The position numbers and the translations under genes are program-made. This document shows, piece by piece, positions 1-64,000 of a DNA stretch of 64,000 bases. The notes beneath the pieces were generated by a model. That model was not told where the DNA came from, made no database searches, and was given only the letters and a program-made list of their open reading frames with translations. Each line of letters starts with the position of its first letter. The stretch's first letter is position 1. The DNA is from Cystobacter fuscus. GTDB lineage: Bacteria > Myxococcota > Myxococcia > Myxococcales > Myxococcaceae. The stretch is taken from positions 868,001 to 932,000 of the forward strand of contig NZ_CP022098.1 in the NCBI RefSeq assembly GCF_002305875.1, read 5' to 3'.

Positions 1-145
1 GCGCGCCTATGGGCTGGGCGTCAACGCCTACGTGGTGAAGCCGGTGGGGTTCAACGCCTTCACCTCCGCGCTCAAGGAGCTGGGGCTGTTCTGGGCCATC
101 CTCAACGAGCCTCCTCCAGGCACGGTGCGCAAGGACAGCCGCTGA
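1..145 (+). CDS. Response regulator, C-terminal end (5' truncated by window)
   Basis: Only the last 47 codons are present, read in the frame beginning at base 2. The peptide contains NAYVVKPVGFNAF, the conserved lysine region (beta5-alpha5) of a CheY-like receiver, followed by LGLFWAILNEPP, a tail typical of Rcp1-type single-domain response regulators that partner phytochrome-like or hybrid histidine kinases. Its TGA overlaps the ATG of the next gene (TGATG at 143-147), so the two are almost certainly co-translated and probably belong to one phosphorelay. The phosphoacceptor aspartate lies outside the window. Confidence 0.85.
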   Translation, partial: RAYGLGVNAYVVKPVGFNAFTSALKELGLFWAILNEPPPGTVRKDSR

Positions 146-2703
146 TGCGCATCCCGGATCCGCTGGCCTCCGAGGTGGCTCCGTCCAGCACGGGGCGCCC
201 GCTCTCCGTGCTGATGCTGGAGGACAGCGCGCTGGACGCCGAGCTCATCCACGCCCGCCTGCAGGACGGTGGCCTGACGGCGCACGTGGTGCGGGTGGAC
301 ACCCAGGAGGCGTTCACCGCCGCGCTCGGCCGTGAGCGCTTCGATGTCATCCTCTGCGACTACAGCGTCCCGGGCTTTGGCGGCACCGCCGCGCTCGCCA
401 CGGCGCGCCAGGCCTGTCCCGACACGCCCTTCCTCTTCGTCTCGGGCGCGCTGGGCGAGGACCGGGCCATCGAGCTGCTCAAGAGCGGCGCCACGGACTA
501 CGTCCTCAAGGATCGGCTCGAGCGCCTGGTGCCCAGCGTCGAGCGCGCCCTGCGCGAGGCCCAGGGCGCCGCCGAGCGCGAGCGCGCCGAGGTGGCGCTG
601 CGTCAGTCCGAGGAGCGCTACCGCCTGGCCACCCTGGCCACCTCGGATGCCGTCTGGGATTGGGACCTGCTCACCCACGTGGTGCAGTGGAACGACGCCG
701 TGGAGACGCTCTTCGGCTACTCGAGGGAGGAGATCCGCCAGGATGCCTCCTGGTGGGAAAGGGCCATCCACCCCGAGGATCGCGAGCGCGTGAAGCGGGG
801 CATCCAGACCGCCGTCTCCACGGGGGCGCGGCGCTGGCAGGAGCAGTTCCGCTTCCGCCGCAAGGATGGCCGCTACACCCACGTGGTGGACCGGGGCCAC
901 GTCTCCCATGACGCCTCGGGCCGGCCGGTGCGCATGGTGGGCGTGATGCAGGACGTCTCCGCGCAGAAGGAGGTGGAGGCGGTGCTGTCGCGCCAGGCCC
1001 GCCTCAGCCAGTTGATGGCGGACGTGGGGCTGGCGCTCACCCGGGGCTCGCACCGGCGGGACATGCTGGGGCGGTGTGTCGAGGCCATGGTGCGGCACCT
1101 GGACGCGGCGTTTGCCCGGGTGTGGTTGCTCGAGGAGGCCGTGGCGTTGCTCGTGCCCGAGGCCAGCGCGGGCACGTCCGCTCCACCCGAGGAGCTGTTC
1201 GGCCAGGTGCCGCTCGGCTCGCCGCTGCTGGTGGGTCGTCTGGCCCGGACGCGCACGCCCGCCGTGCCCACTCCTCCTGGGGCGGACGCGCGGGAGGCGG
1301 AGCTGGAGTGGGTGGCGCGCGAGGGCCTGGGGGGCCTGGTGGGCCATCCGCTGCGCGTGGGGGACAAGACGCTGGGCGTGGTGGTGGTGGTGGCGCGAGC
1401 GCCCTTCACCCAGGGCTGCCTCGACACCCTCCAGCACGCCGCGGACAGCATCGCCCTGGGGCTGGAGCGGCTGCGCGCGGAGGAGGACGTCGCGCGCCTG
1501 CTCGAAGGCGAGAAGGCCGCGCGCACCGCCGCCGAGGAGGCCAGCCGCCTCAAGGACGAGTTCCTCGCCACGGTGAGCCATGAGCTGCGCACGCCCCTCA
1601 CCGCCATGCTCGGCTGGGTGCGCCTGTTGCGCATGGGCGGCCTGTCCGAGGACAAGCGCGAGCGCGCCCTGGAGACCGTGGAGCGCAACGCGCGCGCCCA
1701 GGCCCAGCTCATCGAGGATCTGCTCGATGTGAGCCGCATCATGGTGGGCAAGCTCAAGCTGGACGTGGTGCCGGTGGAGCTCTCGTCCGTGGTGGCGCAG
1801 GCGCTCGAGGTGGTGCGCCCCGCCGCGGATGCGAAGAACATCCAGGTGCGGCTCGTGCTCGACGCCTCGTGCCGGGTGATGGGGGACGCGCAGCGGCTGC
1901 AACAGGTGGCGTGGAACCTGCTCGCCAACGCGGTGAAGTTCACGCCCCAGTCGGGCCAGGTGCGGGTGGAGATGGCCCGGCGCGGCGCGCTCGTGCACCT
2001 CACCGTGACGGACACCGGCGAGGGCATCTCCCCGGACTTCCTGCCGCATGTCTTCGAGCGCTTCCGTCAGGCCGATGGCAGCACCACGCGCAGGTTCGGC
2101 GGACTCGGACTGGGCCTGTCCATCGTGCGCCACCTGGTGGAGATGCATGGGGGCACGGTGGCCGTCGCGAGCGAAGGCGTGGGCCGCGGGGCCACCTTCA
2201 CGGTGGACCTGCCCGAGGCCTCGTCCTCTCGCCGGGCGAACACCCCGCTCCCCGGCGATCCGCGGCGGGCGGGAGCGCTTGCCTCCGACGCCTGCCCTCC
2301 CGAACTCATCGGCCTGCACGTGCTCGTGGTGGAGGAGGACGCGGACACCCGGGAGCTGCTGCGCACGTGGCTGGAGTCCTGTCAGGCCCGTGTCTCGGTG
2401 GCCGCCTCCGCCCGCGAGGCCCTCGAGGCGCTCGCGCGCCTGTCCCCCGACGTCCTGCTGTCCGACCTCGGGGGGCCGGAAGGCGAGGGCGAGGCCCTCA
2501 TCCGGTGGGTGCGCTCCCTGCCCGTGGAAGCCGGAGGCGGCATCCCCGCGGCGGCCCTCACCGCCTTCGCTCGCACCGAGGAGCGCACGCGGGTGCTGCG
2601 CGCCGGCTTCAACAGCCACGTGCCCAAGCCCGTGGATCCGCTCGAGTTGTTCGCCGTCCTGGCCTCCCTCTCCGGACGGGGCGCCCGGGGCGGCGCGCGG
2701 TGA
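145..2703 (+). CDS. Hybrid sensor histidine kinase, REC-PAS-GAF-HisKA-HATPase-REC
   Basis: 852 residues, no membrane segment, so a cytoplasmic kinase. Domains in order: receiver at about 20-135 (phosphoacceptor D72 in CDYSVP, conserved lysine in YVLKD), PAS at about 150-275 ([18 protein letters not shown]), GAF-like region 285-445, HisKA with H479 in SHELRTPL, HATPase at about 590-700 (N box [16 protein letters not shown]), and a C-terminal receiver from about 725 with [10 protein letters not shown] and PKPVD. The terminal receiver is slightly degenerate but keeps an Asp and Lys. Starts at the ATG overlapping the stop of the upstream response regulator. The input signal cannot be told from sequence. 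Confidence 0.93.
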
Positions 2704-2716
2704 GCCTCGGGGCCCC

Positions 2717-3439
2717 TCAGCCGCTCTGGAGCATGAACCGCGGGGGCTCGGCGTGCTCCCGGGGCCGCGCTCCTTCCGCGTGCAGGCGCGCCTCGGTGAG
2801 CACCCGCGCCTCGACACAGAGGTCCGTGCCGAGGAAGTCCCGGCCGAGCCGCGCCGCCGCCACGCCCACCGAGCCCGAGCCCATGAACGGGTCCACCACC
2901 ACGTCCCCGGGCTCGCTGCTCTGGCGGATGAGCACCTCGCTCAAGCCGGCGGGCTTCTCCGTCGGGTAGCCCCGGTGGATGCGCGGCACGCTCAGCACGT
3001 CCGCCACGCCCAGGTCGCTCAAGCGCCGCCGGCCCTTCTCGAAGAAGAGGATGAACTCGTAGCGGGCCCGGTAGTGGTAGCCCATTCCAATGTGCTGCTT
3101 GTCCCACACCAGTGGCTTCCAGAACCGGAAGCCCGCGGCTTCCGCGAGCGGCCGGGCGATGAACATCGTCTCCGCGTCACAGAAGAGATAGAAGTGCGAG
3201 TCGCGCTTCATCACCCGCCACAGCCCCTGGAACAGCTCCGGGAAGCGCGCGTTCGGGAAGATGGGGAACCAGGCGTTGGTCGAGCCCTTGCCCCGCTTGA
3301 GGCGTGTCGTGGTGCCCACCGCGCGGTGCTTCTCCAGGGACTCGTAGGCGGGATCCGTGATGACGAGATCGACCGAGGCCGCCGGGAGGGTCCGGAGCCA
3401 TTCGACGGCGTCACCGTGCGCGAGGCGATAGTGGGACAT
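2717..3439 (-). CDS. Site-specific DNA methyltransferase (N4-cytosine / N6-adenine type)
   Basis: 240 residues. Catalytic motif IV DPAY appears near residue 29 (VDLVITDPAYESLEK) and the AdoMet motif I near residue 178 (DPFMGSGSVGVAA). Motif IV before motif I is the beta-class order. The family transfers a methyl group from S-adenosylmethionine to an exocyclic amino group of adenine or cytosine in a specific site; the target cannot be read from the sequence. No restriction enzyme gene is adjacent, so this is an orphan methyltransferase, more likely epigenetic or regulatory than part of a restriction system. It converges with the hybrid kinase (13 bp between stops) and diverges from the P450-like gene. 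Confidence 0.9.
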   Translation of the reverse strand: MSHYRLAHGDAVEWLRTLPAASVDLVITDPAYESLEKHRAVGTTTRLKRGKGSTNAWFPIFPNARFPELFQGLWRVMKRDSHFYLFCDAETMFIARPLAEAAGFRFWKPLVWDKQHIGMGYHYRARYEFILFFEKGRRRLSDLGVADVLSVPRIHRGYPTEKPAGLSEVLIRQSSEPGDVVVDPFMGSGSVGVAAARLGRDFLGTDLCVEARVLTEARLHAEGARPREHAEPPRFMLQSG

Positions 3440-3922
3440 GGTGGTCTCGTCTGGCCCGAGGGCACTAGCAGGCCGGGACTATGGCCCCTGCCTCTGACAC
3501 CACCCCCGCGACGGGGCATGGGTTGCGCGACACCCGCCTCCCACGGGGAGGCGACTGTCCCCGCGCCGACACCCGCGGAGCCCCGCCCACGGGATTCCTC
3601 GCGCAATCCCCCCTCCCAACGCCCTTCTCCGTCCACCACCCGCCATGTCCTCCTCCGAGAGCCCACTTTCGGGGTGACATATGACCCGCTGGGTCCTCCT
3701 CCACTCCACCTCAAGCTGCCCCGCCGGGAGGGGCGGCTGTTCACGGACCTACGTCCGGAGCTCCCCGGTTACAGCCAGGCTCATCGCTTTACCGTCCCCT
3801 TGCTTTCCTGGAGGGGATTTCCCCTCATGGCCCGGGCCATGCAAGCAAATCAATACATTCGAGGATTAGCAGGATAGCAGGTGAGTTCTGTGGAAACCCG
3901 ATGGATGCCAGCGAGGAAGACC
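3440..3922. other. Intergenic region between divergent methyltransferase and P450-like genes
   Basis: About 480 bases with no convincing gene. It is less GC-rich near its right end and holds two abutting palindromes at 3811-3841, listed separately. It must contain the promoters of the two divergent genes, but no consensus -35/-10 pair is convincing. Confidence 0.6.
3811..3841. promoter_or_regulatory. Two abutting palindromes upstream of the P450-like gene
   Basis: 3811-3826 reads GAGGGGA-TT-TCCCCTC, a perfect inverted repeat with 7-base arms. 3826-3841 reads CATGGCCCGGGCCATG, a perfect 16-base palindrome sharing one base with the first. They sit 82-112 bases before the preferred P450-like start. 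Such paired symmetric sites are often dimeric-repressor operators, but no binding protein can be named. Confidence 0.45.
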
Positions 3923-5146
3923 ATGTCGATTGCGGCCCGTCAGTCCCACCCCCGTTCGCTCGAGAGCGAGACCTTGTTCGATCCGACGCCGCGCCGGGCG
4001 TTGGGGGAAGAAGGGCCGGTGTACTGGTCGGAGGCGTCGCGGGGCTGGATCATCCGTGGGCACGAGGACGTGCTGGGCTGCCTGCGCGACTCGCGGCTGG
4101 GCGCCTCGTATGAGGAGCTGCTCGACGTGCGGCTGCGGGGGCTGAGCCCCGAGCTGGCCGGGGCCCTGCGCGAGACGTTCGCCGCGCATCCGTGGGATGG
4201 ACGCGAGGCCGCGCCGCTGCGCCGTCAGGCCGCTCCGGGCTTCACGCCCCAGGTGCTCGACGACTGTCGTCCGATCATCCGCGGCCTCGCGACGCGGCTG
4301 GTGCGGCGGGGTGGGCAGGACCGGATGGACGCGGTACGGGCGGTGTGCGCGCCCCTGCCCGCGCTCGTGCTCGCCGAGGTGTTCGCCCTTCCCGAGCGGG
4401 ACCGGGAGCCCTTCCTCGCCTGGGCATGGCAGCTCGCGGACTTCCACTCACTGGCCGCGGACGCGGATCGGGGCGCCCTGGCGCGGGCGGCCCTGGGGGC
4501 GACGCGTGGCTTGCTCTCCTGGCTCACCCCCCTGCTCGAGGAGCGGCGCCGGGCACCCGGCGAGGATCTGCTCAGTCGGATGCTCCAGATCGAGCAGCCG
4601 GGAGCGCGCACCGCGGTGCAGCGGGTGTCCACGCTCGCCCTGCTGCTCGTCTGCGAGCTCGGGTTCGTGACGGATCAGCTCGGCAATGTGTTGCATGAGG
4701 TGCTCGCGCGTCCCGAGCTCTGGCGCATGCTCCGGGTGGATCGCTCGAGGATCCGGCCGGCCGTGGAGGAGGCGCTGCGCTTCCAGCCCGCGCGGCCCCT
4801 GCTGTCCCGCGTCGTCGGGGAGACCCTCACGCTGCGCGGGCGCACCCTGCGACCGGGCGAGGCGGTGTTCCTGGACGTGGCCACCGCCAACCGGGATCCC
4901 CAGGTCTTCACCACGCCGGAACGCTTCGATCTCCAGCGGGACGCCACCCGGCAGAAGCACATGACGTTTGGTTTCGGACTGCACCACCGTCTGGACGCGG
5001 GGCTCATCCGTCACCAGCTGGAGTGCGTCCTCGAGGTGCTGTTGGAGGAGTTCCCCGGCCTGCGCCTGGACGAGGATCGCCCGCCCCGGCTCAAGCGTCA
5101 CGGTCCGCTGGTGCGAGGCTTCGAGACCCTGCCCGTGCGGTGGTGA
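3923..5146 (+). CDS. Cytochrome P450-like protein lacking the haem-ligand cysteine
   Basis: 407 residues from ATG 3923, chosen because GAGGA lies 5 bases upstream and the length then matches bacterial P450s; GTG 3881 and ATG 3905 are in-frame alternatives. The fold is clear: PRLKRHGPLVRGF tail, ExxR as EALR, and the haem-loop context HMTFGFGLHHRLDAG. In normal P450s that loop reads FGxGxHxCxG; here the cysteine is arginine and the following glycine aspartate. The I-helix AGxET proton-relay motif is also gone (VCELGF). A haem-thiolate enzyme is therefore not possible. Known precedents for cysteine-less P450 relatives are auxiliary partners of glycosyltransferases (DesVIII/EryCII) and NRPS X-domains; no such partner is nearby. 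The reading frame is intact, so it is not a simple pseudogene. Confidence 0.85.
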   Translation: MSIAARQSHPRSLESETLFDPTPRRALGEEGPVYWSEASRGWIIRGHEDVLGCLRDSRLGASYEELLDVRLRGLSPELAGALRETFAAHPWDGREAAPLRRQAAPGFTPQVLDDCRPIIRGLATRLVRRGGQDRMDAVRAVCAPLPALVLAEVFALPERDREPFLAWAWQLADFHSLAADADRGALARAALGATRGLLSWLTPLLEERRRAPGEDLLSRMLQIEQPGARTAVQRVSTLALLLVCELGFVTDQLGNVLHEVLARPELWRMLRVDRSRIRPAVEEALRFQPARPLLSRVVGETLTLRGRTLRPGEAVFLDVATANRDPQVFTTPERFDLQRDATRQKHMTFGFGLHHRLDAGLIRHQLECVLEVLLEEFPGLRLDEDRPPRLKRHGPLVRGFETLPVRW

Positions 5147-5347
5147 AGGACCTCCAGGGAGACGGGGCCCTTGTCTGGCGGCAGGCAGGGGGAGCGTGCA
5201 CCGGCCGATGCCGGGCGTGCCCCACGGGATGAGAGGCTGTCGGTTAAAATATCTCCCAGGGGCCCGGATCCGGGGTGGATTTCAGATCGGGCCGGACCTC
5301 CTGCTAGGCTGCGATTTCCAGACATCCTCGTCGCCGTGGGGGAGTGC

Positions 5348-6832
5348 GTGTCCTTCGTCCAGTTGCCCGAGAGCCCCGTTAGCTGCCGCAACCTCGTGGG
5401 GGGCGAGTGGCTCGTTCCACGAGACGTCCCGCTCGCCGAGGTGATCAGCCCCTATACCGGAGGCATCATCGGCCGGGTGCCGATGACGTCCGAGGCGGGC
5501 GTGGCCCAGGCGGTGGAAGCGGCGCGGGCGGCGGTGCCTGGCTGGCGCGCCACGCCCCTGCGCGAGCGCACCACGCTCATGGCGCGCTTCCGCTCGCTGC
5601 TCGAGTCCCAGTTGGATCGCCTGTCCCATCTGGCCGCCAGCGAGGCGGGCAAGACGGTGGCCGAGGCGCGCGCGGGCCTGCTCAAGGGCCTGGAGGTGTG
5701 TGACTTCGCGCTGTCGCTGCAGAACCTGGATGCCGGCGGCGCCATGGAGGTGAGCCGCGGCATCACCTGCGAGTTCCGCCGCGAGCCCCTGGGCGTGGTG
5801 GCGGGCATCACCCCGTTCAACTTCCCCGCCATGGTGCCGATGTGGATGATTCCCATCGCGCTCACGGTGGGCAACTGCTTCATCCTCAAGCCCTCGGAGA
5901 AGGTGCCGCTCACGGCGTGCGCGCTCGGGGAGCTGCTGGTGGAGGCGGGCCTGCCGCGTGGCGTGTTCTCCGTGGTGCACGGCGGACGCGAGGCGGTGGA
6001 GGCCCTGGTGGCCCATCCGGACGTGCGCGCGGTGGCCTTCGTGGGCTCGTCCGCGGTGGCGCGGCGCGTGTACGCGGAAGGCAGCGCGCGGGGCAAGCGC
6101 GTGCTGGCGCTCGGTGGCGCGAAGAACCACCTCATCGTCGCGCCGGACGCGGACGAGGCCCTCACCTCGCAGGCCGTGGTGGACTCCTTCACCGGGTGCG
6201 CGGGCCAGCGCTGCATGGCGGCGAGCGTGATGCTCGCGGTGGGGAACGTGGATCACATCCTCGAGCAGGTGCGCGAGCGCGCCTCGCGGCTGGAGTGTGG
6301 CCCTGGCATGGGCGCCATCATCGACCGGGCGAGCCTCACGCGGCTGGAGACGGCCATTGCCACGGCGGAGAAGGCCGGCGCGCGGGTGGTGCTGGACGGA
6401 CGCGGCAAGCGTCCCGCGGGCGAGTCCTGGGCGGGGGGCCACTGGCTCGGTCCGACCATCCTCGACGGGGTGCGCCCGGACATGGAGGCGGCGCAGCGCG
6501 AGCTGTTCGGCCCGGTGCTGTCCATCGTGCGCGTGCCCACCCTGTCCGCGGCGCTCGAGGTGGAGAACGCCTCGCCCTATGGCAACGCGGCCTCCATCTT
6601 CACCACCAACGGCGCGGTGGCGCAGGCGGTGGTCGAGGGAGCACGCGTGGGCATGGTCGGCGTCAACGTGGGCGTGCCCGTGCCCCGCGAGCCCTTCTCC
6701 TTCGGCGGTACTGGCGAGTCCAAGTTCGGTCATGGCGACATCACGGGTGTCGCGAGCCTCGGCTTCTGGACGGACCTCAAGAAGGTCACCCGGAAGTGGA
6801 GCACCCGCACCGACGGCAGCTGGATGAGCTGA
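5348..6832 (+). CDS. mmsA: CoA-acylating (methyl)malonate-semialdehyde dehydrogenase
   Basis: 494 residues. Belongs to the aldehyde dehydrogenase superfamily, MmsA branch: it has the NAD-binding GITPFNFPAMVPMWM segment, GAKNH in place of the usual ELGGK, and catalytic C289 in CAGQRCMA. The family oxidises malonate or methylmalonate semialdehyde with NAD and CoA to acetyl- or propionyl-CoA plus CO2. Start GTG 5348 follows GGGGGAG and gives the usual MmsA length (about 500); an upstream in-frame extension to 5171 is unlikely to be translated. It lies 42 bases before URC1, and in the uracil URC pathway, whose product is 3-hydroxypropionate, the next steps would need exactly this enzyme. Assignment to malonate semialdehyde rather than valine catabolism is inferred from this context. 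Confidence 0.9.
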   Translation: MSFVQLPESPVSCRNLVGGEWLVPRDVPLAEVISPYTGGIIGRVPMTSEAGVAQAVEAARAAVPGWRATPLRERTTLMARFRSLLESQLDRLSHLAASEAGKTVAEARAGLLKGLEVCDFALSLQNLDAGGAMEVSRGITCEFRREPLGVVAGITPFNFPAMVPMWMIPIALTVGNCFILKPSEKVPLTACALGELLVEAGLPRGVFSVVHGGREAVEALVAHPDVRAVAFVGSSAVARRVYAEGSARGKRVLALGGAKNHLIVAPDADEALTSQAVVDSFTGCAGQRCMAASVMLAVGNVDHILEQVRERASRLECGPGMGAIIDRASLTRLETAIATAEKAGARVVLDGRGKRPAGESWAGGHWLGPTILDGVRPDMEAAQRELFGPVLSIVRVPTLSAALEVENASPYGNAASIFTTNGAVAQAVVEGARVGMVGVNVGVPVPREPFSFGGTGESKFGHGDITGVASLGFWTDLKKVTRKWSTRTDGSWMS

Positions 6833-6874
6833 CGCACACGCCTTTCGCATCTCGAGTTCCAAGGAGGGCGAGTC

Positions 6875-8128
6875 ATGCCCGACAAGAAGGTCAGCAACCA
6901 CATTCGTCTCACGTCCCACCCCGACAGCGACACGCAGGTCCTCCCCATCCGCTGGGGAGACCCGGACCCCCTGCGCCGGGGCCCCGTCATCGCCACGCTG
7001 ACCGAGCCCGCGCACCGCAACGTCGTCGGCACGCACTCGGGCTCCTACGCCATCTACCGCGCCATCGCCGTGGCCGCGGGCCAGCTCACGCAGGACCACC
7101 GCGCGGACCTCACCAACACGGCGCCCGCCGTGCAGGTGGGCCCCTACAAGTCCTGGGGCGATCCCAACCGCATCGTGTCCCTGGACCCGTGGGGCGCCGT
7201 GGCGCCGCAGGTCTTCCAGAACTACGTGCAGCAGGGCATGGACATCCGGCCCTCCATCGCCATCACTCGCGCGCACATCAACATGCCGGAGCTGCGTGAC
7301 GCCATCACCGCGGGCCGCCTCAAGCCGGATGGGAAGATCCTCTGCGCCAACGGCGACGTGACGGTGGTGAAGGCGGCCCTCGAGCCGGTGTGGTACCTGC
7401 CGGGAATCGCCAGGCGCTTCGGGCTGACCGAGGCGGCGCTGCGCCGTGGCCTCTTCGAGCAGACGGGCGGCATGTTCCCCGAGCTCATCACCCGCTCGGA
7501 CCTGGACGTGTTCCTGCCGCCCATCGGCGGCCAGACGCTCTACTTCTTCGGGGACATGGACACCATTCCCAACCCCGACGTCCCGCTCGCGGTGCGCGTG
7601 CACGACGAGTGCAACGGCTCGGACGTGTTCGGCAGCGACATCTGCACCTGCCGGCCCTACCTCACGCATGGCATCGAAGTCTGCATCCAGACGGCGCAGG
7701 AGGGTGGCGCGGGCGTCATCGCCTACTCGCGCAAGGAGGGCCGCGCGCTCGGCGAGGTGACGAAGTTCCTCGTGTACAACGCGCGCAAGCGCCAGGAGGG
7801 CGGTGACTCGGCCGCCACCTACTTCCATCGCACCGAGTGCGTGGCGGGCGTGCAGGACATGCGCTTCCAGGAACTGATGCCGGACGCGCTGCACTGGCTG
7901 GGCATCACCCGCATCCACCGCTTCGTGTCCATGAGCGACATGAAGCACGACGCCATCGTCAACTCCGGTATCGAGATCCTCGAGCGCGTGCCCATTCCGG
8001 AGGAGCTCATCCCCGCGGACGCCAAGGTGGAGATGGAGGCGAAGAAGGCCGCCGGCTACTTCACCACCGGCAAGGTGGCCACCGAGTCGGAGCTGCAGGC
8101 GGTGAAGGGCAGGGCGCTCGATGCCTGA
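6875..8128 (+). CDS. urc1: URC1: GTP cyclohydrolase II-like protein of uracil catabolism
   Basis: 417 residues: an N-terminal ~190-residue extension (NTAPAVQVGPYKSWGDPNRI) followed by a GTP cyclohydrolase II domain. The zinc-cysteine cluster is kept (DECNGSDVFGSDICTC), while the active-site block reads SRKEGRALGEVTK instead of RQEGRGIGL. The long extension and this variant block distinguish URC1 of the fungal/bacterial uracil pathway from riboflavin-pathway RibA (~200 residues). URC1 is thought to open the pyrimidine ring of a uridine nucleotide intermediate. Start ATG has AGGAGGGCGAGTC upstream. Overlaps URC4 by 8 bases, indicating one operon. Confidence 0.9.
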   Translation: MPDKKVSNHIRLTSHPDSDTQVLPIRWGDPDPLRRGPVIATLTEPAHRNVVGTHSGSYAIYRAIAVAAGQLTQDHRADLTNTAPAVQVGPYKSWGDPNRIVSLDPWGAVAPQVFQNYVQQGMDIRPSIAITRAHINMPELRDAITAGRLKPDGKILCANGDVTVVKAALEPVWYLPGIARRFGLTEAALRRGLFEQTGGMFPELITRSDLDVFLPPIGGQTLYFFGDMDTIPNPDVPLAVRVHDECNGSDVFGSDICTCRPYLTHGIEVCIQTAQEGGAGVIAYSRKEGRALGEVTKFLVYNARKRQEGGDSAATYFHRTECVAGVQDMRFQELMPDALHWLGITRIHRFVSMSDMKHDAIVNSGIEILERVPIPEELIPADAKVEMEAKKAAGYFTTGKVATESELQAVKGRALDA

Positions 8129-9317
8129 GGCGCCCGCGGCCGCCGTCTCCTATCTGCTCGGCCCGCGCGCCATCCGCGAGCGGTGCCAGGCCCTGCTGGA
8201 GCTGGGGCTCGCGGGCCGGCTCGAGCACTTCCGCGTGGACCCGGCGCGGCTGCCCGCCGTGGCGGACTACGTGTTGGAGGTGACACGCGAGGCCTATCCC
8301 TCGCTCGACATCCCGGTGCACAGCCGCTGGGGCCACTTCGACGTGGGCGGCGTCCAGCGCAACGCGGAGCTGGAGGCGCGGCTGGCCCCGCTGCCTCCCG
8401 CCGAGCGTGCCCGGGCGAAGTTGGACCTGGTGGTCACCAGCGTGCTGCTGGACGCGGGCAGCGGGCCCACGTGGAAGTACCAGGAGCCCGGTGGCGGCAC
8501 CTACGCGCGCTCCGAGGGCCTGGCCGTGGCCAGCTTCCGCATGTTCCTCGCGGGCGCGTTCTCCTCGGATGCCTCCCAGCCCCTGCGCGCCGACGCCGAG
8601 GGCTTGCGCAACCTGAGCCTCGAGGCGCTCGCGGAGGGCTTCCAGGTGACGGAGGACAACCCGCTCGCGGGCCTGGAGGGACGGCTCGAGCTGCTGCACG
8701 GCCTGGGCCGGGTGTTGCCCAGGCCCGGGTCGCTCTTTGATCGCCTCGCGGCCCATGGCCGGCGGGAGGTGACGGCGACGCAGGTGCTGGGGCAGGTGCT
8801 CCAGTCGCTGGGGCCCATCTGGCCGGGCCGCATCACCCTGGATGGGGTGAACCTGGGCGACGTGTGGCCGCACTCGGCGCTGGGCGCCCTGGATCATCCC
8901 GACTCCCTGGTGCCCTTCCACAAGCTGTCGCAGTGGCTCACCTACTCGCTGCTGGAGCCGCTGGCGGAAGGGGGCCTCCGGGTGACGGGACTGGAGGCGC
9001 TCACCGGACTGCCCGAGTACCGCAACGGCGGGCTGCTGGTGGACGGAGGCGTGCTGGTGCCCCGGGACGAGCGGCTGTTCACGGACACGTACAAGCCGGG
9101 CTCGGAGCCCATCGTGGAGTGGCGGGCGCTGACGGTGGCGCTGCTGGACGAGGTGGGCCAGCGCGTGCGCGAGCGGCTCGGGATGACGGCCGAGCAGCTC
9201 CCGCTGGCCAAGGTGCTCCAGGGGGGCACGTGGAGCGCGGGCCGGAAGCTGGCCGCCCAGAAACGCCCGGGTGGTCCGCCACCCATCCGCATCGAGAGCG
9301 ACGGAACCGTGTTCTGA
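8121..9317 (+). CDS. urc4: URC4: DUF1688 family protein of uracil catabolism
   Basis: 398 residues, matching the DUF1688 family by its opening [13 protein letters not shown], the internal [14 protein letters not shown] and the closing [19 protein letters not shown]. In Lachancea kluyveri URC4 is required for uracil breakdown but its reaction has not been settled; it always travels with URC1. Starts inside the URC1 gene (ATGCCTGA, 8-base overlap), which implies translational coupling. Followed 32 bases later by the uracil phosphoribosyltransferase that should feed the pathway. Confidence 0.9.
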
Positions 9318-9349
9318 GTTTCAACGAAAAATGGGAAGGGGAGATCGCG

Positions 9350-9988
<639 letters not shown>

Positions 9989-9996
9989 CCGCCGGG

Positions 9997-10022
9997 GCGG
10001 GCGGAGCCTGGCTCCCGCCCGC
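9997..10022. terminator. GC-rich hairpin between convergent upp and fatty acid hydroxylase
   Basis: Left arm GCGGGCGGAGCC and right arm GGCTCCCGCCCGC pair with one bulged base. It sits 9 bases after the upp stop and 15 before the end of the opposing gene, so it could stop transcription from both sides. There is no U-tract. Confidence 0.55.
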
Positions 10023-10036
10023 TCACTCCGCCGGGA

Positions 10037-10690
10037 CTACTCCGCCGTGCTGGAGGAGGCCTCGGGCCTGGCGGCCTGCTCGCGCACGCGCAGCGAGCCC
10101 ACCAGCGAGTCGATCCACCGGTGGCTGATGCCGTAGTTCTTGTCCGGGCAGGCGAAGTGGTGCGCCATGTGATGCGCCCGCAGGGCCTTGCCCCAGGCCG
10201 TCCACGGCTTCTTGTAGTGCACCGCCCAGTGCAGGTAGTCGTACGCGAGGTAGCCCGCGACGATGCCGAAGAAGTAGGGAATGGTGGCGTCCGGCCGGCC
10301 CACCAGCCACAACAGCCCGGCGATGACGATGGCCAGCGGGATGCTCGCGCCCAGCGGCATCACCAACCGCTGCGGGTCATCCGGGTACGTGTGGTGGTAG
10401 CCATGGATGATGGCGTGGAAGCGCCGGGTGAGCGGACCGTTGCCCTCCCAGTGGAAGAGGTGGCGGTGCAGCGTGTACTCCATGAAGCACCACGTGAGGT
10501 AGCCCAGGGGCGCGAACAGGACGACCTGTTTCACCTGGGTCGTCCCGCTCCACAGGGCCCAGGCCAGCAGGCCCGTGATGAGCGGGATGTAGAAGGCGAA
10601 GGGGGTGGCGGGATGGATCTTCGAGGCGGCTTCGAGGAAGTCGTTCTCGAACATCCGTGCGGAGGCGTGGCGCTCGTACTCGGTCTTCAT
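10037..10690 (-). CDS. Fatty acid hydroxylase / sterol desaturase superfamily membrane enzyme
   Basis: 217 residues with about four membrane segments (YIPLITGLLAWALW, VVLFAPLGYLTWCF, IPLAIVIAGLLWLV, YFFGIVAGYLAYDY). The di-iron histidine clusters of the superfamily are present: HRHLFH, HGYHH, HWAVH and HHMAHHF. Closest in plan to fatty acid 2-hydroxylases, which add OH at C2 of ceramide or lipid acyl chains; myxobacteria are known for 2-hydroxy and 3-hydroxy branched fatty acids. The start is ATG 10690; a much longer reading frame upstream is antisense to the next gene and was discarded. Substrate is inferred. Confidence 0.88.
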   Translation of the reverse strand: MKTEYERHASARMFENDFLEAASKIHPATPFAFYIPLITGLLAWALWSGTTQVKQVVLFAPLGYLTWCFMEYTLHRHLFHWEGNGPLTRRFHAIIHGYHHTYPDDPQRLVMPLGASIPLAIVIAGLLWLVGRPDATIPYFFGIVAGYLAYDYLHWAVHYKKPWTAWGKALRAHHMAHHFACPDKNYGISHRWIDSLVGSLRVREQAARPEASSSTAE

Positions 10691-10873
10691 GGGCGTACCA
10701 GCAGGGAGGATGGAAGGTCGGAGGCGGTCGGCCCCCGGCCAGGACACCGCCATCCTCCTTATAAGGCCCGGGGTCAAGAGGGCTCGTGACGAAAGGAGGG
10801 GGGGAGAAGCCTGGCCGGAAGGTGTCTCCCACCGAGCATCGGGCCACGGCATCCTGGTGTCCAGGAGGCAGGG

Positions 10874-12505
10874 ATGACCGGACGCGGGGCGTGGCTCGTC
10901 GTGGACGTGGTGGGCGTGGCGGGGGTGGACACCCTCGGGGCGCTCCTTCCGGGGGCTCCAGGGGCCGCCCAGGCCCGGGCCTGGATGATCGCCGAGGTGA
11001 ACGCCGCCGTGGAGGGCCTGTTGTCGGCGGGCTTCACGCGCGTGCGGGTGAGCGATGCTTCGTGCTCCGCCGCTCCCTTCACGGGCGGGGAGGCACTCCA
11101 CCCCGGGGCCGAGCCGTGCTCCGGGGAGGACCCCCTGGCGCCCGTGTGGCTCGAGGACGTCCAGGGGGTGGCGTGTGTGGGCATGCACGCGGCGGCCGGG
11201 ACGGGGGGCTTTGGCGCGCATACCGGGGGGCCGCTGTGCGTCTGGACGTGCGCGGGCCGGACGCTGTCCGAGGCGGAGCTCGTGCTGGCGCTGGCGGCGG
11301 AGGCGGGGGTGCCCGCCGTGTTCGTCTCGGGGGACGACGTGCTGCGGGCGGGGCTGGAGGGGCGGGTGGGCTATGTGTGCACCAAGACCGCCGTGTCCAC
11401 CGAGCGGGCCGTGTCGCGCGCTCCCGAGGAGGTCCTCGAGGAGCTGCGGCGCGTGGCGGCCCGGCCCGGCCAGGACCAGGCGCCGCTTCCGGACGCTCCG
11501 CTCGTGCTCTGCTTCAAGAGCGCCCACCAGGCGACGCTCGCCGAGCGCACCGGCGCCCGCCGGCTGGATGCGTACCGCGTGGAGGTGTCGGGCCGTACCT
11601 TCCGGGAGCGCTATACCCACGCCCGGCGGGCCATGGCGGAAGCGGGCCGGGTGCTGCCCGGGGCGGGCTCGGGCTCCTTCGTCTTCACCCCGGAAGCGCT
11701 GGCCCTCCTGCGGCTGCCAGGACCTCCCGCGGTCCCGCCTCCGGCGCGGGCGCGGGAGGCGGAGCTCGCCCTGGATGCGTTCCTCGCGCTGACGGCGGGG
11801 GAGGACGACGCGTCCCGGGCGCTGCGCGCGCTGACGCTGCACATGCTGGAAGGTCACGCCCCGGGGGTCTTCGCGCGCTGGGGGCTGGGCGCCCGTGTGG
11901 AGGAGGCGGTGGAGGCACTCACGGGGGTGGCCCTGGAGTTTCCCGCCGGGCTGTCCCCGGATGTGGGCATGTCCCGGGTGGATGCCTGGTACGTGAGGGG
12001 CGAGCGCGGTTTGTCGACCGCTCCCCTGGCACCCGGGGCACTGCGTGACTACCTGCTGCACCTCGATGACGAGGGGTATGGGCTTCATGGGTGGCTGCTG
12101 GGTGAAATCGCCGCCACGCGGGGGGTGGACGTGCGCTGGTCCGTCCCCGAGCGGGCGTTTCGTGGGGTGTCGCGCCGGGCGGACCTCTACTGGCTCACCC
12201 ACCTGTTCTTGTTGGACACGCGCTACCTGCGCTCCCCGCTGCGAGCCCCGGACGCCAGCGCGTGGACGGAGGAATTGCTGGCGGCCACGCCCGAGCTCAT
12301 CGAGGGCATGGACCTGGACCTGGCGGCCGAAGTGGTCTTCTGCCTTCAGTGTGTGGGGGAGTCCGGAGGAGGCGCGCATGAGTCCCTCCTGGCGTTGCTC
12401 GCCGCGGAGCAGCGGCCCGATGGCGCCGTGGGTGATGCGCATTCCACCGCGGCGGCCCTGCTCGCGTTCGCTGGCGCGCTTGAACGCACCGTCTCCGTTC
12501 CCTGA
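10874..12505 (+). CDS. M55 (DppA-like) D-aminopeptidase homologue fused to a helical domain; metal site degraded
   Basis: 543 residues. The first ~260 align to M55 D-aminopeptidases: LVVDVVGVAGV matches the opening SVDMEGISG, VSDAS matches VNDSH, CVGMHAAAG matches LGYHA, and VSGDD matches VAGDD. By that alignment two zinc ligands are replaced (E10 to Val, H60 to Ser) while D8, H104, H115 and E133 equivalents remain, so normal di-zinc peptidase activity is doubtful. Residues ~300-543 form a helical region with YWLTHLFLLDTRY and AEQRPDGAVGDAHST, reminiscent of alpha/alpha-toroid repeats and possibly of DUF6895. ATG 10874 has AGGAGG 5 bases upstream. Role unknown. Confidence 0.75.
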   Translation: MTGRGAWLVVDVVGVAGVDTLGALLPGAPGAAQARAWMIAEVNAAVEGLLSAGFTRVRVSDASCSAAPFTGGEALHPGAEPCSGEDPLAPVWLEDVQGVACVGMHAAAGTGGFGAHTGGPLCVWTCAGRTLSEAELVLALAAEAGVPAVFVSGDDVLRAGLEGRVGYVCTKTAVSTERAVSRAPEEVLEELRRVAARPGQDQAPLPDAPLVLCFKSAHQATLAERTGARRLDAYRVEVSGRTFRERYTHARRAMAEAGRVLPGAGSGSFVFTPEALALLRLPGPPAVPPPARAREAELALDAFLALTAGEDDASRALRALTLHMLEGHAPGVFARWGLGARVEEAVEALTGVALEFPAGLSPDVGMSRVDAWYVRGERGLSTAPLAPGALRDYLLHLDDEGYGLHGWLLGEIAATRGVDVRWSVPERAFRGVSRRADLYWLTHLFLLDTRYLRSPLRAPDASAWTEELLAATPELIEGMDLDLAAEVVFCLQCVGESGGGAHESLLALLAAEQRPDGAVGDAHSTAAALLAFAGALERTVSVP

Positions 12506-12732
12506 GACGCCCTGTATGGCATTCGGATTCATCAGACAGGCGGCCGTGCCTGTCTGTTGAAGACCCGACGCGCCCTCTCGCGAACGTCTGGCGCTACACG
12601 GGCTGGATGTCAAACCTCGCACCGCAAAGGCTTTTCTTGAGTTCCGGTGGATGCAAGGAAGGCCGTACATCCGCATTCTGCGGTTACGGCCCCCTGGTGA
12701 GACCCAGATGGCCGTGAGCCGGAGGTTGCGCC

Positions 12733-13716
12733 ATGGGGTTCACGTCTTTCAGGAGTTTTTGGAGCGGGATGGCCGGGCGTGGGGCTGCGTCACGGGGGGT
12801 GACGTGTCGATTGTCGTTGGTGCTGTCATTGATGATTGGTGTCGTGGCGTGTGGCGTGGAGCAACCGCCCGACGAGATGCAGGTCCTGGTGTCGGAGTCG
12901 CAAACGTTTCAGGAAGACAATGGGTTGTCGCTCAATGGGCTGTCGCTCAATGGGTTGTCGCTCAATGGGCTGTCGCTCAATGGGCTGTCGCTCAATGGCT
13001 TGAACAGCGAGGACTTCATTACCTGGTTCAACAGCGCCGATGGCGGCAACCTGGCGGGTCATGAAACGCTGATGAAGTACATGGTGCGCTGCGCGGTGCC
13101 CGAGGGAGAGGTCCGTGTCTTCGTCAATCCGACCACGGGCGTACGCTATGTCTGGGAAGGCGGCATGGGATTGGCTCCCCTCTGGTCGGGCGGCACTCCG
13201 GCGACCCTGGCGGAGCAGCAGGTCATCTCCGCGTGTCTGGCGGCCCACGTCAACAACCATGGGGTGCATGTCCCCATCTCCGTGCTGGGCAAGGACTCGA
13301 TGGGGGGCATCGTCCCCTACTCGCGTGTGGAACTCATGACCTTCGCCCAGCGCGAGGCGTGCTTCTTCGGCAACGTCTTCGTCCCGGGTGGCACGCTCTT
13401 CGCCGGCAACCACATGGACGCGCTGTCGCCCGAACAGAGCACCCCTCGGCCATGCGGCCTGCTCGGCCTGGGGATGATGAGCAACCCGGCCTGCACCCAG
13501 ATGCAGCGCATCGGTCAGTGCCTGGACCACTGCCGGTTGGAGCCCAATGGCTACTTCTACAGCGAGTGCACCTACAACGGCGTGACGTACAGGCCGCTCA
13601 CCACCCGCATCCGCCCCTCGGACGTGAATGTCTGCGGCGATGGCGTGTGCCAGGTGGGTGAGAGCAAGGGCACGGGTTACACCGCCGACAGCTGCGGCAT
13701 CGACTGCGGGAGCTGA
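12733..13716 (+). CDS. Secreted lipoprotein with NGLSL pentapeptide repeats and a CGDGVC tail
   Basis: 327 residues. A type II signal peptide ends in GVVAC, so the protein should be lipid-anchored. Right after it come five tandem NGLSL units (about residues 63-90), a signature of many myxobacterial exported proteins. The remaining body is rich in cysteine (CAVPEG, REACFFG, PRPCGLLG, CTQMQRIGQCLDHC) and ends with NVCGDGVCQVGESKG...CGIDCG, the delta-proteobacterial cysteine motif often seen at protein ends. No catalytic motif was recognised. ATG 12733 has GGAGG upstream. Function unknown. Confidence 0.82.
   Translation: MGFTSFRSFWSGMAGRGAASRGVTCRLSLVLSLMIGVVACGVEQPPDEMQVLVSESQTFQEDNGLSLNGLSLNGLSLNGLSLNGLSLNGLNSEDFITWFNSADGGNLAGHETLMKYMVRCAVPEGEVRVFVNPTTGVRYVWEGGMGLAPLWSGGTPATLAEQQVISACLAAHVNNHGVHVPISVLGKDSMGGIVPYSRVELMTFAQREACFFGNVFVPGGTLFAGNHMDALSPEQSTPRPCGLLGLGMMSNPACTQMQRIGQCLDHCRLEPNGYFYSECTYNGVTYRPLTTRIRPSDVNVCGDGVCQVGESKGTGYTADSCGIDCGS
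12919..12993 (+). repeat. Five tandem 15-bp repeats encoding NGLSL
   Basis: Five direct copies of AATGGG(T/C)TGTCGCTC, differing only by T/C in the leucine codon, followed by a partial copy AATGGCTTG. Unit length is a multiple of three, so slippage changes repeat number without a frameshift. Confidence 0.95.
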
Positions 13717-13731
13717 GCCGCTGGGGAGAGA

Positions 13732-13765
13732 GGAAGGCGCGGCCCGGAGGGGAGGCCGCGCTTCC
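13732..13765. terminator. Hairpin between convergent lipoprotein and P450 genes
   Basis: GGAAGGCGCGGCC pairs with GGCCGCGCTTCC (one bulged G, 9-base loop) 16 bases after the lipoprotein stop; likely bidirectional terminator, with only a short T-rich stretch after it. Confidence 0.6.
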
Positions 13766-13769
13766 GGTT

Positions 13770-15161
13770 TCACGCGCTCTGGAGCTGGGGCTGCTTCTCG
13801 CGGCGCGTGGCGTGCATGGGCATGGTTCCGTGCGGCCGCAGGGTGACGTGGGCCTCCGCGGTGACGGGGGCTCCGGTGCCTCGCAGGCGGAAGCGCTGGG
13901 CCACCATGGCGAGGATGAACTGCGCCTCCATCATCGCGAAGTTGTTGCCGATGCACTGGCGCTGCCCGCCTCCGAAGGGCAGGTAGGCCCACCGCGGGCG
14001 CTGCTTGCTGTTCTCCGGCAGGAAGCGCGTGGGCTCGAAGCGCTCCGGGTCGGGCCAGAAGTCCGGGTGGCGGTGGGTGACGTAGGGCACCAGCAGCACC
14101 AGGTCCCCCTTGGGAATCCGGTAGCCGCTCACCACGTCCTCCTCCTCCGCCACGCGCGGAATGGCCCAGATGGGCGGATAGAGGCGCAGCGCCTCCTCGA
14201 ACACGCAGCTCGTGTAGCGCAGCTTCGGCACGTCCTCGAGCGTGGGGATGCGCCCGTCGAGCACGCGGTCCACCTCCTCGTGCAGCAGCGCCTCCTGCTC
14301 CGGGTTCTTCTCCAGCAGGTGGAACGCCCACGCGAGCGAGGTGGCCGTCGTCTCGTGGCCCGCGAGCAGCAGCGTCATCACCTCGTCGCGCAACTGCACG
14401 TCGTCGAAGGTGTCTCCCGTGTCCGCGTCGCGCGCGGCCATCAGCATGCCGAGCAGATCCTGCGACTCGTCCGCGGGCCCCCTCGCCCGGCGCTGGGCGA
14501 TGATGCCCTCGACGATGCGGTTGAGCGGCACCATGGCCCGCTGGAAGGCGAGGTTCTTCGCGGTGGGAATCCGGTAGAGCCACGGCTTGTAGGGCAGCGG
14601 GGAGATGATGCGCTCGTTGGTGACTTCCAGCGCCGTGGTGAAGGACTCACCCAGCTCCCGGGTGTGCTCGGCCACGTCCACGCCGAAGAGCGCGCGCACC
14701 ACCACCAGCAAGGTGAGCCGCATCATCTCCGGGAAGACGGGCACGGGCTCACCCGCCCTCACCCGAGGCTCCCACTGCGCGAGCACCTCGGCGGCCGTCT
14801 CCGTCATCACGCCCGCGAGCCCCGCCAGGCGCTCGCGGTGGAAGGAGGGCTGGGCGAGCCGGCGCTGGCGCTTCCAGAAGTCGCCCTCGGCCGTCACCAG
14901 GCCGTTGCCCACCAGGGGGCGCGTCTTGTGGAAGATGGGGCCCTTGGTGTAGCGCGCCGGCGCGTCCGCGAGCACGTACTTGACGTGATCCGGGTGCGTG
15001 AGCTGCTCCACGTAGATGGGCCCCATGCGGAAGCGCACCACGTCTCCCAGGAGCGCACGGCCGCGCAGATAGAGGCCGAGCGGATCACTCTCGCGCTCGG
15101 GGAGGTGGCCCCAGAGCCAATGGCCTGGGGGCATGGGAGGCAGGGGTGCGGAGTTGTTCAT
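13770..15161 (-). CDS. Cytochrome P450 (canonical)
   Basis: 463 residues from ATG 15161. All key motifs are intact: I-helix LLAGHETTATSLAW, ExxR as FEEALR, PERF (WPDPERFEPTRF), and haem loop PFGGGQRQCIGNNF with ligand C403. It is a soluble bacterial class with resemblance to CYP102/CYP4-type fatty acid hydroxylases, so a monooxygenase needing separate redox partners, none of which is adjacent. It contrasts with the cysteine-less homologue at 3923-5146. Substrate unknown. No strong ribosome site precedes the start. Confidence 0.92.
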   Translation of the reverse strand: MNNSAPLPPMPPGHWLWGHLPERESDPLGLYLRGRALLGDVVRFRMGPIYVEQLTHPDHVKYVLADAPARYTKGPIFHKTRPLVGNGLVTAEGDFWKRQRRLAQPSFHRERLAGLAGVMTETAAEVLAQWEPRVRAGEPVPVFPEMMRLTLLVVVRALFGVDVAEHTRELGESFTTALEVTNERIISPLPYKPWLYRIPTAKNLAFQRAMVPLNRIVEGIIAQRRARGPADESQDLLGMLMAARDADTGDTFDDVQLRDEVMTLLLAGHETTATSLAWAFHLLEKNPEQEALLHEEVDRVLDGRIPTLEDVPKLRYTSCVFEEALRLYPPIWAIPRVAEEEDVVSGYRIPKGDLVLLVPYVTHRHPDFWPDPERFEPTRFLPENSKQRPRWAYLPFGGGQRQCIGNNFAMMEAQFILAMVAQRFRLRGTGAPVTAEAHVTLRPHGTMPMHATRREKQPQLQSA

Positions 15162-15299
15162 GGGGGTCCACCACGGGGGTCGGGAGAGCTGCGGCCCACA
15201 TTGTGGACGACGCGGCGTGCCATCGCCAGGGGCGCCCCGGGAGCACGGGCGTGAAGCGGCCCGTAGCACGAGCCACGGGCGTGGGAGCGCGGCCCGGAC

Positions 15300-15932
15300 T
15301 CAGAGGGGCTGCAGGTAGCGCACCACCACGGTGGCGGCGTTCACGTTGAACGTGACGCTCATGTCCGGCGTGGTCACCGGGATGCTGGGCGTGCTGCCAC
15401 TCTGCTCGGGGAAGATGATCTGCTTGCCGTCGAAGGTGAGCAGCTTGCCCGGCACCGTCAGCTCATGGCCCGTGATGTTGAAGTAGATGGCGCCCACGTC
15501 CACGAAGCCGCCCGGCAGGAGGATCGCCGACGCGGGGATGTAGTAGGGGATGGCCGGCACGGTCACGCCCGAGACATCCACGCAGCGGTAGCGCGTGAGG
15601 TCCACCTGCGGAATGGTGAGGCTGAAGCTGGGGATTTCCTCGTTGATCTCCGGGAGGGAGAACAGCGGCGTGCCCTCGGTGCCCAGGTCCAGGCCGGGCA
15701 GGTTCAGCGAGTAGCCGAGGATGTTCTGCGCCGTCTCGTCCAGGTGCACGCGCACGGGCTCCGTCAGCGCCTGGCTGGCGGGGACGACGATGGGTACCGC
15801 GGGCGTGGTGACCGTGCCACCCGGCGTGTGGCCCAGCACGTACACGCACGTGGTGCCGGCCATCGCCATGCTCGGCAGGGCCATGCTGGTGAACGCCGCG
15901 CCAACGAGGAAACGCTTGAGGGAAGCGATCAT
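15300..15932 (-). CDS. Secreted protein of unknown function
   Basis: 210 residues. Signal peptide MIASLKRFLVGAAFTSMALP...AMA then mature TTCVYVLGHTPGG. The mature part is rich in Pro, Val, Thr and Ile in beta-like stretches (VTTPAVPIVVPAS, PAIPYYIPASAILLPGGF, VTFNVNAATVVVRYLQPL) with only two cysteines. GGAG lies upstream of ATG 15932. No family was recognised; it is probably a small periplasmic or secreted beta-rich protein. Not clearly in an operon with its neighbours. Confidence 0.7.
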   Translation of the reverse strand: MIASLKRFLVGAAFTSMALPSMAMAGTTCVYVLGHTPGGTVTTPAVPIVVPASQALTEPVRVHLDETAQNILGYSLNLPGLDLGTEGTPLFSLPEINEEIPSFSLTIPQVDLTRYRCVDVSGVTVPAIPYYIPASAILLPGGFVDVGAIYFNITGHELTVPGKLLTFDGKQIIFPEQSGSTPSIPVTTPDMSVTFNVNAATVVVRYLQPL

Positions 15933-16077
15933 GGTCTTTCTCCGGGTCGAGGGAAGAGCCGCTCTGGGCCGGGGAGGGAGTTCCCCGCCGCGCCATCGCG
16001 TCTTCATGGATTAATTGGGAAATCCCCCCAGGATTGGATCGCGCGGATTTAAAAAGTGTTTTCCGGGCGGTTTCCGC

Positions 16078-17163
16078 TCAGTGGACCTGGAGCCGCAGGG
16101 GCGGGGTCTTCACGGAGCCGAAGATGTCCGTGCGGGTGAGGGTGAAGTCGTAGCTGCTGCCCTTCGCGGCGGCGGTGGGCGTGCCGGAGAGCCGTCCCGT
16201 GGACGGGTCGAGCCCGATGCCCGGAGGGAGCACGCCGTTGGCGTCCACCTTCCAGGTGCCGGAGGTGCCGCTAAGGGAGGTGGCCTGCATGGAGTAGGCG
16301 TAGCTCACGCCCTCCTTCCCCGCGGGCACGGAGCGGGTGCGCATGCAGGTGTCCACCAGTGACGAGCAGGAAGTGGTGGTGAGTTGCAGCAGGAGGGTGG
16401 CCGTCTGGGCGGGCCTGGCGTCATCCGTCACCCGGACCTCGAAGGAGGTGCCCGCGGCGCTCGAGGTTCCCTGGACGTAGCCGTTGGCGGTCAGCACGAG
16501 GCCCGCGGGGAGCGAGTTGGGCTGGACGAGCTCGAAGCGGTAGGGCGGCCTGCCTCCCAGGGCCGACAACTGTTCCGTGTAGGGGTCGCCCTTGGGGAAG
16601 TCCGCGAGCACGCCCGGCCCGGCCAGGATCAGCGGCGCATGGATGCGCACGGAGAACGTGCGCTCGGTAGAGCGTGCTTCCTGGTCCACCAGCCCGAGGG
16701 TGAACTGGAACTCGCCCGGCGTCGTCGGCTTGCCGGACAGGCTGCCCCGTGCCTCATCGAGTCGCAGGCCGGGTGGTGGCTCGCCACGGAGCGAGAAGGT
16801 GTAGGGCGGCGTGCCGCCCCGGGCCCGGAACTGGAAGGGGTAGTCTACCCCCTCCACGCCATCGCCCAGGGTCTCCTCCTCGAGCAGGAGGGGGTCGACT
16901 CCCGCGTCGCCCTGCTGCGCCGGGGGAGGTGTGCCTCCGTCGTCTCCCGCCGGTACGTCGGGAAGGCACGGTCCCCGCGCGCCGCAGTCCGGCAGGCAGA
17001 TGCGCTCGGGGGGGAGGCACGAGAAGCCCGCCGGACACCCCCCCTGGTCATCGCAGGAGGGAAAGCGCGAGAGGTCCGGCACGAAGACGCACGCGGACAT
17101 GGAGAAGAGCAACGGGAGGAGCAACGGGAGGCGCGACGTCGGTCCTGGCACCCACCGGCTCAT
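16078..17163 (-). CDS. Lipoprotein with putative Ig-like (He_PIG) domains
   Basis: 361 residues. Signal peptide with lipobox ending in FSMSAC, then a cysteine-rich stretch (CDDQGGCPAGFSCLPPERICLPDC) and three Ig-like repeats: each shows the pattern GGTPPYTFSL...PPGLRLD...GSLSGKPTTPGEFQFTL, typical of He_PIG cadherin-like domains. Likely surface-exposed and adhesive or binding. Its ATG overlaps the TGA of the preceding gene (ATGA, 17160-17163), so it is the third gene of the caspase operon. Confidence 0.85.
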   Translation of the reverse strand: MSRWVPGPTSRLPLLLPLLFSMSACVFVPDLSRFPSCDDQGGCPAGFSCLPPERICLPDCGARGPCLPDVPAGDDGGTPPPAQQGDAGVDPLLLEEETLGDGVEGVDYPFQFRARGGTPPYTFSLRGEPPPGLRLDEARGSLSGKPTTPGEFQFTLGLVDQEARSTERTFSVRIHAPLILAGPGVLADFPKGDPYTEQLSALGGRPPYRFELVQPNSLPAGLVLTANGYVQGTSSAAGTSFEVRVTDDARPAQTATLLLQLTTTSCSSLVDTCMRTRSVPAGKEGVSYAYSMQATSLSGTSGTWKVDANGVLPPGIGLDPSTGRLSGTPTAAAKGSSYDFTLTRTDIFGSVKTPPLRLQVH

Positions 17164-17906
17164 GGCCACTCCCAGAGGAAGAGGACGGTTCCCCCCGCCC
17201 CGAGCAACGCGCCCGCGCCCAGCAGCACGTTGGCCGTGGTGGCCCGCGAGCGGCCCTCCCGCAGCCGCGCGGCGAAGCACTCGCGGAACGCCTGGCCCTC
17301 GCCCCCACAGTCCGCGCCGCCGGTGGACAGGGTCTTCTGGCTCTGGCTCGCGGCGAGCCCGAAGCCCACACCCACCGCGAGCGCCACGCCTCCCGCGGTC
17401 ACCAGCACCGTGGGCAGCACCCGCGCCGGACGCTCGTCCACGCGGCGTCCCGTCCGCGCCGCCCACAGGCTTCCGAGGGCCTCGCGGGCCCGGGCCTCGT
17501 CCGGGCCGGACACCGCTTCCGCCGGGGAGAGCTCCAGGGTGGCGTGGGACTCCAGGCCCTCGCGGTCCACCAGGGTGAGCGCCACGCTGCGCGTTCCGCC
17601 CACTCCGAGCGCCACGCCGCGCACGAGCCGCTGCGCGCCGAGCGCCAGCACCTGCGCCCCCCGGCACGCCGCGTCCGAGCAGCCGGCGAGCCGGCCTCCC
17701 CGTGCCCGCATCCGCGCCACCGTGTCCGCCCGCGACTCCAGGCACGCGCCGGGAAGCGCCTCCACCGTGCGGCGCACGAGGTCCTCCGCCCGCCGGGCCT
17801 CGGCCGTCGACAGCGCCACCGGCTGGAAGGGCACCAGCACCACGCGCTCGCCCCGGCAGGGCGTCTGGGCCAGCGTGAGCGCCAGCGCCAGGGCCACGAG
17901 GCTCAT
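17160..17906 (-). CDS. Small secreted/membrane protein of caspase operon
   Basis: 248 residues. An N-terminal signal (MSLVALALALTLAQTPC) is followed by a domain VVLVPFQPVALSTAEARRAEDLVRR resembling the TolB-like/FlgO-type substrate fold often found in myxobacterial envelope proteins, then two hydrophobic stretches near the C-terminus (VLVTAGGVALAVGVGFGLA and VLLGAGALLGAGGTVLFLW). It overlaps both neighbours by 4 bases (17903-17906 with the caspase gene, 17160-17163 with the Ig lipoprotein), so all three are co-translated. Function inferred only from context. Confidence 0.75.
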   Translation of the reverse strand: MSLVALALALTLAQTPCRGERVVLVPFQPVALSTAEARRAEDLVRRTVEALPGACLESRADTVARMRARGGRLAGCSDAACRGAQVLALGAQRLVRGVALGVGGTRSVALTLVDREGLESHATLELSPAEAVSGPDEARAREALGSLWAARTGRRVDERPARVLPTVLVTAGGVALAVGVGFGLAASQSQKTLSTGGADCGGEGQAFRECFAARLREGRSRATTANVLLGAGALLGAGGTVLFLWEWP

Positions 17907-19162
17907 GGGGTGAGGTCCGCCTGCTGCTCGGGGGCCACGGGAGACTCTCCGAGGCTGGCCATGTACCCCTCGTAGAAGTGGGGCCCGAAGGGCACGGAGA
18001 AGAGCTTGTCCCGGAAGGTGTCCTCCAGGGCACCGCGTGCCGCGAAGGACTGCTCGCGCCAGGTGAGGCTCCTCGCGTCCACCACCGCGCCCGCGCGAGC
18101 GAGCTGGAAGGGGGCCTCGCGTCCCGGGGCGCGCAGGAAGTAGCCCCGGCCGGGGGGCAGCCCCAGCACGAGCGAGCGCTCGCGCTCCTTGTTCAGCTCC
18201 GCCACGCGGATGCCCCGCGCGTCCTCCACCCACACCCGGCCCTCCAGTCCTGGCGCCAGGAGGAGGAAGCCCAGGCCCGTGCGGTGGCTCAGGTCCACCA
18301 GCGGCGCGGCCCGGTCGAGCGCGGGCGGTTGGATGGACACCTCCAGCCGGCCGCGCACGTCGTCCACGCCCTGGTTGGCCGCGGCGATGAAGGCCTGCAA
18401 CTCCGAGTACTCCACCCGTCCGTCCGCGTTGACGTCCGCGGCGCCCGCGAGCGCCGACAACACCTGGTGGCTGAAGACGCCCGAGCGGATGGCGCTCCAC
18501 TCGTGGCTCTCCTGCTCGCGCGAGGTGGACAGCACGGCGCCCACATGCGGGTAGCGCGCCAGCTCGCGCGTGGCCAGCCGCTCGCGCACCGCTTCCATGC
18601 GGGCGGGGGCCATGGGCAGGGCGCCGCGCGAGTGGACGAAGAAGTACGAGTCACACGCGTCCACGATGAGGTGGACGAGCGACGCCTGGCTCGGCGCGAG
18701 CACCTGGTTGTAGAGGTCCGTGCGGGTGAAGGCCCCATCCAGCAGGCTCACCGCGCCCTCGCCGGCGGCGCCCCGCTGACCGTGGCCCGTGAAGATGAAG
18801 TAGAGCACCGGGATGTCGCCCCGCGCCTTGTCCTCGGCCATGAGGGCATTGAGCCGTCCGAGGGCCTGCTGGAGCGAGGCGCGGGTGGGCGGTGCCGTGC
18901 GGGCGGCGAGTCCCGGGCGCAACGCCTGGGTCTCGGCGTCCAGGACGCTCAGCAGCACCGTCTCCTTCGCGCGCGGGGAGAGCAGCTCGTAGTAGCGCGC
19001 CCCGTCGTCGTCGGCGTAGCGCAGCGGGGCCTGTCGGGGCTCGGTCCCGATGTTGTTGGCGAGGATGAGCGCGTAGATGACGCGCTCGGGCGCGGCACTC
19101 GCGGCGGTTCCCACCAGAAGCGTCGCCCACCCCATCACCAGAGCGCATCGGAGCAATCGCAT
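17903..19162 (-). CDS. Caspase-like (C14) protease, exported, with EF-hand
   Basis: 419 residues from ATG 19162. Signal peptide (LVMGWATLLVGTAASA), then a caspase/metacaspase fold with catalytic H127 in FIFTGHGQRG and C170 in LIVDACDSYFF. A canonical EF-hand calcium loop DVNADGRVEYSE lies at 243-254, suggesting calcium-dependent activity. C-terminal ~150 residues are beta-rich (GRVWVEDARGIRVAELN). First gene of an operon with a small membrane protein and an Ig-like lipoprotein, and divergent from an ECF sigma / zinc-finger anti-sigma pair. A longer upstream frame (to 19369) overlaps the sigma gene and lacks support. Confidence 0.88.
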   Translation of the reverse strand: MRLLRCALVMGWATLLVGTAASAAPERVIYALILANNIGTEPRQAPLRYADDDGARYYELLSPRAKETVLLSVLDAETQALRPGLAARTAPPTRASLQQALGRLNALMAEDKARGDIPVLYFIFTGHGQRGAAGEGAVSLLDGAFTRTDLYNQVLAPSQASLVHLIVDACDSYFFVHSRGALPMAPARMEAVRERLATRELARYPHVGAVLSTSREQESHEWSAIRSGVFSHQVLSALAGAADVNADGRVEYSELQAFIAAANQGVDDVRGRLEVSIQPPALDRAAPLVDLSHRTGLGFLLLAPGLEGRVWVEDARGIRVAELNKERERSLVLGLPPGRGYFLRAPGREAPFQLARAGAVVDARSLTWREQSFAARGALEDTFRDKLFSVPFGPHFYEGYMASLGESPVAPEQQADLTP

Positions 19163-19353
19163 GCGCCGGGAGTGTCCCTGGGAGGTAGGGGGCGGGGCAA
19201 GGGACCTCGTGTCATGGAGACAAACCGATGTGAGCTGGCGAGCGGGCAGGCGTTTTTCTCGCGGGGGGAAGGATCCAATCCGGGTGTCCACGCGCAACAG
19301 GAAGCGAGTGACAGGGGTGACGTGGGAGGCCGGGCACGGTAAGTCGCCGAGGG

Positions 19354-19977
19354 ATGGAGTGGGACACACGGACGTTGCAGGCCTTTCGGGACGGGGATCC
19401 GGAGACGATGGGACGGGTGTACCGGGCCCACGCGGAGGCGTTGGCGCGAGTGCTGCGGGGGATGGTCTGGCGGACGCGAGGCCAGGGTGGGGCCTGGGAG
19501 GTGGAGAACACGGTGCTGGAGACCTTCGCCCGGGCCTTCGAGCCGAGGACGCGCGGGGCCTATGACGGGGTGCGCCCCTATGGGCACTTCCTCGTGGGGA
19601 TCGCGCGCAACGTGCTGCTGGAGCAGTCGCGGCGGCGCGAGGTGGCGGTGGGGTTGGAGCCCTTCGAGCAGGTGGGCGAGGTGCCGGAGGAGGACGAGGG
19701 GACGGCGCGGGCCTGGGAGGACCGGGAGGTGGAGGAACTGCTCGCGCGCTTCAAGACGGAGCTGTCGGCGGAGGAGCGCCAGCTCTTCGAGCTGCGCTTC
19801 GGCGAGGAGGGGGTTGCCCAGGAGGGCGCGGCCGAGCGTCTGGGCCTGACGCGCATCCAGGTGCGGCGCCGGGAGTTGGGGTTGAAGACGCGGCTGCTCG
19901 AGTTCCTGCAGGCGCGTGGCTACCTGGAGGGGTTGGAGGTGAAGGGGTGGAGTTTCCTCAAGCGGCGGGACCAGTGA
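19354..19977 (+). CDS. ECF-type RNA polymerase sigma factor
   Basis: 207 residues. Sigma region 2 (DPETMGRVYRAHAEALARVL) and region 4 (LSAEERQLFELRFGEEGVAQEGAAERLG, then LTRIQVRRRE as recognition helix) are recognisable. Probably directs transcription of its own operon and of the divergent caspase operon, but no promoter motif can be confirmed. Its TGA overlaps the next ATG (TGATG), and that gene encodes its likely anti-sigma factor. Confidence 0.85.
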   Translation: MEWDTRTLQAFRDGDPETMGRVYRAHAEALARVLRGMVWRTRGQGGAWEVENTVLETFARAFEPRTRGAYDGVRPYGHFLVGIARNVLLEQSRRREVAVGLEPFEQVGEVPEEDEGTARAWEDREVEELLARFKTELSAEERQLFELRFGEEGVAQEGAAERLGLTRIQVRRRELGLKTRLLEFLQARGYLEGLEVKGWSFLKRRDQ

Positions 19978-20732
19978 TGACGACGTGTGGAGACCGACAG
20001 GCGGAGCAGGCGCTGCGGGCGCTCTTCGAGGAGACGCTGGACGCGGAGGGCTTCGCCCGGCTGCGCGCGCACGTGGCCGGGTGTGGCGAGTGCCGTGAGG
20101 CCTATGAGCGGCTGGCGCGCGTGGAGTCGGCGCTGGAGCAACGCGCGCTGCCCGCCCACCGGCAGGCCCTGTTGGAGCGGGAGTTGTTCGCGCGGTTGTC
20201 CGGGGCGCCCCAGCCCGTCCGGGCGCCCGTGCCCGCGCGTCGGCGCTTCTCGCTGCCTTCGTTCTGGGTGCCGTCGCTGGCGGGCCTGGCGCTGGCCTCG
20301 GTGGCGGTGGTGCTGGTGGTGCCCCGCCTGCGCGCCGCTCCGGACTCCGAATGGAGCGCGCGTGGAAGCGCGGTGCCGAGCGCCTGGGGCGTCCGGGCCT
20401 TCTGCGTGGGGCCGGAGGGCGACGTGCGCGAGGAGGCGCGCTCCGGCGAGACGCTGGCGTGTGGAGAGGGGAGCGCGGTGCAGTTCAGCTACACGGCGCC
20501 CGAGGCGGCGCTGCTCACGGTGGAGACGCTCTCCGCCTCGGGCGAGCCCCTGCGCTTCTTCCCGGCGGAGGGCAGCGCGAAGGAGGTCTCCGCGGGGGTG
20601 GATGTGCCGCTGCCCTACAGCACCCCGGTCCAGGGCGGCTGGCTGTCCGGACCCCTGGAGGTGCGCGCGAGCTTCTCGGATGCGCGGGGCCGGGTCCTGT
20701 CCCAGACGCGCCTCACGCTCGTGCCTCGTTAG
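19977..20732 (+). CDS. Anti-sigma factor with zinc-finger (HC2-like) domain
   Basis: 251 residues. N-terminal HxxxCxxC zinc-binding motif (H32, C36, C39 in HVAGCGECREAYE), one membrane helix near 96-117 (PSLAGLALASVAVVLVV), and a ~130-residue periplasmic beta domain (VQFSYTAPEAALLTVETLS). This is the usual architecture of a membrane anti-sigma that holds its ECF sigma until an envelope signal is sensed. Translationally coupled to the sigma gene. Its stop is only 3 bases from the stop of the convergent allA gene. Confidence 0.85.
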   Translation: MTTCGDRQAEQALRALFEETLDAEGFARLRAHVAGCGECREAYERLARVESALEQRALPAHRQALLERELFARLSGAPQPVRAPVPARRRFSLPSFWVPSLAGLALASVAVVLVVPRLRAAPDSEWSARGSAVPSAWGVRAFCVGPEGDVREEARSGETLACGEGSAVQFSYTAPEAALLTVETLSASGEPLRFFPAEGSAKEVSAGVDVPLPYSTPVQGGWLSGPLEVRASFSDARGRVLSQTRLTLVPR

Positions 20733-20735
20733 GGC

Positions 20736-21236
20736 TCAGGAGATCTCGACGACGGCCTCTCCGGGGAAGGGTAGCTCGTCGCAGTTGTCGTCCGGCCGTG
20801 CATCCGCGCGGCCCAGCACGAGGAAGTCCGTCACGGTGTCCAGGGCGATGGCCGGGTGATGCCAGGTGCCCGGCGCGTAGTTCACTCCCTGCTGTCCGTT
20901 GGTGACGAACACCCGCAGGGTCGCGGGGTCTGGGGCCGCATGACCATGAGCCACCACGACGAGGAAGGGCCGACCTCCGATGGGGAGGAAGAGCTGGGAG
21001 GACATGGGGTGGCGTTCCAGCCGGGTGCAGCGCAAGGGCAGTCGCGCGGGTTGGACGCGGAAGAGGCTCAGCAGCGCGCGTCCGCCATTGCTGTCGAGCG
21101 CGAGGGCCGCCACATCATCGAAGCGCCACGCCGTGCCATGGTTGATGAGGCGTCCGCCCTGCTCGGGCACTTCCACCACCTCGCCGAATCCCGCGAAGGC
21201 CGCCGCCGTCAATGCTTCCCGCTTCGGTCGGATCAT
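20736..21236 (-). CDS. allA: Ureidoglycolate lyase
   Basis: 166 residues, normal for AllA (about 160). Catalyses ureidoglycolate to glyoxylate plus urea, the last step of allantoin/purine degradation. Family marks include FGEVVEV, NHGTAWRFDD, RHPMSSQLFLPIGG and GVNYAPGTWHHP. Start ATG 21236; an in-frame extension to 21272 lacks support. No other purine-catabolic gene is in the window, though the URC operon also releases urea. The gene borders the toxin-like cassette array. Confidence 0.88.
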   Translation of the reverse strand: MIRPKREALTAAAFAGFGEVVEVPEQGGRLINHGTAWRFDDVAALALDSNGGRALLSLFRVQPARLPLRCTRLERHPMSSQLFLPIGGRPFLVVVAHGHAAPDPATLRVFVTNGQQGVNYAPGTWHHPAIALDTVTDFLVLGRADARPDDNCDELPFPGEAVVEIS

Positions 21237-21337
21237 CACGCCGACAGTGCATGAGCCCCACCCGGAGCGCAAGCCGGAGGGCCGCGAGAGGGTGTGGTTG
21301 ATTCGTCTCGGGTGATGCTCCCCAATGGGGGGTGTTC

Positions 21338-23491
21338 ATGCGGAGACTCATCCATTCACTCTCTACCGGCGGGCTTTCCGTCACGAGGCCGTGCATGGCG
21401 CCGGTGTGGTGGGCCCTGGCGGTGGTGTTGCTGGTGGGGTGTGCCACGGGGGCGCCGCCCGGCGGACTGAGGAGTGGCTGGGGGATGGGCGGTTCGGGGG
21501 GACTCTCCCTGCAGAGGGGAGGAGCGGGGGAGGTGCTCGCGTGTGGAGGCGTGCCCATGCCCGCGGGCTGGCCCGACGTGGCCGCCGGCGATGCGGAGGC
21601 GCTGTTGGCTCCGTTGCTGAAGTGTCCCACGCCCGGAGACTACGTGGCGTTGCAGCAGCGGGTGGACATGCCCCGGCTGGTGGAGGCGTTGGATGACTGG
21701 AGTGCCATGCGGCTGGCGGCCCTGGGCCCCGTGCGCGCGGACGCCGTGGGAGTCCTCAACGCCAAACGCGTCTCCTTCCTGCTCGCCGCCGCCGAGAGGT
21801 ATGGCCTCGAGCACGCCGAGGTATTCACCCTCTACGTGCTGCACACGGCGCACGATGACGAAGTGGACGGGGTGTTGCGGGGGTTGGCCCGAGACAAGCA
21901 ATTGGGGAGGACGCTGGGGCACATGCCCGCGGTGCGGGAGGAGTTGGCGGGGCGAGGCATGCCGCTGTCGGCCTATGAGGAGCGGGGCGAGAAGGCGGGT
22001 GACGTGCTGCGGGGGCTGGGCCGAGCCGCGAGGGATGCGCTGGCCACGAGCATGGCGAGCGATGGCGTGCGCTACATGGAGATGGCCGAGCGGCGGGGGC
22101 AGTTGCCGGCGCCCTACCAGGACGCGCTGAATGAGGTGGAGAGGGAACTGGCATGGAGGCACTTCGCCCCGGGAAGCGTGGCGGTGGGGAGTTTCGACGC
22201 GGCGACGTTTGGAGTGCCGCTGGGATTCTTCTACCTGGTGGTGGGGACGGGCGAGGGACTGTCCTCGCTGACGCGAGGCGAGTACGAGCAGGCCACACGC
22301 GAGCTGGCGCCGGCGGCGCTGGTGGTGGGGTTGTACGCGGGAGGGCGGGGCGTGCGCGCCTTGGGGGAGGCCCGGGGGTTGGGGCGTCTGGAGGCACGTC
22401 TTTCGCTGCTGAGAGAGCTGGGGAGGCAGTGGGAGGAGCGGCTGGGGGTGGAGGGGGCGCGGGAGTTGCTGAGGGACATCCGGGCGCGGAGGGAAGCGGC
22501 GCACTTCGTGGCGATGGGAGGAGCGGACGCGGCGCTGGCGTTGCGAGAGGCGAGGGGGGATGTGGCGCGGGCACAGGTGTGGCTGTCCCAGGCGAAACCT
22601 CCGCGCGCTGGCGGCGGAACGGGGAGCGGCTCCGGGCACGTGGCCTCGGCAGTGGACGGCACGGGACGCCCCTCTCCGACGCGGGCCCTGGCCGTCGAGC
22701 GCACCGGGAGCATGGCCTCGCTGGTGGACGAGGCGGAGGGCCTCACCCGGGAGGTGGTGGAGGCTCGGCTGGCGTTGGTGGAACTCGACGCCGAGGGCCC
22801 GCGCCTGTCCAGGGACGTAGCGGTGTTGGAGCGGCAGCGGCCTTCACTGGAGGCTCCGCCGCCCGGAGCGGAAGGCAACCCGCTCTGGAGCGAGTACGTC
22901 ACCTACCGAGAGAAGCGCCTCGGGGAACTCAAGCAGGGCAAGGCCGTCGAAGGGCCTCTGCGTTGGGAGGGCTATGAGCGGATGCGGAGGGGGTTCGCCC
23001 AGGGGCTGGCCTTCGAGAGCCTCATGGTGGACAGGCTGCGTGCGGACGCGGCCCTGCCCCGAGCCGAGCGCCGATTCCTCGGGGACTTCGAGCGGCCGCG
23101 CATCGAGAGATGGGTGGGCGTGTGGAAGCACGAGAGCGGCCTGCGCTTCGCGGATGTGCTCGTCATCGAAGAGGGTCCGAGTGCTGGACGGTCGCCTCGC
23201 GTCGAGACGTTCAGCTTCAAGAGCCGCGACATGAAGGGATTGAGTGGAAGCTCCCTGCGAGCGCAGATAGTGGCGGACGCGAAGGAGGCCCTGGGTTATT
23301 ACGGTGAGACGTTGGACATCCGTCGGCCCTCCCTCCAATCCCTTCTGCGCGGGGGTAGCAAGGTGCCGGTTCAAAGGGTCCGCCTCATCTACGAGCGCAG
23401 TCATCTCGATCCCACGAATACAGCCAAATTGTATAGAGCCATGAGCGAGGCCCAGGAGCAGATTCCCGGGGTCGAGGTGTCGTTCCAATGA
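21338..23491 (+). CDS. Cassette gene A1: large lipoprotein with variable C-terminal tip (toxin candidate)
   Basis: 717 residues. ATG 21338 is the site conserved in all three copies (TTCATGCGGAGAC); GTG 21332 is possible. Lipobox LLVGC gives an outer-membrane lipoprotein. A helical body follows, with a hydrophobic patch (PLGFFYLVVGTGEG, APAALVVGLYAGG). Near the end, RFADVLVIEEG followed by VETFSFKSR has the D...E-x3-K spacing of a possible PD-(D/E)XK nuclease, and YYGETLDIRR follows. The last ~88 residues are copy-specific. Its stop overlaps B1 by ATGA. The pattern is that of a polymorphic toxin; the nuclease call is inference. Confidence 0.7.
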   Translation: MRRLIHSLSTGGLSVTRPCMAPVWWALAVVLLVGCATGAPPGGLRSGWGMGGSGGLSLQRGGAGEVLACGGVPMPAGWPDVAAGDAEALLAPLLKCPTPGDYVALQQRVDMPRLVEALDDWSAMRLAALGPVRADAVGVLNAKRVSFLLAAAERYGLEHAEVFTLYVLHTAHDDEVDGVLRGLARDKQLGRTLGHMPAVREELAGRGMPLSAYEERGEKAGDVLRGLGRAARDALATSMASDGVRYMEMAERRGQLPAPYQDALNEVERELAWRHFAPGSVAVGSFDAATFGVPLGFFYLVVGTGEGLSSLTRGEYEQATRELAPAALVVGLYAGGRGVRALGEARGLGRLEARLSLLRELGRQWEERLGVEGARELLRDIRARREAAHFVAMGGADAALALREARGDVARAQVWLSQAKPPRAGGGTGSGSGHVASAVDGTGRPSPTRALAVERTGSMASLVDEAEGLTREVVEARLALVELDAEGPRLSRDVAVLERQRPSLEAPPPGAEGNPLWSEYVTYREKRLGELKQGKAVEGPLRWEGYERMRRGFAQGLAFESLMVDRLRADAALPRAERRFLGDFERPRIERWVGVWKHESGLRFADVLVIEEGPSAGRSPRVETFSFKSRDMKGLSGSSLRAQIVADAKEALGYYGETLDIRRPSLQSLLRGGSKVPVQRVRLIYERSHLDPTNTAKLYRAMSEAQEQIPGVEVSFQ

Positions 23492-23956
23492 AGAGACTGA
23501 AGTTTCACGACGTGAAGGAGGAGGACTACCTCCGACTTGATTTCAAAGGTGCTTTGGGCTCATGGGCTTCGCCGGGGAGCGAACTGGAGCCTTTTCTCCA
23601 AGCGCTCGAGGAGTACGCAGGCGAGTGGATGCCAGACGTCGTTGAAGGCAAGCGGCGACGTAAATACAACCGCGCCGCCATCTGGAAGGCATTAGAGGAG
23701 GCACGTGACGGGGACTTCGTAACAATTGGCCTCTATCGTACGAAATGGCCCGCGCTGGACATGACGCTCCGGCTCCGTTTGCCGCCGCAGAGCCCCGAAT
23801 TGTTCTGCACGATCGATGTAAAACCGCTTTCCCTCTTCAATGAGGAGGAACGCTGTCGGCCATTCGTGGAGATGGTGCGTGTCTGGGCCTCTCGTTACCC
23901 GGTGTCCCATGCTCTAGCCCATAGTTCTGATGACGGAGAAGTCGCGGGCGCTCCTC
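23227..23956 (+). other. Variable junction block of cassette 1
   Basis: Spans the last ~88 codons of A1 and the first ~156 of B1. Sequence here is visibly poorer in G/C at third codon positions than the flanking A and B bodies (for example AATACAGCCAAATTGTATAG near 23426). Confidence 0.75.
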
Positions 23957-24834
23957 TCTTTGGCCGGGATATGCAGACGTCTATTCGAGATGGATTCGAC
24001 AAAATCTACGAGGTGTCCTGGCTCAACGTCTTCGGTCCGAAGCTGGTGGAGTCCGTGGGTCGCGAGCGCATGCTGTCCACGCCCGCCTGGTGGGTGGAGG
24101 AGTTGCCCAATGGCTCCATCTTCCTCGTGACGCGGCCCACGCCAGCGGACTTCGCCAGCGACGAGGCCCGCCTCGCCCAGGCCCGTGCCCATGTCCACCT
24201 CCGGCCGGACCTGGACTTCGACACCGTGCTGCGCGGCCTGCGCGAGCGCAGCGCCCTGCTCGCTCCCGTGGAGCCCCGCTTCCCTCCGGACGTGGAACCG
24301 TTCCTCTCGCGCGTGGTGGAGCGCATCTCCAGTCACGTGCGCTCGCGCAAAATCGCCGAGTTCAACGCCTGGCGTCCGCCCGAGCCGGACGAGTGGCGTC
24401 CCGCCGACTCCGCCCTGCCGCCAGACGTGGAGGATGTGGAGCGAGCGCGCGCGCATTATCGCTACCTCGCCGAGCACCTGGTGGCGCTGCTGCACACGAA
24501 GGTACCCTCCGTCTTCGACACGACGCCCGAGTCCCTCTCGGACGTGGACTACGAGTTCTGGCATCAGGAATTCCCACGAGTCTTCGAGCGGGAGAAGCTC
24601 GACACGCTCGCGGTGCCCGCCATAGGCGCGTACCTGGGCGAGGTGCTGGTGCGCCACCTGGGGGGACAGTGGATACCGCGCCAGAAGCTCGAGGAGGCGC
24701 AGGTGCGCGTGGGAGACCGGGTCTGGCTCCCGTTCGTCCGAGCCTGGCGCTACATGCGCACCTGCCAGTCGCTGCTGGACTTCTCCCTCACCCAGCTCTA
24801 CCGCGTCGCCGAGCGGCACCGCGCCGCCGGGTGA
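23488..24834 (+). CDS. Cassette gene B1: candidate immunity protein, Imm52-like
   Basis: 448 residues, no signal peptide or membrane helix, so cytoplasmic. Overlaps A1 by 4 bases (ATGA). Residues 1-160 are copy-specific; residues 165-448 are almost the same in all copies. The middle (YEVSWLNVFGPKLVESVG, then ELPNGSIFLVT) resembles the Imm52 family of immunity proteins known from polymorphic toxin loci; the last ~150 residues form a separate helical domain (YRYLAEHLVALLHTKVPSVF, PRQKLEEAQVRVGDRVWLPF). Expected to bind and block the A1 tip. The Imm52 match is from memory of the family and needs a profile search. Confidence 0.65.
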   Translation: MKRLKFHDVKEEDYLRLDFKGALGSWASPGSELEPFLQALEEYAGEWMPDVVEGKRRRKYNRAAIWKALEEARDGDFVTIGLYRTKWPALDMTLRLRLPPQSPELFCTIDVKPLSLFNEEERCRPFVEMVRVWASRYPVSHALAHSSDDGEVAGAPLFGRDMQTSIRDGFDKIYEVSWLNVFGPKLVESVGRERMLSTPAWWVEELPNGSIFLVTRPTPADFASDEARLAQARAHVHLRPDLDFDTVLRGLRERSALLAPVEPRFPPDVEPFLSRVVERISSHVRSRKIAEFNAWRPPEPDEWRPADSALPPDVEDVERARAHYRYLAEHLVALLHTKVPSVFDTTPESLSDVDYEFWHQEFPRVFEREKLDTLAVPAIGAYLGEVLVRHLGGQWIPRQKLEEAQVRVGDRVWLPFVRAWRYMRTCQSLLDFSLTQLYRVAERHRAAG

Positions 24835-24857
24835 CATCTCGCGTAATGCTTCTTCTC

Positions 24858-27017
24858 ATGTGGAGACGCACCCATTCGCTCGCTCCCGGCGGGCTTTCCG
24901 TCACGAGGCCGTGCATGGCGCCGGTGTGGTGGGCCCTGGCGGTGGTGTTGCTGGTGGGGTGCGCCACGGGGGAGCCGTCCGGCGGACTGAGGAGTGGGTG
25001 GGGGATGTCCGCGGGGATGGGAGGCTCGGGCGGATTCTCCCTGCAGAGGGGAGGAGCGGGGGAGGTGCTCGCGTGTGGAGGCGTGCCCATGCCCGCGGGC
25101 TGGCCCGACGTGGCCGCCGGCGATGCGGAGGCGCTGTTGGCTCCGTTGCTGAAGTGTCCCACGCCCGGAGACTACGTGGCGTTGCAGCAGCGGGTGGACA
25201 TGCCCCGGCTGGTGGAGGCGTTGGATGACTGGAGTGCCATGCGGCTGGCGGCCCTGGGCCCCGTGCGCGCGGACGCCGTGGGAGTCCTCAACGCCAAACG
25301 CGTCTCCTTCCTGCTCGCCGCCGCCGAGAGGTATGGCCTCGAGCACGCCGAGGTATTCACCCTCTACGTGCTGCACACGGCGCACGATGACGAAGTGGAC
25401 GGGGTGTTGCGGGGGTTGGCCCGAGACAAGCAATTGGGGAGGACGCTGGGGCACATGCCCGCGGTGCGGGAGGAGTTGGCGGGGCGAGGCATGCCGCTGT
25501 CGGCCTATGAGGAGCGGGGCGAGAAGGCGGGTGACGTGCTGCGGGGGCTGGGCCGAGCCGCGAGGGATGTGCTGGCCACGAGCATGGCGAGCGATGGCGT
25601 GCGCTACATGGAGATGGCCGAGCGGCGGGGGCAGTTGCCGGCGCCCTACCAGGACGCGCTGAATGAGGTGGAGAGGGAACTGGCATGGAGGCACTTCGCC
25701 CCGGGAAGCGTGGCGGTGGGGAGTTTCGACGCGGCGACGTTTGGAGTGCCGCTGGGATTCTTCTACCTGGTGGTGGGCACGGGCGAGGGACTGTCCTCGC
25801 TGACGCGAGGCGAGTACGAGCAGGCCACACGCGAGCTGGCGCCGGCGGCGCTGGTGGTGGGGTTGTACGCGGGAGGGCGGGGCGTGCGCGCCTTGGGGGA
25901 GGCCCGGGGGTTGGGGCGTCTGGAGGCACGTCTTTCGCTGCTGAGAGAGCTGGGGAGGCAGTGGGAGGAGCGGCTGGGGGTGGAGGGGGCGCGGGAGTTG
26001 CTGAGGGACATCCGGGCGCGGAGGGAAGCGGCGCACTTCGTGGCGATGGGAGGAGCGGACGCGGCGCTGGCGTTGCGAGAGGCGAGGGGGGATGTGGCGC
26101 GGGCACAGGTGTGGCTGTCCCAGGCGAAACCTCCGCGCGCTGGCGGCGGAACGGGGAGCGGCTCCGGGCACGTGGCCTCGGCAGTGGACGGCACGGGACG
26201 CCCCTCTCCGACGCGGGCCCTGGCCGTCGAGCGCACCGGGAGCATGGCCTCGCTGGTGGACGAGGCGGAGGGCCTCACCCGGGAGGTGGTGGAGGCTCGG
26301 CTGGCGTTGGTGGAACTCGACGCCGAGGGCCCGCGCCTGTCCAGGGACGTAGCGGTGTTGGAGCGGCAGCGGCCTTCACTGGAGGCTCCGCCGCCCGGAG
26401 CGGAAGGCAACCCGCTCTGGAGCGAGTACGTCACCTACCGAGAGAAGCGCCTCGGGGAACTCAAGCAGGGCAAGGCCGTCGAAGGGCCTCTGCGTTGGGA
26501 GGGCTATGAGCGGATGCGGAGGGGGTTCGCCCAGGGGCTGGCCTTCGAGAGCCTCATGGTGGACAGGCTGCGTGCGGACGCGGCCCTGCCCCGAGCCGAG
26601 CGCCGATTCCTCGGGGACTTCGAGCGGCCGCGCATCGAGAGATGGGTGGGCGTGTGGAAGCACGAGAGCGGCCTGCGCTTCGCGGATGTGCTCGTCATCG
26701 AAGAGGGTCCGAGTGCTGGACGGTCGCCTCGCGTCGAGACGTTCAGCTTCAAGAGCCGCAGCATGAAGGGATTGAAAGCAGGTGCCCTGCGAGCGCAGAT
26801 AGTGGCGGACGCAAAGGCGGCCCTGGGTTATTACGGTGAGACGTTGGACATCCGTCGGCCTTCCCTCCGGTCCCTTCTGCGCGAGGGCAGCAAGGTTACA
26901 GTCCGAAGGGTTCGCCTCATCTACGAGGGCGGTGAGTTCAACCCTATGAAGATTGAAGACTTGGATGATGCCTTGAGACGGGGAAAGGTTCTGGGGGTGG
27001 AGGTGTCTTTTCAATGA
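24858..27017 (+). CDS. Cassette gene A2: large lipoprotein with variable C-terminal tip (toxin candidate)
   Basis: 719 residues from ATG 24858 (homologous to the A1 and A3 starts; ATG 24846 is an in-frame alternative). It starts 23 bases after the B1 stop with no clear ribosome site. From LACGGVPMP to SFKSR (about 560 residues) I find a single difference from A1 (A to V in DALATS), and the DNA is equally close, so the duplication or conversion is recent. After SFKSR the tip diverges: SMKGLKAGAL, REGSKVTVRR and a different last ~30 residues before the shared GVEVSFQ. Same lipobox LLVGC and same candidate nuclease motif. Overlaps B2 by ATGA. Confidence 0.7.
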   Translation: MWRRTHSLAPGGLSVTRPCMAPVWWALAVVLLVGCATGEPSGGLRSGWGMSAGMGGSGGFSLQRGGAGEVLACGGVPMPAGWPDVAAGDAEALLAPLLKCPTPGDYVALQQRVDMPRLVEALDDWSAMRLAALGPVRADAVGVLNAKRVSFLLAAAERYGLEHAEVFTLYVLHTAHDDEVDGVLRGLARDKQLGRTLGHMPAVREELAGRGMPLSAYEERGEKAGDVLRGLGRAARDVLATSMASDGVRYMEMAERRGQLPAPYQDALNEVERELAWRHFAPGSVAVGSFDAATFGVPLGFFYLVVGTGEGLSSLTRGEYEQATRELAPAALVVGLYAGGRGVRALGEARGLGRLEARLSLLRELGRQWEERLGVEGARELLRDIRARREAAHFVAMGGADAALALREARGDVARAQVWLSQAKPPRAGGGTGSGSGHVASAVDGTGRPSPTRALAVERTGSMASLVDEAEGLTREVVEARLALVELDAEGPRLSRDVAVLERQRPSLEAPPPGAEGNPLWSEYVTYREKRLGELKQGKAVEGPLRWEGYERMRRGFAQGLAFESLMVDRLRADAALPRAERRFLGDFERPRIERWVGVWKHESGLRFADVLVIEEGPSAGRSPRVETFSFKSRSMKGLKAGALRAQIVADAKAALGYYGETLDIRRPSLRSLLREGSKVTVRRVRLIYEGGEFNPMKIEDLDDALRRGKVLGVEVSFQ

Positions 27018-27482
27018 AGATACTGGAGTTTTACGGTGTGAAAGAGGAGGACTACCTTCGACTCAAGTTCGAAGGCACCTTTGGCTCGCGATCCTCATTG
27101 GAGAGCGAACTGGAGCCTTTTCTCCAAGGGCTCGAGAAATACGCAGGCGGATGGATGCCGGACGTCGTTCAAGGCAAGCGACGGCGCAAATACAACCGCG
27201 CCGCCATCTGGAAGGGATTGGATGAGGCACGCGACGGGGATAGCACCGCCGTTGGGTTCTACCGTACGAAATGGCCCGTGTTGGACATGGACCTATGGCT
27301 CTGGCTTCCGCCACGGATTCCAGAGCTGCACATCATCATCAAGGTGAAACCGCTCTCCTTCTTCTCTGTGGAGGAACACTGTCGGCCGTTCGTGGAGATG
27401 GTTCGCGCCTGGGCCTCTCGTTACCCGGTGTCCTATGCAGTGGCCCGTAGTTCTGATGACGGAGAAGTCGCGGGCGCTCCTC
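26760..27482 (+). other. Variable junction block of cassette 2
   Basis: Same position as in cassette 1 but different content (for example ATGAAGATTGAAGACTTGGA near 26946). Divergence begins right after the codons for SFKSR in A2 and ends near GFGRDMQTS of B2. Confidence 0.75.
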
Positions 27483-28360
27483 GCTTTGGCCGGGATATGC
27501 AGACATCCATCCGAGACGGGTTCGACAAGATCTACGAGGTGTCCTGGCTCAACGTCTTCGGCCCGAAGTTGGTGGAGTCCGTGGGCCGCGAGCGCATGCT
27601 GTCCACGCCGGCCTGGCGGGTGGAGGAGTTGCCCAATGGCTCCATCTTCCTCGTGACGCGGCCCACGCCAGCGGACTTCGCCAGCGACGAGGCCCGCCTC
27701 GCCCAGGCCCGTGCCCATGTCCACCTCCGGCCGGACCTGGACTTCGACACCGTGCTGCGCGGCCTGCGCGAGCGCAGCGCCCTGCTCGCCCCCGTGGAGC
27801 CCCGCTTCCCTCCGGACGTGGAGCCGTTCCTCTCGCGCGTGGTGGAGCGCATCTCCAGTCACGTGCGCTCGCGCAAAATCGCCGAGTTCAACGCCTGGCG
27901 TCCGCCCGAGCCGGACGAGTGGCGTCCCGCCGACTCCGCCTTGCCGCCAGACGTGGAGGAGGTGGAGCGAGCGCGTGCGCATTACCGCTACCTCGCCGAG
28001 CACCTGGTGGCGCTGCTGCACACGAAGGTACCCTCCGTCTTCGACACGACGCCCGAGTCCCTCTCGGACGTGGACTACGAGTTCTGGCATCAGGAATTCC
28101 CACGAGTCTTCGAGCGGGAGAAGCTCGACACGCTCGCGGTGCCCGCCATAGGCGCGTACCTGGGCGAGGTGCTGGTGCGCCACCTGGGGGGACAGTGGAT
28201 ACCGCGCCAGAAGCTCGAGGAGGCGCAGGTGCGCGTGGGAGACCGGGTCTGGCTCCCGTTCGTCCGGGCCTGGCGCTACATGCGCACCTGCCAGTCGCTG
28301 CTGGACTTCTCCCTCACCCAGCTCTACCACGTCGCCGAGAAGCACCGCGCCGCCGGGTGA
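27014..28360 (+). CDS. Cassette gene B2: candidate immunity protein, Imm52-like
   Basis: 448 residues. Compared with B1, about 40 of the first 160 residues differ, but only about five of the remaining ~285. Differences in the head include charge reversals (K5E, D18K, K20E, D110K), as expected for a changed binding face. Tail ends YHVAEKHRAAG against YRVAERHRAAG in B1 and B3. Overlaps A2 by ATGA and is followed 23 bases later by A3. Confidence 0.65.
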   Translation: MKILEFYGVKEEDYLRLKFEGTFGSRSSLESELEPFLQGLEKYAGGWMPDVVQGKRRRKYNRAAIWKGLDEARDGDSTAVGFYRTKWPVLDMDLWLWLPPRIPELHIIIKVKPLSFFSVEEHCRPFVEMVRAWASRYPVSYAVARSSDDGEVAGAPRFGRDMQTSIRDGFDKIYEVSWLNVFGPKLVESVGRERMLSTPAWRVEELPNGSIFLVTRPTPADFASDEARLAQARAHVHLRPDLDFDTVLRGLRERSALLAPVEPRFPPDVEPFLSRVVERISSHVRSRKIAEFNAWRPPEPDEWRPADSALPPDVEEVERARAHYRYLAEHLVALLHTKVPSVFDTTPESLSDVDYEFWHQEFPRVFEREKLDTLAVPAIGAYLGEVLVRHLGGQWIPRQKLEEAQVRVGDRVWLPFVRAWRYMRTCQSLLDFSLTQLYHVAEKHRAAG

Positions 28361-28383
28361 CATCTCGCATGATGCTTCTTCTC

Positions 28384-30546
28384 ATGTGGAGACGCCCCCA
28401 TTCGCTCGCCCTCGGAGGGATTCACGTCATGAGGCCGTGCATGGCGCCGGTGTGGTGGGCCCTGGCGGTGGTGCTGCTCGTGGGGTGCGTCACGGGGGAG
28501 CCGTCCGGCGGACTGAGGAGTGGGTGGGGAATGGGAGGCTCGGGGGGACTCTCCCTCCAGAGGGGAGGAGCGGGGGAGGCGCTCGCATGTGGCGGCGTGC
28601 CCATGCCTGCGGGCTGGCCCGACGTGGCCGCCGGTGATGCGGAGGCGCTGTTGGCTCCGTTGCTGAAGTGTCCCACGCCCGGAGACTACGTGGCGTTGCA
28701 GCAGCGGGTGGACATGCCCCGGCTGGTGGAGGCGTTGGATGACTGGAGCGCCATGCGGCTGGCGGCCCTGGGGCCCGTGCGCGCGGACACCGTGGGAGTC
28801 CTCAACGCCAAACGCGTCTCCTTCCTGCTCGCCGCCGCCGAGAGGTATGGCCTCGAGCACGCCGAGGTATTCACCCTCTACGTGCTGCACACGGCGCACG
28901 ATGACGAAGTGGATGGGGTGTTGCGGGGGTTGGCCCGAGACAAGCAGTTGGGGAGGACGCTGGGGCACATGCCCGCGGTGCGGGAGGAGTTGGCGGGGCG
29001 AGGCATGCCGCTGTCGGCCTATGAGGAGCGGGGCGAGAAGGCGGGTGACGTGCTGCGGGGGCTGGGCCGAGCCGCGAGGGATGCGCTGGCCACGAGCATG
29101 GCGAGCGATGGCGTGCGCTACATGGAGATGGCCGAGCGGCGGGGGCAGTTGCCGGCGCCCTACCAGGAAGCGCTGCACGAGGTGGAGAGGGAGCTGGCAT
29201 GGAGGCACTTCGCCCCGGGAAGCGTGGCGGTGGGGAGTTTCGATGCGGCGACGTTTGGAGTGCCGCTGGGATTCTTCTACCTGGTGGTGGGCACGGGCGA
29301 GGGCCTGTCCTCGCTGACGCGGGGCGAGTACGAGCAGGCTACACGCGAGCTGGCACCGGCGGCGCTGGTGGTGGGCCTGTACGCGGGAGGGCGGGGCGTG
29401 CGCGCCCTGGCGGAGGCCCGAGGCGCGCGAGGGCTGGGAAGCCTGGAGGCGCGTCTTTCGCTGCTGAGAGAGCTGGGGCGGCAGTGGGAGGAGCGGCTGG
29501 GGGTGGAGGGAGCGCGGGAGTTGCTGAGGGACATTCGGGCGCGGAGGGAAGCGGCGCACTTCGTGGCGATGGGAGGAGCGGACGCGGCGCTGGCGTTGCG
29601 TGAGGCGCGGGGGGATGTGGCGCGGGCGCAGGTGTGGCTGTCCCAGGCGAAACCTCCGCGCTCGGGCGGAGGAACGGGGAGCGGCTCCGGGCACGTGGCC
29701 TCGGCAGTGGACGGCACGGGACGCCCTTCTCCGACGCGAGCCCTGGCCGCCGAGCGCACCGGGAGCATGGCTTCGTTGGTGGACGAGGCGGAGGGTCTCA
29801 CCCGGGAGGTGGTGGAGGCCCGGCTGGCGTTGGTGGAACTCGACACCGCGGGCCCGCGCCTGTCCAGGGACGTAGCGGTGTTGGAGCGGCAGCGGCCTTC
29901 ACTGGAGGCTCCGCCCCCTGGAGCGAAAGGCAACCCGCTCTGGAGCGAGTACGTCGCGTACCGCGAGAAGCGCCTCGGGGAACTCAAGCAGGGCAAGGCC
30001 GTCGAAGGGCCTTTGCGTTGGGAGGGCTATGAGCGGATGCGGAGGGGGTTCGCCCAGGGGCTGGCCTTCGAGAGCCTCATGGTGGACAAGCTGCGCGCCG
30101 ACGCGGCCTTGCCCCGGGCCGAGCGCCGATTCCTCGGGGACTTCGAGCGGCCGCGCATCGAGAGATGGGTGGGCGTGTGGAAGCAGAGCAGCGGCCTGCG
30201 CTTCGCGGATGTACTCGTCATCGAGGAGGGTCCCAGTGCTGGACGGCCCCCTCGCGTGGAGACACTCAGCTTCAAGAGCCGCGACATGAAGAGGTGGGAA
30301 GGTAAGACCATGGAAGCGCAAATGAAGGCGGATGCGAGAGAAGCCCTGCGCTATTACGGTGAGACATTGGATATCCGTCGGCACTCCCTCCAGTCCCTTC
30401 TGCGCGGGGGTAGCAAGGTGCCGGTTCAAAGGGTCCGCCTCATCTATGAGGGCGGTGACCTCATTCCCATGAGTATTGACGACTTGAATGAGGCATTGAT
30501 CGAGATCCAGGGGAAGGTTCCGGGAGTGGAGGTGTCGTTCCAATGA
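28384..30546 (+). CDS. Cassette gene A3: large lipoprotein with variable C-terminal tip (toxin candidate)
   Basis: 720 residues from ATG 28384. The body is a little more diverged from A1/A2 (roughly 15 substitutions plus a three-residue insertion making ARGARGLGS), so it split earlier or escaped the latest homogenisation. Lipobox LLVGC, body and candidate D...E-x3-K block are kept (VETLSFKSR). The tip differs again: DMKRWEGKTMEAQMKADA and IPMSIDDLNEALIEIQGKV, with the common ending GVEVSFQ. Overlaps B3 by ATGA. Confidence 0.7.
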   Translation: MWRRPHSLALGGIHVMRPCMAPVWWALAVVLLVGCVTGEPSGGLRSGWGMGGSGGLSLQRGGAGEALACGGVPMPAGWPDVAAGDAEALLAPLLKCPTPGDYVALQQRVDMPRLVEALDDWSAMRLAALGPVRADTVGVLNAKRVSFLLAAAERYGLEHAEVFTLYVLHTAHDDEVDGVLRGLARDKQLGRTLGHMPAVREELAGRGMPLSAYEERGEKAGDVLRGLGRAARDALATSMASDGVRYMEMAERRGQLPAPYQEALHEVERELAWRHFAPGSVAVGSFDAATFGVPLGFFYLVVGTGEGLSSLTRGEYEQATRELAPAALVVGLYAGGRGVRALAEARGARGLGSLEARLSLLRELGRQWEERLGVEGARELLRDIRARREAAHFVAMGGADAALALREARGDVARAQVWLSQAKPPRSGGGTGSGSGHVASAVDGTGRPSPTRALAAERTGSMASLVDEAEGLTREVVEARLALVELDTAGPRLSRDVAVLERQRPSLEAPPPGAKGNPLWSEYVAYREKRLGELKQGKAVEGPLRWEGYERMRRGFAQGLAFESLMVDKLRADAALPRAERRFLGDFERPRIERWVGVWKQSSGLRFADVLVIEEGPSAGRPPRVETLSFKSRDMKRWEGKTMEAQMKADAREALRYYGETLDIRRHSLQSLLRGGSKVPVQRVRLIYEGGDLIPMSIDDLNEALIEIQGKVPGVEVSFQ

Positions 30547-31011
30547 AGAGACTGAAGTTTTACGATGTGAAGGAGGAGGACTACCTTCGGCTCAATTTCA
30601 AAGGAGCTTTTGGCTCATGGGTCTCGTTGGAGAGCGAACTGGAGCCTTTTCTCCAATCGCTCGAGGAGTATGCAGGCGAGTGGATGCCGGACGTCGTTGA
30701 AGGCAAGCGGCAACGCAAATGCAACCGCGCCGCCATCTGGAAGGCATTGGAGGAGGAGCGTGACGGAGACTTCGCGACAATTGGCTTCTATCGTACGAAA
30801 TGGCCCGCGCTGGACATGACGCTCCGGCTCCGGTTTCCGCCGCGGATTCCCGAACTGTCTTGCACGATCAAGGTGAAGCCTCTCTCCCTCTTCACTGAGG
30901 ATGAGCGCTGCCAGTCATTCATGAAGATGGTGCGTGCCTGGGCCTCTCGTTATCTGGTGTCCCATGCTCTAGCCCATAGTTCTGATGACGGAGAAGTCGC
31001 GGGCGCTCCTC
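30287..31011 (+). other. Variable junction block of cassette 3
   Basis: Third version of the A-tip/B-head block, again AT-richer than its flanks (for example ATGAGTATTGACGACTTGAA near 30469). Confidence 0.75.
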
Positions 31012-31889
31012 TCTTTGGTCGAGAGATGCAGACGTCCATTCGAGACGGATTCGACAAGATCTACGAGGTATCCTGGCTCAACGTCTTCGGCCCGAAGTTG
31101 GTGGAGTCCGTGGGTCGCGAGCGCATGCTGTCCACGCCGGCCTGGCGGGTGGAGGAGTTGCCCAATGGCTCCATCTTCCTCGTGACGCGGCCCACGCCAG
31201 CGGACTTCGCCAGCGACGAGGCCCGCCTCGCCCAGGCCCGTGCCCATGTCCACCTCCGGCCGGACCTGGACTTCGACACCGTGCTGCGCGGCCTGCGCGA
31301 GCGCAGCGCCCTGCTCGCTCCCGTGGAGCCCCGCTTCCCTCCGGACGTGGAGCCGTTCCTCTCGCGCGTGGTGGAGCGCATCTCCAGTCACGTGCGCTCG
31401 CGCAAAATCGCCGAGTTCAACGCCTGGCGTCCGCCCGAGCCGGACGAGTGGCGTCCCGCCGACTCCGCCTTGCCGCCAGACGTGGAGGAGGTGGAGCGAG
31501 CCCGTGCGCATTACCGCTACCTCGCCGAGCACCTGGTGGCGCTGCTGCACACGAAGGTGCCTTCCGTCTTCGACACGACGCCCGAGTCGCTCTCGGACGT
31601 GGACTACCAGTTCTGGCATCAGGAATTCCCACGAGTCTTCGAGCGGCAGAACATCGACACGCTCGCGGTGCCCGCCATAGGCGCGTACCTGGGCGAGGTG
31701 CTGGTGCGCCACCTGGGGGGACAGTGGATACCGCGCCAGAAGCTCGAGGAGGCGCAGGTGCGCGTGGGAGACCGGGTCTGGCTCCCGTTCGTCCGGGCCT
31801 GGCGCTACATGCGCACCTGCCAGTCGCTGCTGGACTTCTCCCTCACCCAGCTCTACCGCGTCGCCGAGCGGCACCGCGCCGCCGGGTGA
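30543..31889 (+). CDS. Cassette gene B3: candidate immunity protein, Imm52-like
   Basis: 448 residues. Head closer to B1 than to B2 (shares KRLKF, WMPDVVEGK, SHALAHSSDDG) yet still with many differences from B1; tail nearly identical to the others, with small private changes (YQFWHQE, FERQNIDT). Overlaps A3 by ATGA. The repeat homology stops about 12-15 bases after its stop (GTGACATCTC..ATG), which marks the right edge of the array. Confidence 0.65.
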   Translation: MKRLKFYDVKEEDYLRLNFKGAFGSWVSLESELEPFLQSLEEYAGEWMPDVVEGKRQRKCNRAAIWKALEEERDGDFATIGFYRTKWPALDMTLRLRFPPRIPELSCTIKVKPLSLFTEDERCQSFMKMVRAWASRYLVSHALAHSSDDGEVAGAPLFGREMQTSIRDGFDKIYEVSWLNVFGPKLVESVGRERMLSTPAWRVEELPNGSIFLVTRPTPADFASDEARLAQARAHVHLRPDLDFDTVLRGLRERSALLAPVEPRFPPDVEPFLSRVVERISSHVRSRKIAEFNAWRPPEPDEWRPADSALPPDVEEVERARAHYRYLAEHLVALLHTKVPSVFDTTPESLSDVDYQFWHQEFPRVFERQNIDTLAVPAIGAYLGEVLVRHLGGQWIPRQKLEEAQVRVGDRVWLPFVRAWRYMRTCQSLLDFSLTQLYRVAERHRAAG

Positions 31890-31962
31890 CATCTCTCATG
31901 GCGGCGGCATGCCCTGGTGTACATACAAGCCCCAGGCGAGCCGGTTTCCCCGGGAGGCGTGA

Positions 31963-32394
31963 GTGAGCACCTCGAAGCACCTGCTGTTCTTCGACGGCGT
32001 CTGCGTGCTGTGCAACCACACGGTCCACTTCATCCACGCGCGCGACCGCCAGGACGTCTTCCTCTTCGCCCAGCTCCAGGGAGCGCTCGCCCGGGAACTC
32101 CTCGCCCGCCATGGCAAGGACGCGGCCGCCCTGGATGGCGTGTACCTCCTGGCCGACCGGGGCTCCTCGAACGAACGGCTCCTCTGGAAATATGCCGCCG
32201 TGCGGTTCGTGTTGCGTCAACTCGGTGGCGTGTGGAAGGGGCTGTCCGTGCTCATGGGCGTGCTCCCCGCGCGCGTGGGCGACTTCTTCTATGAGCTGGT
32301 AGCGCGCAACCGCTACCAGCTCGTCGGCAAGTACGAACAATGCGCGCTCCCTCCCCCGGAACTCCGGCGCAAATTCGTGGCCGACGGGGAGTAG
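31963..32394 (+). CDS. DCC-family (DUF393) thiol-disulfide oxidoreductase-like protein
   Basis: 143 residues. Starts GTG 31963 with GGAGG 5 bases upstream. The N-terminus LFFDGVCVLCNHTVHFI carries the DxxCxxC motif (C14, C17) of the DCC family, predicted thioredoxin-like; the middle is mildly hydrophobic (WKYAAVRFVLRQLGGVWKGL). Members are thought to act in redox or vitamin-K-linked chemistry but few are characterised. First unique gene after the cassette array; no evidence that it belongs to the array. Confidence 0.85.
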   Translation: MSTSKHLLFFDGVCVLCNHTVHFIHARDRQDVFLFAQLQGALARELLARHGKDAAALDGVYLLADRGSSNERLLWKYAAVRFVLRQLGGVWKGLSVLMGVLPARVGDFFYELVARNRYQLVGKYEQCALPPPELRRKFVADGE

Positions 32395-32503
32395 GACGAG
32401 CGCCTGGCCGTCCGTCCGCAGAGCACCCGGCACTCACGGCGCAGGAACGAACCCACGGCTCCACGGGGTTGGGAACAAGCCCCACCTCTGACAGGAGCCG
32501 CCG

Positions 32504-37785
<5,282 letters not shown>

Positions 37786-37786
<1 letters not shown>

Positions 37787-39384
37787 TGATGGAAGCGACG
37801 ACTTGGACGGGAGACGGCCGTATGACCGGCTCTCGGGAGGGGCGCGCGAGCCTTTCCCGGGCCCGCATCCTGGCCGTTGATGATCACTCGCCCAACCTGC
37901 TCGCCCTCGAGGCGACGCTGGGAGACCTGGGCGAGGTGGTGAAGGTGCAATCCGGAGAAGAGGCCCTCCTGCGCCTGTTGCGCGAGGACTTCGCCCTCAT
38001 CCTGCTGGACGTGCAGATGCCCGGCATGGATGGATTCGAGACGGCCCGGCTCATCAAGGAGCGCGAGCGCTCGCGCTTCATCCCCATCGTCTTCCTCACC
38101 GCGCGCAGCCGCGACGCCTCGCACGTGTTCCGGGGCTACGCCCAGGGCGCGGTGGACTACGTCCTCAAGCCCTTCGCGCCGGAGATCCTCCGCTCGAAGG
38201 TGGCCGTCTTCGTGGAGCTGTTCCTCAAGGAGCAGCAGCTCAAGCGCCAGGAAGCGCTGCTGCGCCAGCGCGAGCGCGAGACCCTGGAGCGCGAGAGCGC
38301 ATACCGCTACCGCCTGCTGGCCGATGCCATGCCCCTGTGCGTGTTCTTCGCGGACGCCGAGGGCCGGCTGCGCCAGGGCAACCGCGCGTGGTGCGAGTTG
38401 TCCGGTCTGTCCGCCAGCGAGGTGGAGGACTTATGGCGCTCGGAGGCCGTGCACTCCGAGGACCGCGAGGGCGCGCACGCGGCCTGGTGCCACTCGGTGC
38501 TCACCGGTGAGTCCTTCGAGGTGCAGTTCCGGATGCGCCGCCAGGAGGACGGTGGCTTCCGCTGGTTCCTGGGCCGGGCCGTGCCGGAGCGCAATGGCCA
38601 GGGGCTCATCACCGGGTGGATCATCACCGCCACGGACATCGACGACCCGAAGCGCGCGGGAGAGGCCCTGGCGCGGGCGAACGCGGCGAAGGATGCCTTC
38701 CTGGCGGCGGCCTCGCACGAGCTGCGCACTCCCCTGGCGGCGGCGAAGATGCAGGTGCAGCTCGCCGAGCGTAAATATGGCGAGGAGATGAGCGAGGGGC
38801 CGCGCCGGGCGCTCGCGGGGCTCAACCGGCAGGTGGACCGGATGACGAAGCTCGTGTCGGATCTGCTCGACGTGAGCCGGCTGCTCACCGGCCGTCTGTC
38901 GTTGGAGGAGGAGGAGTTCGACCTGGTGCCGCTCCTGCGCACCGCGTGCGAGCGCCTGCAGATGCTCACCTCCGAGCACTCGTTGCTCCTCGACGTCCCC
39001 GAGTGGTTGCCCATGTGGGGCGACCCGGGACGCATCGAGCAGGTGGTGACCAACCTCGTGTCCAACGCCGTGCGTTACTCGCCGCAAGGCGGCACGGTGC
39101 GGTTGCGCGCGTGGGTGGAAGGGGGGGAGCTGGCGCTGGGGGTGAGCGACGAGGGCGTCGGCATTCCCGCGGAGAAGCTGGCGTTCATCTTCGAGCGCTT
39201 CGGTCAGGCCCATGGCGCGCGCTATGGCGGGCTGGGGCTGGGGCTGACGATTTCGCAGGGCATCGTCGTGCAGCACGGCGGACGCATCTGGGCGGAGTCC
39301 TCGGGCATCGAGGGCGAGGGCAGCACCTTCCAGGTCCGCCTGCCCCTGCATTCCAGCGAGGCGGACCGCGAGCTCTCCTCCTGA
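37786..39384 (+). CDS. REC-PAS sensor histidine kinase
   Basis: 532 residues. ATG 37786 overlaps the TGA of the giant kinase (ACTGATGATG), so the pair is co-translated; ATG 37789 is equally possible. Receiver at 25-145 (D75 in LLDVQMPGMDG, Lys in VLKPF), coiled linker, PAS at ~165-300 (GYRLLADAMPLCVFF-like), HisKA H311 (ASHELRTPL), HATPase with NLVSNAVRY and GLGLGLTIS. The N-terminal receiver suggests it is phosphorylated by the preceding kinase. Confidence 0.9.
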
Positions 39385-39401
39385 ACGGGTAGGATGGGCG
39401 C

Positions 39402-40577
39402 ATGGCGAAGCGCACCCGCATCATCGAGGGAACCTGGAACTGCACCTCGTGCGACACCCGCGACATCCCCGCGCGGTTTCGCAAGTGCCCCACGTGCAAC
39501 AACCCGCGTGAGGAGTCCGGCCGGGAATCCGAGTTCGATTTCGGAGAGGTGGACGCGGCCTCGGGCAGGCTCAAGCGCGAGGGCACGCGGGACGAGAAGG
39601 CCCTGTCCGCCGCCGGCGCGGGCACGGATTGGTTCTGCGACTACTGCCAGTCCTCCAACCGGGGGGACACGGCGGTGTGCCATCACTGCCGCGCCGAGCG
39701 CTCCAGTGGCTCGCGCGCCCTGTCGGAGGAGGAGCTGCGAGCCGCCGCGCCACCTCCCGCCGCGCGCAAGCGGTCCCTTCCCCGGTGGCTGCTCTACGCG
39801 GGCGTGGGCGTGTTCGTCTGCTTCGGTAGCTGCGTGGGGCTGGCGATCTGGGGCTCCATCACCCATGACTATCCGGGGCGCGTGATGTCCACCGAGTGGA
39901 CCCACACCGTGCGGCGCCAGAGCTTCCAGCGGGTGAAGCTCGAGGGGTGGCGGGACGAGCTGCGCGCGGCCGCCGCCCGGATGCCCGTGAATGGGCAGGG
40001 CGAGGTGGCGGGGGTGGAGAACATCCGCGACTGCGTCAGCCGGCAGCGCGGCACCCGCCAGGTGGCCATCGGCACCCGGGAGGTGTGCTCGAACAAGACG
40101 CGCTCGGTGGCGTGCGGGACCGAGGAGAAGTGCACGACGAAGAAGCTCGGCAATGGCTACGCGCAGGAGACGTGTCACGACGTGACGAAGTACTGCGACG
40201 AGACATACCGCGACTGCCATGACGAGACGCAGTACCGCACCGAGCCCGTCTTCGCCCAGAAGTGCGCCTATGACACCTACCAATGGAAGCAGGTGGATGA
40301 GCGCAAGCTGTCCGGCCACGAGGATGCCCCGCGCTGGCCCGAACTCCAGGCCGGCTCCCTGGACAGGCTGGAGCGGGAGGCGAAGTACCGCGTCCAGGTC
40401 GAGTACACGGATGGCGCCACCAAGACCCACGTCCTCGAGCCGAAGACCGAGGCCGAGTTCCTCTCCTGGAAGAAGGGCACGCCCCTGTCGCTGAAGGTCA
40501 GCAACTCTGGCAAGGTCGAGCAGGTGACTCCGGGGGGCGGCAAGTCCCCGGATGGACGCGAGGAGACAGGCCGATGA
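39402..40577 (+). CDS. Membrane protein with two zinc ribbons and a cysteine-rich C-terminal region
   Basis: 391 residues. Two RanBP2-type zinc ribbons: WNCTSCDTRDIPARFRKCPTC (C-x2-C...C-x2-C, residues ~12-35) and WFCDYCQSSNRGDTAVCHHC (~77-98). One membrane helix (WLLYAGVGVFVCFGSCVGLA, ~130-150). The far side has nine or so cysteines in pairs (CSNKTRSVACGTEEKC, CHDVTKYC, YRDCHDE). Conserved-looking but no known function; zinc ribbons suggest nucleic-acid or protein binding inside the cell. ATG has AGGATGGGCGC upstream. Overlaps kynU by ATGA. Confidence 0.78.
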   Translation: MAKRTRIIEGTWNCTSCDTRDIPARFRKCPTCNNPREESGRESEFDFGEVDAASGRLKREGTRDEKALSAAGAGTDWFCDYCQSSNRGDTAVCHHCRAERSSGSRALSEEELRAAAPPPAARKRSLPRWLLYAGVGVFVCFGSCVGLAIWGSITHDYPGRVMSTEWTHTVRRQSFQRVKLEGWRDELRAAAARMPVNGQGEVAGVENIRDCVSRQRGTRQVAIGTREVCSNKTRSVACGTEEKCTTKKLGNGYAQETCHDVTKYCDETYRDCHDETQYRTEPVFAQKCAYDTYQWKQVDERKLSGHEDAPRWPELQAGSLDRLEREAKYRVQVEYTDGATKTHVLEPKTEAEFLSWKKGTPLSLKVSNSGKVEQVTPGGGKSPDGREETGR

Positions 40578-41845
40578 GTGGTGAGTTCGAGCCCGGCGAG
40601 GCGTTCGCCCGGCGCATGGACGCGGAGGATCCGTTGCGCTCCTTCCGCGAGGAGTTCCTCTTTCCCGTCCATGGTGACGGGCACGAGCTGTACCTGCTGG
40701 GCAACTCCCTGGGCCTTCAGCCGCGCAAGGCGAGGGAGTACGTGCTGGCGGCCATGGAGGACTGGGCGCGGCTGGGCGTGGACGGCCACTTCAAGGGCTC
40801 GCCGCCGTGGATGGAGTTCCACGTCGGCCTGGGCGAGCAGATGGCGCGGGTGGTGGGCGCGCGGCCCGAGGAAGTGGTGGTGATGAACACCCTCACGGTG
40901 AACCTGCACCTGATGATGGTGTCCTTCTACCGGCCCACTCCCGAGCGCTCGAAGATCCTCATGGAGGCGAGCGCCTTTCCCTCGGACCAGTACGCGGTGG
41001 CCGCGCAGGTGCGCCACCACGGGTACGCGCCGGAGCGGACGGTGATTCCGCTCGCGCCCCGCCCGGGGGAGGAGACGCTGCGCCACGAGGACATCCTCGA
41101 CACGCTGGAGCGGCACGGGAAGGAGATCGCCCTGGTGCTGCTGGGCAACGTGAACTACCTCACCGGCCAGGCCTTCGACATGGCGGCCATCACCCGCGCG
41201 GCGCACCGGCAGGGCTGCCGGGTGGGGTTCGATCTGGCGCACGCCGCGGGCAACCTGCGGCTGTCCCTGCACGAGGACGGGCCGGACTTCGCCGTGTGGT
41301 GCTCGTACAAGTACCTCAATGGGGGCCCGGGCGCGCTGGGCGGTGTCTTCATCCACGAGCGCCACCTGCGCGATGCGTCCCTGCACCGGCTGCCGGGCTG
41401 GTGGGGTAACGACAGGGGCACGCGCTTCCAGATGAAGCCGGACTTCGAGCCCGCGCCGGGCGCCGAGGGCTGGGTGCTGTCCAATCCGCCCATCATCCAG
41501 ATGGCGGCCCTGCGCGCCTCGCTGGAGCTCTTCGATCGCGCGACGATGCCGGCCCTGCGCGCCAAGAGCGAGAAGCTCACGGGCTACCTGGAGTTCCTCA
41601 TCGACCGGCTCCCGGAGGGCTTCGTGCGCAGCCTCACGTCCAGGGATCCGGGACAGCGCGGCGCCCACCTGTCGCTGCGCTTCACGAAGGATCCCCAGCG
41701 CATGCTGGAGACGCTGCGCGCGGAGGGCATCCACTGCGACTTCCGCTACCCGGACATCATCCGCGCCGCGCCCGTGCCCCTCTACAACAGCTTCCTGGAC
41801 GTCCACCGCTTCGTGAGCGTGCTCGAGCGCTACGCGCGCGGCTGA
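40574..41845 (+). CDS. kynU: Kynureninase
   Basis: 423 residues, the usual length. PLP enzyme hydrolysing L-kynurenine to anthranilate and alanine. Features: [13 protein letters not shown] near the start, [20 protein letters not shown], and PLP-lysine K246 in [15 protein letters not shown] 40574 overlaps the upstream stop (ATGA). The convergent gene, 10 bases after the stop, may encode the preceding enzyme of the pathway. Product anthranilate could feed tryptophan, quinolone or secondary-metabolite synthesis. Confidence 0.94.
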
Positions 41846-41855
41846 GCCTCGCTTT

Positions 41856-42662
41856 TCACAGCAGGGACTGGATGGCCTCGACGATCTGGGGCCACTCGCG
41901 GGCCTTGGGGTTGATGACCTCGAAGTGTCCCGCCCCGGGCAGGCGCACCAGCCGCACCTTCTCCCCGAGCGAGGCGGCCCGCTGCTGGTAGCCCTCGCTG
42001 AGGCTCACCGGCACGGTGTCGTCCTCGGTGCCGTGGACGAGCACCTGCTGGACGCCCAGGGGCAGCAGCGCCGAGGGAGAGCCGAGCCGGTAGCGCTCGG
42101 GTACCTGGGTGGGGGTGCCCCCGAGGAAGGACTCGACGATGCCGTCGCCCAGGCGCAGGGTGAAGGCACGCTCCAGGTCCACCACGCCCGCGAGCGAGAC
42201 GGCGCCCCGGGGCTTGAGCGGCTTGTCCGTGTGCAGGGGCTGTCCGGCCTGGAGCCGTCCCCGAGCCGCGAGCCAGAGCGCCAGGTGGCCTCCGGCGGAG
42301 TGTCCGATGATGACCACGCGCTGGAGATCCAGGGGGTGGCGTGTGGCGAGGGTGCGCAGGAAGTCGGTGCCGAGCGCCACGTCCTCGAAGGTACCCTTCC
42401 AGCCACCGTCCGGATGGCCCACGCGCCGGTACTCGAGGCTCCAGGTGGCCAGCCCCCGCCGGGTGAGGTCCGCGCACAGGTGTCCCACGTGCTCCAGGTC
42501 ATAGCGCGCGCGCCAGAAGCCGCCGTGCACCACCACCACCACGGGGTGGGGGCCCTTGCCTGGGGGCAGTCGCAGGTCGCCGAACTGGTGGGTGATGCCG
42601 CCGTAGGAAATCCGCTGATCGGCGGGCGGCGCGGGGGTCTCCAGCATCCAGGTGGGGTTCAT
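41856..42662 (-). CDS. Alpha/beta hydrolase with HGGxW motif, candidate kynurenine formamidase
   Basis: 268 residues. Contains HGGFW (oxyanion motif HGGxW of eukaryote-type kynurenine formamidases AFMID/BNA7), nucleophile serine in [11 protein letters not shown], an acid in [11 protein letters not shown] and H in PGAGHFEVI. The general class is esterase/lipase of the HSL/AFMID type. Because it faces kynU with a 10-base gap, formylkynurenine hydrolysis is the most economical role, but generic esterase cannot be excluded. ATG 42662 lacks a clear ribosome site. Confidence 0.8.
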
Positions 42663-42839
42663 GAAGGGTGGAGCATGGGGGGGAGCCGGTGGGAGGAGCA
42701 AGGCCGGGACGGGGGGGGCGCGCCCGGGATGTCGGACGCTGATCGCGGCGGTGATCAAAACGGTTTTCTGGGCGCCGACGGGGCGGTAGGAACGGGCCGC
42801 ACCCGGGGTCCTTCCGGGCCAGCCGTCGAAGGAGCTGCG

Positions 42840-44429
42840 ATGACCGAGCGTCAATTGTGGGAGCGCTACCAGAAGCACCTGTGCGGGGTGGAGTCCGTGG
42901 GGCTGACGCTGGACGTGTCTCGGATGAACTTCACCGATGACTTCCTCGCGCGCATGCGCGGCCCGTTGGACAAGGCATTCGACGCGATGGAGGCCCTGGA
43001 GAAGGGCGCCATCGCCAACCCGGACGAGAAGCGCCGCGTGGGCCACTACTGGCTGCGCGCTCCCGAACTCGCGCCCGAGCCCGCGCTGACCAAGGACATC
43101 CAGGACACGGTGGCGGCGATCAACGCCTTCGCCGGGGACGTGCACGCGGGCCGGGTGAAGCCTCCGGGCGCCACGCGCTTCACCCGCGTGCTGCTGGTGG
43201 GCATTGGCGGCTCGGCGCTCGGACCGCAGCTCGTGGCGGACGCGCTCGGCTCGACCGCGGACAAGATGCAGGTGTTCTTCCTCGACAACACGGACCCGGA
43301 CGGCATGGACCGCGTGTTCGCGCAGCTGGGCGATTCCCTGCGCGAGACGCTCGCCGTGGTCATCAGCAAGTCGGGCGGCACCAAGGAGACGCGCAACGGC
43401 ATGGTGGAGGCCGAGCGCGCCTGGAAGCGTCAGGGCCTGGACTTCGGCGCGCACGCGGTGGCGGTGACGGGCGAGGGCAGCGAGCTGGATCGTGTCGCCA
43501 AACAGGGCAAGTGGCTGCGCACCTTCCCCATGTGGGACTGGGTGGGCGGGCGCACCTCGGTGCTGTCGGCGGTGGGCCTGCTGCCCGCGCGGCTGCAGGG
43601 GCTGGACACGGACGGAATGCTCGCGGGCGCGCGGGACATGGACGTGGCCACGCGCGTGCGTGACGGGGTGCGCAACCCCGCCGCGCTCCTGGCGCTCATG
43701 TGGTTCCACGCGGGTGGGGGCCGGGGCCAGAAGGACATGGTCATCCTGCCGTACAAGGACCGGCTCCTGCTCCTGTCCAAGTACCTCCAGCAGCTGGTGA
43801 TGGAGTCGTTGGGCAAGGAGCTGGACGTGTCGGGCGCGGTGGTCAACCAGGGCATCGCCGTCTACGGCAACAAGGGCTCCACGGACCAGCACGCCTACGT
43901 GCAGCAGTTGCGCGAGGGGGTGAACAACTTCTTCGCCACCTTCGTGGAGGTGCTCAAGGACCGCGAGGGCGAGTCCATGCAGGTGGAGTCGGACATCACC
44001 AGCGGCGACTACCTGCTCGGCTTCCTGCTCGGCACGCGGCGGGCGCTCTTCGAGAAGGGCCGCGAGTCGATGACGATCACCGTGCAGGACGTGAGCGCGC
44101 GGACGCTGGGCGCCCTCGTCGCCCTGTACGAGCGCGCGGTGGGGCTCTACGCGACGTTGGTGAACATCAACGCCTACCACCAGCCCGGCGTGGAGGCCGG
44201 CAAGAAGGCCGCGGGTGTGGTGTTGGAGTTGCAGCGCAAGGTGCTGGCGCGGCTGCGCGCGGAGCCCGCCAAGGCCCAGACCGCCGAGGAGCTGGCGCGC
44301 GCGGTGGGGGCCGCGGACGAGGTGGAGACGGTGTTCAAGGTACTGGAGCACCTGGCGGCCAACGCGCCCGCGGGCGTGCGGCGTGAGCCGGGCTCCAGCC
44401 GCTTCGACGCCCGCTTCCGCGCGAGCTGA
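42840..44429 (+). CDS. pgi: Glucose-6-phosphate isomerase
   Basis: 529 residues. Interconverts glucose-6-P and fructose-6-P. Sugar-phosphate isomerase (SIS) motifs: [23 protein letters not shown], and [14 protein letters not shown] near the active site. Start ATG 42840 has AAGGAG 5 bases upstream; the frame open further left is antisense to the hydrolase gene. Single gene closed by a strong hairpin. Confidence 0.95.
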
Positions 44430-44441
44430 GCCTGCTCGTCC

Positions 44442-44474
44442 GTGGGGGAGGGGGACATACACGACCTCCCCCAC
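44442..44474 (+). terminator. Hairpin terminator after pgi
   Basis: Perfect 10-base arms GTGGGGGAGG and CCTCCCCCAC around a 13-base loop, 13 bases after the pgi stop. No U-tract. Confidence 0.6.
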
Positions 44475-44632
44475 CCGGAGATGTCCAGAGACTCCCGGGC
44501 TATTGGATGGTGCACATCCGCCGCGCTAATCTGTTCAATGCTCGTCGTACCCAGGGCTTCCAGGGTAATGCGAATAGCGAGAGAGAACAGGACAGGGCTG
44601 ACAATGGTCTGGTCCCGGCGGAGGGGGTTCCC

Positions 44633-45031
44633 GTGAAGCGCGTGCTACTCGTGGAAGACAGCAACACCATCCGGCACATCCTCAAGGTGTACCTGATGCG
44701 CCTCAAATTGGACTTTCTCGAGGCGGAGAAGGCCGATCATGGCTTGCGGTTGTTGATCACCCAGCCGGTGGATCTGGTGATCGCGGACTTCAACCTGCCG
44801 GGCTCGATGGATGGGGTGGAGTTGGTGCGCCGGGTGCGCGCCAGCGAGTTCACTCGGGTGCGGCAGGTGCCCATCGTGCTGCTCACCGGAGGCAAGGCCC
44901 CGGACCTGGAGGCCAAGGCCCTGCAGGCGGGCGCCTCCGAGTTCGTGCGCAAGCCCATCTCCATCGACGCGCTGGCGGCCGTGGCGCGCCGGCACCTGGC
45001 GCTGAGCGAGGCGGACACGCTCGGGGTTTGA
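44633..45031 (+). CDS. CheY-like single-domain response regulator
   Basis: 132 residues from GTG 44633, chosen because GGAGGGGG lies 6-12 bases upstream and the domain begins at once (KRVLLVEDSNTIRHIL). Acidic pair ED, phosphoacceptor D in VIADFNLPGSMDG, conserved Thr in LLTGG and Lys in FVRKPIS are all present. No output domain; partner kinase not adjacent. Closed by a hairpin. Confidence 0.9.
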   Translation: MKRVLLVEDSNTIRHILKVYLMRLKLDFLEAEKADHGLRLLITQPVDLVIADFNLPGSMDGVELVRRVRASEFTRVRQVPIVLLTGGKAPDLEAKALQAGASEFVRKPISIDALAAVARRHLALSEADTLGV

Positions 45032-45054
45032 GCCCGGTGGGCCCGTCCCAGGTC

Positions 45055-45085
45055 GCCTGTCTGCCCTTCGGGGAAGGAGACAGGC
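45055..45085 (+). terminator. Hairpin with TTCG loop after response regulator gene
   Basis: GCCTGTCT pairs with AGACAGGC around an inner CCC-TTCG-GGG stem, 23 bases after the stop codon. A stable extended hairpin, no U-run. Confidence 0.6.
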
Positions 45086-45166
45086 ATTGCCCCATGACGC
45101 GCCGCGCGTGACGGCACTTTCCTCGCCCCATGCTTACCTCTCCGGGCAGTTCGTGGAGGGGTCAGG

Positions 45167-46858
45167 ATGGGTGGGCGAGCGTGGGCGCGGTGTGTTCGGG
45201 TGGGGTTGTTGTGTGTCGTGATGGCGGGCTGTGGGGCTCCGGTGGGACCGGAGTCTCCCTCTCTGAGTGGAGAGGATCCCGCCGCGTCTCCGGTGCCCTC
45301 CGCGCCGGTCTCGCCGCCCGGGGGGGAGACTCCGCCCACGGGTGGCGGACAGCCCCAGCCTCCGGCTCCGGATGCCGAGCCGCCTCCGCCCACTCCCACG
45401 GTGTGCGCGCCCACGGGCGCGGGGCCCTACTGGCTCCAGGAGGGTGAGCCGCTGACCGTCACGCTCCGGTGTGGCACGGGCCACACCGCGCCGGGGCTGC
45501 GCTTCACCGTGTCGCCATTGCCTCCCGGGGCCACGGTGGACGAGGTGGCGGGCCTGCTGCGCTGGACGCCCGCGAAGGGTCAGGCCGCGGTCTGGAACCT
45601 GAGCGTGACCGAGCGCAGCACGGGCGAGACGGGCGCGCTCAAGCTGGGCGTGGCGGTCCGGCTCGTGTCTCCCAGGGCTGTCCAGACGCTGGATCCGGTC
45701 ACGTATACCGAGGAGTACGGCCTGCCCGTCTTCCACCTGAGCTTCGAGGGCGAGCTCACGGCGGGCGGCTACCGGCCCGTGCAAGTGGTCTACCGGGGGC
45801 ACCGCTACACCATGGAGGTCAAATACCGGGGCGCGACTTCCAGTGTCTTCCCCAAGCGCAACTACACCTTCAAGTTCTCGAAGGACGACCTGTTCTCCGA
45901 GCCGGAGCTCGCCGGAGGCACCTTCACCGGCCGCCAGAAGCTGGTGCTCATCACGTCCTTCAATGACAACTCATACATGCGGCCGCGGCTCGCCTTCGAC
46001 CTGTGGAACCGCATGTCGCCGGAGCACATCCAGATCAAGACCTTCAGCGCCATCCTCTATGTGAACGGCCGCTTCCATGGCGTGTTCACCGTGGCGGACC
46101 ACGTGGACGACGACCTGATGGAGCGCCACGGGTTGTCGAAGGACGGCGACCTGTTCAAGTCGGAGGAGGCGGACGCCAACTTCTCGCGTGTGACCAAGAG
46201 CGGCGTCGCCAAGACGGAGCTCCAGGCGGGCCTCGTGAAGAAGGAGGGCAAGCCGAAGGATGGCTGGGTGGGCGCCTACGACACGGTCAACGCCCTCACC
46301 GCCTTCATGGCCGACGCGGACGCGGAGACCTTCGTCGCCCGGCGTGGCGAGTGGCTCCACCCGCTCGATTACGAGGACTGGTGGATCTTCAATACCGCCA
46401 TCCTCGGCACGGACTCGAGCGCGAAGAACGCCTACCACTACTTCGATCCGGTGAGCCGGGCGCCCTGGCGCTTCATCCCGTGGGATCTCGACGCGAGCTT
46501 CGGACAGCTCTGGGACACGCGCCGCATCGATGCCGGGGCCCTGCCCGACTTCACCGGCGACAACCGCATCTTCGCCCTGATGCTGGCCGATCCGCGGGTG
46601 GCCACGCCCCTGCGCGAGCGCTACCGCTCCCTGCTGCATGGCCCGTTGAGCAAACAGCGGGTGCTCGCGCTCATCGACGGGTACGCGCGGGAGTTGAGCA
46701 TCCCCGCCGCGCGGGACGAGGCGCGCTGGCGCGAGCAGTACCTCACCTTCACGCGTTGGGCCGATCGCACCGACTTCACCACCCACGCGGAGGAGGTGGC
46801 CTACCTGCGCCAGTGGGTGGAGGAGCGGTGGGAGCTGCTGGAGCGCCAGCTGCCGTAG
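45167..46858 (+). CDS. CotH-family lipoprotein
   Basis: 563 residues. Signal peptide and lipobox VVMAGC; a Pro/Gly-rich linker (residues ~25-80); an Ig-like segment (RFTVSPLPPGATVDEVAGLL); then a CotH kinase-like domain from about 190: GATSSVFPKRNYTFKF, NDNSYMRPRLAFDLWNRM, VNGRFHGVFTVADHVDDDLM, FIPWDLDASFG. CotH proteins are atypical protein kinases in spore coats; the many exported bacterial homologues are of unknown target. GGAGG precedes ATG 45167. Stop is 3 bases from that of the convergent gloA. Confidence 0.9.
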   Translation: MGGRAWARCVRVGLLCVVMAGCGAPVGPESPSLSGEDPAASPVPSAPVSPPGGETPPTGGGQPQPPAPDAEPPPPTPTVCAPTGAGPYWLQEGEPLTVTLRCGTGHTAPGLRFTVSPLPPGATVDEVAGLLRWTPAKGQAAVWNLSVTERSTGETGALKLGVAVRLVSPRAVQTLDPVTYTEEYGLPVFHLSFEGELTAGGYRPVQVVYRGHRYTMEVKYRGATSSVFPKRNYTFKFSKDDLFSEPELAGGTFTGRQKLVLITSFNDNSYMRPRLAFDLWNRMSPEHIQIKTFSAILYVNGRFHGVFTVADHVDDDLMERHGLSKDGDLFKSEEADANFSRVTKSGVAKTELQAGLVKKEGKPKDGWVGAYDTVNALTAFMADADAETFVARRGEWLHPLDYEDWWIFNTAILGTDSSAKNAYHYFDPVSRAPWRFIPWDLDASFGQLWDTRRIDAGALPDFTGDNRIFALMLADPRVATPLRERYRSLLHGPLSKQRVLALIDGYARELSIPAARDEARWREQYLTFTRWADRTDFTTHAEEVAYLRQWVEERWELLERQLP

Positions 46859-46861
46859 GGC

Positions 46862-47248
46862 TCAGGAGCCCTGCTCGATGAGCTCCACCCGGTAGCCATC
46901 CGGGTCCTCGACGAAGGCGATGACGGTGGTGCCGTGCTTCATGGGGCCCGGCTCGCGCACCACCTTGCCGCCGGCCTGGCGGATGGCGTCGCACGTGGCG
47001 CGGATGTCCTGCACGCCCAGGGCGATGTGGCCGTAGGCGTTGCCCAGCTCGTACTTCGAGGTGTCCCAGTTGTGGGTCAGCTCCAGCGCGGGGTGGGTGT
47101 CCTCGGGGCCGTAGCCCACGAAGGCCAGGGTGAACTTGCCGTCCGGGTAGTCCTTGCGTCGCAGCAACTTCATCCCCAGGACGCGGGTGTAGAAATCGAG
47201 CGACTTCTCGAGGTCGCCCACGCGCAGCATCGTATGGAGGATTCGCAT
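46862..47248 (-). CDS. gloA: Lactoylglutathione lyase (glyoxalase I)
   Basis: 128 residues, normal for bacterial GloA. Isomerises the methylglyoxal-glutathione hemithioacetal to S-lactoylglutathione. Metal-ligand regions: H near [18 protein letters not shown] in [10 protein letters not shown] in YGHIALGV and E in GYRVELIEQ. Start ATG 47248 has GGAGG upstream; a longer frame to 47482 overlaps the next gene and is a shadow. Confidence 0.94.
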
Positions 47249-47253
47249 GCCTC

Positions 47254-48042
47254 CTAGATAACCCGGGAGACGCGGCTCCACGCCTGCAATCGGCGCTGCA
47301 ACGCGAGCAGCGTCCACAGGTCGGACGCATTGTCTGGCTCCAGGCTCGCCAGGGCCCGCTCCAGGTGGGGAAGCGCCTCCGTCTCTCCCCACTCCGACAG
47401 CCGGCGCAGCGCGGACAGGGACGTGCCCACGTCCAGCGCGGCCAGCAGCGTGTCCACCACGCGCGGACTGCGCTCGCGGCACAGCCGGTCCACCGCCTCG
47501 TGGCGATCCTCGAAGGTGGCGGTGGCGTCGCCCAACACCGTGGCGAGCGCCTGGAAGGTCTCCGTGGGCAGCAGGGGAGTTCGCGGCTCAGGGGGCCAGT
47601 ATTCGAGCGTGATGCCGGTGGGCCCGGCCCTGCTGCTCTCCCGGCGCACGCCATCCCCGTCCAGCAGCTCCAGCAGCCTCCCGGGTGAGGGCGTTCCCGC
47701 GTGCAACACCCGCCGGGCCCGTTCGTTGAGCATGTCCGACTGGCCGAGCAGGTGGATGCGCAGCACGTCGACCTGTGCATCGGCGCAGGACTCCTTGTCC
47801 ACCCGCTTCCACTTCACGAAGACCTCGCCGAGTCCTCGGCCCTCCACGTACCAGCGGTACTCCAGCCACACGGCGCTCTGCCGCCCGTCGAACCGGGAGT
47901 CCCCGGGCTCGTTCATCCGAGCGGCGCCTTCCTCCACACCCTGGAAGGAAGCATCCAGCAGGGCTTGTACATCCTCGAGTCGCATGGGGGGCGCTGGCCG
48001 GCAGTCTGTCACCCGGTAGGCGCGTGTCTCAAGCTTCCTCAT
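47254..48042 (-). CDS. Conserved hypothetical protein with HEAT-like tail
   Basis: 262 residues, GGAGG upstream of ATG 48042. N-terminal half: alpha/beta with [18 protein letters not shown] and [13 protein letters not shown]-terminal half (from ~150) resembles short helical HEAT-type repeats: [60 protein letters not shown]. No signal peptide. Stop lies 5 bases before the gloA start, so the two are likely co-transcribed. No function assigned. Confidence 0.72.
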
Positions 48043-48196
48043 GAACGCCTCCGACGGGTGATGCCCATTCCAATGAGTGCTCGCGACGAACCCGGACAGG
48101 TTGGAGGGCGCGGTCCAGAGACGCCCCGCCTCGTGAGGTCCACTCGGTGGGCCAGGGGGTTGCGAGGGGGTGGGACTCCTCGGCTAGCGTGAGGGC

Positions 48197-49486
48197 GTGT
48201 TCGTTCCAGTGCTTCTCGTCGTGTCCCTGGTGGGGGCCGCTCCCGCCGAACGTGTGGACCTCGTCTTCGGTGGCGACATCATCCCGCATGATGGCGTGAA
48301 GCAGGCCGCGGCCGCGCACGCGCTGCGCCAGCCGGGAGACGCCGCTCGCGCCGAGTCGCTCAACCACGAGGGCTGGGACTTCGTCCTCGAGCCCATCGCC
48401 CGGGAGCTGGGTGCCGCGGATCTCGCGGTGGTGAATCTGGAGACGCCCATCAGCGGCAATCCCCGCGCGCCCACCGCTCCCCTCATCTTCGACGCGCCGC
48501 CCCAGCTCGCGCACGCGCTCGTCACCGCGGGCGTGGACGTGGTGTCGATCGCCAACAACCATGCCTTCGATCAGCGCCGCGCGGGCATTCCCGCGACCTG
48601 GTCGCACCTGGACGCGGCGGGTCTGATGCACGTGGGCTCGGCTCCTTCCGAGGCCATGGCGTGGGAGCCCCTGGTGCTCGAGCGCAAGGGGATGCGCGTG
48701 GGTCTGCTGTCGATCACCCGCTGGCTCAATGGGGCGAGCAACCCGGAGGACCCGGACCGCTCCCCACACGTCGCCCACGTGCCCTACCGCGCGAAGAACC
48801 AGCGGGGTTTGACGCCCGAGGCGGCCGCGGCCCTGGTGGGCGCCGCCGCCCGGCGCTGTGACGCGCTCATCGTCATGATCCACTGGGGCACGGAGTACTC
48901 CCACAGCCCCAAGCCCGAGGACCGTCAACTGGCCCAGAGCCTGCTGGAGGCCGGAGCGCTCGCCGTCGTCGGCCACCATCCCCATGTGCTGCAACCCATC
49001 GAGTCCTACCGCACCCGCGCGGGACGCGACACGGTGGTGGCCTTCTCCCTGGGCAACCTCATCGCGAACCAGGATGGGTACTACGTCCATGGGGCGGGCG
49101 CGGAGGCGCGGGGCCGCAAGCGAGACTCCATGTTGTTCCGGCTGTCGCTGTCGCGTCCCCATCCGGGGGCGCCCGTGGAACTGGCGGGCACGTCCGTGCT
49201 GCCGGTGTGGATCGACACCAACTACGTGGTGGCGCTGCGCGAGCGCCAGGGACAGCATCGCATCCAGCCCGTGCTCCTCGACGAGGAGCTGAAGACCCTG
49301 AGCGACCGACTCCTGGCGTTCTCCGCCAGCGGTCCGCCGCGCAAGGTCCGCGAGGAGCGCCGGGAACTCGAGCGCCGGCTCGACCTGGCCCGGCGCCGGC
49401 GCGCGCTCATCCTCCGCATGACCCTGCCCCCGTCCGGGGGCGAGGGGTCCGTGTCGCCCGCTGCCTCCGTGAGGGGCGCGAACTAG
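48197..49486 (+). CDS. CapA-family exported protein (poly-gamma-glutamate / capsule-type)
   Basis: 429 residues, GTG 48197. Short signal peptide (VPVLLVVSLVGAAPA), then the CapA phosphoesterase-like fold: VFGGDIIPHDGV, VNLETPISG, VSIANNHAFDQR, VMIHWGTEY, VGHHPHVLQPIE and FSLGNLIAN. The superfamily is calcineurin-like and links to capsule (poly-gamma-glutamate) handling, but distant myxobacterial members have unknown substrates. C-terminal ~70 residues are a charged helix (EERRELERRLDLARRRRAL). Its stop TAG directly abuts the stop of the convergent gene (TAGCTA). Confidence 0.87.
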   Translation: MFVPVLLVVSLVGAAPAERVDLVFGGDIIPHDGVKQAAAAHALRQPGDAARAESLNHEGWDFVLEPIARELGAADLAVVNLETPISGNPRAPTAPLIFDAPPQLAHALVTAGVDVVSIANNHAFDQRRAGIPATWSHLDAAGLMHVGSAPSEAMAWEPLVLERKGMRVGLLSITRWLNGASNPEDPDRSPHVAHVPYRAKNQRGLTPEAAAALVGAAARRCDALIVMIHWGTEYSHSPKPEDRQLAQSLLEAGALAVVGHHPHVLQPIESYRTRAGRDTVVAFSLGNLIANQDGYYVHGAGAEARGRKRDSMLFRLSLSRPHPGAPVELAGTSVLPVWIDTNYVVALRERQGQHRIQPVLLDEELKTLSDRLLAFSASGPPRKVREERRELERRLDLARRRRALILRMTLPPSGGEGSVSPAASVRGAN

Positions 49487-50140
49487 CTACCGGGTCGAGG
49501 AGCTCGAGCCGCTCTTGTACATGCTGTCCGGGTTGACCTGATCCTGGTTCTGGCCGACGTCGGTGCCGCTCACGTCGTCCGAGCCACTCGTGCCCGAGCC
49601 GAGGTCGGAGCCGGTACTGCCCGTGCCCGAGCCGCCCGTGCCCGGGTCGGAGCCGGAGCCGCCCGTGCCCGAGTCACGGGTGTCCAGGTCGGAGCCGGAG
49701 CCCCCCGTTCCCAGGCTGCCCGAGCCCGTGCCGGTGCCACTCGTGCCCGAGCCACCCGTACCCGGATCGAGCGTCGTGTTGCGCTCCGCGTCCGGGGTGA
49801 CCGTGCTGCCACTCGTTCCGGTGTTGGGCTCCTGCGTGCCGGGGTTCAGCGTGGTGTTGCCACTTCCCTGGGAGGGATCGAGCACGTCGTCCTGCGAGGG
49901 CAGGTTGCCCGTGGCTCCGGAACCGCCCGTGCCCTGGCCCTGGGGGTCGACGATGTCGGGGGGCAGGATGTTCTGATCATTCGTCGTGGAGCCGCCCGTG
50001 CCCGGCTGGGTCGTGCTGCTTCCTTGCCGGGTGCCTTGCGCTCCGGACTGCGCCTGAGCCCCCGCCTGGCCGGCGCTCAGAAGCATGGCTCCCGCGAGCA
50101 TTCCCACCAGGGCGAACCGCTTGGTGTTCTTTCCAGTCAT
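49487..50140 (-). CDS. Secreted Gly/Ser/Thr/Asp-rich low-complexity protein
   Basis: 217 residues from ATG 50140. Signal peptide (FALVGMLAGAMLLSAGQAGAQA), then a disordered chain of imperfect repeats: LDPGTGGSGTSGTGTGSG, GTGGSGSD, LNPGTQEPNTGTSG. Strong acidity and lack of aromatic residues suggest a flexible secreted or matrix protein, possibly Ca-binding by composition; no domain recognised. Low-complexity DNA means length may vary between strains. Confidence 0.72.
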   Translation of the reverse strand: MTGKNTKRFALVGMLAGAMLLSAGQAGAQAQSGAQGTRQGSSTTQPGTGGSTTNDQNILPPDIVDPQGQGTGGSGATGNLPSQDDVLDPSQGSGNTTLNPGTQEPNTGTSGSTVTPDAERNTTLDPGTGGSGTSGTGTGSGSLGTGGSGSDLDTRDSGTGGSGSDPGTGGSGTGSTGSDLGSGTSGSDDVSGTDVGQNQDQVNPDSMYKSGSSSSTR

Positions 50141-50403
50141 GGTCGTGTCTCCGTGAGGTGTTGTCTGTGCGACTCGCGGAAACGTGGGGACGCTGTTCGA
50201 AGGTGCACGCGAGGTCCGCTCTCCCGCCCGCTCTCCTGCCCTTCCTGGCATCCCCTCGGGGTGACGCCCCTGGTCAGAAGTGGGGGGCACGACCTGGGGG
50301 CTCGGAGGGGTGTTCCTCGGAGGAGAAGAGATGCAGCAAGTCCCTATGCGCGGGTTGGCCTCTCGGGTAATGTCCTCCAACGTCTCTTTGTACGTCAGGC
50401 ACC

Positions 50404-50805
50404 ATGGCATCGAAACGCATTCCGCCCCCTTCTTCGCAGCAGCGCATGGACGACAAGCTGGCCCTGGCCCTGGGGGCGGCGGCGCGAGCCGCCCGGCTGC
50501 GCGCGGGGCTCACCCAGGCGGAGGCGGCCGCCAAGGTGGGGCTCGCGCCGGGCGTCTACGGCCGCATCGAGCGCGGCGGCATGATGCCCAGCGTCCCGAC
50601 GCTCAGACGCTTGAGCATCGCCTTGAAGATTCCCTCCGACACGCTCTTGAGCTTGAGCCACTCGGAGGTGACGGCCTGGGTGGACTCGCTGCCCTCGCGT
50701 GAGGAGCGCTCCCCGGATCTGCGGCGGCTCGCGCGCTCGCTGCGCAACCTCACCCCGTCCCAGCTCAAGGTGCTCAACGTCATCGCCACCGCGCTCACGC
50801 GCTGA
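50404..50805 (+). CDS. XRE-family helix-turn-helix regulator
   Basis: 133 residues. HTH_3 domain at ~20-75: ALGAAARAARLRAGLTQAEA then VGLAPGVYGRIERGGMMPSV, with GLTQAEAA as helix 2 and VYGRIERG as recognition region. C-terminal ~50 residues are short and helical (LRRLARSLRNLTPSQLKVLN), perhaps for dimerisation. Single gene, divergent from the low-complexity secreted protein; target unknown. Confidence 0.86.
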   Translation: MASKRIPPPSSQQRMDDKLALALGAAARAARLRAGLTQAEAAAKVGLAPGVYGRIERGGMMPSVPTLRRLSIALKIPSDTLLSLSHSEVTAWVDSLPSREERSPDLRRLARSLRNLTPSQLKVLNVIATALTR

Positions 50806-51135
50806 GGGCCTTCCCTCCAGGGCGGGTTGTCCAACCTGACGGGGAAGGTGGCCACTCGGGCCGGTGCGCCCGCCACTCCTTCACCCCCACGCCCTGGGCC
50901 TCCAGCCAGCGCCACGCGCTGGCGTTGGACGAGGCTACCTGTCTGGCTTTGTCGCTCGCCAGCGGCCTCCGGCGCGCCTGGGGACGGCATAAATGACAAC
51001 GGGCCCCGGACAGGGAATGCCTCCCCACCTGGGACCCATCTCCTCTCATATGCCAATTCTCGATTCTCAGGATGTGAGGAATTGATTTCCCAATCATCCT
51101 CACTCCGTCGGCATTGGAATTATCCAATACAGCCA
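50806..51135. other. Intergenic region with AT-rich hairpin
   Basis: 330 bases between XRE gene and convergent PNPOx-like gene. A minus-strand frame (50795-51136) covers it but has no start with ribosome site and crosses the XRE stop; not called. Contains the hairpin at 51074-51103. Confidence 0.5.
51074..51103 (-). terminator. Imperfect hairpin downstream of PNPOx-like gene
   Basis: GTGAGGA(A)TTGATT pairs with AATCATCCTCAC across a TCC(C) loop, 33 bases beyond the stop of the minus-strand gene, in an unusually AT-rich patch. Likely transcription end, without a U-tract. Confidence 0.4.
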
Positions 51136-51663
51136 TCAGTGCATGGGCGAATGGGTATCCTCGAGGTCGAGCTTCTCGTGGCCACCCGGGCGGTAGGTTT
51201 CGCCGGTGAGGACGCTCTTCACGAAGCCCACCAGTTGCACCATGCGCTTGTTGGGGGTGTCCCAGTACTCGGCCTTATTCACCTTGACGCACAAGAGGGC
51301 GATGTCCGGGTCATCCACGCCCTTGGGGAACCAGGCCTTGAGGGTGGGATTCCACAGCTGGTGGATCTTCTGCTTGTCGCGCACGAGGCGTGCCAGACCG
51401 CTCACCGACACATAGCGGTCCCGGCTGGAGTCCGCGTAGGAGAGGTTGACGTGGTGGTCACCTTGCACCTCGTCCACCTTCGGGGCGGAGTCATGGGTGA
51501 AGAACCACAGTTCCCCATCGAAGTCCGTGTTCTGCGTCCACATGGGCCGGCTGCGGATGCTTCCGTCCGCCTCCACCGTCGTCATCATCGTGACCTTGAT
51601 GCCCTGGATGAGCTCGGCCAGCTGCGCCACCGCGTCCTTCTTCTCGGTTTTCTTCGTGGTCAT
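51136..51663 (-). CDS. Pyridoxamine 5'-phosphate oxidase-like (general stress protein 26 type)
   Basis: 175 residues; GGAGG upstream of ATG 51663. Split-barrel flavin-binding fold: KVTMMTTVEADGSIRSRPMW, ELWFFTHDSAPKVDEVQGD, VNLSYADSSRDRYVSVSG. The family (COG3871) binds FMN, FAD or F420 and has uncertain physiological substrates. Followed by a hairpin. Confidence 0.87.
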   Translation of the reverse strand: MTTKKTEKKDAVAQLAELIQGIKVTMMTTVEADGSIRSRPMWTQNTDFDGELWFFTHDSAPKVDEVQGDHHVNLSYADSSRDRYVSVSGLARLVRDKQKIHQLWNPTLKAWFPKGVDDPDIALLCVKVNKAEYWDTPNKRMVQLVGFVKSVLTGETYRPGGHEKLDLEDTHSPMH

Positions 51664-52058
51664 TCCTGCCTCCCGAGAACTCACATTAAGCAGGGGGCCC
51701 CTGACCGGCAGTGGAGGCACGGGCCGCTCGTCGTCCCCTCGCTCGCCCTGCGGGGGGTTCGGAGTCGAAAGTGTTGCGTGGACGGCAACACCTCGCGCGC
51801 GAGTACGTGTTTCGTGGAAGACAACACATAGACGAGAATTCTGGTGCGCGGGCGCCGCGCAACGGACCGCGAGCGGAGTGCGCTTCATCCGTGAGTGCGC
51901 TTCGTCTGCTCACGCCACGCGGAGGGTTGGTGGCTTCTTTGCTTACCGTATGGCCAGGATTTTCTTGATGACATGCCTGTGCAGTCGCGCGTCATCCATG
52001 TACTCTGCGGCGCGGTTTTCATCGCGGCGATGGCCGCTGTTTCGGTACCGGGGGCGGA
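51664..52058. other. Intergenic region with paired palindromic elements
   Basis: About 395 bases between divergent PNPOx-like gene and small membrane protein. It holds the two related 21-bp palindromes at 51771-51827 and a lower-GC stretch; no gene with support was seen. Confidence 0.5.
51771..51827. promoter_or_regulatory. Two copies of a 21-bp dyad (GTGTT...AACAC)
   Basis: Copy 1 (51771-51791) is GTGTTGC-gtggacg-GCAACAC with 7-base arms; copy 2 (51807-51827) is GTGTT-tcgtggaagac-AACAC. They match at 18 of 21 positions, with centres 36 bp apart. Paired dyads of this kind are usually operators for a dimeric repressor; either divergent gene could be the target. Confidence 0.5.
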
Positions 52059-52400
52059 ATGGCTGGCATCTTTGGCATGGACGGTTTGTCCACATTACAG
52101 GTGCAGGAAGAACTCGAGCGCGGAGGACGCTTCGTCGTGTTCGAGTACTGTGTGTCCTTCTTCCTGACGACCCGGCGGCGCTCGTCGGACGTGTACTTCG
52201 TCCGCGCGGGGCAGGGCACGTTCGGGTTGAGTCTGGGCTACACGCTGTTGTCGCTGCTGCTCGGCTGGTGGGGCCTGCCCTGGGGGTTCATCTACACGCC
52301 GCGCTGCCTCGCCACCAACCTGCAGGGGGGCAAGGACGTGACGGACCTGGTGCTGCCCTCGTTGTTGGCTCCCCGGTACGATCCCGCGCTCGAGTACTGA
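52059..52400 (+). CDS. Small membrane protein
   Basis: 113 residues; ATG 52059 preceded by GGGGCGGA. One or two hydrophobic spans (SLGYTLLSLLLGWWGLPWGF). N-terminal part ELERGGRFVVFEYCVSFFLTTRRRSSD and C-terminal YTPRCLATNLQGGKDVTD are recognisable as a conserved family pattern but no function is known to me. Downstream is the convergent transporter gene. Confidence 0.7.
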   Translation: MAGIFGMDGLSTLQVQEELERGGRFVVFEYCVSFFLTTRRRSSDVYFVRAGQGTFGLSLGYTLLSLLLGWWGLPWGFIYTPRCLATNLQGGKDVTDLVLPSLLAPRYDPALEY

Positions 52401-52445
52401 ACGCGCGTCAGCCGCGCGGGGCGCGTCCAGCACCCGCGCGGCGGC

Positions 52446-53999
52446 TCATCGCGGGGCCTCCTCGAGGTGCTGGCCGAGCCGTGCCTCCACCCGGCGCGCC
52501 AGGTGCGCGAAGGGCAGGCCGAGCAGCAGGTAGAGCAGGGCGACCACGAGCCCCAGGCCCAGATGATCCCTCGTGGCGTTGGCCAGGTTGAGATAGGTGC
52601 GCGTGAGCTCGGTGAGCGTCACCACGGACACGAGCGAGCTGTCCTTGAGCAGCGCGATGAAGTCGTTCGTCATGGGGGGCAGCGAGATGCGCAGGGCCTG
52701 GGGGAAGACCACGTAGCGCAGCGTCTGCCAGCGGGACATGCCGAGCACGTGCGCCGCCTCGTACTGGCCCGCGGGCACACTGGAGAGTCCCGCCCGGTAG
52801 TTCTCCGCCTCGGCCGCCGCGTAGTTGAGCCCCAGCGTGAGCACGCCCGCGGTGAAGGGCGCGAGCCGCACGCCCAGTTGGGGCAGCCCGAAGTACACCA
52901 GCGAGAGCTGCACGAGCAGGGGCGTGCCACGCACCCCCTCGATGAAGACGAGGGCGAGCGCGCGCAGGGGCCAGGGTCCGAAGACGCGCGCCACCGCGAG
53001 CCCCAGGCCCACCGCCATCGCCACCGCCATGGCCATCAGCGACACGGCCAGCGTCATCAGCGCCCCACGCAGGAAGAGCGCGAGCGCGGCCGGGTAGCGC
53101 TCGCGCACGCGCTCCCAGAAGGGCGGCAGCTTGCCCACCGCGGCGCGCCACGCCGTGTAGCGCTCGGGCACGTCGCGCGGGGTGGGGTCCGGGTCTCCCA
53201 GCAGCGCCGCCGTCTCGGCGTTCCACAGCCCCCAGCGCTCGTAGAGGGCGCGCAGGGTGCCCTCACGCGCCAGCTCCTCGAGCGCCGTGTCGAGCGCGTC
53301 ACGCAGCGCTTCCTCTCCCAGGCGCACCGCCGCCGCGTAGCGCACCTCGCCGAAGCCGCCCGGCACCACGTCCAGCTCCGGCTCGACGGCGCCGTAGTAT
53401 TGGGTGATGGGCTCATCGAGCAGCACGCCGTCCGTGCGCCCCAGCAGCAAGTCCCGGTACACGTCGTCCTGGCCCCCCTCGTAGGTCTTCACCTGGGCGC
53501 CCTCGCGCACGAGGATGCGCTCGGCCAGACTGCCCGGCAGCGTGCCCACCACGCGCCCCTCCAGCTCGGCGAGCGAGTGCGGCGCGCGGGGGTCTCCCCG
53601 ACGCACGGTGAGCCGCTCGGCGGCGACGTAATACGGGCGGGTGAGCAGACACACGCGCTTCTTCTCCTCCGTCGCCTCGAGGCCGTTGAGCGCCACGTCG
53701 AAGTCCCCGCGCGCGAGCAGCTCCAGCAGGCTGTCCCAGGGCCCGAGCACCAGGCGCGCCCGCACGCCCAGCTTCGCGGCGAGGGCCTCGGCCAGGTCCA
53801 CCTCGAAGCCGATGAGGTGGTTGGGATCCCTCGGGTCCGCGAAGACGTAGGGGGCACCGCCCTGCGCGTCCGCGCCCCAGAGCAGCTCTCCGCGGGCCTT
53901 CACGGCCTCGAGCCCCCGCGGCGTGGCGAGGGCGGCGTCCGGCCAGGCGAGCACGGGCAGGCAGGCGAGGAGGAGGTAGAGGCACGCGGCTCGGGTCAG
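52446..53999 (-). CDS. Fused substrate-binding/permease protein of polar amino acid ABC transporter
   Basis: Reading the frame from CTG 53999 gives 517 residues: signal peptide (LTRAACLYLLLACLP...AALA), an amino-acid binding domain (GEVLLWGAD-type start, NHLIGFEVDLAEALAAKLG, GDFDVALNGLEATEEKK, LDEPITQYYG), then a permease with ~5 helices and EAA loop EAAHVLGMSRWQTLRYVVFP. GGGAGG sits 7 bases before the CTG. The first canonical start, GTG 53954, would cut off the positively charged signal start, so CTG is preferred; this is inference. No ATPase is adjacent. Import of an amino acid such as glutamine or arginine is likely. Confidence 0.82.
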   Translation of the reverse strand: MTRAACLYLLLACLPVLAWPDAALATPRGLEAVKARGELLWGADAQGGAPYVFADPRDPNHLIGFEVDLAEALAAKLGVRARLVLGPWDSLLELLARGDFDVALNGLEATEEKKRVCLLTRPYYVAAERLTVRRGDPRAPHSLAELEGRVVGTLPGSLAERILVREGAQVKTYEGGQDDVYRDLLLGRTDGVLLDEPITQYYGAVEPELDVVPGGFGEVRYAAAVRLGEEALRDALDTALEELAREGTLRALYERWGLWNAETAALLGDPDPTPRDVPERYTAWRAAVGKLPPFWERVRERYPAALALFLRGALMTLAVSLMAMAVAMAVGLGLAVARVFGPWPLRALALVFIEGVRGTPLLVQLSLVYFGLPQLGVRLAPFTAGVLTLGLNYAAAEAENYRAGLSSVPAGQYEAAHVLGMSRWQTLRYVVFPQALRISLPPMTNDFIALLKDSSLVSVVTLTELTRTYLNLANATRDHLGLGLVVALLYLLLGLPFAHLARRVEARLGQHLEEAPR

Positions 54000-54154
54000 G
54001 GGTAGTCCTCCCAGGAGACGAGCCCCGGAGTCTAACCGCGCCGGGCGCCACGCGAGGTGCCACCCGAAACGGGAACGTGCTAGGCAGCCGCGCCCGGACG
54101 CGGGAGGTCCGCGCCCGGGGTGGGTTGGGCCGCACGGGGCCCGAGGAGATGGCG

Positions 54155-54652
54155 ATGCTGAACACGGCGATGAACGAGTGGGCCCTCAAGGCGATCCAAC
54201 TGGAGACGGCGCTGATGGCGCTGGACGAGGTGGGACTGCCCGCGAACATGAAGGCACAGCGGGAGAAGGCCGAGCAGGCGATGCGCGAGCTGGTGCGCGC
54301 GTGGACGGCGCAGAAGCCCAAGCCGGACGAGCGCAAGTGGAAGCAGGAGCCCGCGAAGGAGGGCGGCCAGCCCCAGGACGAGGAGCTCGTCGACGTGGTG
54401 GAGAACCTGAAGGAGGACGGCGTGGAGTGGACCGTGCACCGCGCCACCAGTGACAAGGGGGACACCGTGGAGACGGTCGTCGCGGACGGCCGGGCGTGGA
54501 TGGCGGCGGGCGGCGAGTACTACATGGGCCAGTGGGACGAGGAGCGCGGGGAACTGGAGGTGGGCCGGGACGACGAGGAGGGCGAGCTGGGCACGGGCCT
54601 CGTCTTCACGCTCCGGGGCGAGCTCGTGTTCGAGTCCCAGCTCGAGGACTGA
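54155..54652 (+). CDS. Acidic hypothetical protein
   Basis: 165 residues from ATG 54155 with GAGGAG 6 bases upstream (ATG 54149 also possible). Two parts: an N-terminal helix (NEWALKAIQLETALMALDEV to MRELVRAWTAQ) and a C-terminal beta region (GVEWTVHRATSDKGDTVETV, GEYYMGQWDEERGELEVG). Very acidic. No signal peptide, no known family. Single gene. Confidence 0.7.
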   Translation: MLNTAMNEWALKAIQLETALMALDEVGLPANMKAQREKAEQAMRELVRAWTAQKPKPDERKWKQEPAKEGGQPQDEELVDVVENLKEDGVEWTVHRATSDKGDTVETVVADGRAWMAAGGEYYMGQWDEERGELEVGRDDEEGELGTGLVFTLRGELVFESQLED

Positions 54653-54815
54653 CGCTTCCGCCCGGTGCCTGGCTCGCCGCTCGCCGGGCCACCGGGCGCG
54701 GACACCGGGGGGTGGTGTTCCCGGTGGACGTCCCTAGATTTCAGATGCGTGCCCGGCATGGACGAGCAGGGTGTGCCGGTCGATGGTTGGGAACGGTGGT
54801 CAGGCGGGCGGGGGT

Positions 54816-54844
54816 GAGCCCGTGTTGGACACGCTCTTTCTTTA
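54816..54844 (+). terminator. Possible intrinsic terminator after acidic hypothetical gene
   Basis: GAGC(CC)GTGT pairs with ACACGCTC, followed by TTTCTTTACTT; the only hairpin in the window with a T-rich tail, 164 bases after the stop and next to the end of the convergent gene. Confidence 0.4.
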
Positions 54845-54846
54845 CT

Positions 54847-56802
54847 TCAGAACGCGCTTCCATCCACACGCGTGCCCGGTGATGCCCCGAGCGAGGACAG
54901 GGCCGTGTGGAACACGAAGCTCCCGGTGCTCGTCGCATCGGGGTTGCGGTTGATCGACACGCCATCCCTCGAGGCCTGGGTCCCGCTGTAGGTGTACGTG
55001 TCGACGGTCACCGCGCTCGAGGCGGTGGAGGTCATCAGCGTCACCGTATCGCCCCCATTGTTGAGGCTGAGGGTGCCCGTGGAGGCGGCCACCGCGTTGG
55101 GGGTGCCCGGGGGGATTCCGCTGGCGCCGCTGAACACCGCGATGGCCTTGCCCGCGCCGAGCACCGTGTTGGCGGGGAAGACGTGCCGCGCGGCGGTGGC
55201 ATCCAGGATCACCCAGCCGCTGATGTCCACGGAGGTGCTTTCCGTGTTCACCAACTCCACGAACTCGCCGCTGGTGGCCGAGCCGGGCTCATTGGCGAGG
55301 ATCTCGTTGAAGATGACACGCGGGGGGGGCTCGGTGATGGAGAAGGGACCGGTGCTCACGTCGGAGCTCTTCCCGTCCACGTCCCGGATGCGCACGCGTG
55401 CCCACGTCGTGGGCGAGTCGGGCACCTTCCAGGCGTGGCTTCCCGTGCTGGCGTCCAGGCCGGTGGCGATGCTCGTCCAGGTGACGCCATTGTCGGCGGT
55501 GAAGTCCAGGTTCACGCGGGTGTAGCCGAGGGCGATCCAGGTGAGGGTGTGGGTGGAGCCGCGGACCCAGCGCTCGCCTCCGTCGGGGCTGGTGAGGGTG
55601 ACGCGGGGCACGGGGGTGCGCAGCGTGATGGACGCGGGCATGCTCGAGTTGCCCGCGGCATCGAAGGCCAGGACCTGGTAGGAGTACGTGTTGCGCGGAG
55701 CGAGGCCCAGGTCCACGAAGCCGGGGGTGGTCGTCGTGCCGGCCAGCCGGTAGCCGGTGACTCCTTCCACGCTCCGGTACACCCGGTAGCCCACCACCCC
55801 CACGTTGTCCAGGGAGGGAATCCAGCTCAGCTCGATGGAATCGGGAACGGCACTGCCCGCCAGGGACCTGGGTGAGGTGGGGCGCTCGGTGTCCGGCCCC
55901 GGCGGCTGCGTGCCGCGGGAGGTGTACGAGACGCTTCGCGTGCCCTGCTCCACCACGAAGGTGGCGCCATCCAGCGAGCGCAGCTGGATGTGGCCGAGCT
56001 CCAGGTTGGTGGCGGGATCCTCCGTCTGCCAGATGTCCGAGTGGTGCGCCGTCAGCCGATCCAGGCACTCGCGCGTGGGATGGCCATAGGTGTTGTCCCG
56101 GCCCACGGAGATGAAGGACACCAGGGGCACGGTCTTGTCCAGGAACGCGTTGCCGGACGAGTAGCGCGAGCCGTGGTGATGCACCTTGTACAGCTCGAGC
56201 TCTCCCACCTGCTGGAGCAGGGTGGACTCGATGTCATCGGGGGTGGCGGTGAGATCGCCGCCCACCAGCGCGTCGAAGTCGCCGTAGGTCACCTTCACCA
56301 CCACGGACTTCGCGTTCTCGTCATCGGTGGGGACGCCATTGCCATTGCTCGCCAGCACCTTGAGCGTCACCTCTCCGCAGAGCGAGAAGGTGTCTCCCTG
56401 GTGCGCCGTGTTGCGGCGGCCCGCGAAGTGGGTGTCGTAGTCCCTGAAGGTGTTCGAGTCGTACGCGCCGCCATGGTCGTACACGGCGGTGATGGGGACG
56501 GCGTCGGTGCCCACGTCCACCTCGTCGATGCCGCCCATGTGATCGGCGTGCATGTGCGAGACGAAGGCCATGTCGATGCGCGTCACCCCCAGTTGCTTCA
56601 GGTAGGCCTTGATGGTCCCTCCCGAGCCGGTGGGGCCTCCGTCGAACAGCACCGCGCAGCCTCCCGGTGTGACGAGCACCGCCGAATCCCCCTGACCGAT
56701 GTCCAGGGTGGTGAACCGTAACTGCTGTGCCCCGGCGAGCAGCGGACACAGCAGGGAGAGCAGCAGCGAGAGACGGAAAGGAAGACGCGGAGGAGTGCGC
56801 AT
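54847..56802 (-). CDS. Secreted metallo-beta-lactamase fold protein with FN3 and lamin-tail domains
   Basis: 651 residues with signal peptide (LLSLLCPLLAGAQ). Domains: ComEC/Rec2-type metallo-beta-lactamase (TTLDIGQGDSAVLVTPGG, zinc motif SHMHADHMGG, KVHHHGSRYSS; ~25-285), a fibronectin type III domain (~310-400; YRVYRSVEG), an Ig-like region (~405-495), and a lamin-tail (LTD) domain from ~505 (VIFNEILANEPG, FVELVNTESTSVDISGWVI). The catalytic zinc residues look intact, so an extracellular hydrolase (nuclease or phosphodiesterase) is plausible; LTD domains in bacterial exoproteins often accompany nucleases. Confidence 0.87.
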   Translation of the reverse strand: MRTPPRLPFRLSLLLSLLCPLLAGAQQLRFTTLDIGQGDSAVLVTPGGCAVLFDGGPTGSGGTIKAYLKQLGVTRIDMAFVSHMHADHMGGIDEVDVGTDAVPITAVYDHGGAYDSNTFRDYDTHFAGRRNTAHQGDTFSLCGEVTLKVLASNGNGVPTDDENAKSVVVKVTYGDFDALVGGDLTATPDDIESTLLQQVGELELYKVHHHGSRYSSGNAFLDKTVPLVSFISVGRDNTYGHPTRECLDRLTAHHSDIWQTEDPATNLELGHIQLRSLDGATFVVEQGTRSVSYTSRGTQPPGPDTERPTSPRSLAGSAVPDSIELSWIPSLDNVGVVGYRVYRSVEGVTGYRLAGTTTTPGFVDLGLAPRNTYSYQVLAFDAAGNSSMPASITLRTPVPRVTLTSPDGGERWVRGSTHTLTWIALGYTRVNLDFTADNGVTWTSIATGLDASTGSHAWKVPDSPTTWARVRIRDVDGKSSDVSTGPFSITEPPPRVIFNEILANEPGSATSGEFVELVNTESTSVDISGWVILDATAARHVFPANTVLGAGKAIAVFSGASGIPPGTPNAVAASTGTLSLNNGGDTVTLMTSTASSAVTVDTYTYSGTQASRDGVSINRNPDATSTGSFVFHTALSSLGASPGTRVDGSAF

Positions 56803-56910
56803 GGGCTCGCCTGGAGGAGGACCGCCCCTTCTGGGTACCCCGAACCGGAACGGCGCTTCAAGTCATGCCCCGTCGATCTCACTGTCCGTCACAGCCCCTT
56901 CGCGCGAACG

Positions 56911-57183
56911 TCACGGGGATTCGTCATCCGGAGCCGGCACCTGGGGCGACTGTTCCTCCATCCCGAAGGGGGCTCTCTCGTCCGGATTCAGCTCGTACTC
57001 CTGCGCGGCGGCGCGATCGTCCTGTTGACTCGCCCACGTGGTGTGCCCGCCCGCGAAGCCTTCCAGGGGACGCGGCCCATGCCGCGTTTCCACTTCCAGA
57101 TCCTTGGCCTCCTGCTCCCGCAGACGGCGCCGCTCCTGTTCCCGCTCCCGCTGGTGCAGCTTCTCCATTGGGTCGTTCACCAT
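56911..57183 (-). CDS. Small charged hypothetical protein
   Basis: 90 residues. ATG 57183 has AGGAGG 7 bases upstream, a near-ideal ribosome site. Sequence is a highly charged helix (EKLHQREREQERRRLREQEA) followed by a Gly/Gln/Asp-rich tail. Resembles small soluble proteins of no assigned function common in myxobacteria. The opposite strand also has open frames, which I take as shadows. Confidence 0.65.
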   Translation of the reverse strand: MVNDPMEKLHQREREQERRRLREQEAKDLEVETRHGPRPLEGFAGGHTTWASQQDDRAAAQEYELNPDERAPFGMEEQSPQVPAPDDESP

Positions 57184-57330
57184 GTGGTGCCTCCTGGTGT
57201 CCAAGTTGCGGATGACTCCGCGAATTCGTCAGCCAACGGCCCACGGTCCGGGGATCACGGCGTGCCTGGCTGCCTGGTGGCGGGGCGAGACCCTGGACGT
57301 GCCTTGGAAGCTCTGGAAGGCGCGTGCATC

Positions 57331-57465
57331 ATGACTCGCTTCCTTCTCCGCCTCTCGTGGCTGGTGCTGGGCCTGTCGCTCGCCCTGCCATTTCCAGGTC
57401 AGCGATCGGCTTCGGCGCTCATGTCCGACCGGGACTTCCAGGGGGCGCGAGTCGGGCGGCCTTGA
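57331..57465 (+). CDS. Possible 44-residue secreted peptide (doubtful)
   Basis: Encodes a textbook signal peptide (MTRFLLRLSWLVLGLSLALP, cleavage after ASA) and about a dozen further residues. It overlaps the 3' end of pdxA on the other strand by ~47 bases, and its ribosome site (GGAAGG) is far upstream. Could be a true tiny exported peptide, a truncated gene, or chance. Confidence 0.25.
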   Translation: MTRFLLRLSWLVLGLSLALPFPGQRSASALMSDRDFQGARVGRP

Positions 57466-58435
57466 GCAGCGCTTCCACCATGGGCACGCTGTTGGCCTGT
57501 CCCTTGCCGGCGATGTCGTAGGCGGTGCCGTGGTCCGGCGACGTGCGCGGCACGGGCAGGCCGAGCGTCACGTTCACCGTGCGCTCGAAGTCCAGGGCCT
57601 TGGCGGGGATGAGGCCCTGGTCGTGGTACATGGCGAGCACCACGTCATAGGGAAAGTGCTCCACGTGGGCGAAGAGCCCATCCGCCGCCAGGGGGCCGTG
57701 CACGTCCAGGCGCTGCCGGCGCGCGAGCTTGATGGCGGGGGTGATGACGTCCACCTCCTCGCGTCCCAGCAGGCCCCCTTCTCCCGCGTGGGGGTTGAAG
57801 CTCAGCACGCCGATGCGCGGCGCGTGGCCCACCACGGGCGCGAGGCTCGTGGACAACAGCCGCAGCTGCGCCACCAGCCGCTCCACCGTCAGCAGCCGGG
57901 GCACGTCCGCCAGGGGCACGTGGTTGGTCGCCAGCGCCACGCGCACGCGCGGACCGTCCATGAGCATGAGCACCTCGCGGCCGAACGCCTCCGCCAGCAC
58001 CTCCGTGTGGCCCATGAAGGGGATGCCCGCCCGGGAGATGCCTTCCTTGGACACCGGCGCCGTGCACAGCGCGTCCACCCGTCCCGCGCGCGCCGCCTCG
58101 ATGGCCGCCTGGATGTAGGCGTACTGGGCCTTTCCTCCCTGGCGCGTGGGCTTGCCGGGCTGGCGATCCTTCTCCCCGAGCTCCGTCACCACGCACACCG
58201 TGGGCCGCGACGGCCGCTCCAGCGTCCGGGGAGTGGCGCGCGCGTACGTGCCGAAGAGGGCGAAGCGCTCGAGCGTCGGCCCGTCGCCGAACACCACGGG
58301 CACCAGCGCGCGGCGCACCCGGGGCAGCGCGAGCGCCGCCGCGGTCACCTCCGGGCCGATGCCCGACACGTCTCCGAGCGAGATGCCGACGACGGGACGT
58401 GTACCCTCGCGGGGATTCTGGGCCCGGGCGCTCAG
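57419..58435 (-). CDS. pdxA: 4-hydroxythreonine-4-phosphate dehydrogenase
   Basis: 338 residues when read from CTG 58435; E. coli PdxA has 329. Makes the amino-ketone precursor of pyridoxal phosphate. The family opening GISLGDxxGIGPEV is encoded only if translation begins upstream of GTG 58369, and the only fitting codon is CTG overlapping the preceding stop (CTGA, 58432-58435). Other marks: APVSKEGI, GHTEVLAE, SFNPHAGEGGLLG, AMYHDQGLIPAKAL. Last gene of the parvulin operon. GTG 58369 (316 residues) is the fallback start. Confidence 0.9.
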   Translation of the reverse strand: MSARAQNPREGTRPVVGISLGDVSGIGPEVTAAALALPRVRRALVPVVFGDGPTLERFALFGTYARATPRTLERPSRPTVCVVTELGEKDRQPGKPTRQGGKAQYAYIQAAIEAARAGRVDALCTAPVSKEGISRAGIPFMGHTEVLAEAFGREVLMLMDGPRVRVALATNHVPLADVPRLLTVERLVAQLRLLSTSLAPVVGHAPRIGVLSFNPHAGEGGLLGREEVDVITPAIKLARRQRLDVHGPLAADGLFAHVEHFPYDVVLAMYHDQGLIPAKALDFERTVNVTLGLPVPRTSPDHGTAYDIAGKGQANSVPMVEALLKAARLAPPGSPGRT

Positions 58436-59400
58436 ATCTTCGTCTCCACGGACGCCTTCTGCCGCAGCTCCTGCACGTACTGCTCCACGTACTTCTCCGT
58501 CTTCTGCATCTTGAGCCGCGTCTCCAGCTCCTGCTTCACCGTCTCGAAGGCGGGCACGTCCACGGCGCGCTTCTCCTCGACCTTGAGCACGTGCCAGCCG
58601 AACTGGGTGCGCACCGGCTCGCTCACCTCGCCCTCGCCGAGCGTGAAGGCCACGCGCTCGAAGGCGGGCACCATCACCCCGTGTCGGAAGAAGCCCAGGT
58701 CGCCGCCGTCGGACGCGCTCGGGCCCTCGCTCTTCTCGCGCGCCAGTTGCGCGAAGTCCACGCCCGGCTTGCGCGCCTGCTCGGCCAGGGCCGCCGCCTT
58801 GACGCGCGCCGCCTCCACCTGCGCGGGCGTCGCCTTGGCGTCCACCTGCACGAGGATGTGCCGCGCGTGCACCTCGGCGTCACCCGACTCCATCTTCGCG
58901 TACTGGGTGTAGGCCGCCTTGAGGTCCTCCTCGGACACCTTCACCTTGGAGCTGACCTTCATCTGCACGAGCTTCATGCGCGACATCTGCTTGCGCAGAA
59001 ACTCCTTGTACGTCGTGACGTTGAAGCCCTCGCCGGCCAGGAGCTGGTTGAACTGGGCGTCGTCGGAGATGTTGTTCTGCCGCTTCACGTCCGCCACCGC
59101 CGCTTCCAGCTCCGCGTCCGTCACGCCCAGGCCCAGCTCCTTGATCTGCTCCTCCATCAGCTTCTCGCCGATGAGCGAATCCAGGGCCTTCTTCATCACC
59201 GCCGAGCGGGCCTCGGCGCGCTTCTGTGCGTCGCGCTCGCCCGCCAGCCGCGCCAGCTCCGGCGCCGCGCGCTTCTCCACCTCGGACTGGGTGATGATGT
59301 CGCGATTGACCACCGCCGCCACGCGATCCACCAGCTCCGCGCGAGCCGTCGCGCCCTGGAGCAGCAGCACCGCCACCATCGTTCCAAGCCACTTCTTCAT
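58432..59400 (-). CDS. SurA-like periplasmic peptidyl-prolyl isomerase
   Basis: 322 residues; ATG 59400 has GGAGGAC 8 bases upstream. Signal peptide (MKKWLGTMVAVLLLQGATARA), SurA N-domain (LVDRVAAVVNRDIITQSEVE), parvulin domain (AEVHARHILVQV, DGGDLGFFRHG, VRTQFGWHVLKV). SurA chaperones outer-membrane proteins through the periplasm. Third gene of an operon with two lipoprotein isomerases and pdxA; the E. coli surA-pdxA order is the same, supporting the assignment. Confidence 0.9.
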   Translation of the reverse strand: MKKWLGTMVAVLLLQGATARAELVDRVAAVVNRDIITQSEVEKRAAPELARLAGERDAQKRAEARSAVMKKALDSLIGEKLMEEQIKELGLGVTDAELEAAVADVKRQNNISDDAQFNQLLAGEGFNVTTYKEFLRKQMSRMKLVQMKVSSKVKVSEEDLKAAYTQYAKMESGDAEVHARHILVQVDAKATPAQVEAARVKAAALAEQARKPGVDFAQLAREKSEGPSASDGGDLGFFRHGVMVPAFERVAFTLGEGEVSEPVRTQFGWHVLKVEEKRAVDVPAFETVKQELETRLKMQKTEKYVEQYVQELRQKASVETKI

Positions 59401-59450
59401 CGCCTGTCCTCCGTGCCTCTCTCGTGGGGGGAGCCTTCGTGGGGGCCCTC

Positions 59451-60479
59451 TCAGGGCCGGGTCGTCGTCTGGGTGACGGGCCGTCCGCGAATGGCCTGCA
59501 GCGTGGGCTCGTTCACCCACACCTGGGCCTTGCTCCGCAATTCCTGTTCGTACTTCGCCTGCGCCTCCGCGCGCCGCTGCTCGAGCAGCTTCGTCTCCAC
59601 CTGGGTGCGCACCTCGGCGAACTCCAGCTTGCGCCCCGGCTTCTTCTCCAGCACGCGGAACAGGTGGTAGCCGTACTCCGTCTCCACCACGTCCGACACT
59701 TGGCCCGGCGCGAGCGAGAACACGACCTCGTCGAACGCGGGGGGCATCTGCCCGCGGGGGAAGAAGCCCAGGTCCCCGCCCACCTTCGCGTCCGCGCTCA
59801 GCGAGTACTTGCGCGCCAGGTCCGCGAACTTCTTGCCCGTCTTGAGCTGGACTTGCAGCCGCCGCGCCTCCTCCATGGTCTTCACGACGATCTGCGCGGC
59901 GCGCACCTGCTCGGGCGAGGAGTACTCCGCCTCGTGCTGGGCGTAGGTGTCGCGCAGCTCCTCCTCCGTCACCGCCACGCGGGTGTACACCTCGTTGGCG
60001 AAGAGCTTCTCGATGGTGAGGCGCGCGGCCTCGTTCTTCTTGAGCTCCGCCATGGACAGCTGGCCCTCGGCGAGCACGTCGTTGAAGTTGCCCGCGGGGT
60101 AGTCGCTCGACAGGCGGAGCACGCCCCGGTCCACCTCGTCGGGCGTCACGGTGATGTTGTGGGCGCGCGCCTCCTGCAACAGCACCGTGCGGGAGATGAG
60201 CGTGTCGAGCAGCGCGCGCTTGTAGGGCTCCACCTCCTCGGGCGAGGGCTGCTGGCCGGACTCGGAGCTCGAGGCGATGAACTCGCGCTCCAGCTCGCGC
60301 TCGAAGTCGGCGCGGGAGATGACCTCGCCATTGACGGTGGCCACCGCGAGCGCGTCCGGCTCCTCCTTGTCCTTCTGGGTGCAGCCGGCGAGTCCCACGG
60401 CGAGCGCCAGGGCGGTGGCGAGCACACGGGGAGCACGGAGGAGGGCCGGGCGGAGGGGGAGACGGCTCGGGAGAGTCAT
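59451..60479 (-). CDS. Lipoprotein parvulin-type peptidyl-prolyl isomerase
   Basis: 342 residues. Lipobox AVGLAGC; SurA/PrsA-like N-domain (AVATVNGEVISRADFERE), parvulin core (VRAAQIVVKTMEEARRL, VGGDLGFFPRGQMPPAFDE, ETEYGYHLFRVLEKK). Probably an inner- or outer-membrane-anchored foldase of exported proteins. ATG overlaps the stop of the first gene of the operon (ATGA, 60476-60479). Confidence 0.9.
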   Translation of the reverse strand: MTLPSRLPLRPALLRAPRVLATALALAVGLAGCTQKDKEEPDALAVATVNGEVISRADFERELEREFIASSSESGQQPSPEEVEPYKRALLDTLISRTVLLQEARAHNITVTPDEVDRGVLRLSSDYPAGNFNDVLAEGQLSMAELKKNEAARLTIEKLFANEVYTRVAVTEEELRDTYAQHEAEYSSPEQVRAAQIVVKTMEEARRLQVQLKTGKKFADLARKYSLSADAKVGGDLGFFPRGQMPPAFDEVVFSLAPGQVSDVVETEYGYHLFRVLEKKPGRKLEFAEVRTQVETKLLEQRRAEAQAKYEQELRSKAQVWVNEPTLQAIRGRPVTQTTTRP

Positions 60480-61507
60480 GGCGGCGTCACCTGGACGGAC
60501 GGGAAGGGGGCGGGAAGGCTACCGGGGGCGGGGCCGCTCGCGGGCCGCACGGGGGCGTTCAGGTCCACGTGCACCCGCGCGAGCGCGGCGGCGTCCACCG
60601 TGAGGGCCGCGCGGTGCTCGAGCTCGGAGCTCCACTCCGTCCAGGCGCGGGCGCGCTGCTCCTGGGTGAGCCGGCCGGACAGGGCGACGCGCACGTCCTC
60701 GAGCGTCTGGTTCAACGCCGGCTGGTGGCCGGTGAGCTGGAGCACGTGCAGTCCGGAGTCCGTCTGGATCACGCCGCTGAGCGTCCCCGGGCCGGTGGGC
60801 ACGAGCAGGCGCGCCGCCTCGGCCACCTCGGGCCCGAAGTCCCGCGCGAGCTCCTCGAACGAGCGGTAGCGCAGGTCCCCATCCAGGGGCTGGGTGCGAG
60901 GCTCCTCGCTGTGCGCGCGCGCGAGCCGTCCGAAGGCGGCGAAGTCCGTGGGCGGCAGCGCGCGGGCCTCGGTGAGCAGCTTCCCGGCCGTCTCGCGCGC
61001 GTGGGCCACCCGGGCCGCGTCCGAGCGGGGGGCCGCGAGGAAGAGGTGGGAGAGCCGCACCTGCTCCGGGCGCACGTAGTCCTCGTGGTGGCGGGCGTAG
61101 GCCTCGGCGAGCTGGGCCTCGGACACGGGGGGGAGGGCGTCGTCGAGCCGCACGCGCATGAGCCGGGACACGAGCGCCCGCTTGGTGGCCGCCACCACCT
61201 CGGGGTCGTCCTGCAACCCGCGCGCGAGGGCCTCCTGGACGAGCAGCTCGTAGCGCGCGAGGCTCTCGACGTACTCGCGCTTGCGCTCCAGGGTCTGGTA
61301 GCGCTCGCGCTGCGCGGGGCTCATCTCCTCCAGGCGCTGGCGCAGCTCCTCGGCCGTCACCCGGTCTCCACTCCAGGAGACGACGGGCGTGCCTCCGGGC
61401 GCGCGGGTATGGCGCAGATCCACCCGGGCCTGGCCTGGAGCGGGACTCCGCTCGCAGCCCACGAGGGCCAGCACGGCGAGGGTGGAGAGGCGGAGGGCGG
61501 GGGACAT
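60476..61507 (-). CDS. Lipoprotein parvulin-type peptidyl-prolyl isomerase (divergent)
   Basis: 343 residues from ATG 61507 (a frame open further left covers the next gene's end and is discarded). Lipobox AVLALVGC. N-domain VVSWSGDRVTAEELRQRLEE, core VRLSHLFLAAPRSDAARV and LDGDLRYRSFEELARDFG, end VIQTDSGLHVLQLTG. The active-site region is less conserved than in the two downstream paralogues, so it may act mainly as a chaperone. First gene of the three-isomerase/pdxA operon. Confidence 0.85.
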   Translation of the reverse strand: MSPALRLSTLAVLALVGCERSPAPGQARVDLRHTRAPGGTPVVSWSGDRVTAEELRQRLEEMSPAQRERYQTLERKREYVESLARYELLVQEALARGLQDDPEVVAATKRALVSRLMRVRLDDALPPVSEAQLAEAYARHHEDYVRPEQVRLSHLFLAAPRSDAARVAHARETAGKLLTEARALPPTDFAAFGRLARAHSEEPRTQPLDGDLRYRSFEELARDFGPEVAEAARLLVPTGPGTLSGVIQTDSGLHVLQLTGHQPALNQTLEDVRVALSGRLTQEQRARAWTEWSSELEHRAALTVDAAALARVHVDLNAPVRPASGPAPGSLPAPFPSVQVTPP

Positions 61508-61598
61508 GGAGGGAGGGGTTCCGGGGTGGGTAGCACGCCCGGGAGGAGGGGACAACGGGGCGGCCCTTCCGGCCCGGTCACGGCCCTGTTCCAGCCCC

Positions 61599-62648
61599 TC
61601 AAACCCGGGTCGCGTGTGTCGACAGGAACGCTTCCACCAGCGGGAAGATTTCGTCCGGGGCCCGGCGTCCGAGCACCAGGTCCGCGTGCCCGTAGTCCTC
61701 GGCGAAGCCATGCCCCCGTCCGGCCACCACCAGCTTCACCGGGCCGCCCAGGTGCTCCTGGGCGCGCGCCACGGCGAGCGGCGGGGCGAGCAGATCCTTG
61801 CTTCCGGCGAGGAGCATCACCGGCAGCTTCGCCCCGGCCAGGGGCTTGCGGTAGCAGGTGCCGTCCGCCATGCAGAAGGAGTCGGTGGTGATCCACTGGG
61901 CGAACTGGCGCACCACCCCTCCGGAGATGTCCGAGGGCATGTTGGCCAGGCACCGGCGCACTACGTCCGGATCCATGTTGTCCGCCAACATCATGTAGCG
62001 GGTGAGGGGCCCCGGGGGCGCGCCGAACAGGGCGATGCCGGTGATGCGGCGCACGGGAATGGACTTGAGCCGCAGCAGCGGCTCGATGCGCTGGATGAAT
62101 TGCTTGAGACCCGGCTGCACCGCGAAGGTGAAGGGACTGCCGATCGCCACCGCGGCGCGCACCGGCACTTGCGGGTTTCGCGCCAGGTGACCGTAGAGCG
62201 TCAGTCCACCCTTGGAATGTCCCACCCAGAGAACTTCCTTGGCCCCGGTGGACAGCACGGTGCGCACCGCGCAGCGCACGTCGTGCTCGGCGAGATCATC
62301 GAAGGAGAACTCCCCGCAAGGGCCCGCCAGCCCCCGGCCGCGCAGCTCCATCACCCATGTTTCGAAGCCAGCCCGGGCCAGGTAGCGCGCCAGGCTGTAG
62401 CGCTCGTCGAAGTCCATGTGGAAGCGGTTGACGCCCAGTCCATGGCACAGGATGACGGGCTCGGCCCAGCGGCGCTCGCCCCGGGCGTGGTAGCGGCCCA
62501 GCGCCACCGCGGCCCCGTCGTCCGTGGGCACCCGGTACAGCTCGTCCGGCTTGAAGGGCAGCGTGAGCAACCCTTCCCCCTCGCGATTCACCGCTCGCGA
62601 GAAGAGGTCGGCCATCCGCGTCAGCCTGGGTCCGTTTCGGTTCGTCAC
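61599..62648 (-). CDS. Alpha/beta hydrolase (lipase/esterase-like)
   Basis: 349 residues from GTG 62648 (ATG 62615 is possible; neither has a good ribosome site). Oxyanion region ILCHGLGVNRFHMDF, nucleophile in WVGHSKGGLTLYGHL, and a conserved terminal His in AGRGHGFAEDYGHADLVLG. Resembles polyhydroxyalkanoate-type or lipase-like hydrolases annotated generically. Not obviously co-transcribed with the isomerase operon. Confidence 0.82.
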   Translation of the reverse strand: MTNRNGPRLTRMADLFSRAVNREGEGLLTLPFKPDELYRVPTDDGAAVALGRYHARGERRWAEPVILCHGLGVNRFHMDFDERYSLARYLARAGFETWVMELRGRGLAGPCGEFSFDDLAEHDVRCAVRTVLSTGAKEVLWVGHSKGGLTLYGHLARNPQVPVRAAVAIGSPFTFAVQPGLKQFIQRIEPLLRLKSIPVRRITGIALFGAPPGPLTRYMMLADNMDPDVVRRCLANMPSDISGGVVRQFAQWITTDSFCMADGTCYRKPLAGAKLPVMLLAGSKDLLAPPLAVARAQEHLGGPVKLVVAGRGHGFAEDYGHADLVLGRRAPDEIFPLVEAFLSTHATRV

Positions 62649-62759
62649 CTGGGAACTCTAACGCCCTTCCAGGGTGGGCTTCGTGGAAAATTACACAATC
62701 CCCCCAATCGGCAAGGAGGTTGCAGGGTGTCCTACCCACTCAAACCGGGAGGCGGGTAG

Positions 62760-63029
62760 ATGCGGCAAAAGCCGAGCTTTGCGGAAAAGTTATCCCCCAT
62801 GGAGGTCGCTCTGGAGCCCACGGATACCCTCTTGAGGGCCTTGGGGGTGATGGAGCGCCACGGTGTCCGGCTGCTGCCCGTGCTGGGAGAGGCGGGGCGG
62901 ATGGTGGGGCTGCTCAGTCGGGAGCACGTGATGTCGGCGTGGGAGGTGGATCCCCTCCTGCCCGTGTCGTTGGTGATGGCGGCGTGTGGGGCGCCTCGCC
63001 CGCTTGGACCCCGGCTGGTGCCCCGGTGA
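62760..63029 (+). CDS. Small single-CBS-domain protein
   Basis: 89 residues; GGGAGGCGGG upstream of ATG 62760. One CBS motif (LEPTDTLLRALGVMERHGVR then VGLLSREHVMSAWE). CBS domains normally pair to bind adenosyl ligands, so this would dimerise or be a remnant. Tail PRPLGPRLVPR is unusual. Confidence 0.65.
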   Translation: MRQKPSFAEKLSPMEVALEPTDTLLRALGVMERHGVRLLPVLGEAGRMVGLLSREHVMSAWEVDPLLPVSLVMAACGAPRPLGPRLVPR

Positions 63030-63077
63030 GTCACCGGGTGGGAAAAGTGGGCGGCCATGTGGGAAGGCGCGTGCGCT

Positions 63078-63365
63078 ATGCTCACCCGCGCCGTGTCCGG
63101 AGCCTGGGTCGTCTACATGGTGTGTTGTCGGGATGGGACGCTCTACACGGGGGCGACCAACCACCTGGAGCGCCGTCTGGCCACCCACAACCGGGGCCGA
63201 GGCGCCGCCTACACCCGGGCGCGCCTGCCGGTGACGCTGGTGTGGAGCGAGCCCGCGGTGGATCGGGGTTCCGCCCTGCGCCGGGAAGCGGCGCTCAAGC
63301 GGCTGTCTCGCGCCGCGAAGTTGCGCCTTGTTCACCAGGCGTCAAATGACTCCGGGTCCAATTAG
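63078..63365 (+). CDS. GIY-YIG domain protein (UPF0213/YhbQ-like)
   Basis: 95 residues from ATG 63078 (GGGAAGG about 10 bases upstream); ATG 63057 is an alternative adding seven residues. GIY-YIG nuclease core VVYMVCCRDGTLYTGATNHL then RRLATHN with Arg and the C-terminal EAALKRLSRAAK. The family includes excinuclease-type and homing-type nucleases; short YhbQ-like members act on DNA in repair or have unknown roles. Confidence 0.85.
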   Translation: MLTRAVSGAWVVYMVCCRDGTLYTGATNHLERRLATHNRGRGAAYTRARLPVTLVWSEPAVDRGSALRREAALKRLSRAAKLRLVHQASNDSGSN

Positions 63366-63440
63366 ACCTGATCCCTGGTCATGTGACCTTGCGCCCCGAC
63401 GCGCTCCTCTCCCGGGGAACTTGGGCGTCATGGGATGCAC

Positions 63441-64000
63441 ATGCGATCGGTGGACGAAGGGTTGACTCCGGGTGTGCTGGAGGCAGAGACCCGTGCTCGA
63501 GAGGCGCGGCTCGCGGACGAGCAGCGCCTGTTCTACGCGGCCTCCCTGACGTGGGTGCTGTTCTGGAGCGCCGACATGTTGTCGGTGCTCCGGCCGACCT
63601 GGGACACGCTGGCGCTGCGCTGCGTCTGGGCGGGACTGACGGTGCTGTCGGGCAGGTCGCTGCCCCGGGCGGGCCCGGTGCGGCGCTCGATGCTGCGGAT
63701 TCTCTCCGGGGTGATCCTGCCCAACGTGTTCTTCGGCCTGATCATCTACCGGCTGGGGGGCTTGAACAGCCCCATCTTCCACTGGCTGTGTCTGATGCCC
63801 GCGGTCTCCCTGCTGATGGGCAGGGGGCTGTGGCATGGGGCGGTGAGCACCCTGCTGATGCTGATGGTGGCGGGCTCGATGCTGTGGGCGGGGGGGGCGC
63901 CCAAGGAGCGCTTCCTGTCGTGGATACCGATGCTGATCGTGGAGTCGGTGGGCATCCAGCTCACCTTCTTCTACCAGCGGTTGTTGCTCGAGCGGGCGAA
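63441..64000 (+). CDS. Membrane protein, probably sensor kinase N-terminus (3' truncated by window)
   Basis: ATG 63441 opens a frame that stays open to the window end (at least 186 codons): a charged helix (ETRAREARLADEQRLFYAA) followed by about five hydrophobic spans (LTWVLFWSADMLSVL, ILSGVILPNVFFGLIIYRLG, LCLMPAVSLLMG, STLLMLMVAGSMLWAG, WIPMLIVESVGIQLTFFYQ). Such a multi-span N-terminus followed by a cytoplasmic helix is common in bacterial sensor histidine kinases, but the kinase core is outside the window. Confidence 0.7.
   Translation, partial: MRSVDEGLTPGVLEAETRAREARLADEQRLFYAASLTWVLFWSADMLSVLRPTWDTLALRCVWAGLTVLSGRSLPRAGPVRRSMLRILSGVILPNVFFGLIIYRLGGLNSPIFHWLCLMPAVSLLMGRGLWHGAVSTLLMLMVAGSMLWAGGAPKERFLSWIPMLIVESVGIQLTFFYQRLLLERA

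Follow-up and report, generated by a model that had tools for sequence, protein, structure and literature searches.

A P450-fold protein without the haem-thiolate cysteine, retained in four species of a myxobacterial genus

The locus and its reading frame

The window analysed here is the whole 64,000-nucleotide stretch of Cystobacter fuscus DNA, and all coordinates refer to it. The gene of interest, whose product is designated P0001, lies between a divergent DNA methyltransferase gene and a uracil-catabolism operon. The features that bear on it are as follows.

145..2703, + strand: hybrid PAS/GAF histidine kinase, a neighbour conserved within the genus
2717..3439, - strand: N6/N4-type DNA methyltransferase, the divergent neighbour, with an orthologue next to a P450 in the sister genus as well
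3923..5146, + strand: cysteine-less P450-fold protein P0001, 407 aa, open from the ATG at 3923 to the stop at 5146
4208..4222, + strand: C-helix with His (position 96) lost and Arg100 kept; in the alignment, 2 residues shorter than relatives just 5' of this segment
4649..4669, + strand: I-helix segment V243-V249, VCELGFV instead of the AGHxTT of Cys-bearing relatives
4769..4780, + strand: K-helix ExxR (E283-R286), kept, with E283 and R286 invariant
4988..4990, + strand: CGT, by codon comparison Arg356 in the position of the haem-thiolate Cys
4994..4996, + strand: GAC, Asp358 in the Gly position of CxG in 4/4 species of the genus
5147..5347, + strand: intergenic region of ~200 bases 5' of the URC operon; it contains CCTGCTAGGCT, a conserved promoter-like element recognised by eye
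5339..9988, + strand: URC-type uracil-catabolism operon, a neighbour that is probably outside the P0001 system

A ribosome-site-like GAGGAA lies directly 5' of the ATG at 3923. An in-frame GTG at 3881 offers an alternative upstream start, and the ATG was favoured because the MSxAA N-terminus aligns in relatives. P0001 matched the Pfam p450 model (PF00067) above the gathering score (E = 1.8e-12), mostly through its C-terminal third; this match and the fold searches described below place it in the P450 superfamily by both homology and fold.

Residues of the haem site

The haem loop of P0001 reads FGFGLHHRLDAG, also given as FGFGLHHRLDAGLIR. Among 39 aligned relatives, position 356 was Cys and position 358 was Gly, each in at least 90%. 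The axial Cys of FxxGxxxCxG is absent from P0001 and its orthologues, which carry R356 and D358 in all four species. A preliminary description of this DNA had proposed a cysteine-less P450 with an intact frame, and this was borne out over the full 407 aa. It had placed the Arg codon at 5006-5008, which was wrong by six codons.

The same description regarded the I-helix motif as lost, and this stood in part. The A/G-G-x-D/E/H-T motif is missing, with VCELGFV, VSGLGFV, and VSGLASF as the orthologue variants, but the replacement is fixed only partly: at position 245, two species of the genus have Glu and the other two still have Gly. Loss of the C-helix His at position 96 is an additional change that had gone unmentioned. 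ExxR and the overall length are kept, as had been stated, and fold and frame persist; R100, E283, R286, R296, and H354 are unchanged across all four orthologues. Of 77 family-invariant sites, 46 were retained by all four proteins. An enrichment of haem-site changes among the altered conserved sites was suggestive only (Fisher p = 0.057 without ExxR and 0.23 with ExxR).

Predicted structure

An AlphaFold2 model built on a 40-sequence alignment had a mean pLDDT of 86.8 and a pTM of 0.89, with a C helix at residues 97 to 107 and a long I helix at residues 231 to 261; the model contains no placed haem, and its first 20 residues are of low confidence. The best solved folds, matched over the full length, were P450BioI (Z 43.8) and CYP109 (Z ~43). 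Together, P450BioI and CYP109/CYP107 (PDB 3ejd, 5l91, and 8yhn) gave VIA Z values of ~42 to 44 at 24 to 29% identity; unlike P0001, these closest solved folds belong to active haem-thiolate enzymes. The predicted fold of P0001 is that of an ordinary P450. The fold predicted for a Cys-less P450 may simply carry over from its relatives, and the model therefore speaks for the compatibility of sequence and fold only.

Distribution and phylogeny

The genus was sampled by four species, with one orthologue per genome. The three other orthologues are 93, 86, and 49% identical to P0001, HHRLDAG is present in all four, and the surrounding gene order is conserved throughout. In the same genome, a query with P0001 matched 38 P450-like proteins, and each of the other 37 carries Cys at the aligned position. 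RLD in 4/4 members of the genus against Cys in 37/37 other P450-like proteins is therefore above chance. A second P450 inside the window, at 13770-15269, has the Cys as well.

A model built from the four orthologues was run against 96 genomes of the family. Its scores were 702 to 834 bits within the genus; outside it, the top score was 458 bits, from a sister-genus P450 that has the Cys. Across 195 genomes of the phylum, a degenerate-DNA search recovered three members of the genus and one chance match, the non-P450 L134. A Leu codon in the first position of the motif makes this search overlook the fourth species, and the protein-model search is therefore the better test. A literature search, with most subscription journals outside its reach, found no report of the P0001 protein.

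In a maximum-likelihood tree, the four Cys-less proteins formed one clade (100/100), which joined two Cys-bearing P450s of the sister genus, one from genome G105 and one from G104 (99/98). These nearest Cys-bearing relatives (L198, G105 C1:2976387-2977619; L204, G104 C302:72617-73825) are ~46% identical and, unlike P0001, possess the Cys, the AGHxTT I-helix, and the C-helix His. Close homologues with Cys had been named in advance as a sign of recent inactivation. They occur only in the sister genus, where they represent the ancestral state; within the genus, Arg356 is found in 4/4 species. Recent inactivation was ruled out, given an Arg common to species at 49% identity.

The Arg codon is CGT in two of the species and CGG in the other two, and both sister-genus genes have TGC. 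The simplest history is a single loss of the Cys on the stem of the genus, from TGC to CGN, by one transition plus drift. On the tree, evolution was faster after this loss, with branch lengths of 0.47 for the stem and then 0.59 and 0.81; the Cys-bearing sisters, at 0.18 to 0.27, evolved several times more slowly.

The P450 gene of G105 adjoins an orthologue of the methyltransferase in the same divergent orientation as in the window. In three other sister-genus genomes, the P450 near the methyltransferase (L199, L200, and L201) falls in another subclade than the G105 protein, and two more genomes have none. Positional orthology is therefore supported for one species and not established for the whole genus. 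The subclade of L199 to L201 suggests that the gene at the site was replaced or that duplicates were lost differentially. The PAS/GAF histidine kinase was not found adjoining the methyltransferase in the sister genus.

Selection on the gene

Identity to the fourth species is ~49% for P0001, the lowest value in the neighbourhood, compared with 65 to 93% for its neighbours (kinase, 65 to 68%; methyltransferase, 84%; URC4, 82 to 83%; dehydrogenase, 87%; cyclohydrolase-like protein, 92 to 93%). Selection was estimated by simple counting methods applied to GC-rich genes, the GC3 of the orthologues being 0.89 to 0.97. With the most distant pairs left out, dN/dS (YN00) was 0.17 to 0.19 for the P0001 gene; three paralogues that have the Cys gave 0.05 to 0.13 when the same species were paired. 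In codons with a single change, the nonsynonymous fraction was 0.49 to 0.59, compared with 0.74 to 0.76 expected without selection from shuffled substitutions; this is ~5 to 9 standard deviations under neutral for all pairs. No stop was observed, against ~5 expected in the widest pairs, and there were no frameshifts. Purifying selection on the P0001 gene is relaxed yet significant. The earlier proposal that the protein is under selection for something else holds as regards measurable, though relaxed, purifying selection.

Genomic neighbourhood

The URC operon contains genes for an MMSDH-like aldehyde dehydrogenase, the GTP cyclohydrolase II-like PRK07198, DUF1688 (URC4), and uracil phosphoribosyltransferase. 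Its DUF1688 gene is present in 63 of the 96 family genomes, and at the 16 loci outside the genus that were inspected, no P450-like gene adjoins the operon. A variant of CCTGCTAGGCT, a putative promoter compared by eye, lies upstream of the URC operon in some other genera that have no P450-like gene there. Since the operon is conserved across the family without the P0001 gene, the neighbourhood is probably incidental and says little on function. The proximity noted previously is thus real and conserved in the genus but probably functionally uninformative, and a functional link between P0001 and uracil catabolism was not supported.

Neither a glycosyltransferase nor an NRPS was recognised in the 16 kb upstream or in the part of the window scanned downstream (a subset of frames). 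The absence of an adjoining glycosyltransferase, already remarked on, was confirmed: there is none among the identified neighbours and no EryCIII-like match near 0.87 Mb.

Several other genes of the window, all on the + strand, were recorded in passing. The gene at 10874-12505 encodes a Peptidase_M55 D-aminopeptidase domain fused with DUF6895. The product of 12733-13713 has about five tandem NGLSL pentapeptides near its N-terminus and no Pfam match; it is 85 to 88% identical in two congeners. Three similar 448-aa paralogues (MKxLxFxxVKEEDYLRLxF...) are encoded at 23488-24831, 27014-28357, and 30543-31886, with a spacing of ~3.5 kb. The first of them had no Pfam match, and they are possibly a duplicated cassette of the effector/immunity type. 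The gene at 32504-37783 encodes a hybrid histidine kinase of 1760 aa, in which nine HAMP matches and two receiver domains were recognised.

Discussion

Because the Cys is lost and the protein is nevertheless intact in 4/4 species, P0001 has probably been kept for a non-oxidising role, as a binding or partner protein, and not as an enzyme. We consider it reasonably likely that it is a P450 pseudoenzyme specific to this lineage, which arose independently of the cases already known and has been kept for a ligand- or partner-binding role. By the tree and alignments, a single event on the stem of the genus removed the thiolate Cys from what had been a Cys-bearing P450 belonging to a myxobacterial subfamily. 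The His of the C-helix and the I-helix residues of O2 activation were also lost or altered, and the gene has since stayed intact in four species under relaxed purifying selection. Such a protein would have no haem-thiolate, would probably be haem-free, and would carry out no P450 oxygen chemistry. The retained scaffold would most likely act non-catalytically: the old pocket may hold a small hydrophobic ligand, or the scaffold may engage a protein partner. A narrower version, which we put forward tentatively, is that the Arg/Asp loop may form part of a new non-oxidative site, as a ligand sensor or allosteric partner, in a genus-specific pseudoenzyme outside the activator family. Over only four species, fixed R and D give modest evidence that the two residues are themselves constrained.

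P0001 is the fastest-evolving gene in its neighbourhood, and a weakly useful or slowly decaying gene therefore fits too. Under slow decay, the role would have gone with the Cys and the gene would be drifting into a pseudogene; the constraint that is left would act mostly against toxic misfolding. The long branches of the clade (0.47, 0.59, and 0.81 against 0.18 to 0.27) and a dN/dS ~2 to 3 times that of the paralogues agree with this account. Four intact frames of high GC3, the marked deficit of nonsynonymous changes, the 46 family-invariant sites kept in all four proteins, and the confident predicted fold do not, and we regard slow decay as rather unlikely, if still to be taken seriously.

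Haem may still be bound, since the haem-propionate contacts R100, R296, and H354 are kept, as is ExxR. With another protein ligand or none, P0001 could be a haem sensor, a carrier, or a peroxidase- or isomerase-like enzyme. This seems improbable, as H96, Cys356, Gly358, and the I-helix AGHxTT are all altered. Arg is an unusual haem ligand, and the second His of HHR is not a new one because Cys-bearing relatives also have it (HHC).

Like P0001, EryCII, DesVIII, and AknT (TIGR04515) have a P450 fold without the haem-thiolate Cys, and they are presumably non-catalytic (PMC3391682, PMC10054333). The kinship to such glycosyltransferase activators that the preliminary description had brought up did not survive comparison. 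TIGR04515 is the best NCBIfam match of P0001 by E-value, but the score of 142.7 bits is far under the cut-off of 343 and lower than those of the Cys-bearing sister (169) and many ordinary P450s of the same genomes (145 to 207). EryCII has an extra N-terminal A'' helix and has lost the C helix (PMC3391682), whereas P0001 has no A'' helix or N-terminal extension relative to its Cys-bearing relatives and retains the C helix. Score and anatomy rule out membership of the activator family, and P0001 represents a separate evolutionary loss without a linked glycosyltransferase. EryCII was absent among the 50 structural matches listed, which is no evidence either way. EryCIII-like glycosyltransferase genes were present in 8/8 genomes checked, this one included, and so leave room for an unlinked partner; they are, however, as common in genomes without P0001 as in those with it, and an activator of the EryCII/DesVIII kind is very improbable.

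The earlier remark that cysteine-less P450 relatives dock on NRPSs seems to go back to the X-domain of glycopeptide NRPSs, an inactive domain of the condensation type by which normal P450s are recruited (PMC5238595). The X-domain is catalytically dead and protein-recruiting, as P0001 may be, but it is not a P450. Finally, an error of sequencing or assembly at the Cys codon is refuted and has practically no probability left, since the same residues occur in four separate assemblies and the differing CGT and CGG codons show that the shared Arg is not a copied error.

One survey of proteobacterial P450s retained only proteins with both EXXR and CXG (PMC9148083); Cys-less P450s would therefore be dropped there and may be under-counted. 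In the case of P0001, the ancestral Cys-bearing state can be read beside the same neighbour gene in the sister genus, which allows a direct before/after comparison. Among P450 homologues without haem, those known to have a proven role are mainly glycosyltransferase activators from actinomycete antibiotic clusters. P0001 is an independent Cys loss in another phylum and outside an antibiotic cluster, and if the protein has indeed taken on a new role, it would represent another independent origin of functional haem-less bacterial P450s.
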